NCBI RefSeq assembly: GCF_030253575.1
Contig: NC_080561.1
Span: 3,525,001-3,589,000, forward strand
Direction of reading: 5' to 3'
From: Rhododendron vialii
Lineage: Eukaryota; Streptophyta; Magnoliopsida; Ericales; Ericaceae
DNA: 64,000 bases
Shown piece after piece: positions 1 to 64,000 of the stretch; within the stretch, counting starts at the first letter, position 1; each line of letters starts with the position of its first letter. The notes beneath the pieces are model-generated. The model was not told where the DNA came from and made no database searches. It was given only the letters and a program-made list of their open reading frames with translations. The translations under genes and the position numbers were made by a program.

Positions 1-442
1 TTTCTTCTTAGAATCAGAGACAGCAGAGCCGCTTTTATCTTGTCCGACACGCTGTGCTTTGTTGTTTGTAGAAGCAAATTCTGATAAGGTTATAGGCCCC
101 ACAATCTCTCTTCCTCCTTGTCGTAACGTCCACGCCTTTGCAGTAGTTCCCTGCGATCTTCCCTTACGCTTATGCGACACCAATGCAATCTGAAGGCTCT
201 CCACTACTTCAGCAATTGTCGGCCTTTTCTTTGGTTGATTATGTAAACACTTGTTGGCTAGTTCGGCAAAGTACTCAAGACTATGTGGTGTTATGTCTCC
301 AGTCAGAGAGGGATCAATGATTCTGTCAAGCTTTCCCTTTTTGATGTTGATTTTTGCCCAATTAACTAGATTAATTTGCTTGTCGTCGAGTCTTGTATCT
401 ATTGCTAGCCGACCACACAAGACTTCCAACAACACCACACTG
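1..442 (-). pseudogene. 5'-truncated copy of the kinase-RWP-RK gene, running off the left edge
   Basis: The minus strand from about 440 to 1 is open throughout and closely matches the second half of the kinase at 2445-3981. It starts at the VVLLEVLCG segment (kinase subdomain IX-X), continues through KKRPTIAEVVESL, and enters the linker that leads to RWP-RK in the intact gene. There is one in-frame 6-bp deletion. Similarity stops abruptly at 441/442. The upstream bases on the minus strand read ATTTATCAATTTCAG, which looks like a 3' splice site, yet the sequence further upstream is 3' flank of the PB1 copy, not kinase. Either this is a 5'-truncated duplicate or it is an exon of a gene whose earlier part is elsewhere. 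The RWP-RK half would lie left of the window. I favour a truncated duplicate. Confidence 0.7.
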
Positions 443-1082
443 AAATTGATAAATGAGAATGCAAAATAATCAATTTTTTATCAAATCAAACCAATTTTTT
501 TTTTGATAAGTAAATCAAACCAAAGTTATTAAGATTATAAGTAGCTATACGCGAATAATTACTAATGAAATTCAAAATCAAGCATATACAAAATAAAAAT
601 CTTAAAACTCAAATGCTCAAGGGGCCGGGGGTCGGAGCCCCCGGGTCCCAACATACCTCCACCCTTGCTTGTGCCTTGATGCGCCTCGCGCCTATGACAA
701 CTTTTGTAAAGGCCCATGGTCCCCAAAATCTCATCATCCTCACCATGCACACACACATGATCTAACAACGATGGCCAACACAAATAATCCCAGCATCAGA
801 AGATGTCAGGATGATAAAAAGAAACCCCTACAGAACGAGATTTAAGCAAACAAATATCAGCAGCTAAATTTACGTAAAATCAAGGCCAAAACAAACAGAA
901 GCCCTGCTGAAAGCAACATTACCAACAATATTCTGGTTTAGCAGAGGAAAAATTGGCAAGGAGATGTCTTGCTGCACAAAGAACATGGAATTGGTATCAA
1001 CCATGTAATATTATTCTACAACTGAACATCCTTATGGTCTTTTCCTCTTCAATGACCTGCAATTATCACATCCGCAGCTATC
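443..1082. other. 3' flank of PB1 copy 1, duplicated near 12007-12412
   Basis: No gene is seen here. From about 700 to 1080 the sequence aligns with 12095-12420 (shared stretch around catggtccccaaaatctca), so the duplication that made the PB1 copies included several hundred bases of 3' flank. A short GC-rich stretch at 619-650 is a small inverted repeat around ggggccggggg. Confidence 0.6.
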
Positions 1083-2330
1083 TCAAAAATTCGTGGTATT
1101 GGAAACCTTATCACGAACCTTTAGTTTGGTTACTTGATTTCCCAATGAGGTGAGAAGTTGCAGATATTCCCTAACATTCTCGTCACGGGCCATTAAAATC
1201 CAGTCCCCATCCTCATCCTTATACTCAATGTTGAAACTACCAAGCTTGCACTCCAGTATCTTTGACACTTCTTCCTTCAATTCATTAATTCCAGATGTGA
1301 GAGGGAATCGAAATTTTATTGTGGTATCCCCATATGTCGCCTTTAGGTTCATGGACCTCGTATCTTGCCTTTCTGTAAGAAGAGGCATGATGCGAGGATT
1401 TGTAGGCATTGTGTGGAGAATACTAGGCATGGATTGGCTTGGAGCTGGATCAGAACATGAAGGGACTGTCAAGTTAATAGATTCAGAGACATGTCCAGCC
1501 CAAAAAGAACTTCCCGTTGTGTGGGGAACAATAGACATGGGTTGGCTCGGAGCTGGATATGAACATGAAGGGATGGTTGGGTTAATAAATCCAGAGACAC
1601 GTCCCGCCGGAAAAGACTCTTCCACTGAAGGTAACAAATTTCTCAAATCATCTGAAATTCCCGTTGTCTGGGGAACAGTAGGCATGAGTTCGCTCGGAGC
1701 TGGTTCAAAACATGTAGAGATTGTCCACCTATTAGATCCAGAGACATCTTCCTCTAGAAAAACATCTTCTAGGAAAGCTAGCGAATTTATTTGATCTTCT
1801 GAACTTCCCATTGTGGGGGTAATAGTAGGCATGTGTTGGCTCGAAGCTGGATCTGAACATGGAGGGACTGTCCACATAGATCCAGAGATATGTCCTTGCA
1901 GAAGATGCTCTTCCAGTGAACCGAAAGAATTTCTCTTATCTCCTAAACTTTCCATATTCTCACCTAAGATCTGTGTTGATGCTATATGAGGGTGTGAAAC
2001 CTCAGGACCATTGCAATTTGGATAAGAGGTGGACACCGTCCATTGATTGTTTTGTTGAAATGCCCACTCAGAGGAAACCCCTCCTGCATTTTCATTGTAC
2101 ATATATGACACAGAAAAAAACCCATATCAGGATAATTACCCGGGCAAGAATATTGAAAAGTAGGGATTTTTACTATTCCTACCATTGAAGCAATTTCTGT
2201 ATTCTTACCGTTTGGGCCTTCAACAAAATCCCGGAGAAACTCATTCGTCTCCTCAAGATGACCAACCATTTGATTTCCCATCTCGGTCTGCCCATTAGTT
2301 GACAGCATCTTCCATGTCGGTGATGGTTAT
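1083..2330 (-). pseudogene. Linker-repeat and PB1 exon of the NIN-like module, decaying copy 1
   Basis: The minus frame 2111-1083 encodes repeated linker units rich in PSQPMPT and PHTTGSS, then a PB1 domain. The PB1 has the basic LKATYGDTTIKF strand and the acidic OPCA-type loop YKDEDGDWILMARDEN, as at the C-terminus of NIN-like proteins. It parallels the exon at 12413-13785 but shows decay. A net 2-nt shift near 2110-2140 breaks the frame. The good splice acceptor of the other copy is replaced by unrelated sequence upstream of about 2320. A TGA stands where the other copy has the first Cys codon of a CxxCxCxxC tail, so the last 17 residues are lost. It lies 3' of the kinase-RWP-RK exons and was probably their last exon, but I find no phase-compatible acceptor. 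Confidence 0.6.
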
Positions 2331-2444
2331 CATTACTTATTTTTTGGATAGGTTAAAAAATTGGATTATTAGGCCATTACTGGTTCTCCATTTCTCCCTT
2401 CTTAACGATTCAAACAGGTGATTAGTAAGCCAGAGGGGAATTAC

Positions 2445-3981
2445 CTTTTTTTCTTCTGATATTATTTGGCCACCGCTGGATCCCGAACCGCCTACAAATG
2501 CGTTTAAGCGTGGATACACTAACTGCATGAGCAAGAATCAACATAAGAAATTTATATTGTTACATTGATTCCACTGGAGAATAATCGAGATCTACTTGCA
2601 GATGTATTTTGGTTGAAAACAAGTGAAACATGGCAAGCAGTAGATTACCGCCAAGGCTCTCCGCAACATCTCCACGTTTACGGCCATAATGTTGTCGAAG
2701 ATCATCTAAAGTAACACTCGTATTTATCTCTTCGCAGTCTTCTTGTTCTCCTGTTCTTTTCTTCTTAGAATCAGAGACAACAGAGCCGCTTTTATCTCGT
2801 CCGACACGCTGTGCTTTGTTGTTTGCAGAAGCAAATTCACTTGATGATAAGGCTATAGGCCCCACAATCTCTCCTCCTCCTTGTTGTAACGTCCACGCCT
2901 TTGCAATAGTTCCCTGCGACCTTCCCTTACGCTTATGAGACACCAATGCAATCTCAAGGCTCTCCACTACTTCAGCAATTGTAGGCCTTTTCTTTGATTG
3001 ATTATGTAAACACTTGTTGGCAAGTTCGGCAAAGTACTCAAGACTATGTGGTGATATGTCTCCATTCAGAAAGGGATCAATGATTCTGTCAAGCTTTCCC
3101 TTTTTGATTATCATTTTTGCCCAATTAACTAGATTAATTTGCTTGTCGTCGAGTCTTGTATCTATCGCTAGCCGACCACACAAGACTTCCAACAACACCA
3201 CACCGAAGGCATAAACATCAGATTTCTTGGTTAGTCGACAGGTGAGGAAGTAATCGGGATCCAAATATCCAAACGTTCCTTTGACGTTTGTGCTAACATG
3301 GGTTGTTAAATAGGTAGCCATGCTTTTGGATATTCCTAAATCAGAAACCTTTGCTACCATATACTCGTCCAACAAAATGTTTGTGCACTTCACGTCTCGG
3401 TGTATGATACCTGGTAAGGTACTATTATGAAGGTAGTCGAGCCCACGTGCAACGTCAAGGCAAATGTTGAGCCTTTGCTCCCATGTTAGGTGAGATCTAC
3501 TTCCACCGCTTTCTTCTCTAGTACTTGTTTTGTAAAGATAATTGGCGAGAGTCCCCCCAGCCATATATTCGTAAACAATAATCATCTCCTGATTCTCGTT
3601 GCAATAACCGATGAGCGAAAGGAGATTAGCATGCCGGAACTTTGAAAGCAACTTTAACTCTGTCCAAAATTCTTCAGCGCCTTGATTAGACACAGCACTC
3701 AACCGCTTTATGGCAACAATGGTGGTTGTAGCACCGTCGTCAATGTTTGCTTTGTATACCTTACCAAATCCCCCAGTTCCAATAACTAATGCATCGTCAA
3801 AGTCATTAGTCGCTTTTAATATTTGACATAGCGGAATAAAACGACAAGAATCCTTCAATTGATCCACGCCACCATCAATTGCTCCAGCTTGATCAAAGGG
3901 AGTAGGAAACGGAGAGGCATGCGGAATCTCACCCAAGTCAGTGGACAAGGCTCCCGCTTGAACAAAGGGATTCTTCTCCAT
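2445..3981 (-). CDS. CrRLK1L-type protein kinase fused to an RWP-RK DNA-binding domain
   Basis: Exon 1 (3981-2649) starts at the first ATG (MEKNPF); an upstream GTG would add 26 codons. It has no signal peptide or membrane segment. The kinase resembles FERONIA-type cytoplasmic domains and looks catalytically competent: GTGGFGKVYK loop, VAIK lysine, HRDVK, DLG in place of DFG, APE-region GTFGYLDPDY. The same uninterrupted frame then runs through a Ser/Lys-rich linker into TLDDLRQHYGRKRGDVAESL, the first helices of RWP-RK. Exon 2 (2522-2445, phase 1, acceptor CTCATGCAG, donor GTAATT) completes the domain with STLKRICRRFGIQRWP and a basic NIRRKK. RWP-RK proteins normally carry GAF-like or no N-terminal domains, so a kinase fusion is unexpected. 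If the second intron is not spliced, the protein ends near 2337. The kinase could act in the cytoplasm or nucleus; this is inference. Confidence 0.75.
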
Positions 3982-5769
3982 CTCTGAAGCTGATGAGAGA
4001 GAATGAATAATTCCGCTGCCCGGACCCTGCCTGGATCTCCTTGAAAGCTTGGTTACCACGGTGGTCCTTGAATACGAAGGTGATCAAGGGTCTTCGCTAA
4101 CTAGGGAGATATTGTTGGACAGCCACCGGAGAGGTAATCGCTCCACCGGAAGTCTCCCCAAACCCCTGGCTAGTTATGATCGGGCTTCATCTTTTCATTA
4201 AACTCTTTTTTTGGGAAGGGGGTTTGATTTAGGCTTCATTCGGATTTGGGGTTTTCCGTTTAGAACATGGAAGTCTTGATACATGTTTGTTTTGCGATGA
4301 GCCTTTTTGGTCCCTTTGCTTGCAGCTTTGCTTTTTTTGGTTTGACAAGTAACAGCGTTTACCCGCCAATCATTCTGCCGGTTTAGAAAAAAATTTCAAA
4401 CTCAAAAAATATTCACTATATTTGCTTTCAATCATTACTTTCCAGTCATTACTCTTATCTCCAAACATTATTCTCATTTCTCTCTCCACTCATTACCCTT
4501 ACTTTCAATCATTACTCTATTTTTCTCTCAATTCATAATCCCAAAAAATTTCTCAAAAACTCATTTAATTTGCCTGAATATCTATTTTGGAGACTCATGG
4601 GTTGGAGATGCTCTCATCTCCGGTAGTTCATGCCTAGGAAAAATATAAATTTCTATTTTGGCTAATCGCCAAATGATTGAGGAACCCTACAGTCTAGCAT
4701 TTAGCAAAATTAGGGCTAACAAGAGATCTAAAATTTCCAATTCTCATGGACGAGAGAGATCAGCACCGACGACGAAGATTATCACGATGGAAATTAACAC
4801 ATCGGTGATATATCACGAACGACGATGTGTTATACCATGAACAACAGAAACGATGGGAATGTAGAGGCGAGGACTTTGGGCTGTTCACGGTTGGAGAGAA
4901 TCAAAGAGTACTTGCTCACGTTCAGAGTTTATCATCACTGATATGGAGACGTAGAGATGTTCACGATCGGAGTTGTTCACGATAGGAGATGACGCCGACG
5001 ATGATGATGACACAGATGAGGTAGAGCTCCGATGATGATCGTTGATGTCGTTGTCCCGCAACTTGGAAGATGTTGACTGTGTGTCTATGTTTGAGAGAGA
5101 GAGAGAGAAAGAGAGAGGGCGAGGTGAGGCTACAATAACTTGCGGGCTTGCGAGTTTCTTTAACGGAGGGGGAAGTGGCGAGGAGGTAGGCGAGTCTGCT
5201 GGGTCTAGTATGAGGTTTTTGCTTGACAAAACCACAGTTTGGAAGGGATGGCAAGACTGTTGCAAATGCTCTAATATGAACAAGCTTTGTTTTTTTTTTT
5301 TTCCGCCAATATTGTATACATCAATGGGGGTTGGGGGAGTTTTAGTATGCTAACAACCAAATGGGGTTCGATGTACCTCCCCTTGCAAGGAAAGAGATGA
5401 ACTCTTTATATGAACAAGCTTAATCAAGGATGAGCCTTTTTGGTCCCCGCGAACCCTTTCGAGAAGGTGAAACGAAACTTCTCACTCCAATCATCATATG
5501 ATGGGCCATTAATACATTGGAAATTTGACTAGCTGGTGAAACTAAATTTCTAGAAGTTGATAGAAAGAAAAAATGTGTTACATATACGTATAAAAATTGC
5601 ATACTATTTATATGGTAGCTTTGTCCGTCAAGAATTCAAAGAGCAATCACCTCATGAACAAACAAGAAGAAGAAAAATAAACAAGCAAATAAAGAGAGAA
5701 AGCATTCAAACCAAATAACATTAAACCCACCCACAAAAAAGAAAATGAAAAAAAATACATCCAAACCGA
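3982..5769. other. Intergenic, upstream of the kinase-RWP-RK gene
   Basis: No gene is supported. The stretch at 4390-4620 is low-complexity and ends in ggttggagatgctct, the terminal motif seen again in the palindromic element at 24456-24795, so it may be a MITE fragment. A minus-strand open frame at 4885-5283 is Ser/Pro-rich with no recognisable domain. A T-run lies near 5290. Confidence 0.4.
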
Positions 5770-6530
5770 ATTTCTAACAGATGTAACAACTTATCTGGAA
5801 ATGTTCTGATTTAGCAGGTTTGAGGGAAAATCTAGCGAGGAAATGTTCCGTTGAACTTGGAACTGATGACAACCATGTATCATATTTCTTGAAATAACCC
5901 TACCCGTGGTCTTTTCCTCTTTATTGATCCGCAGCCTTCACTAAAGTTCGTGGGATCGGCAACCTTATGAAGATTATTGAGATTTGGATAGGCCGTGGAC
6001 TACATTGTTCGACATTCCAGTTCATATGCCTATTGCCTTGGTTTCATTGTTCACAAACGGAAACAAAAATCTCATACGCGGAAATTATCAGGGTAAGAAT
6101 AATGAATAGTAGGAGTTTCTTGACATCTGCTATCAAACCATACTCTGCAATTGGCTTGGGTAGAAACTCTGCAATTCCTCTCTGGCCAGATAAAATAGCC
6201 CATAGCTACCCAAGCCAATTTCCTGATGGAGATATGGAAGAGTTTACCCCAAAACTTGCCTGAGCCAATTTCCTCACCTCTCATCAGGGAAGGATATATG
6301 ATAGAAACAAAAGGAAGAATGTTCTAATATGTGAATCATAGAAACATAAACCTTTTGTCAGGAAGATTATGGTTTCTCTGCTTTTCTCTCCTCTTAAGTC
6401 TTGACCATCTGAAAAGGCGACTAGGAAGGAGATCAGGGAGGAATTACCACTGTCTTTTATCCATTTTGGAATGAATCCCATGATGCCTACAAATGCTCTT
6501 AAAGGTGACATTGACCGCAAGGGCAAGAAT
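5770..6530 (-). pseudogene. Collapsed third copy of the RWP-RK second-half exon and PB1 exon
   Basis: At about 6515-6447 the minus strand reads VNVTFKSICRHHGIHSKMDK, a recognisable RWP-RK second half (compare SVSTLKRICRQHGI), but its acceptor CATGCAG has become CCTTGCG and the RWP triplet is gone. Intron sequence upstream (6520-6610) still aligns with 14240-14330. From about 6150 to 5800 the start and the end of the PB1 exon are recognisable at DNA level, while the PB1 coding core and the linker repeats are deleted. It lies between the phosphatase gene and the kinase fusion, marking a third unit of the cluster. I see no way for it to encode protein. Confidence 0.65.
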
Positions 6531-6769
6531 AACATAAGAAAACCGTGGTGTTAGATTGCTTCCACGAGAATAATCTAGCTCTCTTCGCCGAGTTACAACC
6601 CAATCCTCAAATATTTTTTTAAAGTTTGATGCAAAACATTGGAAAATGATATCCAAAGTCATTCTACATCAATCCAAAGAGTAGTAGTCTAAAATTGAAA
6701 AGTTTCAGATGATATACCTATCAGAGCATTAATTGCGTCAACGAAGTAAAACGAAGAATCAGAGTTTCC

Positions 6770-9016
6770 TTATATGGTGCCTGTGTCAACAAGCTGACTT
6801 AGGATTCTCTCAAGCTCCTCTCCGTTGCTCCACTCATAGACCTTTGCCTTGACAATCGTACCGTTATCACAAATCCTCTTCCATAAAGGAAAATCCTTTC
6901 TTGGCATCACATGGTCTCCCTCTCCAAGCTTCAGACTTGGGCAGAAATCACCTCTTCCATCTCCAAGGTAGATCATTCTTACCTTCCCTTTCTCAGAAAT
7001 AGAAGCTTGGATCTGCTCTATCACGAGACCCTGTTGTGGATAAATCAGTTAACATGACAGATTAAATAAGTCGATTAGATTCTCTCAACAATAAAAAAAG
7101 TAGCTTATAACCGTCACTAATAATCGACACTAAGGTTTCTAGCCTTCTAGGGATACTACCCCGCGGCTAATCAAATTATCTCGGAGGTTATCCAAGTATC
7201 ATTTTTCACTATGACATGTCACTTGTAAACTACTGCAACTTTGGCCAGAAAATGATTATTGGAATTATGTTGGGACTATAAGCAAGTATCGATTTTGTTT
7301 TACTTTCTTTTCGTTTTTTTAAAATGAATTATCGATTTTTTTGAAGGGTAATTGGGAAGTACCATGTCCAAAGGGAGACCCCACCAACATAATCGAATAT
7401 GTAATTGTTATCTGCTCCAAAAGCTTCTAAAGTGAAAATAACCAAACAGAAAGTGCTCAAAGTCAACAGATGTATATAGAGAACACCCCCAACAGAAAAT
7501 ATGAGTGCTACACAGGGACATAGACGTGTGGTGTATGGTGTTAGATGTATGTGCAGCGTTCATATGTACGGACTTCTTCCACTTCATAGGATAATCACAG
7601 TATGAGAGTCCAATCTCTGAAATTGAACTTAGTCTCTCCATGGTAGTATACTAGTGGAATGCATAGGTTATGACTTGATCCAATAGAGCCGACCTTTTGT
7701 CTAAAAGAATGGAGCTCGGTGAAATGATCGAGATTCCACCCTATGCTGTGGGCTGGGGAGAGAGCTACAAGTATGAATCTCATGACAACAAGCAGCACTT
7801 CAGCTCGATGCAAGGCATCCCAAAAACTAAATAAAGTGAGAAATAAAGAACTTGGTATGAATTACCATTAAGAGAACAATGTATCAGTTTAAAAGAAACA
7901 TAGAAAGCTGAATGGTACCAAACAGAATACCTTGCACAAATTGGGAGGGCATAAACTGCAACCATGAGGAGAGGAATGGTAGGGGAATATCCTCAGCCTG
8001 CCTCCTTCAATAATGCTAGGGTTTGTAACTATCTCAGTGAAACAATCAAACAACCCAAATTGCTTCAAGATTGTCTCAATAAAGAACTGATTCGCGTCAC
8101 TGATTATTCTTAATTCGCACCTGAAATAACCACATTCCATCTTTACATAATTATTTCTTGGTTATATAACCAGCTTACTTCCGAAATAAGAATGAACTAA
8201 CTAGGAAAAAGTACCTAGGCAGAGAATGGGCTTTTCTGATGGCTGAAATTACTCTGGGATTCATAGGAACCCGCCTCAAACACTCCGTGATTTCCTCAAT
8301 TGTTTTCCCTCTTGAGTGGAGCTCCTCCATCATCCTATCCTACAATTGATAACAAGACCTATCAATAAACCTCCGTAATCGATTCCCAGCATGTTTCAAC
8401 AAATTGAAAATATGGATGAGAAAAAATGAAAAAGCAAAATAAGAGCTCCATTTCTTTCACAAGAGGGTATCAAACTAAGCAAGAAACCAGATTTTTTCTT
8501 TCAAACCAAGAGACAAGTTTTCAACCAAATTTGGTGAAGAAGCTTTTGAGGATGAGCTTGAAATACTAGAAAAGTATCTGATGAAGTGTTTAAAGGAGTA
8601 CGGAATTGATTATTAAACCCTTACGTGAAAATTTCATACAAAGGGTTTGCGGGATAAATTAGGAACTATTGAAAGATTTGATGCACAACCATCGGAATTC
8701 ATATCAAACCAAGCTTTAAACCCAAATCATACCCTTTTTTTTTTATGGGAATTTTGAATAACGATTGAAGATGGTCTAACCAAATACAGTTAAACTTACA
8801 ATCGACTTCAAATTACAGAAGTTTTCTTTAAACAAAACAACTGAAAAGATGGGGAATATAGTAAGAACTAGCCATGAGAGTGGTCCAAGGCAATGTACGG
8901 CGAAGCTGATCGAACAGAGGGGTCAGGCCCATTTGCTCCACTACCCAGGTGTCGCTGTTGTCTTCGATCATCGTGTGATCGAAATCAAACACAACCACGG
9001 TGGTGGTTCCCTCCAT
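6770..9016 (-). CDS. HAD-superfamily phosphatase of the PHOSPHO1 / plant pyrophosphatase-PEPC family
   Basis: Four exons join in frame: 9016-8873, 8339-8215, 8120-7931, 7030-6770, giving 239 aa. The N-terminal VVVFDFDHTMIEDNSD holds the nucleophile and acid Asp (D11, D13), LRIISDAN is motif II, and MIYLGDGRGDFCPSLKL is motif IV. SLCPPNLCK is the Cys-rich signature of this plant family. Family members hydrolyse phosphocholine, phosphoethanolamine or pyrophosphate in the cytosol and are often induced by phosphate starvation. The substrate here cannot be told from sequence. At 239 aa it is shorter than the Arabidopsis relatives I recall (near 290) and lacks their variable C-terminal tail. The first intron appears to begin with GC (ATG|GCTAGT): the next exon must start at GAT AGG to continue the family motif LMDRM, and the nearest GT would break the frame. 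Confidence 0.88.
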
Positions 9017-9506
9017 TTCGGTACTTAATCGGCTGTTTTCCCGGCGGCGGCGCCACCACCGGAGAATGACTGGGCGATTTTCACTCCGAAAATGAGAGAG
9101 TCAAACTGGCTGTTGTCTTGTGCGTCTCGATTTGTTGCTTTGCGTTTTCGCAACTAATGTCGGGCTGTGTTTTTTTAAGCCCCAAGAGTTACTTTTATTT
9201 TGTTCGGTTAGTTTTTTGTTAATTTTTTATTTTTGAATTTTTGTCAAGATGTTTGAGTAAAAATTATAAATTTTTTATTTTTTTAATTCCTCACGACCAA
9301 ATGAACCGATAGTTTATAAAAGTTTGACTAAAAAATCAAAATTAACAAATGTAAAAAAAAATTGAATAAGAATATAAAAAAAACTTCAAAATCTAAGTAA
9401 GTAGTTCGATTGGTCGGTAGGTTTGCTCTCACACTATTGACTAGGGCAGGCCACAATGAATTAACCTTTAGTAAATTTCTTAATCTCGGTATGAATGACC
9501 AATCTT
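9017..9506. other. 5' flank of the phosphatase gene
   Basis: AT-rich intergenic DNA with no gene seen. 9017-9150 is GC-richer and probably holds the 5' UTR and promoter of the phosphatase gene. The last 11 bases (9496-9506, tgaccaatctt) are the left target duplication of the adjoining MITE. Confidence 0.4.
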
Positions 9507-9904
9507 GAGTAGTGCTACTGGTACAGCAGCTGCTGTACAGCAGCTGCGTACAGATTTCGTTTGCGCCTGCCTCGGGTCTCGCAAAGATGATCGGAGCCGC
9601 TCATTTTGTTCAAAATACGTCATTTAAGGTCCCTAAAAAAAATCACCTCAATCCGATATCGGGAAGCGTGTTTACGAATCATCCAACTTTGCTTCAAAAT
9701 TTAGCGCTAAATTTTGAAGCAAAGTTGGATAATTCGTAAATACCCTTCCAGATATCGGATTGAGGTGATTTTTTTCAGGGACCTTAAATAACGTATTTTG
9801 AACAAAATGAGCAGCTCCGATCATCTTTGCGAGACCCGAGGGGGTGCAAACGGGATCTGTACGCAGCTGCTGTACAGCAGCTGCTGCTGTACCAGTAGCA
9901 TTTT
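9507..9904. mobile_element. Hairpin MITE with 11-bp target duplication (Mutator-type)
   Basis: The whole 398 bp is a near-perfect inverted repeat centred at about 9706 (atttagcgctaaat), with arms of about 190 bp. Outer ends carry TGCTACTGGTACAGCAGC on the left and its complement on the right. The direct repeat tgaccaatctt flanks it exactly (9496-9506 and 9905-9915). A 9-11 bp duplication is typical of Mutator-like elements. Open frames on both strands here are by-products of the palindrome. Confidence 0.88.
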
Positions 9905-9915
9905 TGACCAATCTT

Positions 9916-11421
9916 TGACCCAAAAAAAAAAATAATTAACGTACGCGTAAACCTGGTCAGTCATGCCCCACCGTGGAAAGAAAACATATGCTGAGTTGAG
10001 CTGGGCCGGAGCTGAGTTTTGAGTGGACCGGAAGGAGTCCATTCTTTTCTGCTGTTCTGCCTTCACCAAATTGTCCAAAATACCATTCACCCTCGTGCCC
10101 TTCACCTCACCAGTCACCACAAAGATGCAAATAAGTGGTCAACAAAAGGCAGAAAAGTTAGTGGGAGTCAGGCAGCAACTAGGGTTTGGCTCAAAACTCT
10201 GATGCATATAGAAGCTCTCCCAAACAAGCTTGAGAAAATTGAACTCAAAAGAATGAGGCTTTCAAGCAGAGAGAAGGGTTTTTTCCAAGGGTGGTTGCCC
10301 TCTCTGCAAAAAACCATGACCAGATCATCTAAGCCAATGATTTCAGCTCAATCAACAGCCCTTTATGTATGTGTGTGTGTATATATATATGGATGATTCT
10401 GTTTGTGGGTATAACTTGGTTTATGGAGAGGTGCTGATCCCATGAACCAAGCCCTTCTTTCTTTTCCTTTTCCTTTCTTTTTTCTGCTGCTGCTGCTGCT
10501 GCTGTTGTTGTTTGTGATACAACATGAGCCAGGACTGCCTGATAATTTTTCCTCAACTATGAGAGGCTGTGATGATATACACATATCTTGAGTTCATATT
10601 TGTTGAGAAAATGGGACTCATTTCTTGGCGGGGCAATTTCGAGGGCCTGTGGGAGAGAAGACTGATTTATTGGTCCTCTCTCAATGGGGCAACTGTTTTT
10701 GCAGCCACGGTGGGAAACCCCTTTTCTTCTCCTATCAAAATACAGATCTGAGCCTCAACCTCTTTCCTGTAATGTTTTGCGTGTGTACATGTATAGCTAT
10801 GAGTGCATAACTGCTGCACGGTAGTACTAGAAAAATTGGGCAAAATCTTATTTTTGGATTATTTGAGAGTTCCATTGATTTTTTTGGTGGATTTTTGTGG
10901 GTCAAGTTGTACTGATCAAGAAACTAATAATTCAGATAAATGAAAGGAAGTGAAAGTGGACGAGGGAGAAAGTACATGGAATCATTTTCTTTTGTTTGGT
11001 TCTTCAAAGATAAAGAGAGGAAAACGAGAAGAACATTACTTCAAAGGGAATTAAATAGTGTCATGTGAGTATAGTAAAAGAAAAGAGAATTTTTTTGATA
11101 TCAATATCAACAGGTCTTAGAGCTTCTGGGCCAGCAGCTCTCACATGAAGATTGAGTTTAGGTTATCAAACAGTCAATCATCTGCAAAAACATCGAACCC
11201 GAAATCAAGCTGTGCAAATTCGAATATCATCTCCCAAAGACATTGAACCCAAAAACAAACTGTGCAAGCTTGAATAGAAAGCGATATCGAAACTGAAATT
11301 CCAAAGGAGATATGGGATATGGTTCAAAGACATGAGAACAGTAATAAACCTAACATAGAGGAGGCTAGGACCGTTGACATTGGGACAGTAGGGTTTTTTT
11401 TGTTTCTCTTGGAATTTTTTT
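9916..11421. other. Intergenic stretch without a supported gene
   Basis: Contains a short CTG/CAG microsatellite at about 10484-10506 and a TG/TA run at about 10365-10390. Open frames (for example 10019-10396) have no recognisable domain. A transcribed non-coding RNA cannot be excluded, but nothing in the sequence demonstrates one. Confidence 0.35.
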
Positions 11422-12006
11422 TTGTTGGGTTTTTTTTGTTTCTCTTGGAATTTTTTTTTGTTTTCCTTTTTGTCTAAGAACCAAACAAGGATGGGGAAAA
11501 CTATTTTCCTTTGTTTCTATACTCAGAACGAAATTTTAGAAATGGGTATACGGTGGCATAAAAGAGAGGAATATTCCAGTATGCTGCATATTTGTGCTTT
11601 GAAAGGGTCTTTGGACGAGGGAAAGGCAGTTCATGGAAATGTGATCAAGAATGGGATAAACCCAGATGCCCATTTGTGCAATTCATTGGTGAGTGTTTAT
11701 GCCAAGTGTGGGCATCACCAATGTGGGCGTCACGTCAATGACGATATGCCTGAACGGGAACGTTTTTTCTTGGACAGCTCAATTGCAGGACTCATAGCTG
11801 ATGGATATAACAGGTATGATATTAGTTTTTACTGCAATGTGAGGAAAGATGGCGTGAGGCCAAATGGGTTTTCTCTTACCTTGGCTACTGCCTTGAAAGG
11901 TTGTTCAATGTGTATGGATATTTGTTATGTGAAATGCAATGAGATGGAGTTTTGCAAAAAGAGCGTTCGGGAACTAGCTTCAACATGTGTACGAGAAGAA
12001 TCCTAA
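11422..12006 (+). pseudogene. PPR protein fragment (copy of part of the 33-36 kb PPR pseudogene)
   Basis: From about 11560 the frame reads SSMLHICALKGSLDEGKAVHG, then NGINPDAHLCNSLVSVYAKCG and RKDGVRPNGFSL, typical of plant PLS-type pentatricopeptide repeats in organelle RNA-editing factors. Only about three repeats remain. The N-terminal 45 residues are low-complexity read-through, and the end loses PPR character (CNEMEFCKKSV). The canonical DMPERDVVSW motif is degraded to DMPERERFFL. It is the intact-site counterpart of the copy at 33390-36150: gagggaaaggcagttc is uninterrupted here but split by a solo LTR there. Confidence 0.75.
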
Positions 12007-12412
12007 AAAGCATACCATTGCTGAAACAATAAAAATTTAGGACTGAGCTCCTCGATCCATCAATGCACCCCCAAAACCATAATGAGATCTAAACTTGAAG
12101 GCTCATGGTCCCCAAAATCTCACCATCCTCACCATGTACAGACATGATCTAACAATGATGACAAACTCAAGTAATCCTTGCATCGGGAGATGATAAAAAG
12201 AAACCCCAATGGAACGAGATTTACACAATCAAATATCACCAACCAAATTTAGGTAAAACCTAGGCCAAAACAAAGGGCCCTGCAAAATGCAGCATTACCA
12301 AAAGTAGTTTGGTTTAGCAAAGGAAAAACTGGCAAGGAAGGAAATGTTCCGTTACACAAAGAACATGGGACTGGTGTCAACCATGTAAATATTATTCTAC
12401 TACTAAACATAC
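12007..12412. other. 3' flank of the PB1 exon, duplicate of 700-1080
   Basis: This sequence aligns with the 3' flank of PB1 copy 1, including catggtccccaaaatctca. It is probably the 3' UTR of the large fusion gene. No coding potential was recognised. Confidence 0.5.
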
Positions 12413-13785
12413 TTATGGTCTTTTCTGCTTCAATGATCTGCAATTGTCACATCCGCAGTTATCACAAAAATTCATCGTGTGGGGAACCTTGTCACGAAGT
12501 TTTAGTTTTGTTACTTGATTTCCCAGTGAGGTGAGAAGTTGCAGATATTCGCTCAAGTTCTCGTCACGGGCCATTAAAATCCAGTCCCCATCCTCATCCT
12601 TATACTCAACGTTGAAACTACCAAGCTTGCACTCCAGTATCTTTGACACTTCTTCCTTCAGTTCATTAATTCCCGATGTGAGAGGGAGCTGAAATTTTAT
12701 TGTGGTATCCCCATACATTGCCTTTAGCTTCACGAACCTCGTATCTGGCCTTTCTGTGAGAAGAGGCATCATGTGGGGAATTGTAGCCATTGTGTGATGA
12801 ATAGTAGGCATGGGTTGGCTCGCAGGATCAGAACATGGAGGGACTGTCAAGTTAAAAGATCCGTAGAGATTTTCCCCTGAAAGATGCCCTTCTGCGAATG
12901 CTAATGAATTTCTCCAATATTCTGAACTTCCTGTTGTGTGGGGAATAGTAGGCATGGGTTGGCTCGGAGCAAGACTAGAACATGAACCAACTGTCCAGTT
13001 AACAGACCCAAAGACATGTCCCTCCGGAAGAGGCTCTTTCTGTGGAGCTGACAAATTTCTCCGATCTTCTAGTCTTCCTATATTCTCACTTATTTTTTGT
13101 GTTGATGCCATCTGAGGGTGTGGATCCACAAGACCATTTGGATTCGGATATGCAGTGAACTGCGTTGATTGATTTTTCCGTTGAAACGGCCATTCAGATG
13201 AACCCCCAATGAGGTGAGGTATCGTATGGGGAATTGTAGGCATCGTGTGGGGAATAGTAGCCACAGGTGCATCAGAACGTGCAGGAAATGTCAAATTACT
13301 AGATTCACAGACATGTCCCTCATGATAAGGCTCTACTTGTGAAGCTAACAAATCTCTCCTATCTTCTGAACTGCCCATGTTCTGATTTAGCACCTCTGTT
13401 GATGCCATCTGAGATTGTGGAAACACAAGAGCATTGTGATTTGAATAGGCAGTGGACTGCGTTGTTTGACCTTCCAGTTGAAATGCCCATTTAGAGGAAC
13501 CCCGTGCTGCTTCAGTTTCACTGTATACAGCTGGATAACAAAAATCCACATCGCGACAATGACCGGGGAAAGAATCATCAAAAGTAGGAGTTCTTTCAAA
13601 TTCTGCTATTGAACCATTTCCCTTATTCTGAAAGTTCTGGTCTTCAAAAGAATCTGGTAGACACTCATTTGGCTCCAAATTTTGACCACCCATTTCATTT
13701 ACCACCGTGATCTGCCCATTAGTTGATAGCGTATTGAATGTGGGTGATGGATTCTTTTGTCCATGTGGATCAGGGGGTCTCCGAA
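12413..13785 (-). other. Last exon: linker repeats, PB1 domain and Cys-cluster tail
   Basis: Acceptor TTTTCTCCAAACAG is strong, and phase matches the RWP-RK exon at 14155 exactly. Two and a half degenerate units of about 90 residues follow (GSSEWPFQRKNQSTQFTAYP.., EDRRNLSAPQKEPLPEGHVF.., PSQPMPTIPHT). Then comes PB1 with KLKAMYGDTTIKFQLPLTSG and the acidic loop YKDEDGDWILMARDEN. The C-terminus is CDNCGCDNC followed by RSLKQKRP, a possible metal-binding cluster with a basic tail that I do not know from standard NIN-like proteins. Frame is open end to end. Confidence 0.8.
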
Positions 13786-16700
13786 CTGTTTGGAGAAAAG
13801 AAAAACTTACGCAAGAAAGATAATAAAAAAGAAGAGAAGAAATGGATAGTCGTAGCGTCTTTTAACTTGCAGAATTTATGAGAAAAAAGATGGGGAAAAG
13901 GATTAACTCATCCTGGCCTCTAAGATGATACAAAGAAAAAAAAAAACTCTAATATCTGAATCATAGAAACGTAAACCTTTTGTCAGGAAGATTAGGTACC
14001 AATAGTTATCATTGCTCGTGTTCCCTTTCTGTGCAAGTGCCTCAACTTTTGGAAAGGTTCCAAAATTGGATTACTAGGGGATCAAGGTTTCTCTCCATTT
14101 CTCTCCTATATTTGCAATCCAAATGGACGACTAGGAAGGAGGGGGAGGAATTACCGCTATTGCTTCTCCAATTTGGCCACCGAGGAATCCCATGATCCCT
14201 ACAGACGCGCTTAAAGGTTGAGACGCTAACTGCATGAGCAAGAATAAACAGAAGAAAACCGTATTGTTATATTTTTGCTTCCAACAGAATAACCCAGCTC
14301 CTTACAGAGTTAGTTACTTGAAAGCAAGAAAAAGATGGCAAGCAATAACTTACAGCCAAGGATCTTCGCAACATCTTCACGTTTACTGCCAAAATGTTTT
14401 TTGAGAACCTCACGACTAATTATACTGGAAGCAGTCCCTTCCCCGTATTTTGTTTCCCTCGTTCTTTCATTTTCAGGACGAGATGCACTAGAGCCACACC
14501 AATCTTGTCCGCCAGGGTGTGCCCTGTTGTTTGTAGCAGCAAATTCACTTGATGAAAAGGCGATATACCCCTCGATCTCTCTTCCACTTCGCAAGGCGAA
14601 AGGGTGAAGTGAAGATCTGGCAAGCCAGGACATATGGACAAATTGAAGCCATGAAACAAGTTTCTCTTCCGTCGATAGACTGATAACTTCAGCTGGCCTT
14701 TCCCCTCCTAAAGAATACCCCTACATTGTTGCCCAGTTCTGAGTTCAGTAACAGTAATCGGTAAATCTGGAAATTTAAAAAATTGCACTTCTTTCTTTTC
14801 CTAGTTAACAGAACATACTTTTAGTTGTTTATAGAAAATTCGGACTTTATATGGTTTCTTGTGCTAGTTTAAACAGGTATGTTTTCTCATCTTTTTCAAA
14901 TACACAAGAACAACAATGACATCAATGCTCTAACTAGCAAGTATGCTCATACATGTCATTATCTAACCAGTCAAAGGGAACATATAAATACCTCTTGAAC
15001 TAATAGTAGTCACTAGATTTACGTTCATGTTTATTGTCCGACAATTTTGAAAACAATGCATTTAAAGGCAGCGAAATGATGGCTTCAAACAGTGCTAACC
15101 ATTCCAAACTGCGTGAAGCTCTATGTATAATATTCCAGAACTTCAGCCAAGGTCAAATGTTGATGAGAAAAAAGCTTCCTCAACAAGTTTTTGAACTCTC
15201 ATAAAGGGAGTGTTTTAAAGCTCGTGTGAAAATGATTTCACAATCTAAAAAAACCTGAATTGACAAAAGGGATTCATAATCCTTAAAAAGTTAGGCCTTT
15301 AGGTAGAAATCACTGCACTTTCCGTAGCAATTACAACCTACCCATATTAAAAGGACTTGAAAGAAATGAAAAAACAAATGAGTTACTTGTCGAAATGGGC
15401 ACCGATGGATCCCATGTTGCCTGTGGATGCGCTTCACAGTGGATACCAGATTGATCCCATGACGCTTACAGATGCGCTTTGCTGCAGAAGCACCAATATG
15501 CAGGTAAGAAAATTTCATTTTGCTTGGTTCAGAAACAAGAGCGAGATCTCCAGCAACACTTCATAAATTGTAGACCCTTACCACCAAGGCTGTTTGTAGC
15601 ACCTTCACATCTGCTGCAAAAATGTTGTTGGTGATCCTCAAAACTAACACTCATACTTCTGCACTTCCTTTTAAATGTATTTCTCACAAATATTTTTTCT
15701 GAATGAGTTACGATGGGTTCTCCATCTGGTAAGCTGAGAGGCCAATGCAAAGACCTAGTAGACTGCTGTATTTGGATAATTGCAGCCATTTATCAACGTA
15801 CTCATCCATAAATATACAAAATACAGATTCATAAACAGAATGATAACGTCAACCAATCTTTCCTCTTGCAGTTCAAAAAAAAATAAAAATCTTTCCTCTC
15901 GTAATTAAGGGTATGGCTAATCTAGATTTTTTCTCTCTTCTACTAGAGTATCATGCTTTTATCGCACCCTTAAAGACAATACTCGGATCCATAGTTTGAG
16001 TTAAACTTACCATACCATCGAAGACAATACTTGGTACAAACGTATCAGAATCTGGATTCAAACACTCTACTTGAACCAAGGGTAAATTCACCAATATGGA
16101 TCATATTGTAGTTTCAAACACTCTACATGTAGATCAGGTCATGGACTAACCTGAGTAGCCAATCCTCCTGAGCAGTCCATTTGCAGACTTCTTGGCAGAT
16201 CTTGTGATTTCTTTCTTCGTACACAATGCTTGTATGTTAGTGTTCTCTGTCGCACTAAGCGTCTAATGCCGTTAGACTGTTCCCCACTAGGAAGACTCTC
16301 TAGTATTTCGAATGACTTCCATGCAAGGGAATCTGGCGTGTGAAACCATAACTCATTAAATTTATAGTAAGCAACCATGATTGGGGTAAATGATACAAAC
16401 CATAATTTAGTATCACAACCAGAATTTTAGCAGAAAAACGTAGCAGACTTCGAAGTTAGAACCTTCGGTATCAATTGAGATGGACCAGTAAAAGGTAAAC
16501 CTGCGAGTCTAATTATACAAAACCAGATAATGTGCCAAGCAGATGAACCATTTGAATTCACTTTTTACCGTTTGAACACAAGAAGCCATATAACAATGAA
16601 GCTTCTAATTGGCAGAAGAAATAGTATGGTTGCAAATTGAAAAGAGATTAAGATTGCAACTTGCAATGAGTACATTATTATAACTATAGAAACTTACCGC

Positions 16701-19700
16701 CTAGGCCCTTCTCTTCATCTTTATGTCTAGCTCCAAAATGTTGTCCTTGGTCCTCTAAACTAAGTAAATTAATTAAGCAGTCTCTCTCTGATGTCTCTCT
16801 CTTACTTCCTTTCTCTGAACCGTTCTGATCTGCCTTGGCAAATTGTGCTCTATTTTTTGGAGCGTAAATTGCTTGTTGTTCTGACAAGGAAAACATGTCA
16901 ATTATCCTTGCCTCAGGTTAGGGAAGATAGAATTAGAAGGAAAAGGAAAGCAGACTCTATTATGTGAATCATAAGAATTGGAATTTAGTCATGTAAGCTT
17001 AACTTGCTCCCCTTTCTCTGCAAATCCCTCAACTTTGAAAAGACTTAAAAATTGGACTCTTAAGGGACTATGGTTTCTCTCTGTAACGATCAAAACAGGT
17101 GACAAGGAAGGGGTGAGAATTACCATTGTTTTTAGTCCAACGTGGCCACCAATAACTCTGGTGCTGCCTGCAGGTGTTCTTAAACATGGATATGTTAACT
17201 GCATGAGAAAAGAAACATAAGAAATTCGTATCCTTGTATTGCCTCCACAAGACAATAATCTAGCATCTCCTGGCAGAGTCAGTATTGTCGAAAGAAAGAA
17301 AGAGATGGCAAGTAATAAATTACCATCAAGTCTCTTCACAACTTCTTTATGTTTCCAGCCATGTTGTTGGAGATCCTGTACGCTACATAAACTCATAGTT
17401 ATCCCTTGTCTGTCTGGCGTTTCTCTTGTATTTTTCCTCTCGTAATGAGATGCAGTAGAGCCACTTTGATCTTGTCTGACAAGGTGTGGTTTATCGTTTG
17501 TACCAGCAAATTCATTTAATGACGAGGCTATAGGCCCGGCGATCTCGCCTCCATCTGGTAAGGCTAAAGTCCGAGGAGAAGATCTCGCAAACTTGGAGAT
17601 ATGGATAATCAGAAGCCTTGAATCAAGTTTCTCATCCATAGATAGACTGATAACTTCAAATAGTCTTTGGTCTCCCAAAGAATACACCTTCCTTGTTGCC
17701 CATTTCTGAGTCCAGCAAAGGTAATCAGTAAAATATGTCTCCTAATTTTTCCCCGAAGAGGAACAATAAAAACCTTGATAACCTAATCAGTGATTAGCCT
17801 CCATAAATGTCATGGACTCACTTATTGAAGAAGACATATGACCTTATAGGCCCGTTATCATTATCGTAGTACACCAAGAATCACTTTCATTTTGTGTCTT
17901 ACAATTTGAAAGCAATGCTATTTAGAGGCAGCTATATCCTGATGGCTTAGGCTATGGTGCTAAACGTCGCAAACTGCAGGAATGGTCTAAGGAAAAACAC
18001 GCTAAAGAGTAGTATCCCAGAACTTCAGACTTCAGTTAAGTTCAAATATTCATGACAAAAAGTTTTATAATAAAAAATATTGTATAAATTATACAATATT
18101 ATTATTATAAGATTTTTTTGAATTATTCGATCCAGATTATCTTCTAAACCTTACTATGTTTAGAGTTCAAGAAGATGGTGGGTATTGTTTGAAGACTAAG
18201 TTCCACAGAGTACAAGTTGAAAAGGCCACAAATTGAGACAAACTTTAAGATCTTAATAGATGGTCCCTTCTTCATTGAAACCAATGAATCTAATTACACA
18301 TTCATGTCCATTCAATCTAAGGGAAAGTTGGACACATGTATGATGTATGCTAGCTAACACAATGAGATGCTCATTAAAGGCATAGACATTTTGCAAAAGG
18401 AAGTTTGTCCACCATATGATTTCAAAATTTAATGACCTGAAATGATAAAAGGAAATTAAAATCTAAGTGAATTATGAACCAACTGCCAGCGTAATTTGAC
18501 ATTACTACGGCCAGAATGATTCAGACTTTTAAAACTAATTGACTGAAAAGGAAATATAAGAAAGTTACTTGTAGAAATGGCCACCGATGGATCCCGTGTT
18601 GCTTATGGATGCGTTTCACTATGGATACCCGATTGATCCCATGGTTCCTACAGATGCCCATTGCTGCATGAGCACCACTATATAGGTAAGAAAACTTCAA
18701 ATTTGTACTACTTCCATAAAGAGAATAATACAGCATGTGCTTTGCCAGAAGCATTAGATGGTTCATAAATGAACACGAATGAAAGCAACATTTTATCAGT
18801 TGTAGAAGCTTACCACCAAGGCTCCTAGCAGCGCCTTCACATCTTCTGCCAAAATGTTGGTTCTGCTCCTCAAATACTACAATCATAGTTCTGCACTTTA
18901 TCTTTAATATCCTTCTCACCCTTTTTCCCTCTGGAAGAGACATTGTAGGAGAGCATTGATCTGTCCTAGCTGCATGCGGTACATTTTTCGTAGATTGCTC
19001 TAATGGATCAAGAAGCACTATGTGTCCTCCATCTGGTAAGCCAATAGGCCCACATGAAGAGCTAGAAGGCTGCATTATTAGGGTAGTTGAAACCATAATT
19101 CAATATACTAGTCGACAAACAGAACGATAACTTCAACTAAACTCTCTCCTAAAGAACACCCCTTCATTGTGGCTAATCTAGATTTCTTTGCATTTCTTTA
19201 CTACATCAAATCATACCATTTCAATGCAACATGTAGTGCAAAAAAATCAGAATCTAGGTTCAAACACTATACTTGAAAAAAGGTTAAATTCAACAATAAG
19301 GATCATATTAGCATTGTTTGAAGACCTAGTTGGAAAACATGTATGCGCCCTTGCGAGCTAATCTGGAAAAGGACAAACCTGAGCGGTCAATTTTCCCAAG
19401 TATGTAGGCGATTTTGTCACTCTTGGTTCAACTCCGTTAATTTGCATAACTCTTGGCAGATCTGGTGATTTCTCTTGTTGTACACAACCCTCAAGTTTTA
19501 ATCTTCCCGGTGACAATAAGTGTACACAGTAATTAGGCTGTTCCCAAGGTGGAAGAATTTCTAGTACTTCGAATGATTTCCATGAAGTGGAATCTGTCGC
19601 ATGAAATCCCAGATCATAAATAGCTACAATGGATTAAATTTTGAGGCCATTAGCAACTACATAAACCACCAGGGTGTAACTAACACAAACCAAATTTCAA

Positions 19701-22700
19701 TAGTGGAACCAGAAGTTTAGCAGAAAAGCATTGGAGACTTCGAAATATTATTATCAATCAAGATGGACTACTACTTGGCACAAAATCTTTTGTTGAAGAC
19801 AAACGTAAACTTGCATTTTCAATTGTACACAACAAGATAATATACAAAACAAATGAACCCTTTCAATTCATATTTCTGTATTTTTAAAATTAGAATCCAG
19901 ATACATAAACAACTGAGCTTCTCTTTTGCAGAAGAAATATGATAAAGATTGAAAAGATGATAAAGATTGCAAGCAGTAATACATATTCTGATCAATAGTA
20001 GAAAGCTTACCATCAAAGCTCTTTGCAGCATCATCGCGTCTACCGCCACAATGTTTTTGAAGATCCTCTAAACCAAACATACTATTAGTAACGCATTCTG
20101 ACTCTCCCCTATTTTCATTCTCTGGAAGAGACACAACAGGGCCAGTCTGATATGCTCTGACAAGATGTTCTTTGCTTTCAGTAGCATCAAAATCCCGCAA
20201 TTTTCGTTTTGTAGAATAATCTAAACTAGTTCCACTCTTGATGAAGCATTCTCCGTTCAATCCCTCTGCTATATCTTCCTTCTCTGAATCAAACCCAATA
20301 GGACCGGTCTGATGGTCCATCACAAGATGTGCTCTGTTGTCTGGAGGATCAAAATGCGTCGATGATCTTCTAGTCGTTGAATCAACTAAACTATATACAC
20401 TCTCAGTCACGCACCCTCTGTTTGATTCCTCTCTCATATTTTTCGTCTCTGCATTAGACACAAGAAGGCTGCAATGATATGCGCTGTTGTTTGTAGCATC
20501 AAAATCCAGCAAAGGTTTTTGTTCAGATGAATCAAGTTGCACAATTTCTCCTCCATCGGGTAAGGCTGTAGGCTGAGGTGAAGACGTGTGAATGTGAATA
20601 TCCATGTTCAAAGAGCGCAGTAAAGCAGCATCATATAGGTCTCTGTGGTTGGTAGTAAGTACGATGATCTGTTCGTCGCCACAGGTCGACAACAGGCCAT
20701 CAAGGAACTTCAACAGACATGAGCCCGTCAACTGCAGCGAAAATAACACAACAGCAATGGAATTAGATTAAAACAAATAACTTTATCCCTTACCTACCGG
20801 CTACCATCCCGTTAACTTCTACTACCAAATCTTGACTTTCAACCATCTTATGGCACAGTGGCGGCGGGATGATGCAGCTGAGTGGTGGATGTTTTTTTTT
20901 TTTTTAAGAATTCAGGTGTCCAAGCTAGCTTACGTAACTTATCTTGGGAAACAAATCTCACCGCTCATTTACGGTGGTGGTCGTAATTAAAACCTTGTCA
21001 AGCCTTGACAACTAAGCCGACCCAAATTATCCAACGCTGCTATGGGATCTGACGGTGCACAGATGGCAAGGGCCCACTCTGGTCCCTTACGGATAATCTG
21101 TTATAATCATCTACACATATCGAATTAAGCTGATTTTTCACAGAGACATTCGAAAAATTATTTTTAAATTATTGAACGGCTCAGAATTCAGATATCCAAT
21201 CCTAAATCTTGGAGGTTTTCTCTCATTCCCCCTCCCCAAGCCACCATCCGCCACCCCTCCTCCACCGAGTAGCCCGACAGATTTTGGAGGTAGTGCTTTG
21301 AAGATCGTGGTCGCTCCATCCCGCGGAGTGAGAGATTTAGCAGGAACGGAGCCAGGATTTTACCCTAGCAGTGGCGAAATGCGAAGGATTAGGAGATGCT
21401 GCCAAGCGGGGGTGCTTGGCTGCAGTGCTAAGCGGCCGATCTGACTGTTCATCTCGGCACAAACGGCTCGGATCTAATCTTAGCGCAAAAATGGCCGGAT
21501 TGGCTGCTTGACACCACTGCCAAGCACCCCCGGTTGGCAATATCCCGGGTCCGAATAATAAAAACTATAGAAAATGATGGTGGTCATTTGCACATGTAAT
21601 ACGAAAGAGACTAATTTAGTTTTGGAATAATATTTTGGGTCTTCGTTCTTAAAAAAAAAATAGAGGATTTAGGACTACTATATAGCAAAAAATAAGGAAA
21701 AAAATCTAGCGGTAGCGAGTCCATATAAATTGGAGATATTTTTTTTTACATATAATGATTGCATTTTTCAAAATTCTTGCCGTGGCAGACGCCCCTACTA
21801 GACCCCCTGGCTCCATCCTTGAGATTTAGGTTAGTGAATGAAGTCTACTTCGATACAGCAGACTCCCTACGTTTTCGCTACTGGTGTTTCTCTTTCTTTT
21901 TTTTTGGTTCTCTTCTTTGATACCTCACCTCCACATAAGGAAATTTTATGCATGTCACCAAGTTCCGTTACATGCGCCGCAACGGTAAGGGAATGAAAGG
22001 ATGAAATTGACATAAAAACGGTTCGAGTATTGCTTTGAAACTAGCTAGCTATATTTGACAAGGACCGAAAAATTAGATAAGCCAACAACAACAAAAAAAA
22101 AAAAAGTTTTGACAATATTAAGGTCAATGGTAGTCTGCTTGCTTGGTTGTTGATATAAAAAGATATTTAGGGTAGCATCGAGACTCAATATTGATGACAT
22201 TATAAATTCCGTTAACAATTTAACAGAGAGTTAACGGAGGGGAGGTTTATGCATATTGCTAGAAAAAAGTAAGGAAAGTTAGAGTCATTTTAGAAATCTG
22301 TGGGGAGATCTCTGTATTGTCAAAACCTTCAGGGAGGTCAGTGTGATTTACCCATATATTCAAAGTAAAAAAACAAATACCATCGGTCAACTTGAGTTGC
22401 AAGTAAAAGGGAAAACAAAGTAAATAAATTAAAACAGCACTGATGAGTCATTAATCAAAGGTGGACTCAAGGGAGAAAAAGACTTCCTCTTGTTTGGTTT
22501 TGAAAAGAACAAGAAAAAATAGATTATCAGTCAAGAAAAACAAATTAAGCATTGCTTAATTCATTGTTTTTTCCTCTTTCATTTTCTTCCGTCGCCTTCC
22601 CCTTATCTAGATTTTTTTTCTTTTAGAATTCCATTAGATCTATCTCCAAACCATTTTTATTTCTCCAAAATTAGCGTCTTGCCCGTTCGATGAACAGAGA

Positions 22701-25700
22701 CGGAAAAAAAAAAATTAGTGAGAACCCTTTTTTTGGTTGTCCTGTGCTTGGCATGTATGGCTCTTGAAATTTTACTCTATTTTTTTGCCAAAATTAGAGA
22801 AATTCCAAAACAACAGAAATCTCAAGATAAGAAGAAAGAACATAGTTTCATGCAAAATAAGTATATACACTACAAGAAAAATGAAAATTAGTGACGAAAA
22901 AGTGGCGACGAAATTTAATTTTGTCACTAAATGAGTATATTTGGCGACGAAAAAATAAATTCGTCACTATTTTGATAACTTTCGTGACGAAATAATTTCG
23001 TCACCAATTATGCCTGTTTAGCGACGAAAAAAATATTTTCGTCACTAAAGGTACCCATTTGGCGATAAAATACATTTTTCGTCACCGAAAACTTAAAAAA
23101 GGTGACAAAATTATTTTTTGTCGCCAAAGATAATCATTTTGTGACAAAAAATATATTTCGTCGCCAAATGTGAGCAATTTAGTAACGAAATATTTTTTTC
23201 GTCACCAAATGCTTAACTTTGGTGACGAAAAATAATTTCGTCACCATTTTAACGCTTTCAGCGACAAAAAATATATTTCGTTGTCAAATGGGTACCTTTC
23301 GTGACGAAATTTATGAATTGCGCTTTGTCACTAAATGTATTTCGGACATAACTCTTTATTAAAATCTCCGATTGAGATAATTCAAATTGGGTTTGAACAA
23401 TAACTCAATTGCCTACAACTTCATGTTTATCAAAATTGCTAATTTTAATGTTTAAAGGTCCAAAATTACATTCGAAATACATTTTCATGGTAAACATATG
23501 TGTTATATATTAGATATTTCAAATATTTACTGAAAAGTGTGTGTAGTGCAGTTGGTTGGTGCTTGCGCGAAAAACTCAAGGGACTCGGGTTCGAAACCCA
23601 GCAAGAGCAAGAAAGATGGATTTCTTTTCCCATATGAAAACATCTTTCGCAACGAAAAATTTCGTCACCGATTTCTTATATTAGTGACAAAAAATTTCGT
23701 CACCAATGTGACCCATCGGTGACGAATTTTTTCGTCGTCAAAAAGCACAATAAGTGAGGAAAAAAAATTCGTCACCAATTAGTCACTTTTTGGTGACGAA
23801 ATATTTTGTCATCAAAAGGCACTATAGGTGACGAAAAATAGATTTCGTCACCAGGTAGGAATCCTCGACAACCTTTAGTCGACAAATTTTTTTTCGTCAC
23901 CTATATTATTTGTGACGAAAAACATGCAATTTGTGACGATTTTCATTCGTCACCCAATTGAATTTTTCTTGTAGTGATATTTGTTATATTATTGATTGAA
24001 TCTAATTCCTTTTCAAATTTTATACATTTCATAAAAAAATAGAATCAATAATGAATAAAAATTTAAAAATTTAAGAAAGTTTCATGTAGGAGAGAGTTTT
24101 CTTTTATTTTAGCATATTGCCTGTTTAGAACTTTTATTTTGTTGTCATGTACATCAATGGATCAGTGCATATTGCTCTTGGAATTTACTATCTTTTCTCG
24201 CAAAATAATTAAGAAAATTCTACAACAATAAAAAAAAGAAATGAAAAAATGAGATAGGTTTGAAGGAGCATTTGTTATGTTATTAATTGAACTTAATTTC
24301 CTCTTCAAGCTAAATAAAGTATATATTTTATATTTTGTAAAAAGTGTAGAATAATAAAATAAAAAGATGAAAATTAGAAAATTACATGTAGGGGAGAAAG
24401 TTGAGAGAGTTTCGTTGTATTATAGGTAATAACTATATTCTTGTAGTATATAGTATAAATAGATAGAAAATGGATGTGGCATATTGAGAAGAGATTTTGT
24501 AATTTATTTCTTATTTTCTTCAATTTTTTGTACTTTATGGGAGAATTTTGGAGGGACCATCATTTTTTTTAGAGATGTGGTCTCCAAATTTGAGGTGTAG
24601 TCTTCATTTTTGGACACCCAATAGTAAATTTCGAGACCAAATATCTAAAAAAGACAATGGATTCCTTCAAAAAAATTCCATAAAGTACAAAAGTTGAAGA
24701 AAATATATGATAAATTATAAAATCTCCAATCAATATATCACATGCATTTTCTATTTTGAAGAAATAGAGATGGGTTGGAGATGCTCTAATATTTTTCCCC
24801 TTCCCCCCTAAAATAGGAATTAATCAAATAACCAAGAGGAGTATAACCCACTATTATGAAACTTTTACTACAGTTCTTTTTAGGAGTTCATACCAATTTT
24901 ATTTTATATCTTATAATTTATAATATTTTATGTTATTTTAAAAACATTGCATTATATATAGAACTAATTGAAATCTATCAAACAATATCTATATTGGATA
25001 TAAAATTTATTACCGATTTAAGGATATAACTAATTTTTTTATCTGGTTAAAATAGAACGAAAGACTATTAAATTGGGACGGAATACTACTAAAAACAACT
25101 AGCTAACCTCGTTCGCGAGTCTGTGAAGCATCCCAGCACAGTGATCAAAATCTTGAATCGCAATCAAGGAGCGATTCCTGGTGGAGACCAGCACATTCCT
25201 CAGCTCTGAGATGGAGGGCATGCTCGCAAGGTCCAAATGATAGATGTCAAATTCAAGAAAGCTGGCCATGGCTGCGATTAAGCTCGATCTGTCGGTACCA
25301 GGAGAGTCGTTCAACAACAAGTAACCCCTCTTCCAAGCCTTGCCTATCCTCTTGTAAAACTCCTTGTCCCTTGCGAAACCCAACAAGTCCGTAATTATTC
25401 CCTGGTTTTCCGGGTCCATCGCCAGCTTCTCGAGCTTCGGCGAAGGATGTTCGAGATCCATTGATTGGTTTGATTCCCAACAACCCCGTGCTGTGTGCAC
25501 CAGCTTCGTCTCATTGTCCCTTTCCCTAAGGTAGTCCTCGAGTACAAAGGTCTTCATCTGCTGCTGATCAAACCTGTTGACGACTCTCTCATCCGCCCGT
25601 TCGTCCTCGCCGAGCCACGCCGTCCGCTTCTCCTCGCTCGCTAACTTGCTCATCCTCACCGCGGCCGCAGCGTGACTCTCTCCCTCGCACGTGGTGTCGG

Positions 25701-25956
25701 ACTTGCTCCTAATCACGTGATGGTAATAACATGGAGGATCGAGACCCTGGTTGGTATGGTCGTACAAGTAGATATAGCAGACGAATGACTCGACTGGGTC
25801 GGGTGAGAATGGTTTCTGTTTGTCTAATGTCATCCATGAGTATCTGATTATGATTAAGACACTGATTACGAGAATGGCCTTTACGAGGGAGAAGGGAGCT
25901 GCGGATGGGAACAAGTTCAACGTTGAGTCCCATATGCCGCCGATTGGTCCATTCAT
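12413..25956 (-). CDS. Candidate AAA-domain / multiple RWP-RK / PB1 fusion gene
   Basis: Proposed exons: 25956-25108, 20731-20011, 19623-19379, 19069-18814, 18663-18569, 17705-17324, 17198-17124, 16880-16698, 15481-15387, 14720-14354, 14229-14155, 13785-12413. All have AG acceptors and GT donors and matching phases, and sum to 4716 nt (1571 aa). Order of modules: membrane segment, degenerate BCS1-type AAA domain, then four or five RWP-RK units split over exon pairs, then a repeat-rich linker, PB1 and a CxxCxCxxC tail. The AAA C-part and the first RWP-RK half lie in one open frame, so that fusion is visible in the DNA. Weak points: exons at 16376-16151 and 15765-15582 fit only with alternative splicing, and no in-frame acceptor is seen for the first of them. 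The locus could be two or more genes, or an expressed pseudogene. RWP-RK binds DNA in nitrate and nodulation signalling; PB1 mediates oligomerisation. Confidence 0.55.
14155..14738 (-). other. RWP-RK module 5 (exon pair before PB1)
   Basis: Exon 1 parallels module 3: AEVISLSTEEKLVSWLQF, HPFALRSGREIEG, then ISREVLKKHFGSKREDVAKI before GTAAGT at 14354. With the acceptor homologous to module 3 (start 14738) an in-frame TAG follows after five codons. An AG formed by that same TAG (start 14720) skips the stop and keeps phase. Exon 2 (14229-14155) reads FSVSTFKRVCRDHGIPRWPN, an intact recognition helix and RWP. It joins the PB1 exon in phase. Confidence 0.7.
15387..16880 (-). other. RWP-RK module 4 region (duplicate block of 18569-20731)
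   Basis: Exon 16880-16698 (QQAIYAPKNRAQF, then LSLEDQGQHFGARHKDEEK) parallels the 3' end of exon 20731-20011. Segment 16376-16151 parallels 19623-19379 but lacks an in-frame acceptor. Exon 15765-15582 (WPLSLPDGEPIVTHSE, SFEDHQQHFCSRCEGATNSL) and exon 15481-15387 (AKRICKRHGINLVSTVKRIH, RQHGIHRCPFRQ) parallel module 2, including the doubled helix. RWP is changed to RCP. Exon 16880-16698 can splice in phase directly to 15481-15387, forming one full domain. Confidence 0.6.
17124..17705 (-). other. RWP-RK module 3 (exon pair)
   Basis: Exon 17705-17324 begins KWATRKVYSLGDQRLFEVIS and LDSRLLIIHISK, a stretch I cannot assign, then ALPDGGEIAGPI and SVQDLQQHGWKHKEVVKRLD. Exon 17198-17124 gives VNISMFKNTCRQHQSYWWPR. 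The recognition helix is altered (RQHQSYWWP for RQHGIxRWP), so DNA binding may be lost. Acceptor CTCATGCAG and donor GTAATT are the same as in the kinase fusion's RWP-RK exon. Confidence 0.65.
18569..19069 (-). other. RWP-RK module 2 (exon pair with doubled recognition helix)
   Basis: Exon 19069-18814 starts PSSSSCGPIGLPDGGHIVLL and ends FEEQNQHFGRRCEGAARSLG before GTAAGC (phase 1). Exon 18663-18569 (95 nt) supplies MGICRNHGINRVSIVKRIH and KQHGIHRWPFLQ. The CRxHGI recognition-helix motif therefore occurs twice in one exon, where normal RWP-RK has one. The RWP triplet is intact. Confidence 0.7.
19379..19623 (-). other. Unidentified exon, duplicated at 16151-16376
   Basis: Acceptor ATTGTAG, donor CAG|GTTTGT, 81 codons in phase. 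It reads DSTSWKSFEVLEILPPWEQP, later KSPDLPRVMQ. The counterpart at 16376-16151 reads DSLAWKSFEILESLPSGEQS and KKSQDLPRSLQ, so the exon was duplicated with its neighbours. I do not recognise the family. Preservation of frame in both copies suggests it was coding at the time of duplication. Confidence 0.5.
20011..20731 (-). other. Exon: AAA C-part joined to the first RWP-RK half-domain
   Basis: Acceptor TTTTCGCTGCAG; 240 codons; ends phase 1 before GTAAGC. It begins LLKFLDGLLSTCGDEQIIVL, TTNHRD and LLRSLNMDIHIHTS, the AAA region after Walker B. Sensor Asn is kept, but the RPGR arginine-finger stretch is RSLN. It then switches at ALPDGGEIVQLD to three roughly 55-residue repeats (FDATNN.., FDPPDNRAHLV.., FDATESKEHLV..) and ends with FGLEDLQKHCGGRRDDAAKS, the first helices of RWP-RK. 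No second-half exon (LKRICRQHGI-RWP) follows directly; the next usable exon is the unidentified one at 19623-19379. Confidence 0.75.
21400..21539. repeat. Small inverted-repeat element (MITE-like)
   Basis: About 38-bp imperfect terminal inverted repeats built on gccaagcgggggtgcttggc and its complement enclose roughly 60 bp. It lies in the 4.4-kb intron between the two AAA exons. No clear target duplication was found. Confidence 0.5.
22868..23976. mobile_element. Non-autonomous CACTA (En/Spm) transposon
   Basis: Ends are CACTACAAGAAAAAT and its exact inverse, flanked by the 3-bp target duplication ATA, the hallmark of CACTA elements. Inside, 22884-23335 and 23640-23960 are arrays of a short motif, (G)TGACGAAAA and its complement TTCGTCAC, in both orientations, resembling the subterminal transposase-binding repeats of this superfamily. 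The 1.1-kb element has no transposase frame. It sits in the large intron of the AAA fusion gene. Confidence 0.9.
23536..23617 (+). repeat. tRNA-like / SINE-head sequence nested in the CACTA element
   Basis: tagtgcagttggttgg resembles a pol III A box, and ggttcgaaacc (23588-23598) is a perfect B box, spaced about 40 bp apart as in tRNA genes. The flanks do not pair into an acceptor stem, so this is a tRNA-derived fragment and not a functional tRNA. Confidence 0.45.
24456..24795. repeat. Degenerate palindromic MITE
   Basis: The left half (ttttgtactttatgg, agaaaatggatgtg) and right half (ccataaagtacaaaa, cacatgcattttct) are imperfect inverted copies over about 130 bp each. The right end has ggttggagatgctct, a terminal motif also at 4605-4620. 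Confidence 0.55.
25108..25956 (-). other. Exon: membrane anchor and first part of a degenerate BCS1-type AAA domain
   Basis: Starts at ATG 25956. Residues 24-43 are a hydrophobic anchor (LVKAILVISVLIIIRYSW), as in plant AAA-ATPases of the At3g28580 type in mitochondria or ER. Residues 204-245 match the core GKAWKRGYLL..SSLIAAMASFLEFDIY, but the Walker A GPPGTGKSS has become NDSPGTDRSS, losing the key Lys. The Walker B region reads LIAIQDFDHC in place of a VIEDIDC pattern. The exon ends at GAG before GTTAGC (phase 0). The following 4.4-kb intron holds a CACTA element. A GA-microsatellite sits just upstream of the ATG. Confidence 0.75.
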
Positions 25957-25963
25957 GGCTCCG

Positions 25964-26015
<52 letters not shown>

Positions 26016-27157
26016 TTTTGGGGGGAAGAGAGATGGGGTGGAAGGGTGGCTTATTGTAATTTTTCTTTCTTTGTTTTGTGTATTTTTTTGTCTTCTTTGA
26101 ATTTTTGTTGGATTTGCGTTACATTTTTTGAATTAATCATCCGTCTAAAGGAGAGGAGTGTAAAAAGTAAAAAAAAAAATTATGACAAAAACAAAAAAAA
26201 ACCTCACTAAATACGAAAAAAGTTTCAAACAATTGTCTTTTGTCTAAAATGTAAGATCTTTTTTCAATATCGGTCTATATTTTTATATTTTTTCAATACG
26301 TCTCGTTGGGACGAACAATTAGCCCTAAAAATTAGGACGAAAAACTAAACATAAAATTATGAAAATTAAAGAATACCAAAATAAATTTACAAGAAAGGAG
26401 CCTTATGCTCCGGCATGCTAGGGTGAGTTTGACCTAATTAAGGTGTTAATTGTTGAGCATTTTGTCTTTATTCAAAAAAATTCGCGTTAATTAGTCTTGC
26501 TTCAATTTTTGTAGATTATTTTTTATCTCGACGAGACGAATCAGAAAAATTAAAAATTATGACTTTTACCCAAACATTTTTGAAAATATTCAAGATACAG
26601 TCCAAAAAGTCCGAAAGCGCTCCCTACAAAGCTAAGAGAAACAACACCTAACTTTTCTTTCAGAAATACTATAGGTATTGACAGTTTCCGTAGGGAAACC
26701 GTATTGACGGCCGCGTCGGGCCATCTCCGGCCACCGGATGGCCGATCCGAGCCGTCCAAAAATTTAAAAAAAAAAAAAATGAGGGGACCACGTAAGAATC
26801 AACGGCATATACGAAAAATAGGGTGTTTAGATTAAGCATTCTACACACATCGGCCGTCAGTACGGTTTTCCTACGGAAACCGTCGGTACGTATAGCAGGG
26901 CTCCTTTTCTTTTTGCTTGATTTTTCTCAATTTTTATAAGATTCTGGTCAAATTACTGCATCATTTTTTTTTTTGTCTCAATGAGAATTTTGAAAAGTAT
27001 AAAAAATATAAACAAAACTCAAAAAAGAATTCATATAAGGCAAAGAAAAAGGTCACATACTTTATCAATTCCTCTCATGAAGACAAATCAGAAAAATATA
27101 AACAAAAGTTAAAAAATTCATATAAGACAATGAAAAAATTCATATACTATATCGATT
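25957..27157. other. Upstream flank of the AAA fusion gene with a GA microsatellite
   Basis: 25966-26012 is a pure (GA)n tract 10 bp upstream of the AAA start codon, in the likely 5' UTR. The rest is AT-rich intergenic DNA with no recognised gene except the inverted-repeat element at 26666-26897. Confidence 0.5.
26666..26897. repeat. Short inverted-repeat element (MITE-like)
   Basis: Left gtttccgtagggaaaccgta and right tacggttttcctacggaaac are inverted copies, with similarity extending about 50 bp into each end (ctatag / tgctata outward, gacggcc inward). The interior is about 130 bp. No clear target duplication was found. Confidence 0.55.
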
Positions 27158-27949
27158 CCTCGACAAAGGCTTTTTAACCTTTTTGGTCCCTAATGTATTA
27201 AATTCGGACCAGTTTGGTCCCCAATAAATGAATTGGAGACATTTAGTCCCCCATGTTTCTAAATGTGTACCGATGTGGTCCCCACAAGTCACACCATTAC
27301 CCCTAACGTTAAAACAAGGGGCACTATTGTCTTTTCCTACCCCCAACCCTATTATCCTCAGAAGACGGATTATAAAAGAAAAAGAAAAACTCAGACGGAG
27401 GGGAGCTTTACCAAATCTCAACCCTATTACTCTCAACCCAAAATCGTGTTTGTATAGACTGAAAATACAAGAATCCGAGATTGGATCATGGACAATGCTG
27501 GTGGTAAAGGTACGAAAATTGCTCTTTGTTCTTGTATTTGGAAAGATTTGGTTTGTACATGGATTTTGGCTCGTGTTTGTATTGATTTCGTGTGAGTTAG
27601 TGTTGCTTGCGCCTGGGATCTCACGTCATACCAGTGACGGCAACTGTGGGTAGGAGTATTTCACTTGCTATAGGATTATACAGGAGTATTTTTTTGTATG
27701 TGAAGAAACAAACTCCTCCCTTTGTATGATATATATTTATATATGAATGTGTATATGTACTTTGTATAAAATCATGTGAGTTCTTTAATGTTTTACTTTC
27801 AGAGAATCTATGTAGTGGAGGGCAAAAAAAGGTTTTTTTTTTTTTTAATTGCTTTGTGGCCATTTTTCATTACTTTTGTCCCTGGGTGTGGTCCCAAAAG
27901 CTGTGTCTTTTGACTATGCATATATTCTTTGGCCTTTTGTGCAAGGGGT

Positions 27950-28401
27950 AATTCAGACCCTTCTCTGTATTCACTGGAAGTGCATCATGGGGGCAGGTTT
28001 AGTGTTAGGCCCATGAAACTTTACATTGGGGTAAGATTGACACATTCCATGACCTAAATTCTGATTATATATCAATGTTGGAAATGGAGGCCATTGCCCA
28101 AGATCTTGGGTATTCTGGCCATGTGGCCTTTTACTATAAAAGACCTGGTTTTAGTTTGGACAAAGGGCTTGTGCCTTTTAGTACTGATAAAGAGGCAGTC
28201 AAAATGCTGGATTTTCTGCATAAAGATAGGGTTGCTAAAGTTTACTTGGACCATAAAGGAGGAGAGACTTTACTTGAGAGCCAGGTGGGTAGTTCCAATA
28301 TAATTGCAGCCCATCAGAAGGACCCACATTTGGAGGAGCTGTCTGAAGTCGAAGTTTGTGACCTAACCTTAGAAACAAAGCAAAAATGTTGGGGCTATTG
28401 A
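27950..28401 (+). pseudogene. PB1-like N-terminal domain of a MULE transposase, frameshifted
   Basis: The frames together read VHHGGRFSVRPMKLYIG, then a shift at a GGGG run near 28030, then KIDTFHDLNSDYISMLEMEA, QDLGYSGHVAFYYKRPGFSL and VKMLDFL. This is the plant-specific domain found at the N-terminus of many MULE-related proteins. Downstream sequence is intron-like and no MULE, SWIM or zinc-knuckle domain follows. It is a remnant of the element's first gene. Confidence 0.6.
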
Positions 28402-29090
28402 TGGAGGGACTGGGCTTGGGCCTACTGATGGAGGGATTGGGTTTGGGCCTACTAATGGAAGGACTGGGCCTGCTATTAGGGAGGGGCTTACAACTCAGGT
28501 GAAAATCCACCATTTTACCTCTATTTGCTCATTATTTAGTATTATACACTTCATCTCACACACTTAACCTCTGTTTGCTCATAATTTAGTCACACGTTAT
28601 ATTATACATTTATCTCATTTTGTACAGGTCAATACTCCAACAAATTATGACCAAGCAACACAAGGATCCCAAATCTCAACTGTGACACAAGTTAAGCAAG
28701 TTCGAAGGGGAGCTACCAACAAGTATGCTAATGTGTCAGGTTTGCATGGGATTAGGCATAATGGTACCATGCTTATGAATTGGTTTTTGGATATGGTACC
28801 ATGCTTATGAACTTGTTTTTGGATATGGTACCATGCTTATGAACTTGTTTTTGGATTTCGTAGGAAGCTAGCTATTAAAGCTTATGTTGTTATGCTCAAT
28901 ATGTATGCCATAGGGCATTTGATTCAGTTTGAATGTTTTGACAGTAAGCCAATGTTTTAGGCAGAAAAATACCTTATGTTTTGGTACCAAGCTTATGTTT
29001 TGCTGCATTTTTTTATCTACTTTGCTGCAATTTTTTTTTATCTACTTTGTTGCATTTTTTTGTCCACTTTGCTGCATAATTTTTTCTGTT

Positions 29091-29499
29091 TCAGTACACT
29101 TTGTAGGAGTTCATTTTGGCCTCCACTGCCATCAATTTCTTCTTCAGCTTCTTGTTCTCTTTGCTTAGTTGTTGGTTCTTTTTTTCCATGTCTTCTAGTC
29201 GGTGCTCTAGCTCAGCATTCTTTGCTTCCAATTCGTTCTCCCTTGTTGGTGGATCAACCCAATAGAAATATTTGCATCTTTTCTCTTTTATCTACAAATA
29301 TTAACAACAAATTCTGTAAACTTGCAGTTTTTATTTTCAGTATATAGTTTGTGGGTTTATTTCATACCTCGTAATTGGTGCACCCTAAGAATCGTCTTCC
29401 TGGATTAGCAATGGTCTTTGACCTTCGAAGGGGGGCTGGATTCCCACACAAGCAAGTAGGGTACTCATATTGGGTAGTTGCAGAGGAAGAAGAAGCCAT
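29091..29499 (-). CDS. GRF-type zinc finger / coiled-coil protein carried by the MULE
   Basis: Two exons, 29499-29368 and 29291-29091, give 110 aa in frame (donor GAG|GTATGA, acceptor TTTGTAG). Residues 14-60 form a GRF zinc finger: CLCGNPAPLRRSKT, NPGRRFLGCTNYE, then KRCKYFYWVDPP across the splice, with the four Cys and the aromatic positions in place. Residues about 62-105 are charged heptads (ENELEAKNAELEHRL, EDMEKKNQQLSKENKK), a coiled coil. GRF fingers bind single-stranded nucleic acid in other proteins. It lies head-in from the right TIR of the MULE and reads toward the plus-strand remnant, the convergent arrangement of two-gene MuDR elements. Its role in transposition is inference. Confidence 0.7.
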
Positions 29500-31166
29500 G
29501 GAAGAGAGAGAGAGAAGAAGAAACTGGTGTACTCTGTTTTTTTTCACAGGTAATGTATATATAATGGGTGTATGGTTTTGGCGGGATAAAGAGGTTACCA
29601 GGTGGGTTGGTGTATGGTTTTGGCAGGATAATAGGGTTGGGGGTGGGGAAAAGACACAATTGCCCCTTGTTTTAACGTTAGAGGTAACGGTGTGACTGGT
29701 GGGGACTACATCGGTACACATTTAGAAACATGGGGGACAAAATGTCTCCAATTCATTTATTGGGGACCAAAATGGTCCGAATTTGATACATTGGGGACCA
29801 AAAAGGTTAAAAATCCCCTCGACAAATCGGAACATTTATTGGGCAGTGCACAAATCTTAGGAGGACAGGGAGCATCTGATAGGGGTTTTTCTTGAAACCA
29901 GGGAGCCTACTGTTTAGCATATGTGCTGACCCCATCCGGACCGTCCATTTCGGCAATGGATGGTTCATATTTTATCTCAGCTAAAATAAATTTCAGCCCT
30001 TCATCCGTTCATCGCTAAGACAAAATCTAAATCTTCCATTGCCAAAATTGGACAGATCGGATGGGTCAACACACATGCTTTCCCCTAAGGGACGGTAGGC
30101 TTCCCAATTTCATTCTCCTTTTGGTTATTTTGTTGGCGCCTTTGCTAACAATTTGGGTCTTTTATTTTATTTTTTTTTGTTGGAGGGTCTTGTTTTGTTT
30201 TGTTTTGTTGTTTGGTTTTCTTCCTTTAAGAAAATTGAGAGTGGCTTGGAGGTAAGTTTTTTTTATGCAAGTAAAAGTAGTAGAAGAGTAATTATACTCT
30301 TCGAGAGTCTTCTCAATGCATTTCTTCTCATATTGCACGTACTGTTTTTCATTTTATTTATCATTAATAATAAAAAATTCACCGTTCAAAAAAAAATTCA
30401 TTAAAATGGTGCGGCTGATTGTAGATTCAAAACCACGGGGGTGTCCGTGGTGTATTCAAAAATGTAAGGGGGTGTGCATGTCTTTTTCTCAAAACGTAGG
30501 GGCTAAGCGTGCTTTTTACCCTAAAGTATAATAAGATAGGAGTAGAAAAGAAACCCTTTGCTACCAACACGTATCTTTCGCCTTGTTTTTGTATGATTTT
30601 GATAGAGAAATTAGAGGTATGAAAAATATAGGGCCAAAATTTTAGGCTTGAATATAATATTAGAAAGAAATCCTTTGCTATTTACATGTATCTTTCTCCC
30701 TATTTTTTTTTTTGAGAAAATGTTTCCTCTGGACTATCTGATTACATATTGTGTCCGGATGTCTAATTTAGCAGTGTATTCATCTTGCTTTAGGGAAACA
30801 AAAAAGAGTAAAGTAAGAGTAAAGTATAGATGGAATATTATTGAGGTGTACTGTATGCATTTTTTTACTTTAAGCCACAAAAAATTTACATTTCATCACA
30901 AAATCTTGTATTTGAACAATAATAGTTCAAAATAGACAAACCTTTTGAATTATTTTTTTATTAAAAAAGTTTGGTTCATAATTTTTTACTTTTTAAATTT
31001 CTCTTGTCGAGTCAAACTAATAATGCACAAAAAATTGACGTAAAACTAACAAATGTGAACTTTTTTTTGAATAAGGACAAAAATAATGCGACTTAATTAT
31101 TAAGCCAAAATAGACTTTTATGTTGCAAAAATTAAACTGCTCATTCTACTCAGAAATTACTAAACC

Positions 31167-31345
31167 CCAAGAGATTGGCCAAGTGATCTTGGCCTGAGAC
31201 TTAGGAATTTGCTCACTCCTAAAGTCTCAGGTTCGATTATTCTTGCCAATAACTCATGGGACTACCTCACCCTCACATATAAACGTGTGAAACAACTGTG
31301 AAAGGGACTGTAGGGAATGGTTCGAGGAGTGCACAAATTGGTCTT
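31167..31345 (+). mobile_element. tRNA-derived SINE-like sequence
   Basis: The head ttggccaagtgatcttgg and, about 40 bp on, ggttcgattattc fit A and B boxes of a tRNA-derived SINE. A body follows (ctcaccctcacatataaacg, ggttcgaggagtgcac). No target duplication or tail was delimited, so ends are approximate. Confidence 0.45.
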
Positions 31346-31916
31346 AGACAGACGAGTCACTGTTGCAAAACTAAAATTTTGACCAGCGGTCCCCACCATT
31401 GACGAGCCTAATGTGAGGCTATTTTCTTGGTTTTGCTCTTTATTTTAACTTAGAGGAGTGTTTGAAGAGCCACGTGCCGATGCTCTCAGCCTCTTCCCGT
31501 GGAAGAGCTTCTGCTTCTGCAAATGGATGACGTGGCTTCGGTTTATTGGACATCCGACACATGCAATGGGGTAACTGGGTAGTTCGGAGATAAGATTTTT
31601 TCTTTTTTGTTTGATGTTGATAGATAAATCAGGAGTATAATGCATATATAGTTTCAAATGTTAGGCTTGAAAAAAGTAGTATAAGAAACAGCATCAAACA
31701 CCAGTTGGGAGATTCAACAATGGGGAATTACATAAAAGTGGGGACTCTGTGGGAGGAGGGGGAAAGAATTGAGAAGTTATGGTGAGGTATTTTGGAACCA
31801 GGAAGTCATGCTAAGGTAAAAACTAATTGCGCAAACGTGGTATTGAAAACAAATCCGGACAAAAATACCCATCTCCCTTTGCTACGTCGTTCCACTTTCA
31901 AACCCTTTTTTGAAAC

Positions 31917-32206
31917 GGGTGCAATTTAGTTCCACTCGAAGTGCAATGGTTAGGACTAAAGGTGCAAGCAACACACACTTGGGAGCCTCCATTTCCCAAA
32001 ATGTAAAGTTTGATTTAGACATGACAATGACATCCAAATTGTCTTGAATAGAGGCAATCCAATCCCTACATTGTGCAATCTAATTTAACTAATTAAGGTG
32101 CAATTATGAATCGGGTACAATTTAGTTCCATTCGAAGTGCAATAGTTAGGACAGAAGGTTTGCAGCAACACACACTCGGGGAGCAATGTCTCCATTTTGC
32201 AAAACG
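31917..32206. repeat. Direct repeat, two copies of about 90 bp
   Basis: 31917-32004 and 32112-32206 share gtgcaatttagttcca, cgaagtgcaat and gcaacacacact in the same order and orientation. They may be remnants of two insertions of one element or an internal duplication. Function unknown. Confidence 0.6.
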
Positions 32207-32410
32207 TCCCTCACATTTGTTGTCTCATTCTTGATAAATCTTACAATCTTCCCATTGAGAATAGAATGTTGTCTTTCATAGCCTCAACAAATTGAGCTCT
32301 ATTATTAAAAATCATACCTTTTCATATACTGGTAATTCTTTTCTTCTTTTTCCCAGTAATTGGCTTAAAACTGCCTGTACCTATGCTGCTGCTGCTTCTT
32401 CTTCTTTTTA

Positions 32411-32758
32411 TTAAAAGGCTTCCCGGAAAATGTGTTTGATGTTGATGTTGTCAAATTGCCGCTTGAGGGACCTACAATCAAAGATGATGTTACTAAGAGA
32501 ATGTTCTCTATGTTCTTTGCCGATTGCCGAAAGAAGTTGGATGGCCACTTGAGAATCTGTTTCCACTTCCAGATTTTTTATATCCTCCACCAGAGCGAAA
32601 TTAAGCCCGTCCTTAATAGCCCAAAACTCTGCCATGGTGCTAGAGTTGGCCGTCATATTTAGGTGAAACTCTCCATGCCAGTGGCCCAAGCTATCACAGA
32701 CAAGGCCTCCCGTTGAGGCATAGCCGTTAGTAGTGTCGACTGCCCCATTAGTAGCCAT
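32411..32758 (-). pseudogene. RNase H-like domain fragment (LINE-derived type)
   Basis: The 115-codon frame matches the plant reverse-transcriptase-like RNase H domain: GAVDTTNGYASTGGLV, MTANSSTMAEFWAIKDGL, LEVETDSQVAIQLL and HIFREA. The Glu and second Asp are present (AEFWA, ETDS), but the first catalytic Asp of the usual NVDGA reads TNGA, and the last motif stops at FREAF before the final Asp region. No reverse transcriptase is adjacent, so this is probably a decayed retroelement piece. Confidence 0.7.
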
Positions 32759-33389
32759 TAGCCGTTAGTAGCCACCATCCTCATCCTTATATGATGATTC
32801 AACAAGACTAGCAAAACCATCAGTTGATTTCAATAACTGAACCATCTGATTCAAACAAATTCTCTGCGACTCTGGACCACTAACAGAGCCAAGCCTGAGC
32901 TAAGTATGGACCTTCACCTTCCTCCCTTAAGTCTGCAAAAGGGAACAACCAGTTAGTGCCATTTGGTGGGATTCAGCTGTAGGACACTCTGACCCTCAAG
33001 TTCGTCACAAGGTGAGAGGAAAGGAAGTTCATCACAAGGGGAGAGGAAAGGCAAGGTACAGATCTGAGATCTAGAAACGACATATCTTCTCAGGGCTTAC
33101 CCCTTAGATATTTATTGGAAGAGTGTACTCGCCCTCCAAGTCAGTCCGCCTGGTAAGAGCCAGTTGACGTAACCGATAACTGTTTTAGGTAGGTGGCGTC
33201 ATGCATGATGATGGGTGCACGTGCTCAAAACGAGACTCCGGGATATCAAGAGATTCCGTTTGGCAGGTAGATTTAGAGCCGGATAATGGGAAGCGCCCAG
33301 GTTGTTGAGTTACCTACACTTTGATCAAGTCAACACATTGAATCAATACCTTTCACTGTTCTTCAAATTTGTATCATCGGGGGGCATTT
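32759..33389. other. Intergenic stretch
   Basis: A small direct repeat around gagaggaaaggaagttcatc / gagaggaaaggcaaggtac lies at 33008-33058. No gene was recognised. Confidence 0.3.
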
Positions 33390-33700
33390 TTTGCTTCCTT
33401 AGACAATGCTAATGCATGGGTTCACTGGTTTCATCTTTGTAAGACAATGCGTTACCCACCACCTGGCTATTACAAGGACCTCGTTTTTCCCACAAGATTT
33501 CTAATTCCAATGCGCTTCAATTATTCGGTTGCCGCTTCTTGTGATGTTGAATCAAACCCAGAAGCTGCAATTGTTGTTGAGAGGAATGTGGTTAGTTTGG
33601 GTAAAAACAGAAGTGGATTAACTGGAATGGAAGAGAGGCTAAGAGGGTACTTGAGTATGCTGCATATTTGTGCATTGAAAGGTTCTTTGAATGAGGGAAA

Positions 33701-34595
33701 TGTTGTCTGTCGGACCCCCCGAAGGACCCAACCGCAACGTGGTTCGGTTTACGGCTATAAACCTACTCCACGGGCAAGTAAACGAGAGACGATTCCACTA
33801 TGTGAAGAAAACGATGCTCCGAAGAGCTACAATGGTGACGAACAAACAAAGTCTTCACAAAGAGACTCACCAATCCCAAAATACAAGTTCTCTCACCAAA
33901 TAAAAAACCCAATTTGAATCTCTCACAAAATACAGATTCTCTTTCATCAAGTCTCACAAAACCCCTAGGGGTTTTAACCAAGAGACACAGACATAACGGA
34001 TTTCTACAGACGTGACCGGATGTCACACAGATACAGATGATTCTCATGAAATCCAACCGTTTCAACCAGAAAGAATTGCTGAAACAGATGATCTTCCAGA
34101 TGGCCGGAGGCCTACAAAACCCACCATAGAAGGGGCAACCAAATGCAGATCGAACAGATGAACCCTAAGGTTCTACAGACGAGACTCCCTAGGGGCCTCT
34201 CAGAGGGATTCACTCAAGAAGTCCAAACCCTAACGAGAGAGCAAGGCTATATTTATAATCACAGATTGCTTCCTAAAGTCAGAATCCTTGCCAGATTATG
34301 TTTCCTTTGCATATAGAGTACAAAACCAAAAAGGAAACTCCAAAATCAATCTTTAGGAAGTCTAGAATATAACCAAAATCGGCTGAAATGCGCATGCTGG
34401 TCCGGACCAAGTGTGCGCTGGTCCGGACCAAGATTCCAAGATTCTAGCAAGCACTGCCTTCGAAACGGGATGGCTGGTTCGAACCAGAATACTAGCAAGC
34501 TCCAGAAACGTATAACAAGCACTAGTCCGGACCACCAAGGCGTTGGTCCGGACTAACCAAGCTGTGAACTCCCAAAATCGAGCCTAAGATCAACA
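33701..34595. mobile_element. Solo LTR with 5-bp target duplication
   Basis: The 895-bp insert begins TGTTG and ends CAACA, and is bounded by perfect ggaaa duplications (33696-33700, 34596-34600). The empty site is preserved in the PPR copy near 11605 (gagggaaaggcag), which proves the insertion. A TATA-like ctatatttataatc lies at about 34247. Several copies of the palindrome tggtccggacca lie at 34400-34560. There is no internal retrotransposon sequence, so it is a solo LTR left by recombination. Confidence 0.92.
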
Positions 34596-34894
34596 GGAAA
34601 GGCAGTTCATGGGCATGTGATCAAGTATGGTATAAACCCAGATGCCCATTTGTGGAATTCATTGGTTAATTTTTATGCCAAGTTTGGGAGTCACTGATGC
34701 GGGCGTCGAGTGCTCGACAATATGCCCAAACGGGACGTTGTTTCTTGGACTGCTCTAATTGCAGGACTCATAACTGATGGGTATTGCAGGGATGGTTTGA
34801 GTTTTTACTGTGATATGAGAAAAGATGGCGTTAGGCCGAATGGGTATACCTCTGCTACTGTCTTGAAAGGTGGTCCAATGTGTATGGAAATGGG

Positions 34895-35248
34895 TGAAAC
34901 AACAATTAAAGCAAATTCGAAAAATCGTTTACCAAGAATCATTTCCTGGAAATTTCAGCTCAAATTAAAGCGTAGAATCCATCTTTATCAAGTGATGAAG
35001 AATATATGAATGATCAGTTTTTACAATCAATTAATAAAGTAGCTGATAATGAATCTATGACCTCAGCCAAGAGTGCAGAGGAGGACAACAATTCATTTAC
35101 TTGTTTGGCAAGAGAATCTCAAGACTCATACGAAGATGATGGTAATACACCTGCTGAACCTACTTTAGGAGATTTTTGGGACAGTATGACTAAAATCATT
35201 GCAAGCCAGTTGTCCTCCAAAAGGGACAAAGATCCAAAATCCCAATAA
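34895..35248 (+). other. Unidentified open segment inside the PPR ruin
   Basis: Frame from about 34907 reads KFEKSFTKNHFLEISAQ, one stop, then SSDEEYMNDQFLQSINKVAD and an acidic tail TLGDFWDSMTKIIASQL ending at 35248. It is not PPR-like. It could be a piece of another gene or retroelement inserted in place of the missing PPR repeats. Family not recognised. Confidence 0.3.
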
Positions 35249-35514
35249 TTGGAATCCTAGCACTACCACCTCAATTATGGAAGAAATAGTAACCTCAATT
35301 ATGGAGGGCACACTCAATTATCAGATGAAATAATAGACACATGTGACGATGGGACCCTCAGCGCACCCGGCATATCTTTATTTCAGATGAATTTGAGTAT
35401 ATTTTCATTTGTATTTGAATTTAAATTTCATCTGTGAGTCCTCTATATAAAGAACGCGTCTGTAAAGATTAAACTCAAGTTTTGGATTTCCCTCTCTTAA
35501 AATCCATCTGTATT

Positions 35515-35515
<1 letters not shown>

Positions 35516-35598
<83 letters not shown>
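35516..35598. repeat. (TC)n microsatellite, about 83 bp
   Basis: Uninterrupted CT dinucleotide tract inside the PPR pseudogene. Open frames across it are artefacts. Confidence 0.95.
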
Positions 35599-35602
<4 letters not shown>

Positions 35603-36155
35603 TGGTGTCACTGTAATAATATTAATAAAAGGTCAGTTTCCTTTCCTTATTATTTCGATCCTTTATTTGTTTGAAAAATACGAGCGGGTTTAATTTATCA
35701 TCAACATAAGTCCGAAAATGATCAATATAGGACCTGGAATGAAATATCCTCGCCAAAGGTGAACAAAAACTATGATCTGGGAAACCGTTCTTTGGGCTAG
35801 TAAAATGCATGGAAATGTGGAATTTGGTATATAAAAAATTAAAAAAAAAGCTGCATCGAAACTTTTTGAGCTTGATCCTGCAATGGACTATGTTTATGTG
35901 ACATTATCCGACATATTTGCAGCCAAAGGAAGATGGGAAGATGTTGCAAAGTTCAGGGCATTGATGGCCAGTCTGAGAATTAAGAAGGAACCAGGGTGCA
36001 ACTGGGTAAAGACCGATGTTCAAGCCTGCATGTTCTTTGCTCAAGATGGTTCAGACCCCGAGATCAAGGAAATCTGCCTGTGGCTGGGGGAATTGACTCG
36101 ATCAATGCATTGTATTCTGTACGAGTTCCTGATGTTCTTGGAAAACCTCTTGTGA

Positions 36156-36918
36156 AGCTGAGGACTTGACACAGAATCAGGGAAGATAAACTGGCTAGTC
36201 CCTAGCAGCAATTGAATTTTGCGCGAGTTCTTGAATACGTTACTTTCTTTGGATTCTTCAAAGGCCTATGCCCAACAGAATCCAAGTGCAGCCACTAAAT
36301 TGGCATTCTGGGATCAATAGCAAATGCTCTTATAATGAAGCATTGTCAGTTTCAACCACCTCACTGTTTATACTCATTGGGATAGCGATAACTGGTACAT
36401 AAATCGTACGGGATTGTACATTCTTGACAGGTACTTAACCATTCAACAAACAATAAAATATATGTCCCATATTTCGTGGAAAACCCTGCTAACAAATTGG
36501 ATCAAAATACACAATCATAACAATCCAGTCGAACCTAGCATCCAGAGGCTTCGACACATCATCAGGCCACATCTGTTTGTATGTTACAGTCATAATCCCG
36601 GTTGACTTCAAGGTACTACTCGAACCAACACCATCCCAACCAAAACAAAAAACAAATGAACATCCATTGAGCAAATGATGATTTGAATTCTTAAATAGTT
36701 CAGCCTTACATTTCAATGTCACCCTCTGCACTCGAACAAAAGAAAAATACAGGTAAAACTTGAAGCATTGTTACAAATTGAAGAACAACCCTCATTCCAT
36801 AGAATGAAACAATGAGATGTGATGCTTTTGAATGGAAACATCTTCTCTTGATTTCTGATGTCGTAAGACACTTCCAAGATATTGCTGCGTGCCGGCAAAG
36901 GAAAAATACACAACGAAA
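36156..36918. other. 3' flank of PRMT1
   Basis: Probably the 3' UTR and downstream region of the methyltransferase gene. No other gene is seen. Confidence 0.4.
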
Positions 36919-41803
<4,885 letters not shown>

Positions 41804-44800
41804 TGTTGGGCTGAGGAGGAGGAGAGAGAGAGAGAGATTAGGGTTTTAGAAAGGCAGGAAGAGAAGGCGGAGGCTGTTGATTAGGGTTTTGTTGTGTTCA
41901 AGTTGTTCAACAGTTAAAACCGAAGGGGAGAGAGAGAGTGTGTGGTGAGCTGAAAAAAAACTAACGCGGCAAACGTACTTAGGGTTTTGATTAGGGTTTT
42001 TTGTAGTTTTTCTTTGTCTCCAAACAAGGTAGTTTTTTTTTTGGTTTTTCGAAGCGTTGCTATGCCCACTATTCTGTTTCGTCACTCAATATTTCACCGT
42101 CCGTTTCGGCAGGTGCGAATTTTAAAAAATTCTTCCAGGGAAGCTAGCCAACTTCTGGTCGTCTATTAACACTTTTAGACGATAAGATTGAGTGTAGTGG
42201 GAAAACAGTAAATGTTGAGCGGTGGACGTAGACTTTATGTATTTTTTGACTAGTAGTAAGCCAAGTTTCTTTTGTCGGTGGATTGGTTCTTCGAACAATT
42301 GATCAGGTTTCGATTCTCGGGTCAGGCTTCAAGAAAGTAGTAGTTATTTTTATTTTTTTTTCAATTTCCTACTTCCTAGTTCTGGTGTGGATTAAATGTC
42401 TTTGATTGGGACCAAAAAAGTGATTTGTTGAGGTGTGCATAATATAGCCCACTTCCGACCGTCGAAAAAAAATACTAAAAGAAAACGTCCACTTCTTGTT
42501 ATAATAGTGTTGCCAAATTTTATTTTATTTTATTTTTTTCCTTGCTCCGATATCAAAAGACTGAAAATACGATGTTGTAGCTGCATTTGTTCGGTGCAAT
42601 TTTGGCAAAATCTCCAATTCACACTATCTTGTTAAACTTATCTCTTATTTTTCAATGCAAGTTAAATGGTTTGGGGAAATGACAACATCATCGAACCTAA
42701 AATGGTGTCATTTTTTTTTTCCCGAATAACTCATGTGTTCGGGTACGGCCATTTTTATTTATTTTTTTGGCATCAACGTATGGCGATTAATGAGCTAAAG
42801 AGTGGAGTAGTGGGCTTAAATTTTGCCCAAAAAAAAAAAAACTACGTCATACCAATAGCAAGACAAAAGGGCTATGATTTGAACTTGCTTTAAAATAGTC
42901 AAAAAAAAAAGTCTGGAGAAAGAGGATGTATTTTACATTGCTCCGCAAGCTAGCAACCTTTCTTGTCAAAACATCCATGATTTTATTACTCTCTATCGAT
43001 GATGAAAATTGAGCTTGAAAGACTCAAACTCCTGTTAAGAAAATAAGAGTCTTCAAAATGTGTCCACAGTCATCGCTAACGAATGGGACAATCTTCTTTT
43101 ACGGTCAATTTGTTGCGCAGGTTTTTTGTTACAGCATTCGAATTGAGATCATAGAATGGAGGACTAATAATTGAATGGTTAAGGACAACGAGTTCATGGC
43201 CAAATCGTGGTGTACAGATGCAAATTAAAGAAGGAACATCCATGATGGTGGACTCTTTACCACTTTTTCACAACAAGGCTTGTCGCATCAATTGTCGGGC
43301 TATCGAATGCGGGCAGGGATGGAGCTATGTTTGGGTTTGGGGTCATGTGTAACACGGGCCACCCCAGTTTTGAATTTTTTTGACGCTGGTGTCTGGTGTG
43401 CAAGTTATGCTTTTGTTGCAGTTGTTGGGGTTGTCCAGATTTTCGACATCCTCCGGATCGCCATTTGAATTGGAAGGCTATCATGGGCTGCAGCTAGTTA
43501 TTGGCCTATTTTAGCAGTGGGAGATGATTTGAAACTTTACACCTTACTGTCTTATCCACGTAGCATTATATCGAACCTTGGGGTGGTGTTGTGCACATTC
43601 GGGCCGTCCGCTCGACATTTCAACGGTCCACATTTCATCGTGGCAATAAACGGCTCGGAGGCTCGGATGGTGGAGAGGAGATTTGGACCGTTGGATAGCT
43701 GATGTATGGCTCAAATGTGCACAGCACCATCCCCGGCTATGTTTCTTCAAAGTAGTGTCTATACAGTTCCATGTTTAAAGTTTTGTATCCATCGACAGCT
43801 TCTAGACATACATGTGCTATCTTTTGGCTTATCAATTGAGAAAGATTTCTGGCTTACCTATGCTGGCATTGCTTCTTTTTTTTTATCTAGGCATGGTTGA
43901 AAAAGGGGTCTATTATGTTGTTTTGTTGAAAAAGTCTCTGAAATATGTGAAAATTGGATAGCTTGTAGCGAACAAGTAATTTGATTCTCTAGGGTTGTGT
44001 ATAAAAAGTTTTTGTCATTGGAAGAGACAAATGATGCTTGGAGGGTGTATGTTGAAGCTCCGTCCAATGTGCAATTGCTACCTCAACCTGCTCAACTCCT
44101 CACCGATTATCCACCTTTGGTTGTACCTGTGCAATCAAACATGGATGGCCATCGTAGTGCAAATAGGTGCACTCACATTGCAATGTTCTTGCTCGGAGCA
44201 ATAACGGAAATTTTTCTTTAAGACAGTTTAGTTGGGGTTATGTAATGCCTATTTTGATTCGCTTATGTTTAACTGTTGGGACTATGAAATTGCTTACTGT
44301 TGGGATTTGGTTTGGTGTATCTAGCTTGGCCTTGGATTTATGGCTAATTTATTTTGAGATCTTTTTTTTTTCTTACCTATGGCTAATTTGTATGGGAATT
44401 TAGTTGGACCGTGTCGTGTCGTGTCCTAATGAGTTCTTGGTACATAACCAAAGATGAGGAATTTTATTTCTTGCACTAATAAGGTAACAAAGCTTTGAAC
44501 AAATCCACAGGAAAAGGAAAAGAAGGCCTTCGTATCTTCTGCATTATTAGATAAATGAAAATCATGAATTCTAGCATCCTTTTGCCATGTTTCACTAAAG
44601 CTTGAAGTCCATGCAAACTGGGAAATGGAATAGAGTTAATACAAAAAGGCCTCAATTTGTATATACACTTCATGTCATCAGGCAAACCGTTTATCAAATA
44701 TCAACACTCCAAGAATCAAACATTTGCATTCTGAAATTCAATGCTCTACTTTAGCAAATACTATCTGCTGCCGCAAAAGACTGATCATGAAGGAATGTCA

Positions 44801-45296
44801 TTGGAGATCCCGACAGATTGGCATTCGAAACAAAGACTTCAATACATCCATGCAACTGGAGAAATCTAAAAATTGAGTACAGTCAACTAGGGAATTCCAA
44901 AGTGCTAAGCAGATGCCCATATTCAGCAACCGTCAATTACAAAAATATACACAATTCCAACAACACGAAAAATCCAGAATAGTTATGTTTTAATTCAGAA
45001 CAGAAAGACTAGAAAACGATAACCACCATAATTAGGTAGAGAATTGCTCATAATCAAACACAATTAAAGTAATTCCATTATAAAACAAGCAGATTTCAAT
45101 CCAAAACAAATGTATCACTCATTCTCAAAACACTTTAAACCCTAACAATCCGATCCAACCAGCCCCACCAATTCCGAAACTAAGCCATAACCCAAAAAAA
45201 GGAGAGTCTACCCAGGATACACATCAAACAAGTTTTCTATTGTTTACCATTATCTCTTGCATTCATCATTTCCAAAAAAATTTGCTGTCCTCCTCC
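41804..45296. other. Intergenic between PRMT1 and the FAR1-related gene
   Basis: 41804-41990 is the probable PRMT1 5' UTR and promoter. 43580-43735 is an inverted-repeat element. A short plus-strand segment at 43997-44160 (VYKKFLSLEETNDAWRVYVE) faintly resembles an RNase H1 N-terminal domain but has no continuation. Nothing else is supported. Confidence 0.4.
43580..43735. repeat. Short inverted-repeat element (MITE-like)
   Basis: Ends ggggtggtgttgtgcacatt and, inverted, aatgtgcacagcaccatccc are about 28 bp long and enclose about 100 bp. No target duplication was identified. Confidence 0.55.
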
Positions 45297-47267
45297 TCAA
45301 CCCTGTCCTTGACTTTGGTGATTGCTTGATTGTCCTCCTCCCCAAACTTGAGTACTCGTAATAGTTGATTGTCCTCTCCAAACTTGACTATTAAGTAATC
45401 TTGGCATGTTTCTTTGTGAAGTTGGAAAGTTGTTCAAAAATTGGTTGAAACCTGTTCCGGTTGGGCGTAAAGTTGGAGAAAATGGGAGGATGGTTCCGGC
45501 TTGTGCAATATTTGGTTGCATATTATGGGGCATCATGTTTGGCCACATTAATTGCCCCATATAGCTTGGGTAACTCTGCCCAACAACAACAACAAAAAAA
45601 GTTTAACATGAAACATAATAACGGAATTATAGAAGGAACAAACTTAGCAATAAAAATAAATAAATCTAACATTTACATTTACAACACTCTCTTGTGTTCC
45701 AAACACATGGCCATCTGCATTTTCTTCAACCTCCTGAAATTAATAAACAACATAACTATTAAGCATTCATCCAAGATATGTATATGGAAATATTAACAAG
45801 TAAGAAACAAATAAAAAAAATTTATACCTTCGCTTTTTCGTTTGACAATGTCTTCTTTTTTTGTTCTCTTTTCTTCTTACTAATTTTTTCAACACCACTT
45901 TGCTTTCTTTTTGTCGGCAATCTCCCTTTTGGACGAAGAGCTTCCGGGTCAACGATGTTCCTACTCTCTTTGGAAGGTAAAACTACATCTCCAAGTGAAA
46001 AGGAATCGTTTGGAGTATCGGAAACCATATTACTTCCACAAACAACCGAAGATTCAATCAACTCTCTTTTTAGCTCCCGTAGCCGTCCCATCACCTTATC
46101 ATACTTCTCTTGACAATCTTCTGCCAAATCAGCAACCTCATTAGAGAGATTGCACATATTGTCATGCCGACGTGCTTCAATTGTCAATGACGATTTATCG
46201 TAGTTGATTCGAATTTTAGTATGGTCCCTTTTCAGATTTTTTCTCCATCTTCTCAAGACATACTTCTCAGGTACTCTTTGAACTCTCCTTTCATGGAATA
46301 CCATCAGTTGATGTCGACACACCATTCCTCTAAACTCAAACAATCGACAATTACATTTTGCTTCATTGGTCGCACCATTAAAGTCGACAGTAAATGACAC
46401 ACGTTTTCTCCTTTGCTCTTCTCCAAATGTAATGTCTTCTTTTACCTCATATTCCGACCAAACATCGCCTACTTTCCTTTCATGTAAAGAACAATTAAGT
46501 TTGCCGAGAAATTCATCATGAAACTCCTTAACCTTCGCATAGGTGTAAGCACTTTTGAAATGCTTCTCCAACTCATCTTGAGTTATGCACGGGATGTAAG
46601 AGTGCACACTTTTCGTATCTTCATGTTTTTCATTTTCCACCTTTCTAGCCAATGCATTCTCATATTGCTCTACAAATTGTTTCAAGGTCGTCTTCGAGTT
46701 GATGTAACCATCAAAATAAGAATTCATACTCTCACTTCTTTGCGTGGACGACATTCCCGCCCAAAATACATCTTTCACAAAAGCCGGCACCCATCGATTC
46801 TTCTCCAAATACAACCCATGTAACCATTCATTATTTTGAAGTTTGTAATTTTTGATGAACACATCCCAAACATCCTCAAAATCTTCTTTTGTCAGTGAAT
46901 CATAAACTGCATTGTGCAAAGAATGTAAAATTGATTTATATGCCTCGCAATTTCCCAACTTTTCTGGCACCTTTTCCAAGATATGCCATATGCACCACCG
47001 GTGTCGGGTGTAAGGGAATACTTCTTCTATAGCATTCTTCATGGCCATACATTGATCAGTAATAATTGCTTTGGGAGCACAACCCCACATGCATGTCATC
47101 CAAGTCTTAAATAACCACGAGAATGATCTTGTGTCTTCAAGAGCGACGAGTCCACATCCCAATAATATTGATTGACCATGTTGATTGACACCTACAAATG
47201 GAGCAAAAGGCAAGTGATACTTGTTTACCAAGTACGTCGTGTCAAACATCACAACATCACCAAACTC

Positions 47268-47310
<43 letters not shown>

Positions 47311-48071
47311 ATTAGTCGGCCCTCATCATCCAAATCCAAGGCAAAAAAGAAGTCAGAATTGTCTGCTTTCATTTTCATGAAATAACTGTGCATTGCCTCA
47401 GCATCTCCTTCCACAAGTCGTAAATGTCGCATTTTATCCAAATGACTTCGGCAATCTTTTGGAAGAAATGGAAGGTTTTCATGTCCCCCCGCCTGAATCT
47501 GAAGTGAGTCATATGTCTTGTGCAACTTAATCTCGGCTTTATCATTCTTTTTCACATGTTCATCAAGGACCTGATAGCTCTTGTGAAACCTGGACTTTTC
47601 CGGGCTATTTTCATGATTGTGCTCCACGGCAACTCGATTTAACCTCCACTTTCCATCTGGGTAATTAGACAAATTAAGACGAGCTGGACACTCAATTTTC
47701 GTTTGTGGCCGTGGTTTGACCGGATTGGTTGTGGTCACCTTTGCCTTTCCACCGCGATTGCATTGAAAAGTTACATGCCTCAAGTTTCCATCTCTTCCCT
47801 TTCTCGAGTTTCTTTTTGCCACAGCAAACCCCTTTTCTTTAGCATATCTTGAGTAATACAGATAAGCTTCATTTGCTGTGTCAAATATCATTCCCTCCTT
47901 CGGTTCCTCAACTCTATGTTCAGAATTTTCGGTTGCCTCCTTTCCATCCTCATTAGTACCTATCTCATCACACTTTTTTTTTGAAGAACCACTCGATAAC
48001 TCTTCTTCTTCTTCTTCACCGTCTCCACCCGATGGAGTAGGCAGTGTCGACAGAACAGACTCTGGCGACAT
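45297..48071 (-). CDS. FAR1-related sequence (FRS) transcription factor, domesticated MULE transposase
   Basis: Three exons: 48071-45828, 45733-45683, 45575-45297, giving 857 aa. The start is the first ATG (MSPESV); an upstream frame extension uses only TTG. After an acidic/Ser N-terminus, the FAR1 DNA-binding domain spans about 63-155 (EAYLYYSRYAKEKGFAVAKR, IECPARLNL, VAVEHNHE). The MULE core has VMFDTTYLVNKY (first Asp), AIITDQCMAMKNAI (second Asp) and RHRWCIWHI. A SWIM zinc finger follows (CNCRLFEFRGMVCRHQL). A basic region and a Gln/Asn/Met/Pro-rich C-terminal tail end the protein. FHY3/FAR1 relatives regulate light signalling and other programmes in the nucleus. An AG at 48108 just upstream suggests a 5' UTR intron. 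It looks intact. Confidence 0.93.
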
Positions 48072-49307
48072 CAAAGTCGATGGTGATGGCAACGGAAATA
48101 TAACCTACATTTTCAAATTTTAAGCATGGTAGATAAGCATTATCACAAGGTAGGACAAGTTTAGTATACTGTAGAGAGAGATACCTTCGTAAAACTTGCT
48201 AAAAGCACAAAACATTGGGGACCTAACACTTTAAAAGAAGACACTACAGCAAAAAAAGGAAATTCAGTCCTTTGGCCCCGTGGAAGCACTAACATGGAAA
48301 CAGGATAAGGATGCAGTGAAACAGAAAAGCCTACATAAATTAGGATACAGCTGAGTTTATGGAAACAGTAACACGACAATAAGTCTACCCCGCCGCCCAC
48401 GTCCCTGTGCTAACAACCCCTAATGAAATGGAGATGCAAGGGAGGACAGAACACAATTCACAAGTTCAATCTAGACATCACCAAAAGATTCAAACTTCAT
48501 TTCACACATCAACAAATAGCAAATGTAGCATATGAGAGTGTTCTACTATGCAAGGAAATTGTTCTGCTCCAACCGGGCCGATTCCTAACTACAATCACTA
48601 CTTCATTATCCATGATCATAAAATAAATTCTGGAAAATGGGAGCCCTCAAAGTGCCTATCAATCCAAAAACATGATTAAAAGAACTAAGATTCGCCATTT
48701 GTAATGTTGCATCAGCTACATCAACCAGTATGGGCTGTGGACCAATTCTATTTCCCCAAATACGTTACTTCTAAATAAGGAAAAGACCCATCAAATATTC
48801 CTATTACATGCAGTATCTCAGAAAACAACGAACTAGCTCCAAAACAGTTCCTAACTCAATTTGTTGAGTCCTACATAGGTTTTTTGAAATCGATTATTTG
48901 AAAGAATAAGCTAAAGATGTCGTTTTGACAGAAAACGGAGATGAGAGAGGGAAATGCCGGATTGGGGAAAGGGTCATCTGATTGATTTGGGTCTCACACT
49001 CTCGAATTAACACGAAACAATCAAAAATCAACAAGGTATTGGTCCGTAGGTGCCCTAATCAGACCGGAAATAGAGAGGGGGGGGATCAATTTTTTGGATT
49101 GCACGACAAAAAAAAACAGAATCGAACATAAATAAACAAGACTTTTCCTTTTTACCTCGCCATATCCTATTACAGAAGCACCTCGATACAGAATACAATC
49201 ACAGATTCACACACACACACACACAAAAGGCCAGTGATGGAGAAGAAGATGAGGAGGAGGGGAGGAGCTGGGTCGAGCATACCCTACACTTTGTTCACTG
49301 GACTAAG

Positions 49308-49344
<37 letters not shown>

Positions 49345-50703
49345 CTTCTTGGCGGATGGTCGTCGGTGCCCTAGAATTCAGATTTTCACCGCTGTGGTGG
49401 TCGTCGGGAGTCAGAGGCCGAGGTGAAGGTTGTCGCCGGAGGTGATGGGGTGGCACTCGTACTGGGTCTTCCTCCTCTTCCTCTCTCTATCTCTCTCCCC
49501 TTCGAATCGAACCAGAAGAAGCGCCTTTTTTTTGTTTTGGGGGGAACTCGTTCACAGCCTTTTGCTGCCTCCTTTTTTCTTTTATTTTTTATTTTTTAAA
49601 TAAAGGTGGGACCGCTCGCCTACGGTGGAGCGGTGGAATTAGCGGTGGGTAGACTTATCGGTGAATTAAGGTATGATTCGGTGCCTTGCAGGATTACCTA
49701 TCATACTTGGTATTGCCTCTCCAAAACGAGAAAATTTTCAGTGCCGGGTGGGTACTACGAGGTGCCCGCTCGGCACATCCGAGTTGTCCGATGCGATTTT
49801 GGACGGCTTAGATTTGGAGAGAGAAAGAGGATGGATGAGAGGATAGAGAAGGTTTTAATCTAAGCCATGCAAAAGTGCATCGGACGGCTCAGGAGTACCA
49901 TGCACCACGTAGGATATATCCACTCAGCACTGAAAAATTTCTCCTCTGTAACATAATACTTCTAAAATTCGCGAGAACAATATTGAGAGTGGAAATATAA
50001 AGTGAGGATTAAGAGCCAAAACGTAGAGTGACGATTAAGAGTAAAAACATAGTGCTTTACCTAAAAATTAGTATGACTTAGGGGCATGAACAAACACAAT
50101 ATAAGGGGGTATTTGGGAGTCCTTTTTTTTTCCCCTTCTATTATGAAGAGTAGAATTTCAATGAACTGTATAGTCACATATTTGAATGTTTGGATGGTAT
50201 CTGCAAAATATATTTTCAAACATGGTAATGTTTGGGGTACAATTCGAAGAGCAGAATGTAAGTATATTTTTTGTCCATATTATATTTCAAATGCAAGTCA
50301 AATACCTTGGATAAAGTGGCAAAAACAATTTCATCTTTGGCACCTAAGATGACTGTCCTCTTTTTTTTTGATAACTCGGATGTCCAGGTTGCCAAAAAAC
50401 AAACACAAGCAAAATGAAAAGAAACGCCTAAGAATTGTATGAAAAGAAAATGCAATACAGTGCAAATTTATTTATTTTCTCTTGCATTTTCCTTTCCCTT
50501 ACTAAATATCCAGCGAAAAGTTGGTGAACCAAACAACAGCCTAAGAGGCTTCAACAGAGTTCTTTGGGAAAAACACTATGAAATCATTGGCATCATTCAC
50601 AAAACAATCTATGACACAAAATGCAGAGGGCCTTTTGACCACGGCATCATCATTTATCTTTCTTTCGCATTTGTTTGGGTAGATCCTCTACCTGAATTGT
50701 GAT
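48072..50703. other. Upstream region of the FAR1-related gene and intergenic DNA
   Basis: 48108-49500 probably contains a 5' UTR intron and first exon of the FAR1-related gene. A GA tract lies at about 49313-49339, in the likely 5' UTR. 49731-49940 is an inverted-repeat element. Open frames at 50086-50702 show no domain. Confidence 0.4.
49731..49940. repeat. MITE-like palindromic element
   Basis: Left aaaattttcagtgccgggtgg and inverted right ccactcagcactgaaaaatt match, with weaker inverted similarity continuing inward (gtccgatgcg / gcatcggac, ggcttagatt / aatctaagcc). About 210 bp in total. Confidence 0.65.
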
Positions 50704-53700
50704 CTAGCCCTCTACACCATTTTCCGGGCATGGTTGTTCGTTCTTGAGTGGCCATGATTGCCCTGCCATCACAGCCTCAATCTCCCATGTCTCCCGTGGA
50801 ACCTTTGTCATGTTCACACAACCATTGGCAGTAATATGCTACACAATATCAAAACCGAAAACCAATTGAATATTTAGACTAAAGAAACCAATGAATCACT
50901 GCAGTCAACATATAAAAACTACATGAAATGTGAAAATACAATCACGCTAAATAATTTGAATTGATCCGGTATGGATGGGGACTCATGACTACTAGGGCAA
51001 CACCAGAAGAACAATGTAAACAATGCAAGGATATCAGAATGTACTTCAAACCATCTTTGTAGATGAGAATGCCGAAACAATTCAGATGTTTGAAGGGATG
51101 TACTTTCTATTTTGGAATTTTTGGGAAATGTAATTGCAAGAGGTTTCAACTCGAGTCTCTTGACTTTGCCAATGCAACATAAGCTGTTGGGGTGTCTCTA
51201 GCAGACCAGAACGAATGCAATTAAACCAATATGAAATGGGACGATCACAATCATCCCCAGTGCATCTTCAAGGAGAAGGAGAAAAGAAGTCCACAAATGT
51301 ATAATGTATCTGATTTATATGTTGAACAGAGTAGATGTCATACCACATCACTTTCAAGTCGGACTCCACCAAAACCCTTAAATCGGACTATTTCTTCACA
51401 ATTCAAAAACTTTGAAGTGTTTGAACTTTGCATGGCAGGATTCAGCAAAGCATCAATAAAGTAGCATCCAGGCTCCACAGTAATCACCTGCAGTAAAAAC
51501 AACTCACCTCATTGAATTTTCCGCATTTTCAATGTGTTGTGTTTTCATTTGAACACACGAGAGAGAAAGATCTATAAACCACAGCAGAAGAAAGTTTTTG
51601 TCCGATAGTGACAATAAGTCAATAACCCTGTACTTTTTGTAAGCATCATACTTTGGTTATGCTATGCAACTTTAACGTTTGAGGACTCAGAGTGATAGTC
51701 CTAAGAGTTGTCTATTAGTCCGAAGAGTTGTCTATTAATCTTGCGTTAGGTGGCATGCCACCCACTGCACTGAAGAATTACTCCTCGAAGTGTTCAATAC
51801 CATATATGAACCTTAAACAAAATAGTACCAATGAACATAAATTACATTTTTCCAAATGCCGATAGAGATCCCTGATGGAGTCCCATCTATGCTATTAAGT
51901 ACAATGTTATACACTATTGCACCTACACCTTGTCAATTCAAAAAGAAATTAAGAACTGGTGTTTACTTAAAGTAAAATATCTCGAATTATTGTAGCGTCC
52001 CAAAATTCACAAATATTTATAGCCAAGTAGATAACTAATTTATTTAAACCAAACGAAACCAACCACACCAAGCCTTGTGTACCAATAAAGCAGGTTGACC
52101 TGCAATCAATAAAATTCAAACAAATTCGTAATATTTCTAACCCATGTCAATTTATCTCTTCCTCACCCTAGCATTTTCCATCAACCACAATCCCATCATA
52201 CGCTACCGTTCCATCTACTGATCTTCATTGTATGCGAACAAGCCACCTAAACTATTTTTCTCTTAACTCATAATCGCTATAAACTTTTCCTTTAGAACCC
52301 TCCACTGGAGACATTTCATGGGTTTACCTAAAAGAGTATATCAGCATCATTCATGAGCCAAAGACATACTCTAGGCAAAACAATCAATTTTGGAAAATAA
52401 AAACAATAAGCGAAATATGGCAATCGTAAGCAATGAAACTTGCACTTATTATCTTGGTACACAAGTAGTACGCATGTAAAAAAAAATTCCCACCGGTGCA
52501 TGGAAAATCAATGTATGCTGAATGTTAGATAGCTTGGTATACATTGTTGGGTCCATTTCTTAACAACTTAAGCTTTTGGGACAAGTGGTAACTTAACATG
52601 ATTTCAGAGCGCTGGTTTCTGAGAGTTCTTGGGTTCAATTCTCTCCACTTGAATTTGTCCCCCGCTCACATTATGCTTCTTCCCTTTGCATTCTATTTCT
52701 TCCCTTTGTATTCTATTTTCGTTATATGGCTGGATGTTTACATCTTCACATGCAAGACGGGGCTACACGTGAGGGAGAATGTTAGATAGCTTAAAATACA
52801 TTGTTGGCTCATTTCCTAACAGCTTAAGCTTTTTGGACAATTGGTAACTTAACACAGAAAAGCGTGTGGTTAGGACAAGTCAAAATAATTAGGCCAATAG
52901 CAGTAGCAAGTTCCTCTAGCAGAAAGTTCATAGCATACCATTCCCTCCTGGAGTTCTCTACTTGTACGTAAAGCACTTAACCCAGATTCCAAGGGTCTCT
53001 TTGCTTCCTGAGTATCAAGCAATATTTGAAATTGCATTACAGTTATGCTGGTGCTAATATGAACAGAAGGCAAACTCTAAATAATAAATGCAGAAGAGAT
53101 AACTACTATTTCATCACAATGACCTTCAAGTAACCCCCAGGATCATGGGTATCGATTCCCAAGAAGTGACCGAGACCATGGGGCATGAAAACAGCACCCA
53201 ATCGCTCAACCATCATGTCATCAACCTCACTGGAACAACATCCCCAAACTGGCATGAGTAATTGTTCATCTGATTTATCTGACATCTTCAACATAGAGAA
53301 AGTATACTCCTCAAAACAAAGATAAAAGAACTACCCGAAAAGGATGCCCCCTTTCTTCAGTGATTCCAGAATAAATTTCTCCGCTAATCTGAAATAATAA
53401 GGAGAACATCACAATTAAGGTACTAAATTGCAGTGTAGCATACATAGTTATGTTAATCGAACATGAATTGTCCATGTAACATGCCATTGTTACCAATCAG
53501 AATTCAATAATGCAAATCGGCATATGTGTGCGGCAATTATGAATTATGTGAAAGTGACGACTCTTTCTGAAATGGTGAAACCTGTGGAAACACTTTCACA
53601 ACCTAGTTACATCATTTTTTACACAGAACAATGAGACTCCATATATTGGAGCATCATCTACTTAATCCAGCCTCTTTTCCATCTGGTATACCACAGCTGT

Positions 53701-56700
53701 CATTGCCTTACTTGCCACAATGGTCTGGTTCCCATACCTAGAGTTCGGAACAATGATTCCAGCTAAGGAATCAGGTAGGTAGGTATCTAATTGCTATATA
53801 ACTCATCAGAACAATCAATTACTTTCCATTACTACAAAAATCTAAGAGGCTCCCTTGAAAGTTGCAAATTTCCAATAAAACATTACTGAACAGCATGAAA
53901 TAGACAATATGTCAACTGAAACAGTTGCCCTATTGAGTCTTACTTGTGCATATCCACCCAGCTTACTCCAGGTCTGATAGAAGATATGACAGCATTGTGA
54001 GCACCTAGGACAGCCTACAAAATACAGAACATTAAGGTTCAGATAACTGAAGATTAACAGTTAAATCGAAAGGCTGGCATATAAATACATGCAGTTCCTG
54101 ATGGGGAACATGTAGCCATAGTTCAGTTGAGTTCTTACACAACCATTGTCCAACAAACTAAACTGATCGTTGCCATTTAGAAGTAGAGCACTTACATTAT
54201 ATACAAGGCATTGATCACTTGTAAATTTGCCATTCACCTGCATGAACAATTGGATGCATTATAAAGAAGATCCTATATGATCTTAACGTGATCCAACCAA
54301 TAAAAAATAGCTTAGTATCCAACTGAGAGACCATATATACTAGATTCTAGCTGCATGATTTCAGTAATGACCTGCAAACAATCTAGCGGCTAGAGGACTT
54401 TAAAATGGCAGACAAAATGGAACAAAAGTATAATGGGGAAGGGGAACATAAATGAAACTTGCAAAGGAAGACAAATCCATAACTATTCTTCCTTTATTGC
54501 AGGAGAAATTTGACTCTCCATAGGAAGAACCCTCAAACATCTTAATTTCCTCGACTGTGTTTAACTTATTCATTTGGTTCAAGCTTCAGAAGCAAGATAG
54601 CTGTGTCGCAATTCTTCCAGCCATGCCACAGATTAATGTTTTCTGAACTTCCGAAGTTTGGCATTCCAACTTAGATTTTTCACCTTCATTTTATCAAAGT
54701 AAGATGTGCATCATCTACAGAATGAGTTCAGTACTTAAGTTTGCAACCAATGAGGGCTTTCCTAATATGTATGTAAGATACTATCAAGCAAAGAAGGAAA
54801 CAAATTATTGGGCTTTCCTAATATGTATATGTTTCCTTCTTTAGAATCACTAAAGACGGAAACAAATTATTGGGTTTCTTCCTCCCCTGCACTTGCAAAG
54901 CTTCCGTTCAAATGTTCAGTTACCTGAACATTCGACTGCCATCTAATGCAGAACCTAAAGTTGAACCAGGGATTTCTATACACATGCACACCATTAGCGA
55001 ATGATAGTGTAAAACCATGAAGATTAACCCAAAACAGAAGATAACCCAAACTTCAAAGCTTCCTGCAAATGGTGCATTTAACTTCAACTTACTTTTTTTT
55101 GCACCCACTACAATCATCATCATCTCAGGACACTCTATGGGTATGCTGTATACTAATCCTTGCTCACTCAATATGGCAAAGACAAGTCATTCCACCATAC
55201 AGGCAAAGATTATAGCACATCATCAAAAGTTCATTTGCATGAAGTAAACACACATACGTAAACAGTAAACTAACACAATATATCAGTTTATACTTGAGTT
55301 TAAGACATGTTGATAAGTGGAAAACACAGTTACTCACTGGGAAGGAGCAAGTTATATCAGATCCATAGAAATGATATTCAGCTCCCATGTCTAGCAATGC
55401 CATATCTCCATCCTCCAACGTCTGCACAAACACAGATAAAGATGATTGAGAAGGCTACAAAACATTCTTGACGTCAGGGAATGTCTCTCAATCAACCAGA
55501 ACTCCAAAATTATGTTCAAGAAACTGTGAAACTTTGCTGCAGGAAGATTACAATTCTAAGTTTCTCATCAACAGCATGATAAAAACAAGAAGAAAAAATC
55601 TTAGTTTACACTATCTTACTTTGAGGTGGTAGGGAAGGGTGGCACATTGTTCAAACCAGGGGCGGGGACAAGGTGGTCGGGGGTTGGGTTAGGTGCCACC
55701 CCCACCCCGAATTTCAAGCCTTTTTTTTTTACACTAAGGAAATTCGGTTAGGCACCACCTAGCAGTATTCAGACAACTTCATATTTTAGACACACAATAG
55801 AAAGTCTCTTTTTATGCAATGAACGGTTTGGATCATAACAATAATCTCACAATGGCTTTCATTTGAACGCTACGAGAGAGTTGGTCTAAACTTTTTTTTT
55901 TTTCAATTAAAAAATGTCCAGCACAAAATTTTTAATTATATAAAGGGGCCGGTTCGCCTCACACAAATTTTGACAGAAAACTAATTGGAGTTTCATGCAA
56001 ATGATCGGACCTGTTCAATTCGTTTAAAATAGGGTTTTTAGAGACAATCAACTCATTTATATTCGCCCATTTATATTTGCCATGACCAATCTTCTACCCC
56101 AAATCACAAAGAATGAGCAAATCAATATGCCAACAATGAAAGCAGCAATAAGCCTTTGAAGTTGGACATCCGAATGTGGCGCATCAAACATTGTGCAGAG
56201 TCGTTTTCCCATTTCAAACAGTTTGCTCATTTATATTTGCTATGACTAGTCTTCTACCCCAAATCACGAAGAATGAGCAAATCAATATGCCAACTATGAA
56301 GGCAGCGATCGGCCTTTGAAGTTGGACATCCAAATGTGGCGTATCAAACATTGTGCATACTCATGGTATAGATATACATTCATATAGATATACATGAAAT
56401 TTACTTCCACACCCACAATATCTCCATCGCCACGAAAACACATGAAATGTACTTCCACAGCCCAAGATGTCCTCGTTATAGATATACATTTACATATAGA
56501 CAATCATGCACAAACCAACCAGCACGCATACTCGCCAGTATAACACCCTTTTTGAAAGAACTCACAAGTCATGAATGAAGGCCACTGTTAGCGTGCAAGA
56601 CATGAGATTAGTATAAATCTTGATCAAGTGTGGTTCCTTTTTCATAAATTCAACCAAAGAAAATGAGAAACATCAGGGAATGAAGCAGTAAATTGACCAT

Positions 56701-59700
56701 ACCCTGTCATTTGGAGCTGCTGCATGCCCATAGTGAAGAACAGAGCTGTTGCATGAAAGATTACCAGCTGTCAACTTTTACCATTCAAAATTACAGGAAG
56801 AATTGCTACAGTTAAAAGTTTACTTATACCTACGTGGCTACGCCAGTCAGGGTTTCATCTTTCAACCCCCCCCCACACAAAAAAACTCTGTACTCCTCTA
56901 GTAAGTAATAAATCATCATTGTATTTTTAGAAGAAAAAAGCTGAATGCAATACTAGATGGCAGCAAAAGGAAAAGAAAACATGAGAAAGAGGAGAACAAT
57001 AAGATCTACCCATGGTCACCAGTAGCACAAATGCATGTGTACGAGCAATGCCTACATCCACCATACATATAGGTATGGTGTAAGAACATGCTTTCCAACT
57101 GGTACTCCTTCATGCCCACTCTTGTTTTTCTCATAACCTGCTCAAAGGAAACAATTGAATTGAACAATATCACAAGTGCATTATGCTTACTTCATATAAA
57201 AAAGTAAAAACAAAAGGAAGCACATAACCGTTCGGGGTACAGAATAACAAAAGGGTATACTGCTTATTATCTCCATAGTAATTGTTGCCTGCACACATTG
57301 ATGCTACTAATAATATGCACATTGAGAATATACTTCATGCATGTATCCAAGCAACCAGGGACGAACATAACGTAAGTTACACGCGAAAAAATCAATAAAC
57401 ACAAAGTAACTTGCAACATAAATACCAACCAAAAAAATAAGGTAAAAAATAAGCACCAAAAGGCTTCCAACAATTGGATGCCAGCTTACATAAAGTGGAG
57501 GATATCACAAAAAAATCTTACGAGATTACTTAAAGCTAGAAAAGTTGAAGAATGCCCACCTCAACATGAGCTTCGGAGCTTATGTCATTAGCAAACTGGA
57601 TTAGAGCAAGCTCCATGTCCGATTTGAGAACACGGCACTCAGTTATAATAGGATGCAAGATACTCATTTCCGTCTTAAACTTCTCAATCCCCTAGATAGG
57701 CAAACACATAAGTCAGGCGAATGGCATTCAGAAATATACAAATAAATTATTTTCAGAACATTCCTCTTAAGTGAGCAATCTGAAACTTCAAGAAGTGGCA
57801 TTACCAGACAAAAATACAGAGACTTCTAGATCATTGGAGAAAATATAGTTGAAATCCATGATGAAACAGAGAGCTTTAATGACAAACCACTGCGAGAATG
57901 TTATGTATGATACAATGGCCATTGCAGACTGTAGTGATGAATTGCGACATTACCCACATCAAAAGTATTACCCACTGATAGACCTATGTTTTTCATGTAA
58001 GCTTCTATGCTTCAAAAGGTTGCCACAGCCCCACACACATAACCCTTGTACATAAAGTCCAGCACTCGCAGTTGTACAGATGACACAAAGACGTACATTG
58101 ATACACACATACATTTACGGATATATGGAGACATTGGAGAGGTATACGTGTCGGTGTGTCACTGTGATGATCTAGGGTGACGTACTTGCCATAACAAACG
58201 GTTGACCTGACTGCTAGAAACTTGAGTCATAATTGCAATAAAATTCTGATAGAGCTTTCTACATCTTTAACTTTCTACTTTCTAGGAAGTAGTATTTTGA
58301 AAAATTTATTCCGAAAGTTTGGCAAGGAGCTTCTTGACTTCAAGAAAGCAAAGTGAATTTCCTGAATTGAAGACCACCATAATCCCTTCTCTTGTTGCAA
58401 CTTGCAACTACAACCCAAACCATTTAGTGCAAGCCCAACTTCTTAGTGGCTATAGATCCATCGCCCATGTGATTCAAGCTAGTACACTTCTCCAAACAGA
58501 AGCATGCATTACTAACCATTGGAAGGTCTCACAATGACCCCTTTCAATAATAAAGGTGAAGACTAACGAAGATTATGAGATATGGAAGCTTTCAACTGCA
58601 TGCCAAATGGTATATGGAAAGTGGCACCTCCTGCAGGACGTGAAGGGCATCTTACACCTCAATGAACCCAAACATGGCACACTCTAAACTGACCACGGCC
58701 CAATCGTGTGCCACAAGAAACAGGAAACTGCCACTGTCATGATAGGTTCGTTAATGCCTATAAGGGGATATAGACACAAATGACAACCAAAAATCCATGT
58801 CTACTAATTGCTAAGGTAACATGTCTCATTGAAACTAGAGAATGATTTAGGTATAAATAGTATCACAGTTTGAAGAGCAAAATATGGATTGGAAAAATGA
58901 TACAAAATTTTTACACCTCAACAGATAATTTAGGACAAGAGAACAGAATGGATGTAAGAACCTCAAAATCTGCTGGCTTTGAGAATTTATTGCTATCAGT
59001 ATTGAGCCCATGCAAGAGAAATAACAAAGGTCTTCCTGAACACTGGAAGCGATCATGCAAAACTTTTGAAATCTCATCAGTGTAGAAGACAAAGCTAACC
59101 ATGTACCTTTCCTGCAAAAGCGAGATATCATATCAGCTAACTCCAATACCTGGAATATTGACACGTTAGATGCATGAACTATCACGGCAGATTCACCTTA
59201 AAGAATGATAATGGCTTTATTTCTCCCAACCAAACAGCATAATCTTCAGATAACCTGGGCGCAAAGAGAATCGAATCCCCAGTTGCTACGTCCTTCATGA
59301 ACCATGAGAATCAAAAATTTGTTATATGTCAGATTATCATATAAGATGTAGCGACCAAAAGGCAAGCACAAAATCCAATCCTCCGTAGACTTTTGACATC
59401 TACAATTTTCCTCATGAATCCCATTTAAAGCACCATCACTGGTAGTAATATACTTTTTTTTTTTGATAAGTAATCACTGGTAGTGATATAAAGATGTAGT
59501 ATAAAGATAACGGCACATTCTAAACATCGGGGATAATTTAGTCAATACTGACAGGATACTGATGCACAAAGATCTTTTAAGAATCCTGAAAAGGGGAACA
59601 GCATCCACCCCCACTCTCTCCACCCACACACCACAGAGAAAAGAGAAAATCACTTATAAACCAAAAAAAAAGGAAAAGTCAACTTACAATAGCTCCATAG

Positions 59701-62700
59701 AAACCAGGCTCTCTCACTCCAAACAAGTAAGCGAAGTAACTCTCCTGCCTATAAACCACGTAAACCAGTAATTAAATATCCTAATTATTACCAAAGCCAG
59801 GCAATAATGTGCAAGAACCAATCGAGTACAGCTAGTTTCGTGAGGAATGGATTTTTTTTTTGAAACTTTACTTCCACAGAACAAAGAATTAAAGCATCTG
59901 ATAATAATGAATAATGCAATAAGTCAAGTATAATGCGATCATCTATACACAATTTTCCAGCTCTTTGGAAAGAAGCAGCATCTTGGGAATTACTTCCGTA
60001 TTTCATCATATGCATCAGACCATTGGAGAATAGTCCCACATTGCTTGGGTATGTAATGAGATATCACTAACATGAGAGACCTCTCCAACCATTGCCAAAA
60101 GGTTTTGAGTTGGATATAAAGTTTCCACATGGTATCAGAGCAGGCCCATTCCATCCCAAATCAAAATTAAAATAGCCCAAACTTCATGATGCTGTATCAA
60201 GGCTGCACGAAGATCAATGTTCTAAAACTCGGTACTCGGTACTCGCTCGGCCGGCCACCTTGTACCTTGTGGGCTGAGTACTCGGCGATTACTCGGTGAT
60301 TACTCGGCGAGTAGAAATTACTTGGATTTTTTATTTTATATGTTCCCCAAATGATATTCATAATGCATAATGAGAAGTTCAATGTTCATAGTTCAAACCA
60401 AATGAAACTAAGTACAAAATTACTAGTCCATTGCAAAGTTTAACGTTCAAACCAAATGAAACCAAGTACGAAATTAATAGTCAATTACAAAGTTCAACGT
60501 TGGAACAGCAGTAGCCGCTTCGAACAGCAGCAGTAGCTTGATTAGTGTGTTCACCATTAGGGTAAGTATAAAACTATACTGAAATTACACTAACGACCCT
60601 TCAAATTTAACATATTATGCATTTCACCCCATTTTTCAGTTTTTTTTCGATTTTCTCCCCACTTCCAAGTAATCTCGTTTTACCGAGTAATCGGTACTCG
60701 CCGGGTACTCACCGAGTAATGCCGAGTAATCGCCTGGCCGAGTAATTCTCACCGAGTAGCCTTAACTCTACTCGGCTAGGCACCGAGTACCGAGTACTCG
60801 CCGAGTACTCACCAAGTATTTCCGAGTTTTAGAACACTGACGAAGATAATACCCAAAAAGGTCGGTACACGTGACAGACCTAGATGCAGCTGCCATCGTG
60901 GAATGTGGGACCATACTCTAACATGCAGCATGCAATGAAATTCAGCTGCCATTTTGTTTCCCAGCGTATTCGATATGCAGTGAAGCATCAGCGTTTGGAT
61001 ATCAGTGTATATACTCCTGAATTGGACATTTTTAGAGCGGAACAAGAAATAAAGATCAGAGCCCGGCGAGTTTGCTTCTCTCGTCTCCTTCATCCATTAT
61101 TTGCCATCAATGATCAATCTCAGATTTTCTAGTATTAGTTTGTCTTAAAATGCAAACAGCGGTGGACACAAGGGGCTGGCATGGGTGACCATGATCAGGC
61201 CCCTGCACAACTCCAAATATTTATACATATTATACTAGTTTTTCAAGTTAATTTAGAAGAATTCTATGGGATCGGCCCCTGCACGTCCCTCGGATGAATT
61301 TTTTTTAATTAAACTCCCCATGCGTATGGAAAAAGTTCTCTAGAATTTCAACTTATCAATCATTTTTTAGGCTGCGTGCACAAAATCTAACTAGAGGCCG
61401 AGGCACACGCGATGCGTGTGCAACTCAAATTTTGGCAGAAAATGGCAAAATTCGATCAAAATATGCACAAATGCTTCCCATTTGTTATTTGATCAAACTT
61501 TGTTAAAATTCAACTTGCACCCGCATCGCATGTGCCCTGGCCTCTAGTGAAATAATGTAAAGCGCGTAATTGTGTTTTCTTTCCTGTTTCTAAACCTTAG
61601 GAAATAGAAAAATGTACACGCACACAAAGGCTGGCTCAAAAAAACCTTCTATAGTGCACTTGTGCAATACTTTTTTTTTAACTCTTAAACTGGTTGAATT
61701 AAAAGAATACTTAACAACCGGAAAAAGTAGAAGGGAGAAAAGAATTAGTAAACTGATTAAATTCATCCAAGAGCATGTATGTTAACTTTTTAACTCAGAC
61801 CCAAAATTTGAAATTAACATTGATTTTGACAGAAAAACTGATGCATGATAACCAAAAAAAGAACACAAAAGAAAGACTTATTCATTATTTCTACCACATC
61901 ATCAAACTGCTTCATAAGTTCTCTTTCTCACTTTGACTAATCAAATATTTGCACCCAAAAGATTTTTTTTTTTATCACTTAACTCTTAAACTTCAAAAAC
62001 TGATGCATGATACTAAAAAAAAAACTCAACATGGAGAAAAAAGACAGAGTGGGTAAAAGTGAATTTTGCAAGTGGGTCTTAATTTAGTACGGAGTAGTAA
62101 AACTTGAATTTGGTAGAGGACATAAAGTACCTGGTGCAACCTGTGCTTTATTTGCATTTGTGGAAGTGGTACATAGTCAGGAGTTGAGTTTTGTTCACCC
62201 TCCACTTAAGAGGGTGAATATTACCCTCCTTTCTATTGGTTGAAATGATGTGGACCCTACCTCAAAGTGATGTCATGCTTACCAAAAAGTGCATTGCATG
62301 GTAAGCATGACATCACTTTGTAGTGGGGTCCATACTATTTCAACCAATGAGAGAGAGGGTAATGTTCACCCTCTATTAAGGAGGGTGAACAAAATTGCAC
62401 TCGTCAGTCAGAGATGGTCAAATTACAGTGTGGATGGGGTAGTGTGCCCCTGGTGTTTTACTACTTTGTCCAATCAGTTATTGCTGCAAATGCAAAGTAA
62501 ATGTACTATTCGGTTTTTTTTTTTTTTTTTTTTTTTTTTTGGGGGGGGGGGGGTGGCGGCAATTGTAAAAGGGTAAATGTGAGCTAGCTTCAAAAAGTTG
62601 TCCACACTAAAGGTACTCCCCTTTTAATATATTAGAATTAGAATAGATAGATGGCAGTTACACGCACAATTTTGTCTCTTCCTCTATCCTCGCAAGTAGC

Positions 62701-63229
62701 AACATACATTCACAAAATATATTGGTAAATATATATCAAAGTAGCATGTTGTTTGCGCCTAAGAGGCACCAAAAACATAGAGAATTTCACAAAAAAAATA
62801 GCAGGACGACAAAAAAAAAACACTTCTGTAACAATTTACATGCACATAGACGTAGTAGTTATTCGCAATTGAGGCAAGCAATGTAGATAAACGTCAACAT
62901 GACCGCATGCCTATATGATGAAGTACCTGAAGAGCTCAGTGTGATCCGTGCAATGACGAGTTTGCTCTTCGCCGCCCTAAGATTGGATTCGATCGGTGAA
63001 TCAAAAACCACAACAACAGAGAGTCAGATTGCGAAGAAATTAAGCGATTCTCAGCGGCGGAGAGATTTCTGTTGCTTACCTGGAGGAAGACGAAGCCTTG
63101 GTGAGGGCGAGAGGAGAGAGAGAGGAGTTCTCGGAGGGAGTTCAGGAGCTTAAGTCTGTTGATTTCGTGGAGCTTCATCGGAATCTGAGGAGGAGAGAGA
63201 GAGGACGGCGGCGGCGGAGAGGAAGCCAT
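50704..63229 (-). CDS. PEPD: Xaa-Pro dipeptidase (prolidase), M24B metallopeptidase
   Basis: Sixteen exons join in frame to 504 aa: 63229-63080, 62976-62927, 59748-59688, 59292-59197, 59111-58962, 57691-57560, 57137-57010, 56745-56703, 55421-55338, 54237-54196, 54014-53944, 53388-53335, 53229-53124, 53007-52939, 51487-51344, 50838-50704. The five metal ligands of the pita-bread fold are in place: D281 and D292 ([16 protein letters not shown]), H375 (GLGHFLG), E417 (TVEPGCYF) and E457 (VRLESD). The N-terminal aminopeptidase-P domain includes DYAVWLGEI and [10 protein letters not shown]. The enzyme splits dipeptides with C-terminal proline or hydroxyproline, normally with Mn2+, in cytosol. Introns carry a TRIM element, two MITEs and an LTR fragment, yet every splice site is GT-AG and the frame is intact. 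Confidence 0.97.
52523..52854 (+). mobile_element. TRIM retrotransposon in a prolidase intron
   Basis: Two direct LTRs of 76 and 75 bp (52523-52598, 52780-52854) begin TGTTAGATAGCTT and end ACTTAACA. A primer-binding site tgatttcagagc (52599-52610; plant initiator-Met type is TGGTATCAGAGC) directly follows the first. A purine tract gtgagggagaa precedes the second. Flanks ctgaa and cagaa are a near-perfect 5-bp target duplication. At 332 bp with no coding capacity this fits the TRIM/SMART class. Confidence 0.9.
56080..56360. repeat. Tandem direct repeat of about 130-150 bp in a prolidase intron
   Basis: 56080-56203 and 56230-56360 share ttctaccccaaatcac, gaatgagcaaatcaatatgc, cctttgaagttggacatcc and tcaaacattgtgca in order, with scattered mismatches. 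Confidence 0.85.
60024..60141 (+). mobile_element. TRIM-like 5' LTR with primer-binding site, truncated
   Basis: A 106-bp segment runs from tggagaatagtcccacattg to tttccaca, followed at once by a perfect initiator-Met primer-binding site tggtatcagagc (60130-60141). No second LTR is found; a hAT MITE starts 74 bp downstream. A different family from the element at 52523. Confidence 0.65.
60215..60839. mobile_element. hAT-type MITE with 8-bp target duplication
   Basis: Terminal inverted repeats CAATGTTCTAAAACTCGG and inverted CAGTGTTCTAAAACTCGG are flanked by perfect 8-bp acgaagat duplications (60207-60214, 60840-60847), both hAT hallmarks. The interior is filled with direct and inverted copies of cgagtactcgg-like units. 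625 bp, in prolidase intron 2. Confidence 0.9.
62189..62394. repeat. Palindromic MITE in prolidase intron 2
   Basis: Nearly the whole 206 bp folds back: ttttgttcaccctcc, ggttgaaat, gtggaccc and gtgatgtcatgcttacca on the left recur inverted on the right, centred at about 62291. Ends lack a clear target duplication. A T/G homopolymer run follows at 62516-62553. Confidence 0.8.
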
Positions 63230-64000
63230 GGGAGTCGATGATGATGGTGGTAGAAGGAATAAATAGGCAGTGGCTTAGCATGAATCTCTTGCCTTTGTTA
63301 AAATCAGTCAGGAAGTGATGGTGGCAGAAGGAATCGAAACCTCTTTTATCCGCACCGAGAGAAAGGTATTTTGAAATAAATACTAGTAGTTCTTTTAGAT
63401 TACTTTTTGTCTTTATTCTATTGTTTTTTTATTTTGCATTTATTTGTGTTGAATTATTAGTTTGTCTCAAAAAAGATAAATCTAGAAAGTAAAAAAAATA
63501 TGATCAAAATTTTAAAAAAATTCACTAAAGACGAAAATATTACGGAGTATAAACCAAACAGACTTTTTCAATGATTTTTGTCTTTAATCAAATGTATTTA
63601 GCTTTGAACCCTGCAAGTGGACGATAGAATTGATTCCTAGAGAATGAGTCATGGTGCGCGTGAATTGGTTCATACATTTATCAAGTTATTATAAAAAAGG
63701 GCACCACAACTTGTACTGAAGATTTTTGTACAGTGCAAGTTCTGTATTATTTATAAATGGTTTATATGCATGGTTAATTGGAAGAAAAAAATAAACAAGA
63801 TACATGGATTTGTCCGGAAACAAAAGTTCCATGTTATAGTAGTGGTTTAGGTATCCTGTCTTGATTAAAGGTGAAAATTTTGAAGGATTATAGATGCATC
63901 GATCCTCTATCTTAGAAGTGTCCGTGATATATAACCCAATATATTTTCGAGTTTGCCGTTCGCTTTTCCTCCCTATTCAACGGTGGATCCAATGTAGGAC
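63230..64000. other. Upstream flank of the prolidase gene
   Basis: The likely 5' UTR and promoter lie immediately upstream of 63229; gaataaatagg near 63257 is a weak TATA-like candidate on the plus strand only. No other gene is recognised to the right edge. Confidence 0.35.

Follow-up and report, generated by a model that had tools for sequence, protein, structure and literature searches.

The minus strand of the window, by which we mean the whole 64,000-nucleotide stretch of Rhododendron vialii DNA analyzed here, carries a gene whose 14 joined exons give a CDS of 5082 nucleotides encoding 1693 aa, with 0 internal stops. The initial annotation had joined 12 exons into a 1571-aa frame; the consistent phase that it described holds throughout, while the exon count and length are revised. 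At the junctions that it singled out (25108/20731, 20011/19623, 17124/16880, and 14155/13785), gt/ag sites are present and the phases match, and an AAA domain, several RWP-RK units, and a PB1 domain do lie in one consistent reading frame. The Pfam search of the joined protein that had been suggested as a check passed the cut-offs for AAA (26.5 bits; cut-off 21.2), RWP-RK (9.3e-29, in four stretches), and PB1 (9.9e-12). The chimera is well supported, and we predict from the sequence one full-length transcript running across all 14 exons.

Exon 1 (25108..25956; this and all features below are on the minus strand) comprises 283 codons, has phase 0, and encodes a hydrophobic segment and the first half of a degenerate BCS1-type AAA domain. 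A (CT)n tract lies just upstream of it, and its gt donor is kept at the homologous position in copies A and B of the array described below. Intron 1 houses a non-autonomous element (22868..23976) with TAT/TAT flanks, the ends CACTACAAGAAAA and TTTTCTTGTAGTG, and GTGACGAAA repeats; judging from these ends, we take it to be of the CACTA type. Exon 2 (20011..20731) is the fused exon. Its frame leads from the second half of the AAA domain (LTGSCLLKFLDGLLSTCGDEQIIVLTTNH..) through a module that we call R (LPDGGEIV..) to the first half of an RWP-RK domain, which closes with ..LEDLQKHCGGRRDDAAKSFD before the donor gtaagc. Reading confirmed this as a single open frame, as had been claimed. The next exon is not an RWP-RK second half but the array-specific MID exon (exon 3, 19379..19623). 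This exon recurs on C5 in seven further full copies, each of them open; it has no match outside C5 in the genome, and its splice sites are kept in copies A and C.

The remainder of the gene is built mostly of split RWP-RK units. Exon 4 (c, 18814..19069), with an LPDGG module and an RWP-RK first half, has a donor kept in all three of copies A, C, and D; exon 5 (d, 18569..18663) supplies a second half with the KRI/HGI motif twice, and its frame reaches 24.7 bits with the Pfam RWP-RK profile, rising to 34.4 bits when the two exons are joined. Exon 6 (e, 17324..17705) again combines an LPDGG module with a first half. Over query positions 1-126 it has 12 other copies, none with a stop, and outside C5 it was matched at one place on C1 only; neither it nor the MID exon has a Pfam match. 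Together with the degenerate second half of exon 7 (f, 17124..17198; CRQHQSYWWPRW), it scores 24.7 bits, under the cut-off of 29.3. Exon 8 (g, 16698..16880) is a first half whose AG and GT are kept in 4/4 copies (A-D), and exon 9 (MID', 16151..16332) is a second MID copy, both sites of which are kept in all five matches in copies A-D. Exon 10 (c', 15582..15765; LPDGE module and first half) and exon 11 (d', 15387..15481; second half, 34.5 bits for its frame alone) jointly give 35.2 bits. The strongest unit comes from exons 12 (e', 14354..14720; first half) and 13 (f', 14155..14229; second half, 32.8 bits alone), which when joined reach 58.7 bits and cover profile positions 2-48 of 49; the phase-1 acceptor of exon 13 agrees with the one in an ordinary NIN-like protein (NLP) gene. 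For exon 12, the paralogs keep an acceptor at 14738, from which an in-frame TAG would be read at 14723-14721; the acceptor at 14720 avoids it, and four other C5 copies of e' have one TAG each. Exon 14 (12413..13785) encodes a linker, the PB1 domain (2.7e-12), and a Cys-rich tail (CDNCGCDNCRSLK) up to the stop, and its close copies are 85-88% identical.

The fused exon has nine further full-length copies at C5:2.82-3.31 Mb, with 59-66% identity, and every one of them is open (10/10 including the window). A single locus is thereby ruled out: the window gene belongs to a tandem array, whose copies share its exon order and most of its splice sites. In 8 of the 10 copies a full MID exon follows within 2 kb. 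Because the same join is present in many neighboring copies, it marks a gene family and not a reading error, and its presence in ten diverged copies likewise rules out a chance join or an assembly error. Of the 20 C5 matches to the fused exon with a span of at least 170 aa, 16 are open, one has a single stop, and three have 8, 14, and 17 stops. In copy A, the PB1 exon contains a stop and exon 1 is a different one; one relative (L056) combines the R module and the RWP-RK half without the AAA part. Retrotransposon-like frames are also found in the interior of the array. In those parts of the literature on the subject that our search covered, we found no prior report of an AAA/RWP-RK join. This favors the initial annotation's claim of a new architecture as far as the join is concerned; its membrane anchor, as discussed below, belongs to this copy at most.

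Detection of the RWP-RK half in exon 2 depends on the profile used. That half, which is too short for Pfam, has no Pfam match when searched alone at E<=1, and a profile of five ordinary RWP-RK halves proved too weak (1.3 bits, equaled by 36 of 2000 shuffles). When the profile was instead built from 11 other array first halves, one of them completing a full RWP-RK domain, residues 213-240 of exon 2 were detected at 28.4 bits, a score that none of 500 shuffles equaled. The earlier expectation that RWP-RK should be detectable in the half exons thus fails for exon 2 with Pfam alone and is borne out with the array halves.

The joined AAA stretch ranks BCS1 structures first (6sh3, E 4.6e-14). With the exons taken apart, Pfam AAA has no match in exon 1 and gives 14 bits in exon 2, under the cut-off of 21.2, which the joined stretch passes. 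The first ~50 residues of the AAA part of exon 2 are 40-67% identical to ordinary AAA genes at other places in the genome (57-65% for the best-scoring ones). With plant BCS1-like AAA ATPases (OM66-type), the chimera shares the BCS1-similar core, an N-terminal hydrophobic segment, and the intron before LTLSGLLNFIDG (L023-L028). It differs from them in that its Walker A (DSPGTDRSS) and Walker B region (IQDFD) are both degenerate, RPGRMD is changed to RSLNMD, and an RWP-RK cassette forms its C-terminal part instead. In a recount made without any motif pattern, the Walker A lysine/GK was missing from 17/17 matches in 14 array loci, and GKSS was present in 6/6 ordinary loci. The AAA domain is a pseudo-ATPase that has lost its ATP-binding residues, and the Walker motifs rule out a working ATPase.

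At the N-terminus, only hydropathy suggests a membrane segment, at residues 19-45 of exon 1; as to a BCS1 N-terminal domain, this exon has the hydrophobic segment and no Pfam hit. The first ~118 residues of the exon match no other array copy, and their one match outside the array (C5:2122940) shows 47% identity over residues 52-121. The description of the protein as membrane-anchored is therefore limited at most to this one copy.

The C-terminal cassette resembles NLPs in its RWP-RK domain (9.3e-29), its C-terminal PB1 with an acidic stretch, and the phase-1 intron that splits the RWP-RK domain: in L008, the one NLP gene compared, this intron (AAKSLG/G..tgcag/TGTGCC) corresponds to 14354/14229 of the window. 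In contrast to NLPs, the chimera has its RWP-RK in several partial units, contains the array-specific modules MID and R, and carries an AAA domain where the nitrate-sensing N-terminal region would stand; searched at E<=1, the 1693-aa model gave no Pfam family of the nitrate-responsive (GAF-like) region. By eye, its PB1 has a DEDGDW stretch (D-x-D-x-D) and the lysine in FVKLKA, and a study of Arabidopsis NLP7 describes PB1 acidic residues and a lysine of these kinds as needed for NLP-NLP binding (PMC6393987). With its split RWP-RK and its PB1, the chimera also differs from proteins with RWP-RK in one exon and no PB1, the full-domain type seen elsewhere in the genome (L002, L003, L005, and L006), which we presume to be RKD. 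Short genes with an RWP-RK half and PB1 also exist outside the array; L055 on C2 shares the acceptor phase and PB1 with the chimera and differs in lacking an AAA or kinase partner, and neighboring matches point to probable further examples on C2, C1, C8, C12, and at C5:28.6 Mb. Counting exons, the genome has at least 103 RWP-RK matches. In the cranberry genome paper, the tabulated RWP-RK row reads 9, 14, 16, 7, and 14 (PMC4076063), with the first column taken as cranberry, its header lying outside the passage available. With 120 transcripts, RWP-RK is among the ten largest transcription factor families in a full-length transcriptome of R. lapponicum (PMC7174332); transcription of the expanded family in Rhododendron is therefore probable.

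A neighboring gene repeats the theme with another partner. Here, one frame at 2563..4083 leads from a complete kinase domain through an R module to the first half of an RWP-RK domain; this 507-aa frame matches PK_Tyr_Ser-Thr at 3.3e-49 and has a second copy at C5:3481092 (90%). An RWP-RK second half (VSVSTLKRICRRFGIQRWPN..) lies at 2464..2523, and a PB1 exon with in-frame stops at 1035..2352. The kinase domain resembles receptor-like kinases that we take to be CrRLK1L-type, with relatives on C1 and C2 that are 63-74% identical at the kinase end only; unlike these kinases, the chimera does not end after the kinase.

Selection was assessed with our own maximum-likelihood codon model, whose likelihood agrees with iqtree. 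Omega is not different from 1 for the fused exon (0.92; LRT 0.45), the PB1 linker (1.13; LRT 0.68), or exon e (1.17; LRT 0.43). It is weakly below 1 for PB1 (0.72; LRT 3.27) and for AAA copies that had been chosen by a pattern containing DRSSLI (0.74; LRT 3.30); ordinary AAA genes give 0.14. Strong purifying selection is unsupported, the NG86 values of 0.65-0.79 for the fused exon being superseded by the maximum-likelihood estimate. These values, near or weakly below 1, therefore indicate less constraint than is expected of a protein with a firm function. M2a was no better than M1a, with twice the difference at 1.91 for the fused exon, 2.27 for the R part, and 1.64 for AAA (5.92 in ordinary AAA genes). 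In neutral simulation, 3.15 stops were expected per copy and all ten fused exons stayed open in 0 of 1000 runs, with some ascertainment remaining from the choice of these ten as full-length matches. Every gap in their plain DNA alignment is a multiple of three. Amino-acid constraint is weak, yet the frames are open far beyond the neutral expectation.

This combination might reflect a nursery of gene fragments, in which tandem duplication and unequal exchange yield short-lived chimeras whose frames are open owing to recent descent and whose proteins have no function under selection. The near-neutral linkers and fused exon, the decayed copies and those with single stops, the lost catalytic residues, and the retrotransposon-like frames would all fit. 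However, the neutral simulation speaks against it even with its ascertainment, as do the lean of both AAA and PB1 below omega 1 and the mostly conserved splice sites, and we regard it as somewhat unlikely. The gene could also be divided into two or more transcription units, namely, an AAA-R-RWP half protein that ends early and separate RWP-RK-PB1 genes downstream. Its introns and internal repeats would permit separate starts, and L056 and the lone short RWP-RK-half/PB1 exon on C2 (L055) offer precedents; set against these, the fused exon itself joins AAA to an RWP-RK half and has a phase-1 donor that is conserved, MID follows it in most copies, and the 14-exon frame has no stop, which makes such a division improbable.

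Integrated domains act as decoys in some plant receptors. By analogy, the kinase, AAA, and RWP-RK/PB1 modules might be displayed as targets to a partner or pathogen protein in immune or self-recognition proteins of a bait type. The tandem arrangement, the fast change, and the presence of several partner domains, among them a kinase with a full Pfam match, invite this comparison, but the joined model has no receptor domain of the NLR, LRR, or any other kind, and positive selection was not found, so that we hold it to be very improbable. On a broader and rather doubtful reading, the array might be a factory of chimeras that repeatedly sets the NLP-derived RWP-RK/PB1 cassette behind other signaling modules, with kinase-RWP-RK-PB1, pseudo-AAA-RWP-RK-PB1, and kinase-AAA-RWP-RK-PB1 members. 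If so, single proteins would link a kinase or an AAA scaffold to DNA, an arrangement of which we know no example in plants.

The explanation that we prefer, at roughly even confidence and from sequence evidence, is a fast-evolving chimeric family that would act as a PB1-mediated partner or decoy of NLP regulators. The sequences show that a BCS1-like AAA gene has kept its own intron, with the next exon passing from the AAA core into the NLP-derived cassette of RWP-RK half exons and PB1; that the Walker A lysine is lost in every array match read; and that frames and most splice sites are kept as most residues drift. The gene would make one protein, in which the dead AAA domain may serve as a folded scaffold, perhaps oligomer-forming or membrane-bound, and the PB1, having by eye the lysine and acidic residues for NLP-NLP contacts, may bind the true NLPs of the plant. 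The chimera, whose several RWP-RK units are weak and which has no nitrate-sensing N-terminus, would most likely be a competing partner or sponge of NLPs, not an activator. The omega values near or weakly below 1, the decayed array copies, copy A, L056, and the shifted e' acceptor in the window are points against this preferred explanation.

RWP-RK genes are usually few, and within this one array the NLP cassette has many times come to share a reading frame with AAA and kinase domains. Should the proteins not be made, the array would clearly exemplify frames that stay open for long under weak constraint. If they are made, they would constitute a natural domain-swap set for the roles of PB1 and RWP-RK apart from nitrate sensing, and would afford a view of tandem arrays creating new multidomain proteins.

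The exon at 20731-20011 on the minus strand reads as a single open frame that begins with an AAA second half and finishes as the first half of an RWP-RK domain, as the initial annotation had claimed; its donor site is gt, in phase 1. The junctions 25108/20731, 20011/19623, 17124/16880, and 14155/13785 all agree in gt/ag sites and in phase. A multi-exon frame can indeed be joined over 25956-12413 with no internal stop, though the resulting model has 14 exons, a CDS of 5082 bases, and 1693 aa rather than the 12 exons and about 1571 aa first proposed. The expected AAA, RWP-RK, and PB1 domains are all detected by Pfam in the joined protein: RWP-RK at 9.3e-29 in four stretches, PB1 at 9.9e-12, and AAA at 26.5 bits (cut-off, 21.2). 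Taken separately, exon 1 gives no AAA match and exon 2, the fused exon, one of 14 bits. The best RWP-RK unit is the last, in which exons 12 and 13 (e' and f', of the second set) rise from 12.1 and 32.8 bits, respectively, to 58.7 bits on joining (profile positions 2-48 of 49); the unit of exons 6-7 (e and f) falls under the Pfam cut-off. Pfam alone does not detect the RWP-RK half of the fused exon, which is too short, and a profile of five ordinary halves matches it weakly; its assignment stands against a profile built from 11 further first halves of the tandem array of chimeric genes on C5, the contig bearing the window (28.4 bits; 0 of 500 shuffles as good). The corresponding halves in nine other fused-exon copies score 12.7-32.6 bits against the array profile, with 0 of 500 shuffles as good for each.

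Judging from its motifs, the AAA domain of the array is a pseudo-ATPase. Its Walker A motif is DSPGTDRSS in the window gene, and in a count that required no motif, the lysine is missing from all 17 matches at 14 array loci (TDRSS or TDRSR in 15, TDRWS in one, and TDTSS in one), whereas GTGKSS is seen at six of six ordinary AAA loci. The Walker B ED is likewise replaced by QD or KD in the array, and by KN at one locus (L017). The membrane anchor proposed earlier may correspond to a hydrophobic stretch in exon 1 (residues 19-45), although about the first 118 residues of this exon have no match in any other array copy. The C-terminal PB1 domain retains its acidic stretch. The Cys-rich tail after it (12413-12500; CDNCGCDNCRSLK) is retained by most of the seven aligned PB1-exon copies.

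The provenance of these parts can be traced within the same genome. Six ordinary BCS1-like AAA genes (L023-L028) have an intron at the homologous site, immediately before LTLSGLLNFIDG; in its long first intron, the window gene thus keeps an old AAA intron. This intron is enlarged by an element at 22868-23976 with TAT flanks and GTGACGAAA repeats, which from its ends we take to be of the CACTA type; such elements might have aided exon shuffling. In the one ordinary NLP gene compared (L008), RWP-RK is split at the same residue and in the same phase as in the window half exons. Together with the acidic stretch of PB1, these shared introns show the window gene to be an AAA gene in which exon 2 continues into a cassette of NLP origin. 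The R module (LPDGGEIV..), which precedes RWP-RK first halves, and the array-specific exon MID (exon 3) sit between the two parts. Neither exon e, which bears the R module, nor MID has a Pfam match; in a search of the genome (532.6 Mb, 13 contigs), exon e had one matching site outside C5, on C1, and MID had none there.

The recurrence of the fused exon is more than chance. The genome search recovered, besides the window, nine full-length copies (query 1, 2, or 6 to 239) at C5:2.82-3.31 Mb, with 59-66% identity and zero stops. All ten are open when read individually, and every gap in their plain DNA alignment is a multiple of three. Neutral simulation along their tree predicts 3.15 stops per copy, and none of 1000 simulated sets had all ten copies open (maximum, seven), a test in which some ascertainment is left by the selection of full-length matches. 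Among the 20 C5 matches of at least 170 aa, window included, 16 are open, one has one stop, and three have 8, 14, and 17. A full MID exon follows within 2 kb downstream in 8 of the 10 cases (the exceptions being C5:2864219 and C5:3237715), and 12 other copies of exon e over query 1-126 are all open. Copy A (C5:2890514-2877905), read within one 200-kb stretch (C5:2755001-2955000), has the exon order of the window gene plus one extra c/d pair (exons 4 and 5), and its PB1 exon contains a stop. Homologous splice-site positions recur in copies A to D of the array, with some departures: AA replaces AG ahead of the fused exon in copy C, the exon c acceptor lies 3 bases further upstream in copy D, and the end of exon f' differs in several copies. 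In the window gene, the exception is the shifted acceptor of exon e', with a TAG immediately 5' of it (14721-14723); four more e' copies (C5:3011687, 3492897, 3389004, and 3193723) have one TAG apiece somewhere within the exon.

Comparable fusions involve kinases. A frame of 507 aa at 2563-4083 (minus strand) links a complete kinase domain (PK_Tyr_Ser-Thr, 3.3e-49), the R module, and an RWP-RK first half; the second half lies at 2464-2523, followed by a PB1 exon interrupted by in-frame stops (1035-2352), both on the minus strand. A second such fusion, at C5:3481092, is 90% identical to this frame over query 1-194. At 1-477 (minus strand), a third kinase end runs into the R module (query 7-158) in a reported 1842-aa open frame that exits the window leftward. 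Two frames of at least 249 aa each, C5:3059981-3059235 (L012) and C5:3175503-3174757 (L010), combine a kinase end, the last part of an AAA N-terminal region, and sequence of the R module; for the former, the AAA stretch is confirmed at 7e-11. At these two loci and two more (L013 and L017), array exons join the AAA second half, R module, and AAA first half in a single frame. Upstream of the window AAA gene, no kinase match was found among the 150 scored of 1036 candidates. An AP2-like frame at C5:2792648-2793628 (minus strand; PF00847, 27.2 bits, under the cut-off of 33.3) continues into an AAA first-half tail (RSLILIQDCDQCAGML). Elsewhere in the window lie a frame weakly similar to PPR repeats, which may be the relic of a gene (11392-12006, plus strand; Pfam, 0.0035), and a 760-aa open frame (45825-48104, minus strand) that may encode a FAR1-type protein. 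We found no AAA- or kinase-RWP-RK fusion in the literature covered on RWP-RK/NLP genes and the R. vialii genome, mostly outside subscription journals; a term search of the main text of a Rhododendron pangenome paper returned neither RWP-RK nor NLP (PMC13326988).

Beyond the array, a short gene on C2 (L055) has an RWP-RK second half and PB1 within one exon, and adjoining matches suggest more such genes elsewhere. Large clusters of matches to the RWP-RK second half and to PB1 at C2:4.15-5.0 Mb, C2:46.0-46.75 Mb, and C1:38.0-38.4 Mb point to a big expansion of NLP-derived genes. Outlying relatives of the PB1 exon of the array and of its linker occur, with RWP-RK matches alongside, at C5:9.519-9.522 Mb and C1:12.652-12.655 Mb. 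In a R. lapponicum full-length transcriptome study, RWP-RK is among the ten largest transcription factor families, with 120 transcripts (3.81% of transcription factors) (PMC7174332), against 9 in a column taken as cranberry in a table from the cranberry genome paper (PMC4076063). Therefore, the RWP-RK expansion seems to be transcribed in Rhododendron, as a family rather than for the window gene in particular.

Selective constraint on the array is weak. Omega is 0.92 for the fused exon (10 copies; LRT, 0.45), 0.74 for the first AAA half (13 copies chosen via their open-frame pattern; LRT, 3.30), 0.72 for PB1 (7 copies; LRT, 3.27), 1.13 for the PB1 linker (6 copies), and 1.17 for exon e (4 copies); for six ordinary AAA genes it is 0.14 (LRT, 151). 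M2a gave no improvement over M1a in the array. Thus, the frames are kept open, the domains are at best slightly constrained, and the linkers are drifting. This argues against a firm function of the chimeric family, and it is chiefly on this account that our confidence in the favored reading is moderate. PB1 domains of NLPs contact one another via K867, D909, D911, and E913 of NLP7 (PMC6393987); by eye, the window PB1 has a lysine and a D-x-D-x-D matching these residues. Inferring each step beyond such sequence facts, we propose that a protein of this kind, whose PB1 is NLP-like, whose RWP-RK units are weak, whose AAA scaffold is dead, and in which no nitrate-sensing region is seen, would, most simply, bind true NLPs through PB1, and that the NLPs so bound would be kept in unproductive or membrane-bound complexes.
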